Below, piece by piece: positions 1 to 64,000 of a stretch of DNA of 64,000 nucleotides. Under the pieces are notes generated by a model. That model saw only the letters and a program-made list of their open reading frames with translations, was not told the DNA's origin and did no database searches. Source of the stretch: Membranipora membranacea (taxonomy: Eukaryota; Bryozoa; Gymnolaemata; Cheilostomatida; Membraniporidae); NCBI GenBank assembly GCA_914767715.1, contig OU612071.1:28271681-28335680 (forward strand), read 5' to 3'. The position numbers and the translations under genes are program-made. Numbering within the stretch: position 1 is the stretch's first letter; each line of letters starts with the position of its first letter.

Positions 1-999
1 ATACAGCCCGCTGTCGGTCTCAGCGCATGTCAAATAATGGTTATGAGGTAAATAATCGGAAGATGAGAGAATCAAAGCGTGTTTTGGAATACATGAGATT
101 TGTGATATTATTTGAAAGGCCTACATATCAATCAGAGAGTAAGGGACATCAACCGCTACCACCAATGTTATAATAGTGGCTAATTACTGAGAGTACAATG
201 TTAATTACTGCAAATGTTTGGGATCACTGATTATCTGTGGTTCTTGGTCTGACATGATGTAACAAACATATTTAAACTTAGTTTATGTTTAGATAAGAGC
301 TTATATGGTTGGCTGTATAACCAATAATCAGACGCAGTTGAAATAAAAAATGTTCCTTCCAAATTGCATAGTGGAATGTAATACTTAGCTTGAGATAACG
401 AAACCAATATATTGATTAAAGGGCGCTAGCAAATTACCCACACTTACTGAAGGTTATTATCAGAGGAAACTGCCATTGTTGATTTTATCAAAGGAAATGG
501 TTTTCCACATTATGAGATCATGGGATTTCCCAAAGAGATTGTCCACTGAGTCTTATTATTGCTGAATGTTTATGGCAATAGTCTTTTACACTCTTTTCTA
601 CTTCGGTCTGAACTGAAGTAAATTGCATTAGGGAAAAGTGATTCAGAGAGTTGAAGACTGGATATCATCAAGATATTGAACTCTATTTTCCAATGGAGTA
701 CTCACATAACATAGGAGTAGGGAAGCATAAAATTAGGCCACTCTGTTCAACAACCAAGGGATACTTTAAACCATCACTCCAGTATCATATTTGTGAGCTA
801 CGGATGATATAGGGTGTATACAGATACATTGTATATCGATGCATACCTTTTGAGTATAATATGAGTAAAGACTTTTAGGGGATAGTTTCTATAGTAGTCT
901 GAGACATACCTACATTAGTCTGCGACATACCTACAATAGCCTGAGACATTCCTATAATAGCCCGAGACATTCCTATAATAGCCTGAGACATAGGCCTAC
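1..999. other. no gene recognised; probable intron of the TRAF-like gene
   Basis: Apart from the short tandem repeat at 892-990 I see no supported exon. The GC-richer first 30 bases could be an exon end on the minus strand, but there is too little sequence to decide. Confidence 0.4.
892..990. repeat. short tandem repeat, unit about 23 bp
   Basis: About four imperfect copies of a unit built on 'cctgagacattcctataata' lie just downstream (gene sense) of the last visible TRAF-like exon. They are intronic in that gene model. I see nothing coding in them. Confidence 0.8.
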
Positions 1000-2447
1000 C
1001 TGTAGAGTTTTGATGGTGATCCTCTCTTTAGATCCACACTTATAAGGACAGTTTACCTCCAGTTTCAGTATATCCTTAAAGGCAGCTTTATCCTGAGTCA
1101 CTGTTGTTATATCTGTAATAGAACATATATATTATACAGATTGAGAGCCGTCGCTGTTTGTTATAAATGCCCCTACCGGTTACATGTTCCGATACCGTTT
1201 ATATCCGTCATTAGAGTAGTTAAATGCGGTGGGTAACCTCACATAGACGTCCAATTCTGAATATGGACTCTGCGTATTTATAACTATGTATCCTACATAG
1301 ATAGTACATAGATAGTACATTGTCATTTTCGGGTAGTAGTAGTAGTATAAATGTTATATTCAGGCTACGGTGGTTGGCCTGTTCTGCTTTTATCAACCGA
1401 CAGAACTAATCTACTTCTCGTTGATGAGGTTAGAACACTTACCTAGCTTACAGTGGTTAGCGGAGCCGCCTCCTGGTCTATTTACGACATCCACATCCAT
1501 CACCTCATCATCGTCAGAATCATCAGAGTACCGCATCGCATCCGCATCCAGATCTGGTACCGCTCTATCATAAATATCATATACAATGTAGACTTTTTGT
1601 TTTAAAAAAACTGAATTAGACAACTTGTTTTTTCATTTGAAAACAATGTATTGCTTTTATCATTGCGTTTGCTGAGTATAATAATAATATTTGTAGTGTA
1701 AGTTGGCTATGTTTTCTTCACAACACAGCACATATATCATCATAACAGTAAGGACTTTATGTCACTGTATGGGAAGTAGGCGGACAGACAGACCTGACAT
1801 TCCGAGCACGACGACCCTCTACAGCGTTATCGTCATACTTCTCCAGTTCACAGGCGTCACATAAATGCTCCTGTACGGGCCTGTAATAATATAATCAGAG
1901 TTAGGGAAGGGGAAGTAATAAGCATCGTGGTGCTGATATATATTATCACTCGATGGGGCTTCTGTAGTTGCAGCTTATATCAGGTTCGAGGTCTGGTAAG
2001 CTGTTGATCGAAAATCATCTATCTGCTATCATTCATACGCCTTTATCTGGACATTCTAGCTGATAAAACTTTATTGCTACCTGGCTTTGATGATGTCGAA
2101 GCATTCTTTACAAAATCTATGACCACATATAGCCTGGTACGGATCGCGTAGTACACGACGTGTAGTCAGACCGCCACCTCCGCACTCCTTACGGGCGCAG
2201 AATAGAGATTTCTGCTCCTTCAACTTATCCTGATTATAAAACAATACATGTAACACAATGTAGTATATAATAAATAGCGCTCCTTGAATTAGATTTAATA
2301 GCAAGAATCTCAAAACTTCAAAATACCTCACATTGAATAGCTTTGAATATTAGATCAAACCTGAGCCTTCTTAGAGAATATCTCCAATGGGTAACCGGTC
2401 TCATCTCCCCACGGGTTCACAATTCTACTAGATACAGACGTCGCCAT
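1000..2447 (-). CDS. TRAF-like RING/zinc-finger protein, 5' half (partial)
   Basis: Five exons on the minus strand join in phase: 2447-2361, 2229-2081, 1880-1794, 1564-1443 and 1112-1000, each with AG/GT borders. The ATG at 2447 follows an in-frame TAA, so it is the likely start. Exons 2-3 make a RING finger: a first Cys pair, then AICGHRFCKEC, then LCDAC. An acidic Asp/Ser linker (SDDSDDDEVMDVDVV) follows in exon 4. Exon 5 has DKAAFKDILKLEVNCPYKCG, which resembles the start of TRAF-type zinc fingers after a RING. TRAF proteins are cytoplasmic adaptors and E3 ligases acting downstream of TNF-receptor and Toll-type receptors. The remaining fingers and the MATH domain are missing. Exon 5 ends in a good donor at phase 0, but I could not identify the next exon in 1-999, so it probably lies left of the window. 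The family is fairly clear; the subtype is not. Confidence 0.72.
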
Positions 2448-3160
2448 AACCTCAGCGGTATTGTCATCGATGATATGATAGCAAGTAAATTATTCTTGGA
2501 GCAGTGATCACTGAACCAGTTTAATCTGGGTCAGTCGATTCCGTTATTCTTCTCCGAGTTTCTCGCTACTTGCATCGGTTAGACACTAAACAAAACATCG
2601 CATCTTTTTGTTTATATACCTTCTTGTAAAACGTAAGAAATCAAGACATCAAATTAGATTGTGCGTCAGGCTACGTAATCTAGCCTAAGTCTCTAGAGAC
2701 GTAGGCTAGATCATGTGGTTTTATAGATGTCTTAGCAAATATCTCATAGCCAATAACCACGCGAGGATACTCCTAAAACTGCCAACTTGTCCAGTATGAT
2801 ATATGGGTGGAGCAAAATGCATGAATTTACTAAGGCTATATCAACATAAAATCCAGTAACAATGAGCATTCATGTAGTCTATCTACTTAAATTAGTAAAC
2901 AGTCACTGTCATCACATGAACTTTCAAATGCAAGGAACATTTACATGAAACTGGAAGAGTCAAACAACTAACTGATACGATATAGGATATGATCAAGTTA
3001 AAAACAGTATAATTACAATAATAATAAATAACTTACTCTAGTCCGCAAGATTCTGCTTAATAACTGCGTAACACAGTATGAAGCTTGAAAGATGTATAAG
3101 TATAACTATAAATATGACTGAATTCGATGAGAAATTAATTTACAATGGCGACTCAACGCT
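2448..3160. other. 5' flank of the TRAF-like gene
   Basis: AT-rich sequence with no convincing exon, RNA gene or repeat. It would contain the TRAF-like promoter and 5'UTR, but I see no clear TATA box or other element. Confidence 0.4.
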
Positions 3161-3164
3161 TGCT

Positions 3165-3675
3165 CTGGGAAAATGGGAATCTACGACATTTAGACCCAAC
3201 AATTTAGACCCAACCAAATAGACCCACTACAAAATAGACCCAATACAAAATAAACCCACTACAAACTAGACCCAGAACAAACTAGACCCGAATCACTATG
3301 AAAATGACCCAGAATGAAAATGACCTGAGATGAAATTGACCTGGAATGAAAATGACCTGCATAATGAAAATGACCCGAGGTCAGGGTCATCTTAAGCTGT
3401 CCGACTCATCCCGATATTGGCAGGTCACAAAAAGTCTATTACCGGAAATGAAAATGACCCAACCAATCATAAACCTATATGAAAATGACCCAACCAATCA
3501 CAACCATATATGAAAATGACCCAACCAATCCCTGAAGGTGTTACAACATAGTATTTAACTTTGGTCATAGTTAAAGGTAAAGTATGGAATATATACATAG
3601 CTATGGTAGCAATGAACTAAACCTTTAGCTCATTGATGGTAGGCTATCTGGGGTGGGGTTATGGACCCCCCACTC
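3165..3675 (-). mobile_element. short non-autonomous element of TAGACCC / AAAATGACCC repeats
   Basis: The left part repeats 'tagaccca' with spacers of about 12 bp (six copies). The right part repeats 'gaaaatgacccaaccaatc'. The whole resembles, in reverse complement, the left end of the MULE at 17.0-17.34 kb, including the distal segment 'tagttaaaggtaaa' and the terminal 'ggggtggggtta'. No coding sequence. It is either a short derivative or an isolated end of the same family. The outer limits are approximate because I found no target duplication. Confidence 0.65.
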
Positions 3676-3996
3676 CTGCCTGCCTACCAGTTCACCAATT
3701 CAAGAATTGTCATTTTTCGGTGAATGCTATTTTCAAAAGAATTCGCGAATTAGGTCAATATTTTGGACACGTGATCATAACAAACATAGATTTCAAGTAG
3801 ATGACATAGAATTGGCCGGCGTGGGAAGGAGTAGACAACTACCACTAATAAAACATATAATGTATTGAACCAGGCACAGGTGATTTAAATATCAGAGGAG
3901 TTTGCAATTGCACTTGGTATTAAGTTTGAAAGCTAACCTTAGTTCAAAAGGTTCTAAATCTTGATTGAAACAGCCCAGGGACTCATTCAATATGTT

Positions 3997-6180
3997 GAGT
4001 GAGTTGTCCCCTCTTTCATCAAAACAACCAAATCTATGTCATCCTAAGTAGTGTTATTTTACATAGATTTGGGGACTTAGTCTTCTCGGCTTGCTTTTTT
4101 CTCCGACGAACGAACCGCAGTATCAAACATATCAAACACAGTCTGAATCTGTGATTTACTGCAATTAATTCTATTAATTCTTATGTATATGTAATAAGTC
4201 AAGCTCAGGGGTTTGGGGGTTTCCAGCCTGTCTCACTATCAAGGTGGATAGGGGGTGTCGCGGGCTGCGAGGGGAACTGATCCGATGCCTATATGGCACA
4301 TGTAAAATATTTTTACAGCAATACATTGAGGTTTACATTCATTCGAAAGCTTGTAGTGCTTGATTAATACAGAGAGTTGGTCCCTGATTAATACAGACGA
4401 GAAGCGCCAAATCGGTTTTTGTATGAGTGAGTTGTCCCCTCTTTGAACAAAACACCCAAATCTATGTTATCCTACGTTGTGTTATTTTACATAGAATTGA
4501 TGACTTAGTCTACTTGGCTTGCTTTTTCTCCAGATAAAGTGTACAGCGGTATCAAACATATCAAAAATATCGAACACGGTCTGAATATGTTATTGACAGC
4601 AATTAAATGTATTAATTCTTATCTATGCGTCATGAGTCAAGCTCAGGGGTTTGGGGGTTTCCAACTGATGTCATCGAGGAGGATACGGAGTGTCGCGGGT
4701 TGTAAGGGAAACTGATACAATACCTCAATGGTACATAAAACATTAATTTTACAGCAATACATTGAGGTTTACATTCATTCAAAAGGTTGTAGTGCTTGAT
4801 TAATACAGAGAGTTGGTCCCTGATTAATACAGACAAGAAGCGCCAAATCGGTTTTTGTATGAGTGAGTTGTCCCCTCTTTGAACAAAACACCCAAATCTA
4901 TGTTATCCTATGTTGTGTTATTTTACATAGAATTGATGACTTAGTCTACTTGGCTTGATTTTTCTCCAGATAAAGTGTACAGCGGTATCAAACATATCAA
5001 AAATATCGAACACGGTCTGAATATGTTATTGACAGCAATTAAACGTATTAATTCTTATCTATGCGTCATGAGTCAAGCTCAGGGGTTTGGGGGTTTCCAA
5101 CTGATGTCATCGAGGAGGATACGGAGTGTCGCCGGTTGTAAGGGAAACTGATACAATACCTCAATGGTACATAAAACATTAATTTTACAGCAATACATTG
5201 AGGTTTACATTCATTCAAAAGGTTGTAGTGCTTGATTAATACAGAGAGTTGGTCCCTGATTAATACAGACGAGAAGCGCCAAATCGGTTTTTGTATGAGT
5301 GAGTTGTCCCCTCTTTGAACAAAACACCTAAATCTATGTCATTCTATGTCATTCTATGTTGTGTTATTTTACATAGATTTGATGACTTAGTCTACTTGGC
5401 TTGCTTTTTCTCCAGATAAAGCAAACAGCGGTATCAAACATACCAAACATATTGAGCACGGTTTGAATATGTGATTAACAGCACTTAATTGTATTAATTC
5501 TTATGTATGCGTCGTGAGTCAAGCTGATAGTTTTGGGGGGTTTCCAACTGGTGCCATCGAGGAGGATACGGAGTGTTGTGGGCTGTAAGGGAAACTGATA
5601 CAATACCTCGATGGTACATAAAACATTAATTTTACAGCAATACATTGAGGTTTACATTCATTCAAAAGGTTGTAGTGCTTGATTAATACAGAGAGTTGGT
5701 CCCTGATTAATACAGACGAGAAGCGCCAAATCGGTTTTTGTATGAGTGAGTTGTCCCCTCTTTGAACAAAACAACCAAATCTATGTCATCCTACGTAGAT
5801 CTATTTTACATAGATTTGAGGACTTAGTCTACTTGGCTTGCTTTTTTGCAATGATGAACGGGCAGTGTTACTAAAAAATCCTTATCGTATTAATTATTAT
5901 GCATGTGTACAAAATGATGTAGTGTGTCTAACCAAAGAATTTTAATGATTGCAACTAGTGTCAACAGCGAGAATGGAATGTGCCATGAATAGTATTTGAA
6001 TCATAAACAATAGATGGTATATATATGAAACAGACGAGGGACGCCAACAATATTTTTATGAGTTTACTCTCTGACCTACAACCAAATCTATGTCATACTA
6101 TGTAGGATTGAAAAACATAGATTTGAAAATTTAGTCTATTTGACTGGATTCACAAGCCAATGCATTGCTCAAGGTCTGGT
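3997..6180. repeat. tandem satellite, unit about 436 bp, four to five copies
   Basis: The phrase 'gagtgagttgtcccctcttt' starts at 3997, 4425, 4861, 5297 and 5744, giving periods of 428, 436, 436 and 447 bp. Inner copies are nearly identical ('gttggtccctgattaataca', 'agaagcgccaaatcggtttt'). The first and last copies are divergent, and a decayed copy continues to about 6180. No ORF is conserved between units. Confidence 0.92.
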
Positions 6181-6747
6181 TGACCAACTGCACTTAACCA
6201 TGTTAGTTCATATATTTTTATATAGAAAACAACTCAGTAGTGTTTGAAACCAAGGAGTAGAATGCAAAGATCAATTCCATGTTTTTTCACGCTACAACAT
6301 AGATCTGATTTCACTGATCAGAGAGTGGATAACTCTTTATGATGTCGATTTTGTTACGATTCTAGGACTAGGATCTTGTACACTCAAGTCCTGAAAATAT
6401 TCAAATATCTGTGTGTGACTAATTAAGTGATGTTCAACTAATATATTATTGAAGATATACCGATCACCTTCTTACATGTAAAAATAATACTGAAATAAAC
6501 AACAGGTTTGTAGGTTTAGAGGCATAAAAAGCATAGAAGGCACAGAATTCATGGATTACAAAATTGAAAAAACAACAGGTTTGTAGGTTTGCTTTTGAGA
6601 ATAAAAGTTTATGTAAAAATACTGCATAGAAGGCATAAAAGTCATGGATTATAAAATTGAAATAAAGAACAGGTTTGTAGGTTTGTCTTTGAACATTTAT
6701 AGGAAAAAATGAATGATTGCAAGGTATGCAAGTTTGTATGATATGTC

Positions 6748-9700
6748 TCACAATGAGATGGACAACACTTCGTTTAGGTTTCTTCGGTATGCTTCTTCAG
6801 CTTCCCCAAGAGATACTTTGTCAGCTAGTTGAATGCCATTGATAATAACCTAGAAAACAATAAAATCAAAGGTTAATTCAGCAAGGCAAGTATATTTTGA
6901 TATTTACCAACCAGGTCCAGACCAGAAAAGATGGAAGCTGAACATTGTAATAATTATTCTTATACACATTGGAGAATGACTGTAGAGCTAAAACTTCAAA
7001 ACCTTATGGATTCAATCATCTTACCAATATAAGTACAACTGTAAAAGTCAGCAATGTGCCTTGCAGCTAGGATGATTGAAATGAAACAGGTTACCTTAAT
7101 TCCAGTTGACAAAACAAGTTTCTCATTACTCTCTTGTCATTCAGATTGTGTTTGATCACAGCGTTAGAGTTAAAACTTCCAACTCCTTGATTTGATACGT
7201 ATTTGAGGGCTCTATACGTGGTTGGACATCATATTTGTTTGCCGATGATAATGGATATTTCAATGTTACATAATCCCTTTAAGGGAGTATGTAACATCTA
7301 GTGATCAGACATACAAATAAGGGAGTCCCTTATTTGTATGTCTGATCACTAGAACACCCTTTTGAAGTGCTGGTATGCTTACCTCAAGCAAGTAATTGAA
7401 CCAAAACCAATCCTCTAGCGCAAATTTCCTGTTGGCTTCCACTATTCCAGCTCGTGCACATCGGAGCACTAATTTCGTAAATTTGTCATCCTGATAATAA
7501 AAGACACATCAACATAAAATTTGCAACTTTAAGTATTTGATAAGAGAGAACCAAAACAGAAATTAGAGGTCATTTTTCTTAACATATTAGGTGTTATGTG
7601 CCCTTTGAGCATGTCAGGATAACTTCAAATTTAGAATTCAGTGGTGTTGGCCAAAATTTATATTGTAACAAGCTGGTCAATGTTAAGTCATTTATATTAA
7701 AAGGGGCTCCCCCACACAGGACTGTCTATAATATCTATAAATTAAGAATCCCAATCTATAAACTTAAGCGCGCTGCGATGGCATGTGGCCCACTCATTTC
7801 ATCAATAGACTGACAGTTGGAAAATTCCAAAAACCTGGGGAAAACCCATTAGATTGTAAACATATCTGAATGTTTGCTTTGCTACACAACGACCATACAC
7901 ACACAAAGAGAGCACAGGAGACACACAGCACTGACAGCACTTTAGAGACACATTAAGAAATCTATAAATCTATATCTTTACATTGATAACATCTATAAAT
8001 CTATATCTTTACTTGCATCTATCTATAAGCCTACAAGCCAAGAAATGGTCATCTATAATCTATGCTATAAGTAGGGGGGGGGGGGGCCCCATTAAAAGTC
8101 AGTTATTTCTCACCTGCTTATCACCAATCAATATTGGGGACATAGCAGCTCTCTTCAAGTGAGACATGGCTCCTTCAGTACCTTTTATAAATGTAGCTTC
8201 CTCATCTCCAGCTGCACACTTAACTGTTACTTCTTGTAGCATTATCTGTAATATGAATAAAATAGGAGCACTGTCAATGGAACAACTCAGTCAGGGGTCT
8301 TTCAATCAGAGTGTGACTGTGTGATGCACTCATTCAAATATTGCTCGTTTGGTCTTTCAAGTAGACAAATTTGTTCCCAAATCGCTCACTCAGAATGTAT
8401 ATAGTTTGTCAATGGGAGAGGGAGAGAGACCCTCGCAATTTTCATTTTAGCTATGTTTAATTGTTCCATGATTTGTCATGATGAGGTATTTTATATATTG
8501 GCTATTCAGTCTGGTGACGAGGAAGTCTGGTGAGTTTTTTTCCCAAGAATGAATGGATAAATAAGGGATAGCTTTAAAAACTCAAAATGACTAAACTGGG
8601 ACCGGAAAGCAATTCAATATTGAACACCTTTGAAATTATGAAGAAATTGTCATTCATTGTAGCTGAAGGATATGTTGTGTGGCGCAGGGCCCTTTAGTGA
8701 TTCTGACACTCCATGCCGGATTCCACGGAGCATTTGACTAGTCGGCTCAGAATCAGTCAGCTGTAACAATGTGGAGGGAGTTGATAATAAGTTGGTGGTA
8801 TACCAAGTGCTGTTGTGGCCACTACTTATTACTACATTAAACGGTCTTTGTGCAAGCAATTTAATTTTTTTTATAATTACTCATTACTGATATAGGATAA
8901 CTTTGATGAAAAATAGTTTTGTGTTCACCTTCCAAAAATAACAGAAACGTTTTGTATCCTGGATGTTGATATTATGGTATAAAAATAAAGCTCTAATCAG
9001 TCATTTGAAAGGCAAAAGGAGTGACAACAAATTTGTATTTCAAATACACTTTTAAACATAAACTCGAAAAAAAGGATATGGATGGACAAGCACTGCAAAC
9101 TGCTCAGGATTTAAGTAGCAAGAAAAGGATTATTCAAACCTAATACATATCGTATTTCATGACAACTGAATTCTAATGTTGATAATGCCTAAGGAGTGGG
9201 ATTATGACTGTAATAAAACAAAAGAGTTCCTGCAAACTGAGAATCATACCTTGAAATTATCATAGAGTACCAGTTTTTTGATAGAAACTTTAGCCGGACA
9301 GTTCATCTTCATCGTGTTCTGAATGCGTATACGTCGTTTCACTGGATCAGGGTGATCCTAGAAAAGAAAAATTTCTTATCTTCATCAACTGTTGTTGTAC
9401 AAGCAGCATGATTGAGGTGTTACTATCTGTAGTCATCTCTTTGTCAGAAAATATTTCACACATACACCTTTTGGAACAATAAATTAGTCAGATGCGCAAT
9501 AATCCAATTGATCACATCACAGTACAAAAGCTACGATCTTCAATTCTACTCTTACTCTAGGGTATATTTCTACAACCAGACTCAAAGCTTTTTACCCTGA
9601 TTTCATTCTACCCAGCTACTTTATTACACAAACCGTCTTTGATAGAGTAAAAATGAATGGATGTAGCACAGCAAACATCACACTACGCTGAGACTACCTA

Positions 9701-12700
9701 ACATCTCTAAATTGAAAAAATTATTGGTAGAGACAACTGAACACCATATACATGTATCTATATATACATATATTATTATTCCCAACTTTTTGTTTGCAAC
9801 TTACAGTACGCTGCTCACAGAAACCTGGCCTTCTTTTCTTCCCATGCCTGCAATCCAGATACTGTGAACCCACACCCGAAAAAGCCTGGTGCACTCCGTC
9901 AATTCTCTCAATATATATTCTCTTTTGCAGGAGCCCTACAAGGAAAATAATTCAAGTATGATTTGTTAGTATTTGGTAGGAAACCATAGCCCCCAGCCCA
10001 CTAGTAAATAATATTTCAGAGAATTACAATTCTTGATTTACTATACCCAATAGTAACTAAGTTGCAACCATAGTAATTAAGTTCCAACTATAGATGAATG
10101 TGAATTCACCAATAATTGTCTATTATTCTCTTTTGTGATATACCCAACCTAGGGTCACCAGTACCAAACTTTGGTCCACTCTAGCTTATTGCAATTCCAT
10201 CATGTAGAACCTATCTATCAATTTAATTCTTCATCATAGGCATTCTACCTAGGCTCATCAGTGTCACGGGATTGTATTTAGCAGGCCCCCTAATTTGTTT
10301 GTCTGCTTGTGATTCACCTTTAATGTCTGATTCACCCAAAATTGTGGTGAGCACAGGAAGGTTGTGAACAAGGTCAAGCGGTGTTTGTGGTTCTGTTTGC
10401 GCATAAGGCCTCCTGGAAAGGCAATCAGCATTGGTATTAGTTTTCCCACTTTTGTGTTTGGTGTCATAGCGACCTAGTCTGCCCTTAGTGTCCTTTATGC
10501 TTTTCAACCACTTGAGGCTAATGTGGTCAGTGAGCACCAAAAAGTGTTGCTCCGCAAGGTGATGTTTGTATTTCTCTACTGCTGTAACCAGGGCTAGTCC
10601 CTCCTTATGTGTTATAGAATAATTTAAACAAAAAACAGTAGTATAGATCAGAATATCAGAACAACAGAAAGTAAGCTTGGTTTGGTGGAATAAGGTATAA
10701 ATAGATTTTTTTCAAGAAATCATAAATATATGTCACTAGTTTTAAGGCCTTAGCAACTTGAATCCTTGATTCATGTTGTTATAGATGAGTGAGGTATTAC
10801 TATTTGCTATGTCATTTGCCATTTAAAAAAGATATGAGGCTGAATTTAATACCGGAACATAATTAATATTTTGCATGACTTGCTTGGGCAGTTTCATAGC
10901 TCTAAAAATTACAACACTTGATAATAATGATTTAAATTTTTTGACCATTACAGGCAGTGGTGTGAGAGATTATATTATTTTACCAGCAGGCTAGGTGATG
11001 CAGACCAATTAATTAAACCAGAATGTCAAACTTCACCTAGAACAAAATTATTTTCATGACATTGTTTTTGGCTGAAGATGGCTCCATCCATAACAGTTCT
11101 ATTATTTAAAAAGATCAAACCAAATCTGGGGCTGATAAATAAAGGTGTTTCTATTATATGTTGTAATTACAAAATAAGATTAAATCTTCATAAGCAGGAT
11201 TAGCTTCCTTACACAAACATAGAACATATATGTCAGGCAGCTTGGCAATTATTTTTGCTGGTATGAATGGAAACAGAACAATATCATTGATTACACCCAT
11301 GCCTGCACCAAAGGTACCAGAGACATGAGGATGTTTCATACCCAATAAACAAAACAAACAGTGTCTCAGATATTTTAGGTATCTTAGATGATTCTCCAGA
11401 TTACCAATCATTATGAGAGTGAAGTAGATTGCTCTACCTGTTTTAATATTAATGCTTTATCCTTTCACCTGTTTGGTGAGGGAATAGTGTTCCAAAAGAT
11501 TATCATAATTTTATCCAGCTTTTTTCACTTGGAAGATTGGTGTGCATATTCACACAACCATCCACCCCTACCCCCATCATCCCAGTCAATTTTTCTTCCT
11601 ATAGAAATATAAGGGCAAATATATGTTTATTCAATTGCAGCGGATTCCTGAAGCTCTATGCTTCTTACCATTTGCCCGTGTCCAGTGTTTCCTTTGGTCA
11701 ATTAGAAACCTATTTTCCTAGATAAGTACCAACACTTATGTTGAATATTGGTGTGATTATTCGCTTGGAAATGAAGATGACCTGCATCCTACAGCTGAGT
11801 CAAAACAAGATATGAATCCGTTAGTCTGCACAATGTAATTTTAATTTCTTCATCACGGCCTACCACCAGGCACCAACCAGATAAGAGAGAGATTTTACTG
11901 AGTGCAAAAATATTTGCTAGCAAGCTGGGGGATAATTTTTTGTGACAATACACCAATGATGATTGGGAAAGTTAAAGCAGAGATTCATGACACTGATACA
12001 AATTGACGAATTTTAGGAAATAAGCTTGCATTTACTTTGACAGAATGTTGTACTGCTACAGGTGGAAAACTTTTGCCTTGCAACCTGAAATCCCCCAAGA
12101 ATATTACAGGATTTAGTTACTTGAAAGCTACCAATGAGTGGAAATGAAGTAAGAATTATCTCTTCTAACCTGAACAAAAAAATGCTACCTCTATATATGA
12201 CAAGGATTTGAATGATGTGGCCAAATATGACTATTAGAATGCCTAGGCTGTTTATACAAAATAATTATTTCATATGTTTCACCATCACACCAACACATTT
12301 CAATGGTCTACATACAACTCTCACATGGAAATAATCAGAAAAATTTATTCCCTCTCCACATAATATTCATCATCAAAGGTCACCCAGTAAATAAAAGTGC
12401 ATCATTTATTTCGACATGATATTTTGTAGACACTGACTATTGAACCGCTATGGCATGCTCATGCTCTATCCTGCATAATTCCAGCAAGAATAAACTGGCT
12501 TAATCACATTTTTTTAACTCAATTAGGGTATAAAACATAACACAACACCTCAATTCCTTGTAACGGCTTTAAATTACAGACCCTGGATTAAAACGGATTA
12601 AAACAGCTGTGAAACTAACTAATTATGATAAAGATAAGCAAGTAGCTCTGCTGGTTTGATTGCATGCCCTTCACACAGGATCATTTTCCGCTTCAGTCTT

Positions 12701-14513
12701 CTGACTAATGGGTTCTGTTGATGCCCCGGTGGATCCGACCTGCCTGCAAATTTTGTACTGAACTTGGCAGCTTGATTTCTCAGTATTTGAGCTGAAACAG
12801 ACCTTGTGATTTTAGCCAACATTCTAAGACTGCTAAACAGGTATATATACCAGCTAACACACATTGAAAATTGCAATTGTTGCTCTATGTGAGTAGATGG
12901 GGTGTATTCATAGGTAGGTAAGCAGGTAAAGTTGGGAAAAGAAAACCTTAACATGCCATAATAGCATGAATATGCATTGACTCTATTTATGTTTATCTCA
13001 GGGTGCTAAGGGGGTCCGTTGCCATTTTACTGCTACTTCCGCTTTTATTGGCAAATTTATATACGTTATAATGTTCAGAGCTCATCAAAAAATTCAAAAC
13101 TGAAACATGTGAGCTATTCCTCAGCATAATGGTCTGCCTCAAAACATACCTCAACGTCAATGGGCAAGGCTAGAAAACACAGCCTCCTAACATCATAAGT
13201 TCTAAATTGGTTGCAGAGAATTTTGACTTTTCTTATTATTCTATTCACAGACAATCTACCAAAATCACATATTTTCTTGACTGTTAGCAGTTAACTCAAG
13301 CTCTAGTTCCTACCGCCTAGGACTCCCATTAATCACTATAAAATATTGCTCTCAGCCATTTACCACCCTACGCAATAAGTTGACAGAAATATTCAATCCA
13401 AGATTGATTAAAAGGTTGATAAAATCAAATGTCTTGTCACATGTCACATTCTGAAACATGGGCGCCAAAATTCATTGCCCTAGTAGCGAGGCTGCAATAT
13501 CTGTACCAGGTTGCTCTCTGTTTGCAGGCAGGTCGGAGCACAGCACTGGGGGCCAACCAAACCCCAGTAGTCGATGGACCACAGGATTCGAGCCCTCAAC
13601 CTTTAGCATCTGCATGCTAAAGGTGTGGTGCTCTAACCAACTGAGCCACCTCCTACTCAAAGTATCAAACAAAGTAGGGATCGGATATGATGTCCCTCAA
13701 ATGATATTGTTAATCAAAGTTTCCTGCTTGTTAGTTTTTTTCCCGAAGAGGGCTGGAATCTCTAAAAACTGCCTCCATATTGAAATAAAAAGATTTTCTG
13801 GGAGAGGCCCTTACCCCCTAGGATGAAGGCACCCATCCCGCCTGGCTCTACCACTTGAAAACCAATGGATACAGACCTGGATATTCCCTATTGTGTACCT
13901 CAAGTAAAATTTGTCCAAAAAGTGGTGCGGCCAATTGGTATGTTCCCGAACAAAAAGAGGCCAAAGCAGAAAAAAAGGTTTGCCACGCATGATCTGATGC
14001 ATTTACGTTAGAGAGAAAGCGAGTTTAAATAGTACATAACATTGCATGGGCTATTCATATTCAAAGACAGGGAAATAATTTGATGCAACGCTCATTTCAG
14101 TTTACAGGCAGGACCGAGCACACTCAGTGAACTCATATGGTGTGAGAGTTCATCCACCACACACTCCTTGAAAATGCCCTCAGCTCATCCATGACACCCA
14201 TTTTTTTTGCCTCAAACCCATCTCTATAGCTTCGGCCTTCGCTAGGGAAATAATAATTATGAAGGGCTTGCCATAACTCAGTTAGCTGTCACAATCCAAT
14301 CTGGTTACTTACATTGCATTGAGATTATTTTGTTGCATCGCTTTGCTTAAACCCTATCCCCCTCCTTGGAAATTGATATCATGCTGTGGATGGGCACACC
14401 ACAGAAACCAACAACACCTTTCACAGCATATGACTACAAATTCAAACTTGATACAGTAGGATTCACTCACCAGCTTCCATATAATCTTCCAAACTGTCAC
14501 CAAACGATTTCTC
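6748..14513 (-). CDS. unrecognised six-exon gene, protein of about 207 aa
   Basis: Six minus-strand exons join perfectly in phase: 14513-14471, 9935-9805, 9357-9250, 8245-8114, 7490-7383 and 6849-6748, ending in TGA. Exons 3-5 are each whole codons (36, 44, 36). The start is uncertain: the only ATG in exon 1 is eleven codons in (MEAG...), and an exon further upstream may be missing. The N-terminal half has YLDCRHGKKRRPGFC, then HPDPVKRRIRIQNT, then MNCPAKVSIKKLVLYDNF. This Cys/His and basic pattern recalls small zinc-binding DNA-binding modules, including those at the N-termini of some transposases, but I cannot name the family. The C-terminal half is a helical-looking acidic/basic mix (RAGIVEANRKFALEDWFWFN) with no motif I know. 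Intron 1 (4.5 kb) holds a Gypsy fragment and a SINE. It could be a host gene or a domesticated transposon-derived one. Confidence 0.6.
7298..7352. repeat. 55-bp perfect palindrome
   Basis: Two 27-base arms, the left beginning ctagtgatcagacatac, flank a single G. Immediately to the left (7264-7297) is a second inverted pair, 'atgttacat...atgtaacat'. Both lie just downstream of the exon ending at 7383 in the unrecognised gene, inside its last intron. Confidence 0.9.
10223..10623 (-). pseudogene. Gypsy-type retrotransposon RNase H fragment
   Basis: Reading on the minus strand from about 10620: ITHKEGLALVTAVEKYKHHL, then FLVLTDHISLKWL, then IKDTKGRLGR, then HKSGKTNTNADCLSRRPY. These are the hallmarks of the RNase H end of Metaviridae (Gypsy) pol, just before the integrase linker. 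Several residues normally between 'GRLGR' and the 'KHKSGK' motif are missing, which indicates an internal deletion. No gag, protease, RT core, integrase or LTR is visible, so this is an inactive fragment inside intron 1 of the unrecognised gene. Confidence 0.85.
10624..13456. other. intronic or intergenic sequence, nothing supported
   Basis: Long AT-rich stretch within intron 1 of the minus-strand gene. Open frames at 11154-11411 and 12619-12954 (both -) have no flanking splice signals that fit and no recognisable motif, so I do not call them. Confidence 0.4.
13457..13656 (-). mobile_element. tRNA-derived SINE
   Basis: On the minus strand the head reads like a tRNA: box A 'tggctcagttggttagag' and, about 45 bases on, box B 'gggctcgaatcc', followed by an unrelated body containing 'gctccgacctgcctgcaaac'. 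The same head and body recur at 37834-38045 (+), which shows it is a dispersed family. The extra length and imperfect cloverleaf argue against a functional tRNA gene. Confidence 0.88.
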
Positions 14514-15214
14514 CTGAGAAAATATAGAGAACTGAAGCTGATGTTCTGTCTAGTGCTGCCTAAGATGGTCTCTTGCTAACGTCTCATTAGTATGATATGA
14601 TACTAAATCCATTTTGGCAGTCGGTCCAACACAAAATCCAATGCTTTTGCGGCAGATGATGTCGCAGTTAAGAATGGGTTTGTCTCTCTTTATCATATAC
14701 TAATAGGTACTAGGAAAATAAAAATGAATGTTCACTCTTGAAGAGCTTAATTACAAATGACATAGAACACAATTTACAACACACCGATGGAGTGAAAGTG
14801 AAAGCACTACATGTGCGCAGGGATGCACTTTCACTTTACCTTTAAATCTGTACTTGACCTATATTTTGAATTCTATGTCATTCAGCATGCACCTCATTTT
14901 TCTGTTAGAAGATTCAAAATATGTGGTGACACCTATTTGACAGGTGACACTACTATTGACAGCCAGAGTTTTTTTAGCAGAGATCACATCATTTTTCTTG
15001 TTGTAATTTAATCATAGGTTAAATCAAAATGAACTCAACCATGGCCCTTGCATATGTATGTGTATAATTAATAAATAAATATGTATTGTGTGTCTGGAAT
15101 ACTTTCCCATGCACAACAACATTTTCATGTACCAATCCAATCTTATCGCCTGCTGATTGTTATAATAACCAAACCAAAACAAGTTGATTCTGTGTTGATA
15201 AATCAAGTGAAGGC
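14514..15214. other. no gene recognised
   Basis: Upstream side of the unrecognised minus-strand gene. An additional 5' exon or promoter may lie here, but no splice-consistent exon is evident. Confidence 0.35.
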
Positions 15215-15480
15215 CAGCTGTGGACGCCATCACCGGGCTTAGGGAAGTTGGCGTCTCCACATCTAGTCTGATCACATTCTATAGATCGAGGATTCTGTCA
15301 GTGAACTCATACGTGGCTCCAAGTTGGTTTCCATACTTGTCAAAGGGGGACAAGGAGAGACTTGAAGGGCTTGAGAAATTAAGTGTTGTCCGTAAATCTT
15401 GCCATATATGTAGAATGTCATGATGAGCGGCTTGCGGCATTGAATTTAACAGAACATTTGATGCCCCAACTATTGTATTG
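15215..15480 (+). pseudogene. LINE reverse transcriptase C-terminal fragment
   Basis: The frame reads GLREVGVSTSSLITFYRSRI, then APSWFPYLSKGDKERLEGLE, then after a frame break ERLAALNLTEHLMPQLLY. This is the poorly conserved tail after the RT domain of non-LTR elements of the Jockey/CR1/L2 group. It is 5'-truncated, frameshifted and inactive. Confidence 0.75.
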
Positions 15481-15489
15481 TATTGCATG

Positions 15490-16540
15490 TGTATTTTGAA
15501 CCATCTATCATTGCAATAACCATCACATTAGGCTTATGAGTTGTTGTGTCTCATAAGAAACTGATAAAGCTGTTCTTTCTCTTCTCAGTCCTACACTTTT
15601 CAGCTCTATTAATCATAGGTCTGCAAGAGGATGTTCTACAAGTGTTGAATCTTATACGACTAAAAGATCAATGGCTCGGATTGTTGCTAATCTTTTTAAA
15701 ATAATTTTGTGACATAGAAAATAAAAATTCATTGACAGTAGTCAAGTTTAGAAGTGATAACCGTTCTTCATAACATTCAATATCAGTATAAATAATCTTA
15801 GTGGCTGTCTTTTGTCAGTGTTCGACAATAAACTATGTCCATAATGTAGCAGAGCACACCAACCATTCATTTCACCATTACCTACATTCAAACCCTGTCA
15901 CATCACAAAACCCCGGCCCTCCCTTAATTCAACACAGCTCTTTGCGGAAAAAGTCTTTTTTTATAAATACACCTAACTACATCATTACCTTTTTTCTTAT
16001 TGTTTCTTTTTTTGTTGTTATTTACAAATACAATGGTCATATTTGCTTTTTGATTTGATCGGTGTTAAATATCATATATCAAAATTTCAAACTAAAAAAA
16101 TCAAGAAGCATAGAAAAATAAATCATAATTAAATAATAAATTACATAGCGCAAAATACTATTGCTGTTCGAAGCGCTTCTGTAGTCCTTATTATATGTTG
16201 TGCAGTAGCGTCCGGATTGACAATCTATCACAAATTCATTTGTAAAGTGACATTTATCATGTATATATCTGAGAGAGAGGGTCTTACGTTGATTAGTCAT
16301 CAGAGTGTTGATCGTAGAGAGGTGAGAACAATGCTCGATATCAGCTATAACATCTCATTTAGTCAGTAAATGACCTTTGTGGTTGCCAATGTTTGATGAC
16401 TGAATTGGAGTAATCATTTGCTTGTTTGAGGACAAAAGTGACAAATGCACACAACATGACACCATGTGCAAAATGTAACAAAACTCTGCACAAAATGTGA
16501 CAACGTGCAAAACCCAACAACAATACAAAATTCCTTAACT
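15490..16540. other. no gene recognised
   Basis: AT-rich sequence with several short open frames on both strands. None has splice signals or protein motifs I can support. Confidence 0.4.
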
Positions 16541-16652
16541 ATTGACCGCTTTCTGTTGCCATCATCGCTAGAAAATTGGAGTATGTGACAAGCAACATGA
16601 CTGTCAAAGATATTACAGCAATCGGATAGCCTTGCCCCAGTAATTTCACCTG
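16541..16652 (-). CDS. possible terminal exon of a membrane protein
   Basis: On the minus strand an acceptor (ttattgcag) precedes VKLLGQGYPIAVISLTVMLL, then VTYSNFLAMMATESGQ and a stop. The segment would make one transmembrane helix with a short tail. No other exon of such a gene is found nearby. The MULE left end begins about 350 bp upstream (gene sense), so earlier exons could be displaced beyond it. Could equally be a chance ORF. Confidence 0.25.
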
Positions 16653-18285
16653 CAATAACACGCAAAAAATATATATGCTACTCAATGTTAATGTTGAAGT
16701 TAATATGTTTAGAGAATTAAGAATAGTCATCAAAAAGTTAGGAATTCAGATTTTGTTTTGACTTTTGAGCTGCTGAAAATATCTTAAGATATCCAAAATA
16801 CACAATGCTGCTATGTTATAGACAGCAAAATGTGTGGTGTATTCTTACTATGTATATTTTATCATAAAAACGATACTGTATGTCCACCATAAAATCAATG
16901 AAGAGGTTCATTGATCAAGAGTCAACATAATAGCAGCTGTTAGCAAAGTGAAACTGATACATGTGTGTAACTAGCCTAGGCTAACTCTCTTGTGTAGGGG
17001 GTTTGTAACCCCACCCCAAACAGCCTCCCAAGGCTGTGTAAATATTCCTCATTTACCTTTAACTATGAAAACCTTCAAGGATTGGTTGGGTCATTTTCAT
17101 ATATGGGTGTGATTGGTTGGATCATTTCATGTAGGTGTCTGATTGGTTGGGTTATTTTCATGTAGGTGTCTGATTGGTTGGGTCATTTTCATTTCCGGTT
17201 ATAGACTGATTTAATCTCCTTGCACCATTTTATATATATATGTCAAGGTCAACTTAAGGTTGTTTTCATACTCAGGTCATTTTCATGCTGGGTCATTTTC
17301 AATGTTTTCCACTAGACCCAATTTATCACGATTGACAAAGGCTGCAAACTCAAGTCTATACTCTCATAAAAGCTCTTTCCTGATTGGCCATGTTTTTTGC
17401 TCTTTCTTTTCCCATACCACCAGCTAAGCCCAAAGTTTTCATTGGTTGAATACTTGTTACCAAAAAGACCCAGCTATTTCATTGGTTCTTAACTAACTAT
17501 AGTACTGGGTGATAAACTTCATGCTGTGATCAGTATTATTATCCCAAAAAGCAATTTATGATTAGAGGGGATTGTCCTCCTTATATGCATGGGTAGGAAA
17601 TTTCAAATTTAGAAAATGCTTTCATATCGATAATCAGGAGGGAATGATTTTTTCAGTTTTCACAATAAATTCAGACAACTATTTGTTAAATCAAACCTAG
17701 ATAATTTCAATCAAGGAGTAATAGCGGACTGTTACTCCTTGTTTCAATCAAGGAGTATAAGGGACAGCCAAAACTAAAACATGTCCACCAAAGTTTATGA
17801 TGGAACTTCTGTCGTTGACGCAATCTTGCTCAGATCAAAACTTTTAAATCCTTGGTTCAAGTATGTGAACAAACCTGTTGTTGTCAAAGTTTATCTCAGT
17901 CTTTTAACTAACATGTGAGTAAGTCAACTGTGGAGGACGAGACTACAAAAATCGTCCACCCTGACATCACTACATGGATTTAAAGCTTCCTCACTCATAG
18001 AACGCAAACTGTATCGATTTTATTGCATGAGTGATTCAATTGTATTTAGGCAACAGTTTGTAGCGTGATGATGAAAATGGGGCAGCTGAAATAAAGCTAA
18101 TCCGTCTGTCTATATATTTTACTTTTTGCTTCAATTAACGCAAAAGGTTAAATTCCTGCAATCAACTTCTGAGTCAAGACATATTTTATATCAGAATCTC
18201 ACTGTATTATGTAATATCAACATTGATCTACAGTTCATTGAACCAACAAGTGATGGTTTAGTTTTTGCAACAGGTTGAGATGCAT

Positions 18286-19565
18286 TTATAAAACACTGTT
18301 GGCACCATGTCTCCACAGTCTCTGCCAGTTCAGGTCTCTCTGATAGTTATCCCATGCCTGCTTTAGGGCGGCATCGCTAGCTACGTATTTCTTCAGCTGC
18401 TTGTTCACTTTAACATTATTTTCCACCAATGTTTGAACAGTTTTAGTTGTCTCCGACTCGCTCCTCAGCACTTCCAACAACTCCCACAGCACCAGGTTTG
18501 GCTTGCCAGCATTTCTATTCAGTTTATTGTGCCATCCTAAAAGCAGTCGCAAATTCCACATAAATTTCTATTATTACATTTTCATAATGCCTAACAATAT
18601 TCACGCATAAGTTTATCTATCGTGGTCCTCTTCAACATTCATTCTAGGGTAGATAGGGTTAAGAAACGCATTTACCAAAAGACTGCAATTGTGCTAGCAT
18701 TGCTGTAATTGGAAATATTTTTAATCATTAACAAAATGAATATATATATATTCATATCAACGATAGCCACGCTTTAATGTGGAGTAAAACAAGGCTGTAA
18801 GTCAGTTAACAATCTTACCTTCTAGGGAGTTGATGGTTCGAGTTGTGCTCCCGAACACTATACCCAGTCTGCCACCCTTCGGAACCATGTGGCTTCCATG
18901 TACTACACTAGCTGGTCACAGTTGACATTGTTGAGAGCCAGACTGTCTCTCCTTAGTTGAGGAATGGCCTCGTTTGTGACAACATCTTTAGGAAGAACAG
19001 CCAGGCCCATCACTTGCCTGACAAACCTCGTCACATCATCATTTATGTTGTATTTTACAACTAAATCTGTAGAAAGGCATAACAATAGATATTTACAAAA
19101 CAAACTTGATTTCATAGGCGGCCCAAAAATGATTTAAATCGCTCATAGACCATGTCCCCTGCCTCTATCTATTTCCATTGTGCCTACACTCAAGATCCTT
19201 GACTGAGGAGGTAGTTCAGGTAGAATCTGGAATTTGGCAATTGATAATGAGATAGTTAGATGATTTATGATGTTATGCTATAAGTAAGTTATGGTACTAA
19301 TGGCTCGTGACAACTGACAAAAATTATGTTAACTATGGTGAAAGTTATGACTATATTTCCAAAACATAATAACCAGCTCACTGTGTATACTTTGGACTTT
19401 TCTCCAGATTGCCTGACAGAAGTGAAACAGGCAGCCTTGTCTGTCACAGGCTGGGAGAACACTCCGTAGAGCTGGCCAAAGTCCTGTCTCAAAGTCGGCT
19501 ATTATTCTGCGTACCTTCTCCACTTTCTTGCTGTCTCTAATGACAGACAGCACCTCATTGAGAAC
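18286..19565 (-). pseudogene. MULE transposase, disrupted
   Basis: Three exons are visible: 19565-19382, 19066-18819 and 18536-18286. The first reads RRIIADFETGLWPALRSVLP, then GCLFHFCQAIWRKVQ. This is the MULE transposase core, with an Asp in 'ADFE' and the 'GCLFHFCQA' zinc/His motif. The second gives VVKYNINDDVTRFVRQVMGL AVLP, then YMEATWF, and in another frame GIVFGSTTRTINSLE. The third starts GWHNKLNRNAGKPNL, so the family's 'TTRTINSLEGWHNKLNR' block is formed across an intron. Exon 2 contains an in-frame TAG between 'DQLV' and 'YMEATW' and a frameshift near 18885, so the gene is dead. The N-terminal part, normally with a FLYWCH or similar zinc finger and the first catalytic Asp, was not found in 19.6-22.4 kb. 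Confidence 0.85.
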
Positions 19566-22404
19566 CTGTAATGGTAACAAAATGTTAAATAATTATTCAT
19601 CAGCCTGAACACCAAATGATTCAGTCAAACAATAGTGGCAACTTGTCTATATATCGAACTATGATAACTTCAATGTAGACAATGATTTTTATGGAACTCC
19701 GAGAATATTCTTTTTAACTTCATACTTCCTTTTTAGCCGACCAAAGTCACACGGGCGACAAACAAGACCATGCCATTGAAAGAATATAATTCAAATTAAA
19801 AAGAAAAATACAAAAATCAAAAGAATGATGAAGATACTGTGACAATTTTTTATCAGATAGGTGCCATACTTTCCATAATTTAATTGAGCCACTTAAACTA
19901 CAAACATACACAAATATCTACCTTCTATGATACCATCATCAATCTTGGTTTGCATTTTCCCTTCCAACATTGGTTGAAGATCGTTCTCTTATTCTTCTGA
20001 AAAATATACTTTGACATTCAATAAATCTACGTTTGTCTCAGCTTCATAAAATCAATCCTTTATGATCGTTTTTGGTTGCTGTTGACTTTTTAAGTGATCT
20101 TGGAGAAGGGCGCAGGCCAACAGATTGGCTGAAAAGTTCTCTGTGGATGTGATGTAAGCGGAATTTGGTTGGCAGACATAATTGGTTGGTTTTATTATTC
20201 ACTGTTATTTCGTCGCTTATCTAGTCTTGGTGTTTCTCTGGGCAGAACGAAAAAAATTGCTGATTCATTTTGTTATCAATCGATTATTTATGTGTAATTT
20301 TAATAGTTAAGACCAGATAGCAAGTAAAAAAACAGTCTATCTTAATGACAGTGTCGGATATACAGATATTTGCATAAGATGGTAACAAGAAACCCTATGA
20401 TAATGTGCGAACTGTTGCAGGTCTATGGTAGTACAATGTTGATATTCTTGGATGGAATGTGTTATATTCACAAATGGAAATTTTATAATGCTCATATTGG
20501 TACATATGGCAACAATCATTACACAAAGTATATTGGCCAACTTACAACCATGTACATGGAGAGTATATTATATTCATATATACAGACAGAGATGATTAAT
20601 ACTTTCAGTCTCATTTTATGAAAAGCGTTCAGGAAAAATATTCTGCTGGTCAAACAGACAGGGCATACAACTATAGAAGAAGATAGTCCCTCAGAAGTAT
20701 GATGTATGAGTGAGTCTGAGTATTATTCATATTCAAGAGGACCACATAAGTACTAAGCTTGTTTCTCAAAGAAATGATCAATGAAAACTCTAATTTGTTA
20801 ACCAGATAGAAAATTCTATGCTTAAGGCACAGGCTCTTTCACATTTGTAGCGCCCCAAAATCTGATGACATGCAGTTGTTTAGCTGAGATTTTAATTGAA
20901 AGTTGCTAGAATTATTCTCTGGTTGATCAATGCTGAGATGAATGACAAAAGAGCAAAATATGTTTTGAGCGATGAGCTCATTGTTTTGAGTGAGGATATC
21001 GCTCAAAAAACCCTTCCCTGGTAACTAAATATGTAATGATGTATTTTTAGTGCTAGCTGATCCTGTTTATTTGTGTTCCTCACAAAAAGGCTATAGTTCT
21101 GAGACCTATTGTTTATCCTTGGTGTCTAGGGTCACTAGCTCCAGAAAAAACCAAGAGCCACTGATCCGTACAATCATAGCAGAATCTCCCACAAGAAGCT
21201 GAGCACTCATGCTGCAAACAATATAAAGATCATGATTAAACTTGGTCAGATATTCCCACTGGAGCTGGAGGCGAAAAAAATAAACGAAGGGAACAGGCGG
21301 TCGCCTCTCAGTAAGCATTGATGATTATCATGTTTTAGTCTTAGTTTTTAGTCTCCTTTCCGGCTGAGGCAGTGGGCAACTCCTTACAAAAGGTGTTTTA
21401 TCTAGTTTATTCATATAATAGAATGTCCAGCTCTGTTTTAAAATTAGAAAAAATAAGCCAAGTAACTCTCAAAAAGTGCAGCCCAAATATACAGTGAAGG
21501 GTCTACAAGAAGAACTGCTAGGCCTTGATTTCTGCCCGGTTTTAAATGTAATGGGGAGGTCGGAGATGTCCATAACTCAGGCGATGTGGGTTGGTGTGGG
21601 TTTGAATAGCGGAGATTGATATAAATCGTGGTACAAAAATAAATTCCATTTAAATTAAATATAATACGTAAAAGATTACCGAGGGAAAATTACACATCCA
21701 CATTTAAAAATTAGATTTCCATGGTAATTATCAAGTCTATTGGGCGTCCGTTGCTTGCAAACTCGGTATCAGCTTGCCTTGTCTCCTCAAAGGTTTTAAG
21801 TCCGGGTGGTGTTCCATTTATGTTTTCCTGTCAGGTGCTTTGCTTCGTGTTCGCTGAATCACCTGGTTAAGAGCTTAGAGAACTGAGGAGCTCAGAACTT
21901 AATGTTTTCAAAAAAATCAAAAAAAATCTTGCTGTACATAAATATTTTTCTGTCGAGCAATTTGTTACGTGCCAACCATATTTATGCAAATAGAGTATTA
22001 ACCATCAATAAAAAATTCATTGGCAGGCGAGTTGTACGTTGAGCATTCAGTTGTCACTATAACACAGCTTGCCTTCCATTTTGCATTTAGTCCCGTCAAT
22101 ATAAATATAATTATTGAAATACAAGCCGTACACTCACCAGTACCTAACAGCATGCTCATCAATATCCACTCGACCACTTTTAATAAATATCAATATTATT
22201 TTATTATGATAATAACATTATCCTTGAATGAACTTACTTGTTTTAAAATATGGCCAAAAGAGAAAAAAAATGCCACACCAGTCATTTAGCTTAATTTTTA
22301 TTTTCAATGCCGCATTCATGTTTCAACTTTCAAGTGTCAAACGTATTGCATGATATTTTTTAAGCAAAGAGTAACAGTTTTAAGTATGTTTTTATTTTTG
22401 TAAG
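19566..22404. other. MULE interior without recognised exons
   Basis: The 5' part of the transposase should lie here on the minus strand. I see only short open frames, for example 21106-21318 (-), with no transposase motif. The region may be decayed or contain secondary insertions. Confidence 0.4.
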
Positions 22405-23369
22405 TTTTCTACCCATTCATAAACAGGGGACAACCTCTACAATATATGTGTGGTCTATAGCTGGAATGCAAAATTCAAAAATTAATCTGATAGCCAATGA
22501 AATTGCTGGGTCTATTTGGTTACCTGTATTTAGCCAATCATTGCAATGGGTCTCAATAATTGGGTTGGAAAAAGCAAAAAGATAGCTATCACATGAGTAT
22601 AGACTTGTTTTGCAGTGTGTAGTTTTGTTTGTAGTGGGTCTAATTTGTATTGGGTTTTTTTGTTTGGGTCTAATTTGTTATGGGTCTATCTGCATGGGTC
22701 TAATTGTCGCAATACCGAAAATGGAAATTGGAATTCCCGGTTAGGTGAAGTGGGAGTTTCATAGACTTAATCAGAACAGAAATTGCATCGGTCCAGTGCC
22801 GAATATATGTAGTATTACGATGTCTCACAGGTTGAAACCCTAGGTCGAACAATAAAATAATGCCCATGTGTTACTGTCCGACCATCCAACATCCGAAATC
22901 TCAATGGATGGAGGGGTTCACTAAAACGCGGAAATGCGGATTTTCTCTTGAAAGTACGCGTTAGCACGCGTGTTTCTCAGTTTTACGATGAATTGACTAA
23001 AATGCGGAAATTTGGAAAACACATTCTAATTGGTTAATTGAATCCCACCAAGCCAATCAGGGGTAGTCATCTCATTTTCTGCCTAATCCAAAACATGGTC
23101 AGGATTTTGGTTGATGCCTGGTGTTGTTCTTCGTGAAGAAGCTCTGTAAAGCTGCATACTCTACTCTGCTAATGAAGACTATACTGCTTTAGTGTTTTCC
23201 TTTCCAGTCTCAGCAAGTTTCAGGTAACAGTTTCCATCCTTGTATAGTAGTAGCACTCACTAATTTAGCTAAACATTTCCAACGTTTGTAATGTATGTAT
23301 GTATGTATAGAAAGATAATAATAATCATCATCATTACTTCACTAACTAATCACTTCTTTTTCTACTTTA

Positions 23370-23940
23370 CTCATGGGTCCCAGGGGCCCATGCCTTTACC
23401 ATAGGCCCTATAGGCATCTGGAGTTACAAGCATGTCCAGTATGGTTGATACTGGACATGCTTGTAACTCCAGATGCCTATGGCCTATACCTTGCTTGGAA
23501 AGGACTAGGATGGGTGACCAATGTCCATGATCATGATCATGGACATTGGCAAAGTATACATGCTCTTAACTCCAGATGCCTATGACTTTACTGTAGGTAG
23601 TATTATTACTACTACTTACTCAGCTTACTAGTTACAAGTCTAGTAGCCTTCCCACTCACTGATCTAAACCAATACTCTGCTGTTATATACCAACACATTA
23701 CACTTACTCAAGTCAGTGCTGTATTGTGTGATGATCAGTGACTGTGTGGAGGTTATAAGCATGTATACTTTGCCATAGCCTATCTTGACAAGCTTTTTTC
23801 GGCGCCCACCCTCAAACAAAGCTTTTCAAGACAGGCTAACTTTGCCGATGGACATCGGATTGGCGAAGTATACAATTGCATGCTTGTAAGTTCTCCAGAT
23901 GCCGATAGTCCCATGGTGCCCCTGGCCTGGGACTTACTTG
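23370..23940. repeat. compound palindrome
   Basis: Nested inverted repeats. About 35-base arms ('aggcatctggagttacaagc' and its complement) surround a 5-base loop at about 23405-23495. A perfect 32-base palindrome, beginning ccaatgtccatgatca, lies at 23518-23549. The outer arms 'cccaggggcccatg' (about 23380) and 'catggtgcccctggcctggg' (about 23912-23931) close the structure. The phrase 'gttacaagcatgtatactttg' and variants occur several times. Confidence 0.85.
23776..23838. mobile_element. 63-bp foldback MITE with 9-bp target duplication
   Basis: It starts TAGCCTATCTTGACAAGCTT and ends with the near-complement AAGACAGGCTA. It is flanked by ACTTTGCCA (23767-23775) and ACTTTGCCG (23839-23847). 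The same ends form a 387-bp element at 56478-56864. Confidence 0.82.
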
Positions 23941-24931
23941 CAAGCCTTATTTTACATTATATATATAAGCCTAGGTAGGAACTCAAGTCCATAATCTTGT
24001 CAAGGTCTTGGTTGGTTTGGTGCGCTCAAACTAAACTTTTAACTTCAACTTGATCCAACCCCCTGCGTCACATGGCGCACAACACATTAACCCTGGGTTG
24101 TGATGAGTTGTGTGTGGATGTTACGGCCCTCGGGACATGCGACCTGCGTGTGGTTGCATTATACTCACTCACTCACAACAATGAGTGACTTTAATTAATA
24201 TTAATTCGATATAAAATTGCCATTTATTTGTACTCATTTGAAACAACATGTGCTGTGCTTCAAAGGCTTCCTTGGTCAGTAGATCGCCTAACGCTCAGTT
24301 AATTCCTCTTACATTGGTTGTTGGGGAATCAATGGGGACATATCCTTAAGCATTGTCCGTGTCGTAATTGATTTTGTACTCGACCACAGAAATATCAATG
24401 GTCGATGGAATTCTCAAAATTCGTTTGCTCCTGTAATTGCTATAGCTATGTATGGGCATAATAACACTACACTACTGTTGCCAGCTACAAAATACCGATG
24501 TTTTTCCCCTAGCTTACTTGCTGGTTTGATCAAGCACAGTTGCTGTAGCCTACATTAGAATGTGTGATAAAAAAGTTTTTGTTATGATATGCATACAAAT
24601 ACACTTCATATCACACCAAAATTGAGCTTTGGTTTGTTTATGCCATATGGCTAAATGAAAAAAAAAGATTTTTCAAGCTAACTTAATCATATACTATACA
24701 CCCCTCCTTCTTATGATCTCCACTTTAGAAAGCTGAAAGTAGTGAGGCTTGGTGGTTCTTAGAAATGTACATGTAGTTGTATTCAGATTACTAGAAATTT
24801 GTCAATTTATCCATAGTATTGCTTCTGAATGTATTACTTCTGAAGATCATAACCCACATTGCATTGAAAGAATATGCAGAAAAAACAATGTACAGTATGG
24901 ATATTAAGTGCATGATATTTGCTTGTTGCAG

Positions 24932-25041
24932 GAAAAAAGGTTTTTTCTCTTACTGGCGATGGTTTTACTGTGAGAAGAGCGATTGGTGGTCTTCATACTC
25001 ATTTCTATTCATTGAGAACTGCGACTGAGACAAAGATCAGT
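24932..25041 (+). CDS. possible internal exon, unrecognised product
   Basis: Between an acceptor (gcttgttgcag) and a strong donor (gtgagt) one frame is fully open: KKVFSLTGDGFTVRRAIGGL, then HTHFYSLRTATETKIS. Composition and splice borders look coding. It lies inside the 6.9-kb TIR element, so it may be element-encoded or a captured host exon. I recognise no domain. Confidence 0.4.
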
Positions 25042-27170
25042 GTGAGTAGGCTACCTCTAGTCTTTTAGGAAAATCAAGTCTAGATGACAAAGATGTCTGT
25101 GGGCTTTTTATTTTTCCCATAAGATTACTTCATCATATTTCAGACCCTGTGTAGAAATATGCTTTAGATGATTTGTTTGCTGAGTTGTCTGCTCACACTT
25201 ATTGAGTAGGTAACTTTTAACGGAATTTAACGCTAGCTATGTGTGAGCAGTGAGAGTGCAGGCAGGGTGAGGGTGGTGCGAGCCCTTTCGCCTATAGATA
25301 GGTCATGAGGTTGTAAGCACACCCATTTAGACCTGACTTAATTGTGCTCCACATCATTCAGATGCTATTACTAAGTTTCATAGACCAGCACGCTAGACAG
25401 TGCACTGTTTGGAATATAAATGACACTTGGGCCATATGCCTACACTGAACAGCTTAGTGTTAATGTACTTACCGCCTCTTTCATCATTAAAGCTGATGAA
25501 TTTGTCATGGAGATCCTAGGTCTCTGGTTTTGGCTCACAGAATTATTTATTAGACAGCTTATAGTGCATCAATCCCAATAGTCTTTTTTTTTAAATGGAT
25601 AACCATTAAGTGAAATACTTGCACTACAAAAAAAAGCGGCATCCTCGCTGCTCTTTGCCTTGAAAATATAAAATTATCTCTAAACATATTGCTGCGAAGT
25701 AGCATATTTAGTTGCACTGCTTGTCCATGTACAATTGAATTTGGCATCAGTAATTAAGTGAAATGAAGGTGAAGACCACTTGTTTGTATCTTGCCTCAAA
25801 AATCCATCGCAGGCGTTTTTTGAAGTAGCTTGGCACTGATTTTGTTTGTTATTGGTACTTGTAGAACTGAGTGTCACTAAAAGTTAATTCAATCTGTGGG
25901 GGAAATACAGGTCGATTACTCTCATCATACCATGCAAGGACAATCCTGCATGCGTGATCATGACTATCCAAAGAGTGGGAAACATGGGAAACAGACTTTA
26001 TGTTGAGGTAATTTTGATAATTTTTGGCATTACGTGCTGCGAGTGATATGTTCTAGACCTATCTCAGTTGCCTCATAATCCCTGAATGATCACATGGTGG
26101 GAGTAGGTGTTCATCATAGCTCTTGCCCCATGATCAAGACTTTTCTGACAACATAATTAGTCTGATACAGAGGGTTGACAGCAGGTAGTTTATAACAGCA
26201 ATTGTCCAAAATACCTCAAATAAGTGAATGCCCTACCCACCGGTCCATGACTTCTGAAAATCTGTTGTGTCGATTGCATAGCCTGAAATACGGAGCACAT
26301 CACATAGTGTGCTATTATGAAAAGGATTGATACTGGTAATTAGCAAGTTTGATTAGCCCCACACACAGTTGTATGTGGAGTAATTTTACAGACTACTTAC
26401 AGTAAATCCATCTGATTTATACCCTCCCCACCCACACAAGTCCCTTACATTGTTGGGTTGGCGTAAACAAACCACTAACGGTAACAATGGTTCCTACATA
26501 TTTTATATTTCAGGTTGTTCCCAGATTTCCAGTTCAGGTTGAAGTTATAAGTGTGCTGATGTTATGATGCATGTTTATGTGTTATGGCGATGAATAACAT
26601 TCAGGTAAGAAATACCCGTCAGAAAGAAGTATAATGTGAAACTTAACTTATCCCGTGGCCGCATGTGTGAAATCCAACCATCGTTCAGTACTTCAAACTC
26701 AAACTACCTTATAACCCATATAATATTAGCTTTTGAAGACAAGCTAAAAAAACAGTACGATCTCATAATGTCACTTCGCGCAACGCCTAAGTTTTGAAAA
26801 TTGATCTGTGTACATCCTTCATAAATAACCCAAGAGAAGTAAATAAAAATGCTAGTTAGGAGGTGACTTTATGTTAGCACACCCCAATTTCCACAAAGCC
26901 ATTTTATTAAAACTCCTCTTGGGTAGTTCAAAAGAAGCTATCCTCTTCAAACACGGTTTTTTTGTGCTCTTTGGTAGAGAGGATATACACCCCTAAGAAG
27001 TAAGGTGCTAGAAATGCTCTTCAATATGACTAAAAATCCAGCTTCAGTAGTACTCATTGCATGGCCTGAAAATTTGTTTTGAGTAACGTAACGGACTATC
27101 ACATGTACCCTCCCTGCTGCCACAAAATTACCCTTCCTTACATTCTAGGGTTTGAGTAAACAAACTATTA
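25042..27170. other. interior of the 6.9-kb element, nothing supported
   Basis: Low-complexity AT-rich sequence. The neighbourhoods of 26430-26590 and 27110-27440 resemble each other ('taacaatggttcc', 'atttccaga...ctgatgttatg'), which suggests an internal duplication. Confidence 0.45.
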
Positions 27171-27204
27171 ATGTGTTTAACAGGCAGTAACAATGGTTCC
27201 CCAT

Positions 27205-27365
27205 ATTATAGAAGAGGTATACACCCGAGGGTGCTGGGGGCTGGAACAATCAACCTTGAAAGCTCCCCCAACGGGATTTTAACTCACAAATCCTGCGGCA
27301 CCAATCACCTGGCAGTGAATAGCAAGCGCGCTGACCGATCGCACCATCTCACCGTCCCCACAAAT
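27205..27365 (-). mobile_element. degenerate tRNA-derived SINE-like sequence
   Basis: On the minus strand 'tgagatggtgcgatcggtca' resembles a box A region and 'gtgagttaaaatcccg' a worn box B, followed by 'ccccagcaccctcgggtgta'. A fragment sharing 'aggtgattg.tgccgcagga' and 'cagcgcccagcactctcagg' lies at 37394-37482. This family differs from the SINE at 13.5 and 37.8 kb. Confidence 0.6.
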
Positions 27366-28445
27366 TTTATATTTCTTTTTTTTTTCAGATGATTTCCAGA
27401 CTCCTTGGTCACGTTTGCAGTATTTAGTATACTGATGTTATGCAGCATGTTTATTTATAATGGTGAAGAACTGTGTACAATAAGGTCAGTGATATATATA
27501 TATATTGAGACATATGTTGAATCAAACCACATCATTGTTCAATACTTCAGAATCCCACTTTCAAATTTTTTGTCATACTACTGCTGGTCAGGGACTTGCA
27601 TTATACAGGCCTGCTGCAGCAAATATTATTTTACAAATAACCTGTCTTAATTTCAGTTTTATAACTGCGAGACCCTTGGGCTTGATGAGTATAATGTGCA
27701 TAAAAAACATGTTTCAATACCTCCAAAATCGCTAGGCATCTCACAACTGAGTGGGAAGATATACATGTGGTGCGGAACCAAAAGTGACTAGGAAGCTTGC
27801 ATGTCAAACAAACAGTTCTAATATTGGAAGCTGATCTTGAGAAAAGACTGCCAATCTTGCCATGACATGCTAGAAGTTGATCGCTCTTGTCCAAAAGACT
27901 TACCTACCGTGCAGTTAGCAGTTAGATTTAATACCAAGGATGGTCTGTGTGTATCTAAAGCATAACCTTATGTCATATGATACTGTGACAGGATGATTTG
28001 TCCGATTGGAGGCATATGCCCTAGTTGTAGGTAAAAGATATGAAATAAATTCTGAAACATTAGACCTTTAGAGACCCGCACAATGATCAACCATCAGCTT
28101 TTAGCTAGGGGGTGGTCAAAGCATTTTCAATATCATTAGGGAAGAAGCTGCGATCTGTTTGTTTCTGTCTCATCATGGAGTCTCCTTTTCGGCAGGGAGG
28201 ACGGGTGGGATACCCTCCCTGTTCCCTGCTTTTTTCAATTCAAATTGAGACAAATCATAGAGTTGTTCTCTCTTTGACATGTATGTTCAATGAGGGGACA
28301 ACCGGTGATAAGTTGCCCCCAGACTGCTCAGCTGACAGTTGGCATTTTTATATATTCTTCTAGGGATGCATCTGCGGAGTTCTGTGATTGCTGAGAATAA
28401 CTCTTGCTATGGACTGAAGCTGCCTCATGATCGATAGATTCTAGT

Positions 28446-28570
28446 CCATCTTGTTCAGAAGGTCACAACAGACTCTCCAATCAACATAAATTGTGTCTTT
28501 GAGCCGAAAGACACAGCCATCAAAGCTGGTACCTTCGTAGAAACGATAGAGAGCTTTTCAAAGGAAATGT
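28446..28570 (+). CDS. possible terminal exon, unrecognised product
   Basis: The frame reads ILVHLVQKVTTDSPININCV, then FEPKDTAIKAGTFVETIESF, then SKEM and a TAG. It is coding-like in composition, and an acceptor could lie at 'ctag' or 'ttcag' within its first 15 bases. It is inside the 6.9-kb element, about 3.4 kb after the possible exon at 24.9 kb. Whether the two belong together is unknown. An upstream TAG in the same frame hints that the copy could be dead. Confidence 0.35.
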
Positions 28571-29904
28571 AGTCTATCGATAAAGTTCAGATTGTGAAAT
28601 GTCAAACTTTTCCTCCTGCCAAAATTCAACTCATCTAATGTAGGTCAGTTTTATTTCATAAACACCACAGTGAATCAAGGTTTAATCTTGCTAAATACAA
28701 AGTTACAGATGTATGTATGCTTATAAACTACCCCTGGTTTTAGTAAAACATTGGCTGATATTACGCGTCTACACTATCAATACCTGAAACAATGAATTGT
28801 TTTATAAATATCTACCAACTACATTGTTGGACTCACTTGTGCTTTTATACAGGCTGATCAATATGATTATTGTGTGGCTTATGAAAATAAATATTTTAAT
28901 TACTCAGTCTCATCACGTAATCTTGACTATGTGCTTAGATATTATAAGTTATAATTAGTTCATTTGCACTTCAATAGAGCAGAAAGAAAAACCAAAAACA
29001 CTCCTATGAATTGTTGTGACAAGGACCACCCTGCCTTTCCCGAAAAATGATCTTTGGTGTCAAAGTGGGTGGCTATGCTCTATTGTATACGGTTCCGCTA
29101 CGAAGGACTTGATCACCAATAGACTGATCTACATGTTTTCACAGATGTCTTCCTATGTTCTCCGATGACTTTTTTGCTACTACAATGATAATCACCTAAC
29201 GTCACCACTTGTAAGATATCAGGTTAACTATCGATGTGTAATCACCAGGGTTGCTAATTGCATATATTATCTAGCTTCACTCTCAATGTATACTAGTGTC
29301 CTATAGCTTCACTCTCAATGTATAATATGCCCATAAAAGCATTTCTGCTCAATAAAACTTGCCTCTATCAAAATCTGCATTTCAGAAATAGTAACTATCA
29401 TGGGAATTTTGTTTGACAAATCATCATATTAGAGTTATCTTCCCCTGAATACTCATGTACATATTTCACTGGGAATTCTGCTTTACATAAATAGTGCTAC
29501 AGCTGTACTATAACACATAATTTCTAACCCAGATTGCCCATACACATGGCCTATGAGATTTTTTCATAGAACACATATCAATTTTATACTTATAGGCCAC
29601 ATTCAGTGGTAAAAAAAGCTAAATATGAAATTTCCGCATTTTAGTCAACTTTGACTAAAATGCGGAAAAATGCTTTTCAAGGTCACAAGTAGGTCACAAG
29701 GTGATTTCCGCATTTTAGTCAATCCCACACAGGATTGACTAAAATGCGGAAATATGCACTAATTCCCGCACCACGCACGTGAATTTGCGTGATGACGGAT
29801 TTCCGCATTTTAGTGAACCCGATGGATGGAAGTGTTTTTTTTAACAAATTTGTTGGTACAATTTTCTGATAACTTTCCAAAGGTACCGTTCGTTCATTTC
29901 AGAG

Positions 29905-29949
29905 AATATTGATGGTGAAGTTGTTTTTATTAACAGGCCTTCTATGGTA
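29905..29949 (+). CDS. possible small exon next to the element's right end
   Basis: Acceptor 'catttcag' and donor 'gtaagt' enclose 45 bases whose open frame reads NIDGEVVFINRPSM. It lies 75 bp beyond the target duplication at 29830. No neighbouring exon was identified, so this is weak. Confidence 0.2.
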
Positions 29950-30239
29950 AGTGCAAGACTAAGCTTGACCACAGGGCTTGCACCAACTACAGAAGTGTGT
30001 TTTTGATTATATATTGAGGTTGTATGTATGAAGTGTTCAGCTCACATGTTACGATGATGACAAGACAAGAGTATTACTATTGAGTAGTAAGTAACCCTCT
30101 AGATCCAAAGCTCAACTAACTCAGTAACTGGAACAAATATATATATACATATATTGGCAGTCAAAATATAACATATTGCTAATAAGGCACTTGCCATCTG
30201 ACACAGTCATCTTGTCCCCGGTCATCTCGACTAACTGTC

Positions 30240-30900
30240 CACCAAAGGACGCTGCTTGCCTCTGCCATCTACAGTGTGAGACCAAAGGCCCTTGGGACTT
30301 ATATGTCCTTACTTTGCCTATATCCAGTATCAACCACCCAAAAAACACCAAGCAGGGTAAGACACACAAAAAATATTTTTTACAACCTTCCTTGAAATCT
30401 TTCAATGAGGGAAGACACACAACAAATATCTTTACAACCTACCTTGAAATCTATCACACTCACTCAGCCCTCCTACCGCTTTCATTTGCTTCAGGTTTGA
30501 AGGTTCTAGCACAAAAAGAGCTGAATTAATGGACCAAAGAAAATCCATATTAACAAAAACCTGATTAGTAATGATTAGACTGAAATGGCTGCATGAGTAC
30601 TGACATCCCCACATGATCATTGTACTTTTATTTGAAATAAAAAAAAGTTTTATTTCAGCCTATTCAGGTTTTTGTTAACATGGATTTTCTCCGTTCCATA
30701 AATTCAGCTCTGTTTGTGCTAGAACCTTCAAACCTGAAGCAAATGAAAGTGGAAGGAGGGCTGAGTGAGTGTGATAGATTTCAAGGTAGGTTGTAAAGAT
30801 ATTTGTTGTGTGTTTTCCCTCATTGGTGTTTTTTGGGTGGTTGCTACTGCACATTGGCAAAGCAAAGACATGTAAGTCCCAGGGGCCCATGTGTGAGACT
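30240..30900. mobile_element. foldback element with arms of about 300 bp
   Basis: The left arm 30240-30560 contains 'tcaggtttgaaggttctagc' and 'aaccacccaaaaaacacc'. The right arm 30664-30900 contains their complements. The loop is about 100 bp. Both arms contain 'ttaacaaaaacctga' next to the loop. The divergence is small, and the right arm lacks a short segment duplicated in the left ('aatgagggaagacacacaac' region). No ORF or clear target duplication. Confidence 0.82.
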
Positions 30901-31399
30901 GAGATGACCTGAGTGACAGGAAGACAAGCACCTTCAGTCTCCGTTTGATATCCAATATTGAACCAAGGAGTACTCCATGCTTAAACACTCCGGCGAGCGT
31001 CGTATAATAAGATGTTCAAGAATATGTAGTAAATATACCACCACAAAAAAAGTAATCAACTCCATATCAGTCCAGCTGTTATTTGGCTAGAATACACACG
31101 GCACAGTATTTCTTCCCGCAATCTCCACGCCCGCCATATCGTTTTTCATCCGCACTATGAAGGACAGGATTGATCTACCTGCAGACTGGTTATGATTATT
31201 CTTATGCCTAAGAGAAAAACCACAGTGCTGGCACTAGACACAAAGAGAAATCAGATGAAACTCAAGGTAAGAAATTACAGAGAAGATGTAAACGGGCCAC
31301 TAAAGCTGAACAGGGAGCTGAAGCAAGGAGTATCTGTCTGTTAGTCCTTTGCTTATGAATAACAAAGCAAGGCAAATTTACACAATTAGTAGTTAATGT
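30901..31399. other. no gene recognised
   Basis: Between a foldback element and a LINE relic. It may include more of the decayed LINE 5' part, but no frame can be followed. Confidence 0.35.
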
Positions 31400-32015
31400 C
31401 TGTGTTCTCGAAATCATCTGTAAAGCTTGACTTCACCACCTTGACTGTCTCATCTACCATGCCAGATATAATGATTAGCTGCAATAAGGTTCTGAAGCAG
31501 TTGAAGTCTCTGAATCCAAAAAAAGTCAACAGGCTCTGATGGGTCATCATCAACTTCCTCTAGTCAAAGATCCCTTGGGGTGGAAATCAGCCTTGATCTC
31601 CCGAATTTTTTAAGAAAACTTGTCAACTTGCATCATTTGCTGAATCTAAAAGATGTTTCTGCATATCCAGCATGACTTGTCACTAGGCTTGATGATATGT
31701 GCGCCAATGACTTGCCAATCCAATGACATTACTCAGAAGCTAGACAGAAGCATTAACATGCCTGTGTACTAGACATTTCTAAAGCGTTCGACTCGGGCAG
31801 CCACAGCAAACTCCTACTGAAACTAGCAATATATGGGGCATCATTTTCATGGATTGACAACTTCTTATCAAACATAACTCTGGAAGTTGTTTCAGAAGGA
31901 CATGAGTCTGAGGTTACCCTTATTACATCAGGATTGCCCCAAAGGATCTGTAATTGCAATAATTCTGCTCTTGTACTACCTCAACGACCTGCCATACAAC
32001 ATAATATAATCATCG
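31400..32015 (+). pseudogene. LINE reverse transcriptase relic (Jockey-like)
   Basis: Broken frames read KVLKQLKSLNPKKVNRL (about 31480), then LDISKAFDSGSHSKLLLKLA (about 31772), then YGASFSWIDNFLSN, then LITSGLPQ, and after a frame shift GSVIAIILLLYYLNDLP. These correspond to the RT palm ('DFSKAFD', 'TSGVPQGSVL', 'NDLP'). Multiple stops and frameshifts show it is inactive. Its RT sequence differs from the LINE at 61-63.8 kb. Confidence 0.85.
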
Positions 32016-32960
32016 TGATTGACATGATGCTTAGCAAGACACTATCTGATAGAGCCAGAAAATCTTGGTTATTATTGCCTACAGTTTTAAATCTCGTCTT
32101 TTCCTTAATAAACTCACTATGGCGTCATTGATTATATGGATCAGTGGGCTTACGTAGTTGGGATTCCCTAGATTGTTGACAAACATAACACACAGCACCC
32201 AGAACTCTTATAGACAAATTATCTCTGTCTTAATCCCAAGGCAGACAGACCAGACAGACAGACCATGCGTTTATACATATAGTCCTTGAGTACGCCTGTG
32301 CCAAAGCTGCACAATGAACACAGAGAGGACTTTATTTTGTGATGTTAGTCTATTAGTGATTAGCTATAAGCAATTTAAACTGAATATATATTATAATTCT
32401 CTGAAACGCTTTCAACACATTTTCTAGTTTCAGTTTAAATCAGGGTGCGCTTGAGGTGTATGCATGGCTGAATGCCAAACAGTTTACTGTGTAGAAAAAT
32501 TTCAGCACAGTATACTGCTTCTGTCTAGGTTATTAGACATTTTACCCATTTAGCCTGGTTTGTTGGTGGTGCCACTAGTGCTGTATGCTTCCTGTTCCAC
32601 ATTCTGCAAAAACTCTTCCAAATGTGAAGAAATATTCCACCTGCTAGGTAGTTATGCCGATAACAATGTCCGGGCTTACCTGTGCCCATTGAACACATTC
32701 TTTAGCTCAATTAAGCCTGATACTGTGGCTCAAAGCTGTCTGTTTTTATCACATGTTCAATAGTATATATGGAATCTTCGGGATTACAAGTAAGATCAAG
32801 CCAATGATAACGTGATAACAATGACAAAGTAATTCAGTGAGATTGTCAATAATGGATTAAGATGTTGACCATCCCAATTTCGTGGTTACCCCACAGTTTT
32901 AAGCCGCTTTAAAACCACTCTATCTCATAATTTTAAATATCTTGTAGGAAATCTGACCCG
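32016..32960. other. 5' flank of TADA1
   Basis: No exon recognised. The TADA1 start exon is preceded by an acceptor-like 'cttgtag' at about 32941-32947, so an untranslated first exon may lie in this stretch. Confidence 0.4.
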
Positions 32961-32966
32961 TTTAAG

Positions 32967-35900
32967 ATGGATGGCACACAGCTTAGTATGAGAAAGCGTA
33001 AGGTACAAGATGTCATCGGAGCTGTAAACATGAAAAAGTGAGTGCCATCCTTTAATTTGCTTGATTTTGATGATATACTATAATGTTAAATTTAGCATAT
33101 ATACTCTACACTTAAGCTCCCATAAAAAAGACTCATTCTTCAACTTTCCACATGAATCGGTGTAAGTTAGTGGACCATTCATTGAGGTATGATTCTTTTA
33201 TCAATGGTACTGTTTTTGGTCTTATTATAATGATATTTGGATCGGTTACGGTGAATGAATATTAACATAGTTCTCTTGCTTGATAATTTATCACATCTTG
33301 TTACAGATATCTTCATCTGATGGGATCATGGTTCAAAGGCAAGGTAGGTAGGCCAGTGTGATGGTATTATAATTATTGCAAATAATATACTTAGGGGTTA
33401 TGTTATGTCAGCCGATGAAAGCTGATGGCAAAAAACTATTGTACTGTTTTTCATGAGAAGTTAGCTTTTGAGAATGATTTTACACTACACGATAGGCCTA
33501 TTACCAGATTGCGAATTCTGTTTCTATCTGTTTATCTATCTGTCAAATTTTTAGTTTTATCAAGCAAAGTTGACAGCCTTAAGTATTTTTGTTTGCAAAA
33601 TACAGTGTGCTCTAAAATTTCAGGACTTCTGCCCTCCCTTTCTTCATAAACAGTTTTATGAATCTGTCTTTTCTCTTCTGTTTCAGTTATCAAAGGATGA
33701 GTTTGATGAACAAGCTCGATTATTTTTCACCGATGACACAGGTAGGATACTGGCGATAAATATTAGTTCAGTTATTTTATTCATAGTGTATATATATTTT
33801 TCCTGTTTGATGACAAGTAGCTCTCAGTTTACAAGCAAGATAGACCCCCAACAGAGTCCGGTAGGGTACAGACAGGAATAGACATTAGCATTACAGAGCA
33901 GGTGCCAATGACTGAACTGCCTCTGCCTGTTTTTATCAAAGTATAATTGGTAATCATAATTTTCCTGTCCAAACCTCTTTTGTCAGCACTGAGCAAAATT
34001 TTCACATTACGCTCCACCCACTATTGTAAAATGCTAGACAGAAGTCAACTTCTCATCTGCACTTAAATTAGTTTGTTTGATTTTATTAGTCGAATTTGCC
34101 TCACAGTCCTAATTCAGCACATATCCTATGACACTGAAAGAGCAAACTGTGGTTTATGATCATCAGATGTTAGTAAATTTTTTTATTTGATGTTAAGACG
34201 GCAATCTTGATGAATTGAGACATTGATTATTTACTTGAGATTTGCCCTTGATAAAGGCTGTACCGTCCGTCATTTATAGGATGAGTGTGAAAATAGTATA
34301 TTCCATCAGATTTTCAATTTTTCACATCATAATATAAACTATGAAGATCTCATTATTATATTCTTCTTCAAAGTCGATGGATAGGTTTGAGCAAAACTCT
34401 TTATTTTATTACTAACTAATTTCATCATTTAACTTTTAGTGAGAACACACAACGAGTTTCTATTAGCCATGTTAAAGAGATGTCAGTCAGTCGCCCACAC
34501 ACTCGGTATGTATACAGTATTGATTGATGAACTGGAATCATTGAGCTCTTTGTTTCGTAAAAATAACACCTGTCTAGCTAGAAATCGTCCTTTATGGCAG
34601 CCCAGCTTAAATTGACATATGTGGGAGTTATGCCCACTCATCAGCTGAGAAGACAACTCACTTTTATGGAACTACCAACCTGTGGAGTGTTTAGTATGCA
34701 ATGATCTGTTCGCTGTATCGGCTAGTTATCCAAATAAAAAGATCAGCTCATTCAGACTGAAGTCACTGTCTCGCTGCTAATAACATCACTAACCCTGACA
34801 TTGTTACATCATCACACCATTGTGCATAACACAACGTGATGTTATTGTTACATATAGGAGTTAGAGATATGAACAGATTACCTTCACTAACACCTCAGCC
34901 CGCTGCCTCACCTTCTACTTCTACTACTGCTGCTGTCTCCATGTCTAAACAGAGTAAACCTTCAGTACAGCGGGGCAGCTCTGGGTCAGCACAACCAGCA
35001 GTGGTTAAGAAGAAACCCTACACTAAGACAAACTTCACGGTAAGTTTGTGGGCTTATGATAAAATAATTCATACTTTTACCATGTTTATCATCTTTTGCG
35101 GTTTTGATTTTACTAACGGTATAATGGTTGAGTACCATGATTTGTGAATTATGTGATTTGAAATGTGATGTCACAAGTGCCCCTTGCCCAGACAAGCAGT
35201 CTGGTATCTGTTTTGACTTTGTTACTCTCAAGTTTCAAGCGGAATGATATGATAAATATTTCAGTGCTTTTAGTCCGAGTAGTCTTTGTATCAAGTGTTG
35301 CGTTGATCAGAGGTCAGCTCTCTATGATAAATGTGTATATCACTAGTAGCCTACTGTAATCGAAGTTACACACTTTGTGCTGTAACAATTGGTTTTTCCT
35401 TTACAGCAAAGATTTCAGCCAGCCAATCAGCTTCGTCAGGTTCAGGCAATAAAATCTCCTCCTCCACCTCAAAACAACGCAAGTAAGTCTCATATCCTGG
35501 TGACGCTATCACATCTTCTCTCGTGCATACACTCACGCTCTCTGCATAGCCTCCTCCATGACATCATATCTCTTTCAAGATATTAAAGTTGTCCACAATA
35601 ATTGGACTTGTTTCACTATCTCAATTTGATGGTGGTGCAGTTTTTTGACCTCGTAGAAACTCACAGCATAATAATAGATGATGATGTCATGAATTACCCT
35701 GGTGATAACTATTGTGTATCTGTTTACATTGACAGATTGATGTTTGTTGTCTTCTCTTGGTTCAAGAGTAACTTCAGATCTTTAATGTATACAAACGCTG
35801 AAAACAATTAAACTTAATGAGGAGCTACCCCAGATGAGTTAAGTAATTGCAAGAGGAAAAGACCACCATTTCATGAAAGCCAAAATAGTTGAAATTTTGG

Positions 35901-38900
35901 CAGTACTTGATATGAACTCTCAACTTAAAGATTTTGGCTGGCCAGCCTAAGCCATCCTCATACCAAGGAGTAACAGGGGAACAAGCTTTATTAAATTCTA
36001 GTCAATACTTACTCCTCAATGGTCTTATCTCATGTCTTGCCTCAACTAGTTTCCTGTGTGATGTTCGACCATCATGGCATATTATCATATGTTATTATTT
36101 GATTATGCTGTAGAGTTTGCGAGTTCAGATCATGGATTATTTTATGCTGTAGAGTTTGCGAGTTCAGATCACGGATTATTTTATGCTGTAGAGTTTGCGA
36201 GTTCAGATCACGGATTATTTTATGCTGTAGAGTTTGCGATTTCAGATCATGGATTATTTTATGCTGTAGAGTTTGCGAGTTCAGTTCATGGATTATTTTA
36301 TGCTGTAGAGTTTGCGAGTTCAGATCACGGATTATTTTATGCTGTAGAGTTTGCGAGTTCAGATCACGGATTATTTTATGCTGTAGAGTTTGCGAGTTCA
36401 GATCATGGATTATTTTATGCTGTAGAGTTTGCGAGTTCAGATCATGGATTATTTTATGCTGTAGAGTTTGCGAGTTCAGATCACGGATTATTTTATGCTG
36501 TAGAGTTTGCGAGTTCAGATCACGGATTATTTTATGCTGTAGAGTTTGCGATTTCAGATCACGGATTATTTTATGCTGTAGAGTTTGCGAGTTCAGATCA
36601 TGGATTATTTTATGCTGTAGAGTTTGCGAGTTCAGATCATGGATTATTTTATGCTGTAGAGTTTGCGAGTTCAGATCACGGATTATTTTATGCTGTAGAG
36701 TTTGCGAGTTCAGATCATGGATTATTTTATGCTGTAGAGTTTGCGAGTTCAGATCACGGATTATTTTATGCTGTAGAGTTTGCGAGTTCAGATCACGGAT
36801 TATTTTATGCTGTAGAGTTTGCGAGTTCAGATCATGGATTTATTATATGCTGTAGAGTTTGCGAGTTCAGATCATGGATTATTTTATGCTGTAGAGTTTG
36901 CGAGTTCAGATCACGGATTATTTTATGCTGTAGAGTTTGCGAGTTCAGATCATGGATTATTTTATGCTGTAGAGTTTGCGAGTTCAGATCACGGATTATT
37001 TTATGCTGTAGAGTTTGCGAGTTCAGATCACGGATTATTTTATGCTGTAGAGTTTGCGAGTTCAGATCATGGATTTATTATATGCTGTAGAGTTTGCGAG
37101 TTCAGATCACGGATTATTTTATGCTGTAGAGTTTGCGAGTTCAGATCACGGATTATTTTATGCTGTAGAGTTTGCGAGTTCAGATCATGGATTATTATAT
37201 GCTGTAGAGTTTGCGAGTTCAGATCATGGATTATTACCAGACGCCGGGATGATAGAAGGGAGATTATTCGTCTCAGCCTGGGAGGCGGGACTCGAGAATG
37301 TACAGAATGATATATATACACTCATCGCACACGCTACTGAGGTATGTATCATACTTACTTTACAGCATCGTTAGTTTGCTTGATATTCACCACCAGGTGA
37401 TTGATGCCGCAGGAGTAGTCGTTTGATTAAAATTTGGGAAGCTTGCACACTGCAGCGCCCAGCACTCTCAGGTGTATTTACTTCATGTAGTGTGGTAACT
37501 GTGACTTTGATTCTGTCTAGTAATCTACATTTGTAACATGCGGGTAAATATATATGGATGTGTTCTACTCATTGAGAATGGGCAGCTTAGCTTCATGTTA
37601 TAAATCCTGCCTCTAACACTGCCCATCATGCCTTTTATATCTCTCTTTTTAATTAATCCAAGTATGGGGAAGATAAATTATCACAAAATTGTAATTATTT
37701 TAAGTGTAAACCGCCTGGAATTAATTCTGGTGATCAAAGTCAAGTGGTCACTGTCAGGGCACTAAACCTGGGAGGATCTGAATCCTGAGTTTTGCTTATA
37801 CCCATACCAAGTCACGTAGTATCATATCATGGAGTAGGAGGTGGCTCAGTGGTTAGAGCGCCGGACTTTCATCATGCAAGTGTTGAAAGTCGTGGGTTCG
37901 AATCCCACTGCAGTCCACTGACTACTGGGAGTTGTTGGACCCCCAGGTGTGCTCCGACCTGCCTACAAACTGAGAGCAAATTGGCGCAGTCATTGCAGCC
38001 TCGCCCTTAAGGCACACTATTTCGCCGCCACGATGTGGTGAGTGACCAACCATTGGGATTTTAACCAACATTTTTTAACCAAAGGCGCAAAATACCCTGT
38101 GTATGAACAGGTTAGGACTTGGGGCTTCTGTAAGCATTCCCAACAAGGTCCAGACGCAGAACCTAAAGTGCAATTTAAGGCTCTCCGGGTTCCATTGGTT
38201 TTTAGGGTGACATTTTCAGTTAAGATTGTCAATAAAAATTAACTGTATATTCCGGATGAATATGAGGGGAAAGCTGAGTAACTGGAGATTAATCTTAGTG
38301 GTTGAGAGCCCTGGTCACTGTACTTTTTGTCCGCTTTCGGCTGTTTTTGTGAATCTACTGATTTCAATCACTATTTATATTTACAGCATATACTCAAAGA
38401 CATAGTAACACATGTGGTCACTAGTCGGAGAGGCTACCGTATATCCCGCACTAATCAAATCAAAAGACACGTGGGTGTGGACGCTCCTGTGTGCTATCTG
38501 GAGGGAATATACAGTAACAGTCAGGGCTCACAACACTCAACACATGATACACAGTGAGTGGTCCTATAATTTACAGGCAGGTGGCTCCTAGGTTTTGTCG
38601 ATGGTATCATCATTTATTTGTGTAAGAATTTTTTTGACAGAGAATCAGCCTTTAACTCAATTTCATGCATGACAACATAACCGCATCACTGCGCCTTGGA
38701 ATTCAACGAAAGCAGAAATCTTTAAATTCAGCATACGACCACGTTTTATTTGCTGAGGAGTTTCACACTCAGCTAATAAATATTTTGTGAAATGATTTAA
38801 TTTGACAGGGAGAACAGTTTACTGAGAGCTCAAAGAGATGAAGCAGACTCTGTGCAGTCATTGGCTAGATCAGGTCATGTGACTCAATCCTCTCAGCCAA

Positions 38901-39429
38901 TCACAGTTCAAGATACCTTTGTGGCATTGCAGGTAGGATAGTTTATTTTTAGCCTGCCCGTTGTGCTTGGCTACCAAAGTTGTTTTGTTTTCTCTATTGG
39001 GAAGGATATAATTTTGTTCACCTATGTGTGTGACTCTCTTGTTTTCATTTCATCAAACAGGAATAAGACGCGACTAGGAATTAGATATCCTATAAATAGT
39101 GAATGGTTGTTAATGTGTAGATATTACTCAGCTGCGGCGACAATTGTTTATCTTCTTACTATGTATTAACCTCTCCGCCCCCCCCCTCTCACACACAGGC
39201 TGATCCAGGAGTTATCTCCTCTCATGTCATGTACACATTAGCTCTGGAGAGACTTTGTACTCGATTACATCATCCTAGTCAGGAGGAGATGTCAGCTAAG
39301 CGCAACGAGTTAGCTGAGGCTCTCACTAACATAGCCAGGCAGAGGCTGCTAGCCGCTGCCCACTCATCATCATCGGCTAGTCAGCATGGAGCTCAGGCTA
39401 CTCTCAGTAGAAGAAGCACTGCCAGCTGA
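32967..39429 (+). CDS. TADA1: TADA1, SAGA complex transcriptional adapter 1
   Basis: Ten coding exons join in phase: 32967-33037, 33307-33343, 33687-33741, 34440-34505, 34858-35039, 35407-35482, 37208-37341, 38387-38553, 38809-38932 and 39199-39429, giving 380 aa (human TADA1 is about 335). The N-terminus has KYLHLMGSWFKGKLSKDEFD, then RTHNEFLLAMLKRCQ, the conserved SAGA-Tad1 motif. A Ser/Thr/Pro-rich linker is followed by RFQPANQLRQ, then MIEGRLFVSAWEAGLENVQ, then HILKDIVTHVVTSRRGYRI (histone-fold-like part) and VISSHVMYTLALERLCTRLHH. TADA1 is a structural subunit of the nuclear SAGA histone acetyltransferase coactivator. The start ATG follows a possible 5'UTR acceptor. The exon 7 acceptor lies in the last unit of a 39-bp minisatellite that repeats the same acceptor 29 times, so the exact exon 7 start is ambiguous. 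Intron 7 holds two SINE sequences. Confidence 0.93.
36104..37226 (+). repeat. 39-bp minisatellite of 29 copies containing the TADA1 exon 7 splice acceptor
   Basis: The unit is 'tatgctgtag|agtttgcgag' followed by 'ttcagatcacggattattt'. It joins a pyrimidine-rich tract, the intron 6 AG, and the first coding bases of exon 7 (FASSDHGLL). Acceptor AGs recur from 36112-36113 to 37206-37207. Twenty-seven periods are 39 bp. Two units, near 36838 and 37073, carry one extra base. Variation is otherwise limited to C/T in 'cacgg/catgg' and rare changes, which indicates recent expansion. Confidence 0.95.
37394..37482 (+). repeat. fragment of the 27.2-kb SINE-like family
   Basis: It shares 'aggtgattgatgccgcagga', 'ttaaaatttgggaagct' and 'cagcgcccagcactctcagg' with the reverse complement of 27205-27330. 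It lies in TADA1 intron 7. Confidence 0.65.
37834..38045 (+). mobile_element. tRNA-derived SINE
   Basis: Box A 'tggctcagtggttagagcg' and a perfect box B 'gggttcgaatccc' are followed by the family body 'gctccgacctgcctacaaac' and 'gcagcctcgcccttaaggc'. It is the better-preserved of two copies (the other is at 13457-13656, minus) and sits in TADA1 intron 7. Confidence 0.9.
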
Positions 39430-39827
39430 TCACCTATTTTCAAGTTGTAGTAATCAAAAGAACTGGAACTGTAGAGCAATCCCACACTAGTGTGATCCCT
39501 AAACATGGAGATCAATTAATGAATTGATGTGATATATCTTTTTCTCAAGTTAAATACACACAGAGACAGCAACGGCTGTTGATATGTAAATGTATATACA
39601 TCAGACTTGTGTGCCGATGAATCAAACAGACACACCTCTAGATAAGGCATTAAGGAAATATTTCTATACCTTACCTATCTCTGCTTACTAGAATTTTGAA
39701 CAGATGGCCAGTATTTAGTTTTCATGCCACTATTTATAAGTTTTGTGCAATTATGGACTGAAGATTTGAAGTAACACAACATACCTTTGCTAAAATAAAA
39801 TTTTTCCTGATAAAAGACATGACAATG

Positions 39828-40045
39828 ATATACATGACAATGATATACATGACAATGATATACATGACAATGATATACCTGACAATGATATACATGACAA
39901 TGATATACATGACAATGATATACATGACAATGATATACATGACAATGATATACATGACAATGATATACATGACAATGATATACATGACAATGATATACCT
40001 GACAATGATATACATGACAATGATATACATGACAATGATATACAA
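39828..40045. repeat. 15-bp minisatellite, about 14-15 copies
   Basis: The unit is 'atgacaatgatatac', nearly perfect, with 'cctgacaatg' variants twice. It is open in several frames only because 15 is a multiple of three. It lies about 400 bp downstream of the TADA1 stop. Confidence 0.93.
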
Positions 40046-40049
40046 TGAT

Positions 40050-41500
40050 ATACCTCAGTCTCAGTCTCAGTTTATGGTTACCATAGGGTTATAGTAGTTA
40101 GCCATGAACCCCAAAATGTGTTCTAATTGCATCATTTCGTTCCTTAGGGCGACTTTGGAACAGTCTATGTAAAAATATTTCCCATATGCGCTATGTTAAG
40201 TGTCTTGATTTTATCTCTTGTTAATAATGGGGAGTTCTTTTGCCTTATTTCTCTCATTCTGTTTTAAAATAGTTTTCTGGAAATTGAGAGAATTGTGGGA
40301 TTTTTTAATTTCGCTTCGATTGTTTCAATCCGTAGATTAAGAAATAAATGCTCTCTACTGGCTTGCAGGTGATGGACACATGGGTAACGGAGCTCAGTAG
40401 TCTGTAGACTGTAATGTAATCATTAAAACCCAGGACATCTAACACCTGTATGTCAAAGGTTAGGCGCCCTATACCACCTTCTTATAACTTTTCTAACTAG
40501 GCGCAATCGCAACCACATTTAATTGTAAAGCACTGGATTATCCTACATCGATCAGAAGGAAAGCAACTCCCAACTTCCATAATTTTGCCGTGGCCATCAG
40601 CATCATGTGAGTTTAATACCTGAATATTATTAACAATTTGTCTTTTTCCACTTTATCAAACAAAATCTGACACTTTGAAACAGAATCGAGTGTAATAGTG
40701 ATAGTTATAAAATACAGTATAACAATCCACAGTCTAAGCAATATTTGTTTTCAAAATGTAACGGTGAAAAATGGGTGTACCATAAAAATTCCTTGTGATT
40801 TTCTGTTTGATGGCAAAATTGCTCAACTACCAAGATGAGTTGTGGCTGTGTTTCTCAATGCTCAACATACTGATCTTGGTCATATTCTAGATCACAAGCT
40901 ATTATTTTCCGATGGTGCAATTGGGTTTTCCATTAAGCTGCATGATGGGAATCCCAGCTCCCAATAGTTCAATGATTTGTTGCATTCTCATTGGTCCTCC
41001 AAGTAATGATTATTAAGCGGGGAAATGGGATTTCCAATTTCCCATTTTTTTTGGAGAAATAGCATGACTCATACAATTACCCTCCCTGCTGCCTTCCAAA
41101 TAGCCAGGTGAGGCTTCTCTAGGTTTAACCTTACCAACAGCAGGCCCTTAGTTAACTTATACCACGCTGAGTTACCAGCTTAGATTCCTCGTAGATAGAA
41201 GCTGATTTCTTATAGAAAAGTTGTTCTGTAGTGCATACAGGTGTATGTATAATAAGTGATGGAGATTCATGAATTCGCTCTATGAGTGCGGATATGAAAG
41301 TCTTGAAATAAATATATCATTTCATTATATAATTATTTATTTTTATGATATTCTTGAACTGACAGTTAAAGATACTTCATGTATTTGAAGATTAAAGTGA
41401 GACGAAAATTTCCCATCCATATGTTTAATTGGACTATGAAGTCCAGAGCAGTGGTCATGGAGATCGGATAGTCTGATTGTCTCCTACGAGCCGAGCTAAG
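40050..41500. other. no gene recognised
   Basis: AT-rich intergenic sequence downstream of TADA1. No exon, RNA or clear repeat seen. Confidence 0.4.
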
Positions 41501-41507
41501 CCAAAAA

Positions 41508-41711
41508 TCAACATATACAACAATTTGAACAACAATCTAAGATCTTGGCACAACACCACCACAGCAAACGGCACACCACTATTGCGAATAATGTCCAACA
41601 GATGAATCCGATATTATCTTTTACTGTGCCGGGGTCTGCAGAAGAATAAATCACTAAGCCGCAATCGAGGAGAAAGCTGAGAACAACTAGTAGTTTCCAT
41701 GAACTGATCAT
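41508..41711 (-). CDS. possible 67-aa Cys-rich membrane peptide
   Basis: Single open frame starting MISSWKLLVVLSFLLDCGLV, which looks like a signal peptide or first helix. Next come SSADPGTVKDN, a second hydrophobic stretch (IGFICWTLFAIVVCRLLWW), and a tail CCAKILDCCSNCCIC ending at TGA. The tail is dense in cysteines. No homologue recognised, no splice evidence, so it may be a chance ORF. Confidence 0.35.
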   Translation of the reverse strand: MISSWKLLVVLSFLLDCGLVIYSSADPGTVKDNIGFICWTLFAIVVCRLLWWCCAKILDCCSNCCIC

Positions 41712-42181
41712 CCTGATGATAAAATGTGTGTCTTCCTTCCCTCCCCTCTCTGTATGGAGACAACATCCACCTAAAATATATATGAGACGGCATCATTCTA
41801 GGCTGTTGGACCTTTTCGACCTAGGACAGCGCCCAATGCCCAATGCCCGAAACCAAACCTTCTTTTCTCTGAATAATTTCAGTCGGAATCATTTGTTGAT
41901 TTATAGAACAGTGTTTTTTTTGTAATTGTTAGTAGCAATTTCCTATTTCCTATTCTTATCGAATCACCATTAGGATAGTAAGACATGATATGAAAGGTGT
42001 AAGTTAGAAGAGAAGAAAATGATTCTCTGATGTTGGTTTTACTCACGTTCAATATCTCCTGTCATATTTGTTGTTGAATTTGCTGTTCAATTAAAAAATC
42101 CCGAATTCTCCGACAGAGACTTTGTGACTACTGATTTTGTTCAGCTTAATCACATACTGCTGCTGCTTACCTATCACAAAG

Positions 42182-42293
42182 AGGCTATTGATTTCAGGCT
42201 ATTGATTGCAGGCTATTGATTGTAGGCTATTGATTGTAGGCTATTGATTGCAGGCTATTGATTGTAGGCTATTGATTGCAGGCTATTGATAGC
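42182..42293. repeat. 14-bp tandem repeat, about 8 copies
   Basis: The unit is 'aggctattgattgc', with c/t variation at the last base. Confidence 0.93.
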
Positions 42294-42513
42294 ATTCTCT
42301 TCACTGTACTGTGACTATCGCTATGATTGAGTTGAGTTTTATATTGATTTTTCATTACTATAGATAAATAATCTCAGCAAAAAATAAAACAAGCACATTT
42401 TTGTGTCATGAATTAACAATGTACAAATATTTCCAAAATCAGACTTTTTAGTAGCTTAATAACAAATTAGCTGATGATATAGTGTCAAGTAGAACTATTT
42501 GTATAATATTCCG

Positions 42514-42704
42514 ATTACATCGCTACATTAGATCACTACATTAGATCGCTACATTACATCGCTACATTACATCGCTACATTAGATCGCTACATTAGATCG
42601 CTACATTACATCGCTACATTACATCGCTACATTAGATCGCTACATTAGATCGCTACATTACATCGCTACATTAGATCGCTACATTATATTGCTACATTAG
42701 ATGC
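42514..42704. repeat. 13-bp tandem repeat, about 14 copies
   Basis: The unit is 'cgctacattagat', with a variant 'cgctacattacat'. The two variants alternate in a higher-order pattern. Confidence 0.93.
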
Positions 42705-43439
42705 TGCAAAACCCAAATCTGATTCCATGAAACCTGACTCAATGACTCGATCAAACTATCCAGAAAGGATCAATCACTGACTGCTTTGAGTACTACAAGC
42801 AAGGAGTAACAGGGGCTATTACTCCTTGCTACAAGTACCGTAAAAATTACCAAAATAATAAGTTTGCTCCCCTTGTAAAGCTCCCTCCTTCTCGGTGAGA
42901 ACATGTAAGAGAGAGCTGCACGCTTGGGAACAAGTTTTTTTCTCTGTGGTGTTATGAAGCTTATGACACAAATTGGCGACCACTTTAATTACTCAATGGG
43001 TGTTATCTTCCTTTCATCAAGGGAAGGATAACTCCTTATTAATCATTGCATTACTTGCAATCGGTCCCAGACTCCTGTTGCAATAGATCATATTATTTGT
43101 GATTACCTGTGTAAACAAGTCATTCGCACGCAGATTTCCAAATTAACTTCCATATTAAGCATCCGATTCAGAAACTAGATATGTTATGTATCAACTTTAT
43201 TACTGATTAAAACTCCGAAGAGCACATAAGATCATGTTTACTGTATGGGATATGCACAAGGTTGATAATGCAAGGTATACAATACTTGAATATCTGATAC
43301 ATTGATACATGACATAAGTAAAAATGTGTACTCTAAATAATGGTGAAAAAATATTGAATTACATAATAAATCATAAAAATCTCTGAAATAGTGACATAGA
43401 TCTCAGTGCTGTTCGTGATTTCGATTTGATCTGCCTGTA
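42705..43439. other. no gene recognised
   Basis: It contains the short hairpin 'caaggagtaa...ttactccttg' at about 42800-42829, a motif pair also seen at about 17713-17741. Otherwise nothing supported. Confidence 0.4.
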
Positions 43440-43960
43440 ACTGTGTTGTTACGTTTTACCAGTGGCCGTGTGGGTATGTAGCGGGTCATCGGATTGAACT
43501 TTGTATGTATAACGTGTGCTGAGCTAGACTCTGCTAACTGCTTGGCATGAATCACTGTTGGCTTGGTTTGGAAGCATTATTCGTAGACAGAGTCTCTGGT
43601 ATTTCTCCAGCTTCTCACGGTCTTGATTGGAGGGCTGAGGGAACCAGCGGGGTGCGGCATACGTCAGAAGTGGGAAGACACTGGCTTTGCAAAGGCTTCC
43701 ACCGTTGACCCCGATTTTCTAAGATAAATGATGGTTGACATCTGTTGATTAGAGCATCGACATGTGTGGAAAAACAGGGATTACGGTCAAAGGTTACCCC
43801 TAGCAGTTTCACTGAGCCATTGTTTGATTCTGCTGACTGCTTGTGGCAATCCTTTTCTGCGTCAAGAAAAAGATAAAGGTTGACTTTGAGGAATTGAGCA
43901 GCATTTTGATTGTATCACACCAACTGAGGGCGTAGTTGGCTGCTTGTTGTGATTGATCAT
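43440..43960 (-). pseudogene. LINE reverse transcriptase C-terminal fragment
   Basis: On the minus strand: ANYALSWCDTIKMLLNSSKS, then KLLGVTFDRNPCFSTHVDAL, then INRC, and after a frameshift WFPQPSNQDREKLEKYQRLC and LRIMLP. This is the RT thumb and tail of a Jockey/CR1-type LINE. It is frameshifted and truncated. Confidence 0.8.
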
Positions 43961-44236
43961 CTGATGGCAGTGATGGTAGCGTGGTGTGAGGTAAAGTTGG
44001 ATATTCTTGTTTGTGCTTAGCGCAGAATATAATGTGGAATCATCATCATATAGGAATGAACTTAAACTGGATATATGTCCTCAACAGGAAACCAACGCTA
44101 TTCTCTGAAATTTTTACTCCATAAATAAATATTGTAAAGATTGTCTACTCAGATATACTAAGAAGGTGAATGGAACTTCCCAAAACTACCCAAAACAGCA
44201 CCAATATGTTAGTATTTACCTTATTGTACTCATATT

Positions 44237-44419
44237 TCATTCAGTGATAACGTGATATAGTGATAGATAGATGATGTAGTATTGCATCTTATATTGGTCG
44301 ACTAACTGATGTAAGTCTGGTACGGTGATGTTCATACGGAATCGTTTGGGAACATATTTTAGCCGAATAATATACAAACGATCGCTCCTATCATTGATCT
44401 TCAATTTCTTTGATGTCAT
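44237..44419 (-). CDS. possible exon, unrecognised
   Basis: Open frame with KINDRSDRLYIIRLKYVPKR, then FRMNITVPDLHQLVDQYKMQ. Composition is coding-like. It lies about 90 bp downstream of the ORF at 44508-45000 on the same strand, so the two could belong together, but no intron joining them is evident. Confidence 0.22.
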   Translation of the reverse strand: MTSKKLKINDRSDRLYIIRLKYVPKRFRMNITVPDLHQLVDQYKMQYYIIYLSLYHVITE

Positions 44420-44507
44420 AATCAGTTTATTTATATGTCGACCTGGTGTCTGATGCTCCTGTAGTTAGTTTGAGCCCACAAACTCTAATCTCCCATCCAA
44501 TGGCTTA

Positions 44508-45000
44508 TCAAGGGCATTGAAGAATGAGACGGTCCTCTCTTCTCCATTGTGAATGTTTATCTTCTAAATTCCTAATTTTGATGTTCCCATATCTATGATT
44601 GTTTTCTATGCAGCACCAGCGCAATATTGAACGCAGGAATCTACACCTGCAGGAATGATTAACTAAGTGTTTGTACAAAGAATGATTAACTAAGTGTTTG
44701 TACAGAGTGACCGTAGATACTATAAAGCCTATAAGCACTGTGGTGATACAGTAATAGTCTGTTTGGTGTGAGTAGTCGTCTCTCCCTAACAGACAGTAGA
44801 GTGAGAGAAAGGACTGTAGGTAAAGTAAGGCTTTGAGTCGTAAAACAGTCGTCGTCAACTTTTCATATTGTCTGTTGAATCCTGTGTCTTTTGTAAGATT
44901 GCCACCTACAACATTAGAAACAGCCTCGTATGAACATACCTTCCTTCTGATCAAGTCACAATACAACCAAAAGTAAAAATACCCCATATTCAAATACCTA
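44508..45000 (-). CDS. possible multi-pass membrane protein exon, unrecognised
   Basis: After an acceptor (cactgtag) a 163-codon frame stays open to TGA at 44508. It has hydrophobic stretches NMGYFYFWLYCDL, ALLYLQSFLSLYCLLG and YYCITTVLIGFIVSTVTLY, then a basic Cys-rich segment CRCRFLRSILRWCC. The peptide LYKHLVNHS occurs twice in a row, from a 27-bp in-frame duplication. The length and in-frame duplication favour coding, but I recognise no family and found no partner exons. Confidence 0.4.
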
Positions 45001-46309
45001 CAGTGATGACTTCTGATCCATCGATGACCTTAACTTTGAGCAATCTTGACTGCATCCAGCGCTTGGTGAGATACTAGCTTAAAACTTTATTAAGAGTAAT
45101 AGTGCACAATACATAAAAGTACCATTGCACAGGGTCGGACAAAGTAGAATTTTCTCTTAATGAAGCAACATGCATGGTCCCAAAATTCAAGGAAATGGAG
45201 ATCTGTAGTTAAACTGACTCACCTTCAATATCTGTCATAATGCTAGTGCTGTGCGATTAAACAAGAGCTAATATTGGTAAGAAATTACAGATCGAGTTAG
45301 GTGACTGGATCCGAGTAGCCCAACTTTGAATTAGTCAGCAGCAGTTTCGTTAGCACATGATGTATTTAATCGTTCACCTGTTAACCATCCCTCATTTTTA
45401 AAAGCTTTTATTAATCTTCAGTCATATGAATAGGCTGCTAAAAGGTTGCTTGGAATGTGCTAAAATGTACTGAGCAATGCATAAGAATAATGTAAGGACT
45501 TCCATCCCTTTTGTCACATATTAGTATTGTTTTATTCATTATGATCAGAGTCAATAACTGGATTGAACTTCACTGCTTATGTGAAATTTTGATTTAACTC
45601 ATTTAGTTATGTTTTCTTTCAACAACTACACTGATGACTTCTGACATGATACATCCATATGTGATTCTCTGATTGGTGCAGGATGTATCTAGTCATGTAG
45701 GCGTGATGTCACGCTAAAAGCTTCATAGCATTAACTGTAAGATAAGCCGACAACCCTCACATTAACTGTTTTGTATTAAACTTGAAAAAAACACTCATAT
45801 TGCTTCTAAACAACTCATACATTTGTGCATCATGGGATTGGCAAACAAAGCAGTTCAATAAAAGATTAATGTTAGTGACTGCCCGAATAGAAATTCAGGC
45901 TACCATATAATTGTTGATAAGCAGGAGTTATCTACCTTCAACCAGAGAGGAGATAACTAAAAACAATTTATAAACTCTCTTTTTATGTTTTAAATCTTTT
46001 GTTTTTAATTGAATTAAAAAGATCTTTTTAGAGGCAATGGATCGATCTCCTTAATTTTGAACATTTTTCTACATGGACTATAACTTTCTCTGCTTACCAG
46101 GATAAAAACCGCAAGCCATGACTGCGCGAATCACCTGTTATATTTTTAGTAGTTGCGTTGAATTTGACTCATTGACATGATTTTACACAAGTAAGAGGGC
46201 TGACTGGACAGTCTCCTTATTTATTGCCCTTGTTTCCTTTTCTCAATATAGGTTAAGAGCATAGATATAAAAACAGTACTGTTTTTATATTAATGGTTAA
46301 GAGGTACAA
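45001..46309. other. no gene recognised
   Basis: AT-rich. A perfect 26-base palindrome (arms atataaaaacagt) lies at 46265-46290, next to the LINE 3' end. Nothing coding supported. Confidence 0.4.
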
Positions 46310-48625
46310 TTATTGATTGGTTGATTGATTTATTAGCTTTCACAAACATTAAGCATTGCAAAAAAGGACGCATATATACTTTGTCATCAACTGAGCTTGC
46401 TACTAGTGTATGGAACATTGGTTATTATAAAAGAATCTCATTAAGCATGACGCAAATTTGCCTCAAAAAACACTTTTTGCCCCATGAGCTGCAATATATA
46501 ACGTGTCTAGGACAACCAGAAGGGCAACGTTCTAGAAAATCGTGTATAAAGTATAAAGATCTTCATCAGAAGAAACAGCACATAGTAATTGATTTAGTTC
46601 TTTGTTTACCATTAGCATTGAGGTCGCCTACGTCAAGCCCCAAGTTCTTGGCATCATTAAAAAACTTTTCTTAGTAATTTTTTGTCTTTAGCCATATGAG
46701 TTTGCCAATTAACAAATTTGCCTAGACCACCTATATCACATGGTCAGTGCGAATAAGTAACATTTAGTGATTACAATTTTTAACGAGCTGTGATGATGTC
46801 AGCACACAGCTTTACGTTACTCTCTAGGCATCCACAAACACTGTGTCTTCATTTAATCTGTCAATAACAATAATTCAGCTATGTGGATATTGATTTATGT
46901 TCTCCTGTTTAATTAGATGTTATGACATTTGGTACAAGGTGAGTGAATTATGGGTATGTCAACAAAGCAGGCACAGCATGTGTTCTCAATGCCTTTTGCT
47001 GTGGTTAAAAAAATCAGGTCTCTTATCACATGTCAAATCCCGATTGGCGAATACAGGGTGATGGGGCATGTTATGTGCCAAGTTGCTCTCCGTTTGAAAG
47101 CAAGCATGCATGGAGAGCAAAGTTGATTAATACAATTTTAAGTTTTATTCACAGACCCGATGTTTGGTTTTTTGTTTTTGTTTGGTTTATTATGACAATC
47201 CATGTATCAACAGGCAATAAGATAGGATTGGTACATGAAAATGAACATTTTAGATTCTTTTGTGAGCTGACATATATTATGGAAAAAAGCTCTTCAAATG
47301 CTTTTGTGTCCTGCACTTTGGTGGGTAATAGATGGTATATAGGCGAGAGGATACCTTTGCACAATTAAAAACAACAGAACTAAAAAGAGGACGGTCTTCA
47401 TCGGATGCAATTTTGTTAAAACAGTTTTAGACATCTCAGAAATAAAATCACAGAGAGTAGGCAGCTCTAAAAATTCAAGTCTTTCAGCATAATCAACGTG
47501 GGGCTCGATTATTTTAGTGGCTGAATCCTGTACATGTTCCAATTTGAGCTTCGATGTGATTGATAAAAATTGGAAACATACAGTGGATGCATAGGATAAA
47601 ACAGAACGTATATTTGTATATTTGTATGTCCTCAAACCAAAGTGGTCCATTCCAATCTTTCGTAATTGGCGCGGTAAAAACAACTTCGAGTTGTATTTCT
47701 TGACTAAATGTTCTTAATGATCTAAAAAGGTATCAACTAAAATTCCTAAAAAATTAACAGATTCTACAGGATTTATTTAGCTTTCATCACAAACCAAGGG
47801 CTCGCTGTTCTTGTTGCAATAGTTAAGATAAAAGTTCACAATAGCAGTCTTGTTTGTGTAGAGGAGCATATTGTTCTTAGCTGACCATACCTGAGTTTGT
47901 TGTATAGGAGGCGAGATATTATTACTGCTATTTTTGGGAACAGTCACATAGAAAGATGAATGATGCGCATATTTAACAGAGCAGCAGAATTCAGTTTAAC
48001 ACATTGTTGTTGCTCTTGCAGAAAACTAGAGAGTATTTTTATTATCTTAGGGTTGAAACCAGATTGTCTCATTTTACTTAGCACTATGGGTGGCTGCAAG
48101 CGGTCAAGCGCTTTTGAGAAGTTGAGCGATGCAAGCTGGCTGCACATAGTCGAATCCCTTGCCATCCAGGTCTGAGGTAATGTCATCTACCAGTTGCAGG
48201 AGCGTATCTGCTTTCCCTATTTTAGGCTGGTAGGCAAATTGATCTGATTTCATTTTGTCAATAATAATTTGCTCTGCCAGCTTCCCAAGGTGGAAAGTAA
48301 AGATATAGGGCGGTAATCATTAAACTGTGATGGTTTGTTGGATTTTGGTAGTGGTCGTACTTCGCACAAATCATATTTTGCTTCCTTGCTCACCCAGGAT
48401 GGAAAGTTTTGGCTATTGCATGCTCTTCTATCACCTATTTTGTTTATCAGGTGTTTAATTTCACAGAAGCTTATGTGTTGTAGAGGTGTTCCGCTATCCT
48501 CGGGTATAGGTGTTTCTTCAGCATCAGCAAAACGGTCACCCCCAACTTTCTGATAGTCAGTGTTGAGGTTTTGACAGAATTCATATCCTCGCATGCACTT
48601 GCCATCTATACTCATAGTGGTGTTC
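46310..48625 (-). pseudogene. decayed LINE (Jockey-superfamily, L2/CR1-like)
   Basis: On the minus strand in order: an RT N-terminal part with FCEIKHLINKIGDRRACNSQ, then KSNKPSQFNDYRPISLL. Next is the palm LNFSKALDRLQPPIVLSKMR and SGFNPKIIKILSSFLQEQQQ, then a tail KLKLEHVQDSATKIIEPHVD, LEFLELPTLCDFISEMSK. About 1 kb of 3'UTR ends in 'aataaatcaatcaaccaatc' near 46312-46331. Frames are broken repeatedly and the YADD-containing part is not readable. No endonuclease, so it is 5'-truncated at the minisatellite. Confidence 0.83.
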
Positions 48626-48950
48626 ACTGATTGTCGGTGACTGTCGGTGATTGTCGGTGATTGTCGGTGATTGTCAGTGATTGTCAGTGATTGTCGGTGA
48701 TTGTCGGTGATTGTCGGTGATTGTCGGTGATTGTCGGTGATTGTCGGTGATTGTCACTGATTGTCGGTGATTGTCGGTGATTGTCGGTGATTGTCGGTGA
48801 TTGTCGGTGATTGTCGGTGATTGTCGGTGATTGTCAGTGATTGTCGGTGATTGTCGGTGATTGTCGGTGATTGTCACTGATTGTCGGTGATTGTCGGTGA
48901 TTGTCGTGATTGTCGGTGATTGTCGGTGATTGTCGGTGATTACTGGTGAT
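48626..48950. repeat. 10-bp minisatellite, about 32 copies
   Basis: The unit is 'ttgtcggtga', with 'ttgtcagtga' and 'ttgtcactga' variants. It abuts the 5' break of the decayed LINE and lies about 70 bp from the outer end of the inverted duplication. Confidence 0.95.
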
Positions 48951-49024
48951 TGATTTAACTAATTTCTGCCAGTCTCTACTGTTGTGGTTTTTATTCAACT
49001 GCCTGCCCTGGAGGTTAGTTCGGA

Positions 49025-49199
49025 AAGGTATAACGCATTCCTCGATCACTACGAGGAGATAATCAGTAGTATCCCTACAGATATCGCAATGTCGGCCAAC
49101 GAGACCATCAGCGACAAATGCAATCTAATTGGCAGGCTGTCTGCAGAAGACAATGCTACCTGTCAAGTAGCTTCACACTACATACCAGGTAGCTTGTAA
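49025..49199 (+). CDS. conserved ORF at the outer end of the left arm, unrecognised
   Basis: The frame ends RYNAFLDHYEEIISSIPTDI, then AMSANETISDKCNLIGRLSA, then EDNATCQVASHYIPGSL and TAA. The mirror copy at 60625-60807 (-) keeps the same frame and stop. Within the shared part I count two silent changes and one replacement (Ala to Val). The segment is GC-richer than its surroundings. No family recognised. The true start or upstream exons are unknown because similarity ends at RYNAF. Confidence 0.45.
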
Positions 49200-50179
49200 A
49201 ACAACCAGGGGCTTAGTCTTAACTGTAGTATGGGCTGCGATAAGATAACAAGCCAAGATAACAGCCAAGACTGACATACGGATAGTATCATGCAAAGCTC
49301 TCTGCCGACCAATCTTCGAGTACTCCGCAATAATCTAGTCTCCGTATGAAGAAAGATATGGAGCGTTTCTTATTTTGTCACCGTATTCGTAAGGCGCTAA
49401 ATAATGGCTAGACATAGAAAATAAATATCATTCATCTGACATATTCACTAAACCATAGTACCAGGCGGCTCAACAATATTCCTCATAATATATATTTATC
49501 CTAAAATAGTAAATATAAAGGGCAGTCATCCCGAGGTCTGCTGCTGAATAATCAAATGCCGCTCTGATTCTCCAGCCCAATCCCCCGCAATCCCCCCCCC
49601 CCAATCCCCTGCCATCACTCTATTACACTGTTTAAAAGCTGTAGATATGATGAGGTACTGTTTTCGCCGGTTGATATTATATGCTTTTTTGCCACAACAT
49701 TTATTTTGGTGAGAATTGAGATAGAAGGATACAATGGAAATATGATGCTGGTATGATATGATTGATAACGCATATGATCACATCCTTGGCTATCAAGCAA
49801 GAGGTCCCAGTTAAGATTCCTGTCTCGAGGGATTTACCCTGGCTTCTTTCTACCCACATTCCTCATTACTCAGAAAGATTTCACACCAACAACTCCCTAA
49901 AATCACTTATATCTCAAACCCAAACAACTCTCATAATCACAACACTGACAACGTTCTATTAGTGATAGTCAAAATTGTCCAGGGGTTTGGAGGGTAAATT
50001 CTTATAGCGCTACCCTCCCCTAAATAAGACAAGGCAAGACAACAATGCTGGAGGACCCTCAGGTTACTGTGTGTTGTACTTGTGTGAGTTACTATTGTTT
50101 GAAAATGTTAAATATCTTTCTATCCTTAGGATCGAAATAATCCCAATATCATTTTGTAAATTGGTTAGCTCTTTGTAAA

Positions 50180-50760
50180 TATGTCAGATAGCTATGTAAT
50201 TATGTCAGCCTGTCATAACTTTGCCAAAATATGTATGCAGGTCGGATTCTATTCTAAAGCCTACAATGTAAATTTCAACGCCAGTAGAGATGAGTTTACA
50301 TTCCAATTTCAGAGTCTAATTAATGACTTTCAGCTTCAAAAGTCCTGACAGGTGCTGAGGTGCCAAGGTTCTTCAAATGTGCTGACAGCTTCAAAGTATG
50401 TGATTTCTGGGTTTATTTTGGATATCTGATCAAATTGTGGTTCAGCAACGGTTAGAAGTAACCAATGGTTCCAAATCTAACAAACATTACTGTATATGAC
50501 AAGAAAAAGCGTTGAAATAAATTATATAACAGCAATTCCATTGTATTGATATTCAGAGGCATTCCAATGAGCTGGGTATGGTCACGTTGTGCAGTCAAGT
50601 AATACAGTTGAAGCTTCAATCTGTTTGCAGGCTGACCCTATCTGAGCTTTAAATACAGAGCTGTATCAGTGGCTACACGTCAAAAATATTTGAAATCATA
50701 ACAATGAATAATTGTGTTACAGTTCTGGTCGTGTTCTTAGCTCTGGTGTAATCGCGGCAG
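50180..50760 (+). pseudogene. orphan copy of lysozyme promoter and exon 1 (left arm)
   Basis: It matches the upstream region and first exon of the lysozyme gene at 57.4 kb. After a TATA-like 'tttaaata', the ATG at about 50705 opens MNNCVTVLVVFLALV and is then stopped by TAA where the intact copy continues with SSGSC. No exon 2 or 3 follows on this strand, so it is a dead fragment. Confidence 0.8.
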
Positions 50761-51274
50761 CTGTTTGATGTAAAAAATCAAGCTACTAGTGCCCATGTAA
50801 AATAATAGGAGCTGCCATTAACAGGATGCATCTGGCTCAGGCGCCTCACAACCATTTATTCATATCAAGCCAGGATTGGCAGCTCAAAGTATGTTGATAC
50901 AATCAATCGTAGTAGCAATCCTTGGCATGGATTTTGAGAGCTAGAGGAAGAAATTCTTATAGTAACAGACAGGAATTGATAAGCCAGACGATTAGTAAAT
51001 ACACTAAAAATGACTCGATTTCAGAGACTTAAATTACTACGCCAAATCTAGTGCCGAAACATTGCAGGCAAGAAATCATGAATTTTTGGATTTTCTTCTG
51101 TATTTATTTCAATTCGAGTAAAGATGTTGATTCAAACTTGGGAACACACAGAAATGATGTTTGTGGGTAATTCCAATGCCATTGATTACAATGAAAGTAG
51201 TGAAAGTGAAGTGAAAGTGAAAGCAGATAGACTACCCATATAAGGCTGATCATACTAATATAAATAAGAGCTGA

Positions 51275-53505
51275 CACTGCTATCGCAAAACTCTGATATC
51301 AAACTCTGAAACGCTATATCAACTCAGATATCCACTTTTGTTAGCTGTTTCAGAGTCTGAGATTTTCCTTCAGGGTTTATTGCATATGCTTTCAGAGTCT
51401 GTGTGTCCTCAAACTCTGATAATACTTTGTTTTTACACCCTGAAATGCCACCGCAACCCCCACATTGATGAAATTTTTGTTATCTTTTATGATAAATAGT
51501 GCCTGCTCACAAAAGATTATCGGTCAAAAAAACGATTTATAATCTTTGGTCAAACTGTGAAAACAGAACTCATTAAATCTCAGTCAGCATCAATTACATA
51601 ACTTATTTCCTTTGACAAATATGAATGTTTGTTTAATTTAATTTGTTAGAAATAAAATCTACCTGTGCTAGCAGACTGTCTCTTTTCAATCAATTTACTG
51701 TGAAAAGGCCTCATTTACAGTGCACATGTTCTGCAATCAGCTTCCATTTAGTATTTTTATCATGTCGCCAGTTGTGTGATCAACTGCTCGCTGGCTAATT
51801 TCTAGCAGTCATCTGACAATCTTGGTCTTGTACCATTGCCTGAACCATTGTTCAATACCAACCTATGAGTTGATGGTATAATTTTTCAAAATTTCACACT
51901 GATGACATTTTTGGTTTCAGGTGTTCGATCAGATTTGCAATTATTTTTCTGATTAACTAGGTTACCACACCATAAATTGTGGAAATTGAGTGAAAAAAGG
52001 TAAACTCAAACACCACCCAAGCTAATATCACGACCCCACAAGCCTGTTGTTGCTCATTTTGTAGACTTAACAAGCAATGTTGCATCTGTAATTATTACAC
52101 AATGTAATGGTTTATCTTTGCAGGTGAGAACCCATGCAGAGCTGACAGTGGTCAACAACACAAAGTCGCAGTTTATGAATCTCACTACCGTAACGATATA
52201 TGACACATATGCAGAGGCGATATTGCAGCAATTTATGCTGCATTTCATATCAAATGCGATGGCCTGAAAACCTTCTTTCTAGCCAACATTAAGTCTGTTA
52301 TAGCCTACACCTGCACTGCATGTATAATCTGCTATGAGGAACCGATAAACAAGACTAGAGAGGATCCAGCGCTCTGCTACTAGGATTATGCTGCCATTCT
52401 CTGACAACTATGAGCATAGGCTGGACAATCTAGCACTGCCACCCATCACAACATTCCTGCACACCTCTTGCAGTGAACAGTTCGCTAAAATAGCTGATGA
52501 CGAACACTACCCCCTGAACTCTCGTATTAAAATGTATGTATTAAAATATATACAGCATTTAATTTTATATGCAATTTTTCAACTAATGCGGCTCAGACTC
52601 CTTTTAATTATTTTCCAATTATGTGCCAAACATTCGATGCTATCAACCTACCACAGGATGGATATTAGAATTAGACAATAAAGAGACTTCAAGCTTCAAA
52701 TCAAGAATACTCGAAGGTCAGACCAAATTTCGATGGTTTGTTATAGATTTTTTGTGGCCTCCGCAATGTTATAGAGTACGTAGGCAGAAACGACTCTACT
52801 AAAACTTTTCTTTTAATGTTTGGTATGTTTCAAAATATTCCTCCTGTATTGGCACAAAACAACAAGAAATCACTTAAATTTAGCTAGTTTTAAAAAAAAA
52901 ATTATTCTTCAAGCTTAGCCTTGGAGCTACCGCATACTTCTATTATAGTAGAGTTCATACTAATAATTGTGAGCATTCTAGTTGACATGACAGTAAATAT
53001 CAAGCATAGTATTGCCTGACTTGTGAGCCTGTTTCTTACAACAACTTTGTGGGCATTTGCATATGCTGGTCAACCCGTAATTTTTTTATGTGCTTCGTAT
53101 GTGCCAAAGTTCAATAGATTCAAAGGGCCGGTCAAATTCTCGCTATCAACAGTATTTGAACCCATGCTAATTTCTAAGACTAAGCTCCTAGTTTTATGTT
53201 ACTCAGCCTCCCTAAAGCCATTGTTAAACTACTCATGATCTCAGGCTATCATGAATATGATCCATATTGGTATAGTATTGGGTATTACATAATAAATGCA
53301 CTCGCCAGCTGTGTAAATAGACTCGTATTACATAACGGCTTGTAATAACAAAAACGATGAATGCTATCAGGGTATGAAAAACTCTGATATGCAGTTATAT
53401 CAGAGTCATATGATATCAGAGCTTGCTAACATAGACCCTGATATTTAGATTCATAGCATTTCAGAGTTTATTCTGCAATGATATCAGAGTTTTTCCATAA
53501 CAGTG
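51275..53505. mobile_element. 2.2-kb TIR element inserted in the left arm
   Basis: The left end is CACTGCTATCGCAAAACTCT. The complement of the right end is CACTGTTATGGAAAAACTCT. Both continue with GATATCA, and further 'ctctgaaa.gctat' blocks follow inside. The equivalent position in the right arm (about 58472) is uninterrupted, so this is an insertion. No unambiguous target duplication is visible and the superfamily is undetermined. A LINE fragment is nested inside. Confidence 0.8.
52345..52545 (+). pseudogene. LINE tail fragment nested in the 2.2-kb element
   Basis: The frame reads TRLERIQRSATRIMLPFSDN, then YEHRLDNLALPPITTFLHTS, then IADDEHYPLNSRIK. This matches the C-terminal tail pattern of L2/CR1-type LINEs ('LERVQ.RATR.I.P', 'ERL..L.LP.L..F'). 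Upstream RT is absent. Confidence 0.78.
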
Positions 53506-53763
53506 TAGAGAAACTCTCTGAAAGTTTTTCTTTATGGTTTAATTCTCCTATTGTCCCTAACAGTTGGATGACTAACTAATAAGTTCAATTTTCAGTAATT
53601 TTGACCCATTCTCTAACAGGCTAAAGCCATTGCAGTCATTATAGTAAAAATCTTAGACAGGATACTATATAGATCATTGATATTGAGGCCAATTATTGAA
53701 TACCTTACATCTACTTTGAGTTATAGTAGAATGGTATTTTTCTTTTTTTATTATACAGTTTAA

Positions 53764-54293
53764 AGACTCAGGAAGGACCACAGCAATACATAGTCTGGCA
53801 GCTAGTTCTGCAGTAACTACGCAATATTTTCACATTTAGAAAATTCAGAGCACTTGTGGGTAAAAATGATGTCTAGTGATAGGAATTATTCTCCCTTCTC
53901 ATATATTAGCTATGAGGTATTTATGCGCCCTAGTGCTGTGCCAACCTAATAAGCTAACACTCCAAAATACATTCCGTTGCCATTCTTTCCCACATAAGTT
54001 CAAAATAAATATAGTTCCATTGTCAGGAGACATTCTACAACAGTAGATAACTTCATTTAATATTTCTTACATTTGTCTCAAGTAGATAGAAGTATTAGCT
54101 CATTATGTTGGCACAGCTCTAGGGCTCATAAATACCTCATAGATGAGAAGGGAGGAAAATTCCTAACAAATAACACACACAATACATAATTTTTACCAAG
54201 ATGTGCTCTGAACTTTCTAAATTAGAAAATATTGCATAATTACTGCACAACTAGCTGCCAAACTATATTATTGCTGTGGTCCTTTCGAAGTCT
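53764..54293. mobile_element. 530-bp foldback MITE with TTAA target site (piggyBac-type)
   Basis: Inverted arms of about 200 bp ('aggaccacagcaata', 'ttcagagcac', 'cccttctcat...atgaggtatttatg') surround a loop of about 140 bp. It is flanked by TTAA at 53760-53763 and 54294-54297. The right arm of the large duplication has the empty site, with one 'tttaat' at about 58175. TTAA duplication is characteristic of piggyBac-type elements. No ORF. Confidence 0.87.
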
Positions 54294-54752
54294 TTAATGA
54301 TGTGTTGTTAATTGTTAAAATCCTGACCCTAAGTGAAACTGTAGATAGCATCAGGTACTATTCTTGAAATAGCGAGATACTGTGGAGATATGATTATGGG
54401 AGTCCCTCAGGTAACTGTGTGTTGTACTCGTGTGAGTAACTATTGTTAGCAAATGTTAAATATCTTTACACTGAGAACATGAAAATCTCACTTTGCAGAG
54501 TTGAATTGCATATTTATTGCAGAAACAAACAGTTATGAGAAATAGTTAAAGATAAGAATAATCATTGGGCAACAGATTCAACTTTAGGAGACAAGAAAAA
54601 GCATCCATAGATTATAATCAAAGTACACGATCAATGGTGATTGAGTATTAAGGGTTAGGGTTTCTTATGACATAACAGAAGTCAGTATCTGAATAAAACT
54701 GTGAGGTTGTTTATTAACTTCCGAATCAGGCAGCAAGTGGTCAACCCCAGAC

Positions 54753-57445
54753 TTAGCAGATGAGATCACTTGCGGGGAAGGTGTTAGCCTGGGAGACGCT
54801 ACTCGATCCGCTACTCGATCCGCTACTCGATCCGCTGTAACAAAGGGTACGGATTTTATTAGCGAAAAGGCAAGTTGTTAATTCATTGCACCCATCAGCT
54901 CCAACTCCTCTTAAGACCGCTTTATGAAATATCCTCCCATATGTATGACAGCCCATCATGGTCAAATCTCCTCCTAGATGTGCAGCACATGCACTCTGAT
55001 GGATTTGCATGTACAGCTTAATACACCATCTTGCACATGTGTCATCGAGTGAGCAAGTCTTCCAGGTCCAACCATCTAGAAAATAAAGAGAAAAGAACCT
55101 TGACAAAGTCAGCGAATAGAATGCAAATTTATATTAAGTACACCTGTTAACCTTTCATTCTGACTAATCCAGATGTTTAAGTAACATAAATAGTTTCAGG
55201 ACTATGTACACAGTTACCCTACAAACTCACAATCTACATTCTGACATATCCAGGTGTTTAAGTAACATAAATACTTTCAGGACTATGTACACAGTTACCC
55301 TACAAACTCACAATCTACATTCTGACTAATCCAGATGTTTAAGTAACATAAATACTTTCAGGACTATGTACAAAGTTAGCCTACAAACTCACAATCTACA
55401 TTCTGACTAATCCAGATGTTTAAGTAACATAAATACTTTCAGGACTATGTACACAGTTACCCTTCATACTCACAATCTACATTCTGACTAATCCAGATGT
55501 TTAAGTAACATAAATACTTTCAGGACTATGTACAAAGTTAGCCTACAAACTCACAATCTACATTCTGACTAATCCAGATGTTTAAGTAACATAAATAGTT
55601 TCAGGACTATGTACACAGTTACCCTACAAACTCACGATCTACATTCTGACATATCCAGATGTTTAAGTAACATAAATACTTTCAGGGCTATGTACACAGT
55701 TACCCTACAAACTCACAATCTACATTCTGACTAATCCAGATGTTTAAGTAAAATAAATACTTTCAGGACTATGTACACAGTTAGCCTACAAACTCACAAT
55801 CTACATTCTGATTACAGGATAGTTCGGTGATCATCTCTGCAGCTCAGTTATGCCTCTACCCACAGTGATTAAGTTTAGGGACTCCCAAAATTAGTTCATT
55901 GAAACCTAAATATCTCCAAATAATGGTTGTCTATTGTTTTCTCTATTTAGGTACTCAATCAAGATCAAATTATTTTGGCCCTATGCTGCAGAGCCAAATG
56001 TATGCCTTGAGAGTATGCCCATTAAGAGAGTAATTTACTTTGCTTAGATCAGGGGTGCCCAACCTTTTCATTGAGGGGCCACCTCAACATATTGCAATGT
56101 CCCTGGGGATCGCAACCTCACCATAAATCAAACATTCATATATGGATGAGCAGTATTTTCATCTCTGCAGTGGGGAATTTGTTTATTGGAGCTCACTCAA
56201 ATGCAATGGTTGGGGAATTCCAATGTACTGTGACTAGATGTAGAGTGTTCCTTATAAATTTACAGACTACACAACTTTCTCAAACAGGTCAGAGCAACAT
56301 AAAATTAGATCCGGGGGCCACGTGAGGCCTCAGGACCTATTGTGGGGTTTCCTGGCTTAGATCATTCAATTTGGAAAAAAACTAATTTTGAGCTTGGTTT
56401 CTGCCAGTCATTGCGGTTTTAAGCGCAATATCCAATTAAGAGAAGTCATGTTAGCAGTCTAAAATCAAACTTTGTTCTAGCCTGTCTTGACAAGCTTTGT
56501 TTGGTGGGGGGAGGGAACAAAGCTTGTCAACTCTTGCATGCTCGACTGTCGAGCAGCCGATATTAAATATTGTCTTCTCTTGCGATTGAGAAGATAACTC
56601 CTTCCTCACACTCATCAATTTGTATACATTCCTACACAAATTGATTAGTGTAGTAAATGAGTTATCTTCTCGATCGCAAGAGAAGACAATAATCAATATT
56701 GGCTGCTCGACTATACAATTTGATTAGTTAGATAAAGGATTTATCTTCTCGATAGCAAGAGAAGACAATATTTAATATCGGCTGCTCGTCAGTCGAGCAT
56801 GCAAGAGTTGACAAGCTTTGTTCCTTCCCCCTCCCCACCGAACAAAGCTTGTCAAGACAGGCTAACTTTGTTCATGAGCTGAAAATATATTGTCATTATT
56901 ATCCCATTTTTATGATTCATATCATAAGAGTCTAGTAACAATTGAACTTTGGACACGCGCAACTGAGTATTCTATTATACAATCTGATTATACAGCTTTC
57001 ATATACGAACCTTGCGGAATATTGCACTCATTGTAGACGTCTTCGGTTATGCTGTACTCTCCACATCTATTTACTCTACCATCGGAGACACAAGTAGTAT
57101 GACCCCCATATCTACTCATCATATCTTGATTAACCTACAAACATTATTTATGGATACTCTCATTACTTTTCCTCTTCAACCTGATATTACAATACAGCTT
57201 GCCTAAAACCATGCAAAGCAAAATTTGCTCAAACATAGCAAGCAAACTCAACTTTCATCAGCAAAATCAAACAACTGTGCATTCAAAAGTTAGTTCCATA
57301 AACACCTTTAATCAATGCTACTCTCATAAACAAGATATCTTACCAGTTTAATGCAGTCAAGGCAGGATTCAGTGATCAAACAGCTGCCACTTGACACCAG
57401 AGCTAAGAACACGACGAGAACTGTAACACAATTATTCATTGTCAT
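54753..57445 (-). CDS. invertebrate-type (i-type) lysozyme / destabilase-like, 182 aa
   Basis: Three minus-strand exons in phase: 57445-57344, 57134-57011 and 55075-54753 (TGA). Exon 1 encodes a secretion signal (VTVLVVFLALVSSGSC) and SCLDCIKL. Exon 2 has TTCVSDGRVNRCGEYSITED, then VYNEC, fitting the family's C-x7-C-G-x-[FY]-x-I...[DE]C block. Exon 3 has WTWKTCSLDDTCARWCIKLY, then CAAHLGGDL, CHTYGRIFHKAVLRGVGADG, C, the typical C-terminal half. A Cys/Ser-rich tail (SGSSSGSSSGSSSV) follows. The family hydrolyses bacterial peptidoglycan outside cells; some members have isopeptidase activity. The Asp of the catalytic pair aligns (CVSD), but the Glu of 'CxCxxES' appears to be Asn (CIKLVN). The gene lies at the centre of an inverted duplication, with an 81-bp repeat array and a hAT MITE in its second intron. 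Confidence 0.87.
55159..55812. repeat. 81-bp tandem repeat, about 8 copies, in lysozyme intron 2
   Basis: The unit begins 'ttctgactaatccagatgtt' and ends 'cctacaaactcacaatctac'. Copies differ by a few bases ('gactaatcc' versus 'gacatatcc', 'acacagttacc' versus 'acaaagttagc'). Confidence 0.95.
56050..56354. mobile_element. 305-bp hAT-type MITE with perfect 8-bp target duplication
   Basis: It starts CAGGGGTGCCCAACC and ends GGGGTTTCCTG. It is flanked by GCTTAGAT at 56042-56049 and 56355-56362. The 8-bp duplication and CAGGGGTG start are hallmarks of hAT elements. It is too short to encode a transposase and lies in lysozyme intron 2. Confidence 0.9.
56478..56864. mobile_element. 387-bp foldback MITE with perfect 9-bp target duplication
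   Basis: The ends TAGCCTGTCTTGACAAGCTT and AAGCTTGTCAAGACAGGCTA are perfect complements. The flanks are ACTTTGTTC at 56469-56477 and 56865-56873. Inside, 'tcttctcttgcgat' and its complement appear several times with 'gtcgagcatgcaagagttga', so the element can fold almost completely. It shares its ends with the 63-bp element at 23776-23838. Confidence 0.92.
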
Positions 57446-57487
57446 GATTTCAAGTCTTTCTGATATTTAGCCGCTGGTACAGCTCTG

Positions 57488-57495
57488 TATTTATA
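57488..57495 (-). promoter_or_regulatory. TATA box of the lysozyme gene
   Basis: On the minus strand TATAAATA lies 43 bp before the ATG at 57445. It is followed by 'cagagctgtaccagcggcta', a segment kept in all three copies of this promoter region (50.6, 57.5 and 59.1 kb). Confidence 0.65.
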
Positions 57496-58954
57496 GCTCA
57501 GAGTGGTCAGCCCGCTAACAGATTAAGGCTTCAACTGTATTACTTGACTGAACAACGTGACCATACCCAGCTCAATGGAATGCTGCTGAATATCAGCACA
57601 ATGGAATTGCTGTTATGTGATTTATTTCAACACTATTTCTTGTCTTATACAGTAATGTTTGTTAGATTTGGAATCATTGGTTATTTCTTATCTTTTCCCA
57701 CCACAATTTGATCAGATATCCAAAATAAGCCTTGAAATGACATACTTTGAAGCTGTCAGTACCTTTAAAGGGCCTCAGCACCTGTCAGGACTTTTGAAGC
57801 TGAAGGTCCTTAATAAGACTCTGACATTGGAATGTAAACTCATCTCTACTGGCGCTGAAATTTACATTGTAGGCTTTAGAATGAAATTTGACTTGGACAC
57901 GTATTTTGGCGCAGTTATGACAGGCTGACGTAATTACATAATTATCTGACATGATAACAAAGAAATAATCAATTTACAAGATGATATTGGGATTATTTCG
58001 ATCCTAAGGATAGAAAGATAATTAACATTTGCTAACAATAGTAACTCACATGAGTACAACACACAGTAACCTCAATATTCATATCTCCACAGTATTTTGC
58101 TACCTCAAGAACAGTACCTGACGCTATCTACAGCTTCACTTAGGGTCAGGATTTTAAAGATTAACCACACATAATTAAACTGTGCAATATAAAAAAGAAA
58201 ATATACCGCTTTTACTACATAACTCAAAGTAGATGCCAGGTATTCCATAATTTTCCTCAACATCAGATCTATAAAGTGTCCTGTCTAAGATTTTAGCCAT
58301 GATCTATATAGAATCCTGTCTAAGATATAAACTTTAATGACCATAATGGTTTTAGCCTGTTAGAGAATGGGTAAAAAATACTGAAAATTGGACTTATCAG
58401 TTAGTCACCCAAATGTTAGGGAAAAAAAGAGACTTAAACCATATAGAGCCACCTTCAGAGAGTTTCTCTACCCTCTAACTAATGTAAGTATGATCAGCCT
58501 AATATGGGTAGTCTATCTGCAACACTACTTTCACAGTAATCAAGGGCATTGGAATTACCCACAAACATATCATTTCTTTGTATTCCCAAGTTTTGAATCA
58601 ACATCTCTACTCGAATTGTATCAAGTGCCTCGTGAATTCAGAAGAAAATCCAACAATTCATGATTTTGTGCCTGCAATGTTTCTGCACTAGATTTGGCGT
58701 AGTAATATAAGTCTCTGAAATCCAGTCATTTTTAGTGTATTCACAATCTGGCTTAATAATTCCTGTCTGTTACTGTAGGAATTTCCTCCTCTAGTACTCA
58801 TTATGTCAAGGATAGCTACTATGATTTATTGTATCGATATACTTTGAGCTGCCAATCCTGGCTTGATACGAATAACTGGTTGTGAGGTGCCTAAGCCAGA
58901 CGCTCCCCGATATTGGCAGCTGCAAATATCTTGCATGGGCACTGGTGGCTTAAT

Positions 58955-59033
58955 TTTTTTTCATCAGACAGCCGCCACTTGACACCAGAGCGAAGAACGC
59001 TATGAGAACTGTAACACGATTATACATTGTCAT
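58955..59033 (-). pseudogene. orphan copy of lysozyme exon 1 (right arm)
   Basis: On the minus strand MTMYNRVTVLIAFFALVSSG is followed by GCLMKKN and a stop, in place of the intact SCLITESCLDCIKL. A TATA-like 'tatatata' precedes it at the same distance as in the intact gene. No further exons on this strand before the intact gene's own promoter. Confidence 0.8.
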
Positions 59034-59498
59034 GACTTCAAATGATTTTGATGTTCAGCCACTGATACAGCTCTGTATATATAGCTCAGATAGAGTCAGC
59101 TCGCTAACAGATTAAAGCTTCAACTGTATTACTTGACTGAACAACGTGACCATACCCAGCACATTGGAATGTCTCTGAATATCAATACAATGGAATTGCT
59201 TTCATATAATTTATTTCAACACATTTCTTGTCATATATGTAATGTATAGTATGTAATGTATAGTAATGTTTGCTGGATTGGGAACCATTGGATATTTCTA
59301 ACCGTTTCTTGACAACAATTTGATCAGATATCCAAAATAAACCTAGAAATCACATACTTTGAAGCTGTCAGCACCTTTTAAGGGCCTCAGCAGCTGTCAG
59401 CACTTTTGAAGCTGAAGTTCAATAATAAGACTCTGACATTGGAATGTAAACTCATCTCTACTGGCGTTGAAATTCACATTGTAGGCTTTAGAATAGAA

Positions 59499-59660
59499 TC
59501 CGACTTGGACACATATTTTGGCAATGTTATGACAGGCTGACGTAATCATTACGTCAGCCTGTCATAACTTTGCCAAAATATGTGTCCAAGTCGGATTTTT
59601 TGTAAAAATGTCAGATTATTATGTAATTATTATATAATAATCTGACATTTTTACAAAAAA
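59499..59660. repeat. two adjacent near-perfect palindromes
   Basis: 59499-59595 is symmetric about base 59547 with 48-base arms (tccgacttggacacatat ...) and one mismatch. 59596-59660 is symmetric about 59628 with arms ttttttgtaaaaatgtcaga. The left arm of the big duplication has only a single, unfolded version of this sequence (about 50155-50250). Confidence 0.88.
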
Positions 59661-60624
59661 CTAACCAATGTACAAATTATATTGGGATTATTTCGATCCT
59701 AAGGATAGAGAGATTTTAACATTTGCAAACAATAGTAACTCACATGAGTACAACACACAATAACCTGAGAGTCCTCCAGCATTGTTGTCTTGCCTTGTCT
59801 TATTTTGGGGGAGCGTAGCGCTACAAGAATTTACTGTACAGACCCCTGGACAATTTTGTTTATTACTGATAGAACGTTGTCAGTGTTGAGATTATGAGAG
59901 TTGTCTGAGTTTGAGATATTGATGATTTTAGGGAGTTGTTGGTGTGGAATTTTTCTAAGTATTGAGGAATATGGATAAGAAAAAGCCAGGGTAAATCCCT
60001 CGAGACAATAATCTAAACTGGGAACTCGTGCTTGATAGCTAAGGATGTGATCATAATCGTTATCACAGCTATCATACCAGCATCATATTTCCACAGTATC
60101 CTTCTATCTTAATTCTCAACAAAACAAATGTTCTTGCAAAAAAGCATAACATAATATCAACCAGCAAAAACAGTACCTCCTGCTATCTACAACTTTTAAA
60201 CTGTGTAGTGGAGTGACGGCGGGGGATTGTGGGGGGGATTGGGGTGGAAAAACAGAGCGGAATTTGATTATTCAGTAGCGGACCTCAGGATGAATGCCCT
60301 CTATCTTTACTAATTTAGTACAAAGAATATATTTATTATTAGGTGTATTGTTGAGCTGTCTGGCATAGTGATTGTGTGAATATGTCAAATAAATGAAATT
60401 TATTTTCTACGTCTAAGCATTATTTAGCGCCTTATGAATACGGTGTCCAAATAAGAAACGCTCCACATTTTTCTTCATACGGAGACTAGATTATTGCGGA
60501 GTACTCGAAGATTGGTCGGCAGAGAGCTTTGCATGATACTATCCGTATGTCAGTCTTGGCTGTTATCTTGGCTTGTTATCTTATCGCAGCCCATACTACA
60601 GTTAAGACTAAGCCCCTGGTTGTT

Positions 60625-60807
60625 TTACAAGCTACCTGGTATGTAGTGTGAAACTACTTGACAGGTAGCATTGTCTTCTGCAGACAGCCTGCCAATTAGA
60701 TTGCATTTGTCGCTGATGGTCTCGTTGGCCGACATTGCGATATCTGTAGGGATACTACTGATTATCTCCTCATAGTGATCGAGGAAAGCGTTATACCGTT
60801 TATTAAC
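60625..60807 (-). CDS. conserved ORF at the outer end of the right arm, unrecognised
   Basis: Mirror copy of the ORF at 49025-49199, ending YIPGSL and TAA, with the frame intact. The upstream sequence differs between the two (VNKRYN here, SSERYN on the left), so the duplication boundary falls at about 60810. It could be the last exon of an older gene or part of a mobile element. Confidence 0.4.
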   Translation of the reverse strand, partial: VNKRYNAFLDHYEEIISSIPTDIAMSANETISDKCNLIGRLSAEDNATCQVVSHYIPGSL

Positions 60808-60989
60808 AGACACGATGTTGTGTCGTACATATTAATAGTATACATTGCTGAACCGTCATCGGAGCTGACTTTTAGAGAGGTACTTACGACTGCTCTTGTT
60901 TTTTCCCTGCTTGTTTTATCCTTGACAAGGTTAAATCTATCTTTTAACTATCTATTTTAACTTATCTTCATTCTCAAGTTTTATTTTTT

Positions 60990-63785
60990 TCCTTTTCCTC
61001 TTTTTTTCAGCACTATTCGGAAAACATTCTGCTACTGGAATGAAATACAGTACCAATAAAAGGATTAAAGAAAATGTGAATACCATCATTATTGGCTTCG
61101 ATGTTGACGTGTTTTTCTTGTCTTGTCTTCAGGGGGATAACACTGCAAGAATTGTATTATCATAGTGATAGTAAAACGGATACGCATGACCAGCCAAACT
61201 GTGTTGATACTTCTCTCATAACAACTCTCCTGGAAAAAATAACACAAATGAGTGAAAAGCAAGACATCATTCTAAACAGGATAGCCAAGGCAGAAGATGC
61301 TATCCATCAGCATTTAAAAGGGGAGTTCACTGCTCTGACAGATTGGCTGAGTAGTAGAAATAAAAGTAGATCGGAATTTTAAAATAATGTAAACAACAAT
61401 CAACAATCTGATTCCGCCACAACATCACAACAACAGACCAATTTAATGGAATTTTCTCCAACAACAAATCACGATGTATGGCAAGATGTTGACAACTCCA
61501 AAATTAAATCACCACCCACCAACACGACCAAACGAAATCGCCCAAGACAACCACCTACCCCAGGACCTCAAAGTAACACAGAGAAATGAAAGAATACTAC
61601 AGAATTCAAATCTGATAACAACATAGTTATTTCTATCCAGAAAACATCACAAGTATTCACAGGATTATCTCATGACCTAGTGAGAAGGACAATAAACCAG
61701 GAGTATGGACCCATTCTTATCAAAAAAATTAGTTGTCAAACCAGATTATCAGAGAAAATTTGTTGTCTCTTTTGCTTACAGGCCTCCATCTAAACCTAAA
61801 CTTTTTGAGATACATTGACAATTGTTTTGATATATCAAATGATGTCATCATCATTGGTGACTTTAATGTCAACCTAAATGACGAAAAAGTAAAGAAAAAC
61901 TGGTTCAGAAAAATTGTTTCCCAATTCTCACTGACTCAGCTAGTGTCAAGTGACACCAGGGTCAGTGAAAGGTCAAGCACTTTGATTGATCACATCTATG
62001 TTTCAAATCCGCAACAGTTTTATGACACTAAAGTTCTAAATTATTCGCTGAGTGATCATTTCCTTATTTATACATCAAGAATTCTAGGAAAGGGTTTTAG
62101 AGTACCTAGAGAAAGGACAAAGATCACATACAATGATTATAGTCATTTCACAGATATGAACATCCGCAGAGTTTTTGGTAATATTGACTGGAACGAAATT
62201 TTGATGGAAAACGATCCGGACATGATGTTAAACAATTTCAGTCAACGTTTCATGGAACTTGTCAAACAACTAGTTAAAGTAAAATCCAGATTTGTTAAGT
62301 CAAAAATCCTCCCAGTGTGGATGGATGATGAAGTGAGAAGGGAGATGAAGTTGCGGGATACATTCAAATCAGACAAGGATTGGGTTAACTATTGTATCAA
62401 AAGAAATCTAGTGACAAACTTGGTCGTAAGAAAAAGAAATCGCACATGGGAGACCTAGTCAAAAATAGTGACTCACATAATACAAAACCGTTATGGGATG
62501 CTTTGAACGTCAATCCGAAAAGATGTTCTGATTCAGTGTCGATCCTAAATGCAGAGACTTTGAACACTCACTTCACTACTATTGCAGATGTTTTGACTAG
62601 TAAATTGCCAACTCTTCATGCCAGAATGGACCCTCTCACAAAAGCAAAAATGAACCCAATTCCACATTTGACACCATCAGACTGTGTCAAATACATATCT
62701 AGTATCTCAAACAATAAATCTACTGGTTCTGATAATATTTCAGTGAAAATACTGAGAAAAACGTTCCCCTATATTGTTGACATCCTTACTGACATGACAA
62801 ATAGATTTTTGGTTGAAGGAGTTTTCCCAAAAGAATGGAAATCAGCTAGATTCACACCTATTTTTAAAGGTGGTGATAAAAATTTTCCACCCAACTTTCG
62901 ACCAATCTCAGTTTTACCAATGTTATCCAAAATCTTTGAGAAACACATCAATATTCACCTTCAGACAAATTATTTAGAATCAAATAAAATCCTATACAAT
63001 TCACAGTCAGGTTTCAGAACAGGTTTCTCTTGCGCAGATGCTATGCATAAGATATTTAGTGATTGTCTAGACTATAAATCTCAAGGTTATTACATTTCTA
63101 TAATATTTCTGGACTTTAGAAAAGCCTTTGATTGTGTTGATCATGCTATAGTTCTTCAGAAACTGTCTAGATATGGCATCATCCCATAAACTGCTAGCTT
63201 CTTTTTTTAGATAGAAAACAATATGTAACATTCAACCAGTTGAATTCCACATTACTACCTATTTGGAAAGGTGTCCCTCAAGGCTCAATCATTGTCCCAA
63301 CATTATTTTCTATATTCATCAATGATCTTTTAAACTTTACGTCTTTTCTCAACTGTCAATGCTTACGCTGATGTTACTACTTTTTTTTAGCGCCAAAAGC
63401 CACAACAATCTTCAGTTACAGAGATCCTGCAATATTGATCTCAGTGAGATAAAACGATGGTGTAAGTCAAACAAAATGGCGATCAACACAAAAAAATCAC
63501 ACTATCTTCTTTGTAATGCATCATCCAACACAAAATTTTCATTATCAATTTCTGGATCTGAACTTGAGAGACAATCCAAAACTAAACAGTTCAAAGTTAT
63601 CCCGACAATATGCATTCATGTATTACATGACTAAGACACAACCATTTTCATTGTTGGCCTTTATCTTCTATATTTCTTTGTTATTTATTTATTCCATATT
63701 TATTTATTTTTGTTTTATCTTGGCACAATAGGAAGAACATCATTTTAATGATGAAGATTGCTTGCCAATAAACGTTTGAAAAAAA
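60990..63785 (+). pseudogene. LINE with endonuclease and reverse transcriptase (Jockey-superfamily, L2/CR1-like)
   Basis: An ORF1-like coiled segment (MSEKQDIILNRIAKAEDAIH) is at 61248. The endonuclease has VIIIGDFNVNLN, then STLIDHIYVSN, then LSDHFLIYTS (61830-62090). The RT in 62690-63400 has NNKSTGSDNISVKILRK, PEEWK-like KEWKSARFTPIFKGGDKNFP, RPISVLPMLSKIFEKHI, SGFRTGFSCADAM, IFLDFRKAFDCVDHAI, then after a frame break GVPQGSI and INDLLNF. The catalytic YADD reads YADV near 63363. The 3' end is 'caataaacgtttgaaaaaaa' at about 63766-63785. At least three frameshifts and the mutated active site mean it cannot replicate on its own, but it is the best-preserved LINE in the window. Confidence 0.9.
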
Positions 63786-63789
63786 AAGT

Positions 63790-64000
63790 TATTGCATATC
63801 TATGTGAGATAAAATATCTTTGTGGAGAAAAAACCCAAAAACGTAATGATATTTCCATTATAGTTACATGCAGAGGCAAACTTTGTTGCAGATATACTAA
63901 TTTTGTTGCAAATGATAAAAATCATTGTAATCTGTAATTATTGCTTAACGTAGGTAGGTAGTTAGGTGCATTACCATAGCAAATTGATTGGTCAGAACGC
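63790..64000. other. no gene recognised
   Basis: AT-rich flank after the LINE poly(A) tail. Nothing supported. Confidence 0.5.

Follow-up and report, generated by a model that had tools for sequence, protein, structure and literature searches.

A mirage-type minisatellite with 29 copies of a 3' splice junction in a TADA1 gene of the bryozoan Membranipora membranacea

The window analyzed here is the whole stretch of 64,000 nucleotides at positions 28,271,681-28,335,680 of a 28,508,536-base contig (OU612071.1) of M. membranacea, and some 173 kb separate its right edge from the end of the chromosome. All positions below are those of the window. The forward strand carries a gene that could be modeled with ten coding exons, GT/AG introns and an open frame. 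Exon 7 of the model was started at the last acceptor of the tandem array described below, and the 5' end of the gene is provisional. The parts of the model are as follows.

32967..39429, forward strand: TADA1 coding region, ten-exon model with GT/AG introns, 380 codons plus stop, frame open.
32967-33037, 33307-33343, 33687-33741, 34440-34505, 34858-35039, forward strand: coding exons 1-5 (gene model).
35407-35482, 37208-37341, 38387-38553, 38809-38932, 39199-39429, forward strand: coding exons 6-10 (gene model).
35407..35482, forward strand: coding exon 6, ending in phase 1 (GCA A/gtaagt, the slash marking the boundary).
35483..37207, forward strand: intron 6 with the last acceptor assumed, 1725 bp, the longest of the model's nine introns.
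37208..37341, forward strand: coding exon 7 from acceptor 29, the best-matching start against human TADA1.

The translated model matched the Pfam family SAGA-Tad1 (PF12767) with 73.4 bits (E 3.2e-20, cut-off 31) and human TADA1 (7ktr_J) with 144 bits (E 6.1e-41, phmmer), and the phmmer matches at E values of up to 0.1 were to TADA1 entries only. On these matches the array-bearing gene is TADA1, as an earlier note on this DNA had named it. A homologous-protein search, in which 7995 candidates were scored, yielded none that reached an E value of 0.001. Intron 7 contains a stretch at 37840-37915 of the forward strand (GGTGGCTCAGTGGTTAGAGC ... GGTTCGAATCCC) that looks tRNA-like by eye and is perhaps the head of a SINE; Rfam gave no matches in the window and ARAGORN (bacterial code) no tRNA genes, this stretch included in both cases. 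Downstream of the stop codon, a 15-bp minisatellite of 15.2 copies (39817-40044) starts approximately 20 bases past an AATAAA.

The array covers the end of intron 6 and the start of exon 7. Its features, and the stretches that it offers for splicing, are listed here.

36103..37235, forward strand: mirage-type minisatellite, 28 units and the beginning of a 29th, unit 39 bp and twice 40 bp.
36611..36874, forward strand: block copy, units 14-19 recurring 235 bases downstream as units 20-25, with identity over 264 bases.
36816..36855, forward strand: unit 19, 40 bp, +1 frameshift.
37051..37090, forward strand: unit 25, an exact copy of unit 19 (40 bp, +1 frameshift).
36114..37090, forward strand: stretch of acceptors 1-25, where splicing would lead to a premature stop.
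37091..37207, forward strand: units 26-28, with in-frame acceptors that would add 39, 26 or 13 residues.

Tandem Repeats Finder (TRF) reported positions 36103-37235 with a period of 39, 29.0 copies and 97% matches. The repeated junction TGTAG/AGTTTGCGA is present in 29 copies, which place candidate exon starts from 36114 to 37208; the motif TGTAGAGTTTGCGA occurs in 29 exact copies within the array, and the 20-mer TGTAGAGTTTGCGAGTTCAG gave 29 matches (27 exact, two with one mismatch), whereas 100 shuffles averaged 0.00. TGTAG/AG is found in 29 of 29 copies, so that the acceptor AG is kept throughout, and the tandem repetition of the intron-exon boundary in 29 copies that the earlier note had described is confirmed. 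Its constant period of 39 bp, divisible by three, is not: the spacing is 39 bp in 26 of the 28 steps and 40 bp in the other two (units 19 and 25), whereby the frame breaks twice, a fact masked by the 0% indels in the TRF output. The note had also extended the feature to 37341, where exon 7 ends, whereas the array stops near 37235.

The 28 units comprise 14 of a CAC type, eight of a CAT type, two with the extra base and four other types with one unit each. Unit 28 and both 40-bp units have a second difference in common, and unit 29 continues into CCAGACGCC, unlike the earlier units. Using two units as queries against the animal's own genome, 14 matches were obtained among the best candidates scored, all of them inside the array. 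Exact unit patterns had no occurrence in collections of viral and genome contigs without animals, a result that is uninformative on relatives. No inverted repeats of at least 14 bp were found in 35400-37500, and a structured RNA was rejected, the segment 36950-37341 folding worse than most of its shuffles (z +1.69). Altogether, a 39-bp unit in many alike copies spans a boundary of an otherwise intact gene model, as expected of a minisatellite of this kind.

Comparison of the units with the unrepeated flanks indicates how the array was built. On the intron side, 11 nt are common to the unrepeated flank and 25 of the 28 units, and 10 nt to the flank and the other three (unit 28 and the pair of 40 bp). 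Agreement with the exon flank extends over up to 28 or 29 nt. Because of this asymmetry (10-11 nt versus 28-29 nt), each unit is best described as a short intron end followed by a longer exon start. The sequence upstream of acceptors 2-29, including a branch-point-like UCAY, is thus exon-derived; UCAY lies at -21 of acceptors 2 and 29, the two that were inspected, and the full yUnAy is absent at the usual distances before acceptor 29. The claim that the unit holds the polypyrimidine stretch and the AG of intron 6 is confirmed for the AG but needs limiting, since no more than 10-11 nt of that intron lie within the unit. The array presumably originated by tandem duplication of a segment made up of the terminal 10-11 nt of intron 6 and the initial 28-29 nt of exon 7, and slippage or unequal exchange may have raised the number of 3' splice junctions to 29. 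When the units were shuffled 20000 times, 126 of the resulting orders contained an adjacent repeated block equal in length to that of units 14-19 and 20-25. The six-unit block duplication is recent and doubled the frame-breaking unit; it is also an indirect sign that copy number may be unstable between haplotypes or somatically.

Exon 6 ends at GCA A/gtaagt and TGTAG/AG TTT restores the frame, in agreement with the phase argued in the earlier note; its placing of the exon 7 start inside the array likewise holds in the gene model, where the last acceptor gives the best match to human TADA1. The length of exon 7 modulo 3 is 1 for acceptors 1-19, 0 for acceptors 20-25 and 2 for acceptors 26-29, and the next exon requires 2. 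Only acceptors 26-29 are in frame because two units are 40 bp long. Starting at acceptors 26, 27, 28 and 29, exon 7 measures 251, 212, 173 and 134 nt and the full proteins 419, 406 (by arithmetic), 393 and 380 residues. For acceptors 1, 19, 20 and 25 the premature stops lie 545 or 325 nt ahead of the last junction. The proposal that choice of an earlier acceptor would lengthen the protein by n repeats of 13 residues is accordingly right for acceptors 26-28 (39, 26 and 13 residues) and wrong for acceptors 1-25, which lead to premature stops. Among the variants of the units are a silent C/T position (CAC/CAT), the one variant that is common, S to I (two units), D to V (one unit), F to L (one unit) and the +1 frameshift (two units), and on this record the 13-residue peptide shows no sign of preservation among units. 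Nor would a unit that breaks the frame be likely to have spread had transcripts running through it been required.

In the interval 36080-37300, 13 of 121 AGs leave the frame open (four TGTAG, four TTCAG, one CGAG and four farther along exon 7), which makes other starts of exon 7 possible as far as the reading frame is concerned. Human TADA1 was matched with 144 bits when exon 7 started at acceptor 29, with 139 bits at +15, with 129.1 bits when one extra unit was included and with 126 bits at +33; the corresponding Pfam values were 73.4, 73.5, 73.2 and 62.1 bits, so that Pfam sets apart only the +33 start among the four compared. The in-frame starts at +15 (TTCAG; acceptor score -5.35) and at +33 (ACCAG, beyond the array; acceptor score -11.11) were rejected on these acceptor scores and on their poorer matches to human TADA1.

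Acceptor strength was scored with a matrix built from the gene's eight other acceptors, a small basis that makes it a poor matrix; left out one at a time, these eight scored from 1.09 to 8.45. In the array, 25 acceptors scored 1.51 or 1.98, acceptor 1 scored -0.15, acceptors 20 and 26 scored -1.07 and acceptor 29 scored -1.69, the weakest of the 29 by the eight-site matrix and at quantile 0.58 among the window's 3779 AGs. Upstream of acceptors 20, 26 and 29 an A interrupts the T-rich stretch, and acceptor 1 is preceded by non-repeated intron. In view of these flanks and scores, the 29 acceptors cannot be called equivalent, as had been suggested. Each junction contains an adjoining TAGAG, in which an alternative AG follows 2 nt on; its use would break the frame. 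No consensus-type donor (GT followed by A or G, positions 3-4) for the exon 6-7 junction was present in the listed unit sequences.

Repeats that multiply splice signals have precedents. Turri, Cuin and Porter reportedly described in 1995 a human minisatellite that supplies an interferon-induced transcript with several splice donor sites; the gene is said to be 6-16 (IFI6). That minisatellite resembles the TADA1 array in having splice signals in the units of a transcribed gene, but offers donor sites, whereas the TADA1 units carry a 3' splice site and no 5' splice sites. NAGNAG and other close tandem acceptors place several acceptors in a row before one exon. The AGs of a NAGNAG lie three nucleotides apart; in contrast, those of the array are spaced by 39 or 40 nt and each copy has its own upstream context. 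The statement in the earlier note that few such cases are known was too strong in view of the human minisatellite, and equally of the mirages of amphioxus. These are minisatellites across intron-exon boundaries, described for Adh3, the globins BflGb6 and BflGb9, troponin C (TnC) and PGBD5, and those of Adh3, the globins and TnC reportedly leave splicing undisturbed (PMC3087553, PMC3902484). BflGb6 resembles the TADA1 array in that the 3' end of an intron and the 5' part of the next exon are repeated, AG signals are kept in many copies of the mirages, and the units of Adh3 range from 10 to 72 bp with 39 bp among them, the unit length in TADA1. The two haplotypes of BflGb6 have six and three copies versus 29 in the TADA1 array, which further differs from the amphioxus mirages by its phylum (Bryozoa), its host gene for a SAGA subunit and its internal frameshifts, and is known from the DNA of one haplotype. 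In the open-access literature searched, mirages were described for lancelets only, and searches made there without the gene name brought up no TADA1 gene with an array of this kind. The TADA1 array is a known kind of repeat in a new lineage and gene.

Our preferred interpretation, with a probability of roughly 75%, is that the array is a mirage minisatellite in a chromosome end rich in minisatellites, probably neutral, recently duplicating, and spliced mainly at the last one to four acceptors. Most likely, splicing of exon 6 would mainly use acceptor 29 or another of acceptors 26-29, since of the 29 only these four give a full protein. Use of the last acceptors is also to be expected because both flanking introns are long (intron 7 measures 1045 bp, and intron 6 already 631 bp up to the first acceptor), which favors recognition across the short exon 7; by rules published for another animal, this exon may be recognized from its own donor. 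With the spacing in the array exceeding 12-20 nt, the choice of acceptor would fall in the first splicing step, according to the source of these rules (PMC9225289). The same source states that the splice sites closest across the exon are favored where introns are long; it also states that upstream 3' splice sites are preferred overall, which counts against use of the last acceptor, and that under exon definition this upstream preference among competing sites is reduced, not plainly reversed (PMC9225289). The weakness of acceptor 29 in the eight-site matrix likewise counts against it. The upstream copies would act as weak decoys at most, with products that carry premature stops, and the array would probably be neutral or slightly harmful rather than a maker of repeat-containing TADA1.

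It is unlikely that TADA1 varies in length by use of acceptors 26-29 in turn, which would give zero to three extra copies of the 13-residue peptide. All four acceptors keep the frame (exon 7 of 251, 212, 173 and 134 nt), and acceptors 27 and 28 score within 1.51-1.98, above acceptor 29 in the small matrix; against this, the peptide is not conserved across units and the match to human TADA1 drops by 15 bits with one inserted unit. A dosage role, in which the out-of-frame acceptors 1-25 would compete with acceptors 26-29 and the copy number would set the amount of productive TADA1 mRNA, the remaining transcripts being lost to nonsense-mediated decay or held up while decoy sites are occupied, appears rather improbable. 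It would draw on the premature stops from 25 of the 29 acceptors, on the scores of 1.51-1.98 for 25 of the 29 acceptors versus -1.69 for the last (eight-site matrix), and on a report that splicing is inhibited when two alternative 3' splice sites are occupied concurrently (PMC5389562). The amphioxus mirages, reported as leaving splicing undisturbed (PMC3087553, PMC3902484), stand against it. It is just as doubtful that the array is an inherited splicing rheostat for this core SAGA subunit, in which some 25 decoy acceptors would fix the proportion of productive TADA1 mRNA and six-unit jumps would shift the setting, such that colonies or lineages differ in their TADA1 dose. An assembly or polishing artefact, with a wrong copy number or two spurious extra bases, is very improbable: a length of 1.1 kb is normally spanned by HiFi reads, both 40-bp units have one and the same sequence with a second difference that recurs in unit 28, and the unit was absent elsewhere in the assembly among the candidates scored. 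The genome note reports HiFi data at 66-fold, again unfavorable to an artefact, and one polishing round with short-read clouds, which can introduce errors in repeats and would favor one (PMC10290214).

If real in RNA, the mirage minisatellite in TADA1 would offer a natural experiment on spliceosomal choice between 29 near-identical 3' splice sites of one intron, a choice usually studied with two sites in made constructs, and it would extend mirage minisatellites beyond amphioxus. The frame-breaking unit means that existing RNA-seq of M. membranacea could reveal which copy is used; PolyA RNA-Seq of the species is listed under ERR6464929 (PMC10290214).

By chance, 33-99 boundary arrays are expected genome-wide if 50,000-150,000 acceptors are assumed, so that no special cause is required for a mirage, although the TADA1 array is a long one. 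Arrays of at least five copies numbered three in 15 interior 10-kb samples, five in three 10-kb samples situated 200 kb from the left ends of chromosomes (counts of 3, 2 and 0) and six in the 64-kb window, approximately 173 kb from an end. The one-sided binomial P for enrichment near ends was 0.0046 when the window was excluded and 0.0028 when it was included, values to be read with the window having been chosen for its array, the sample places being round rather than random numbers, and the end rate coming from three samples only, one of them without any array. Minisatellites crowd near the chromosome ends in the window (36103-55811) and in the samples L027 (7217-7891) and L028 (3087-3385).

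The window further contains a 436-bp tandem repeat of 4.2 copies (3996-5846). On the forward strand, 61733-63186 holds two overlapping open reading frames with endonuclease-reverse transcriptase (PF14529) and RVT_1 (PF00078) domains, a broken LINE-type retroelement, and on the reverse strand, 10226-10711 holds one with a reverse-transcriptase RNase H-like domain (PF17917), the remains of a retroelement. Inspection of contigs C14-C16 by eye for mitochondrial genes yielded none. Two unplaced small contigs, C14 (sample L024) and C16 (sample L026), have a higher GC content (0.42 and 0.40) and possibly do not belong to the host animal; L024 shows by eye a kinase-like open frame.
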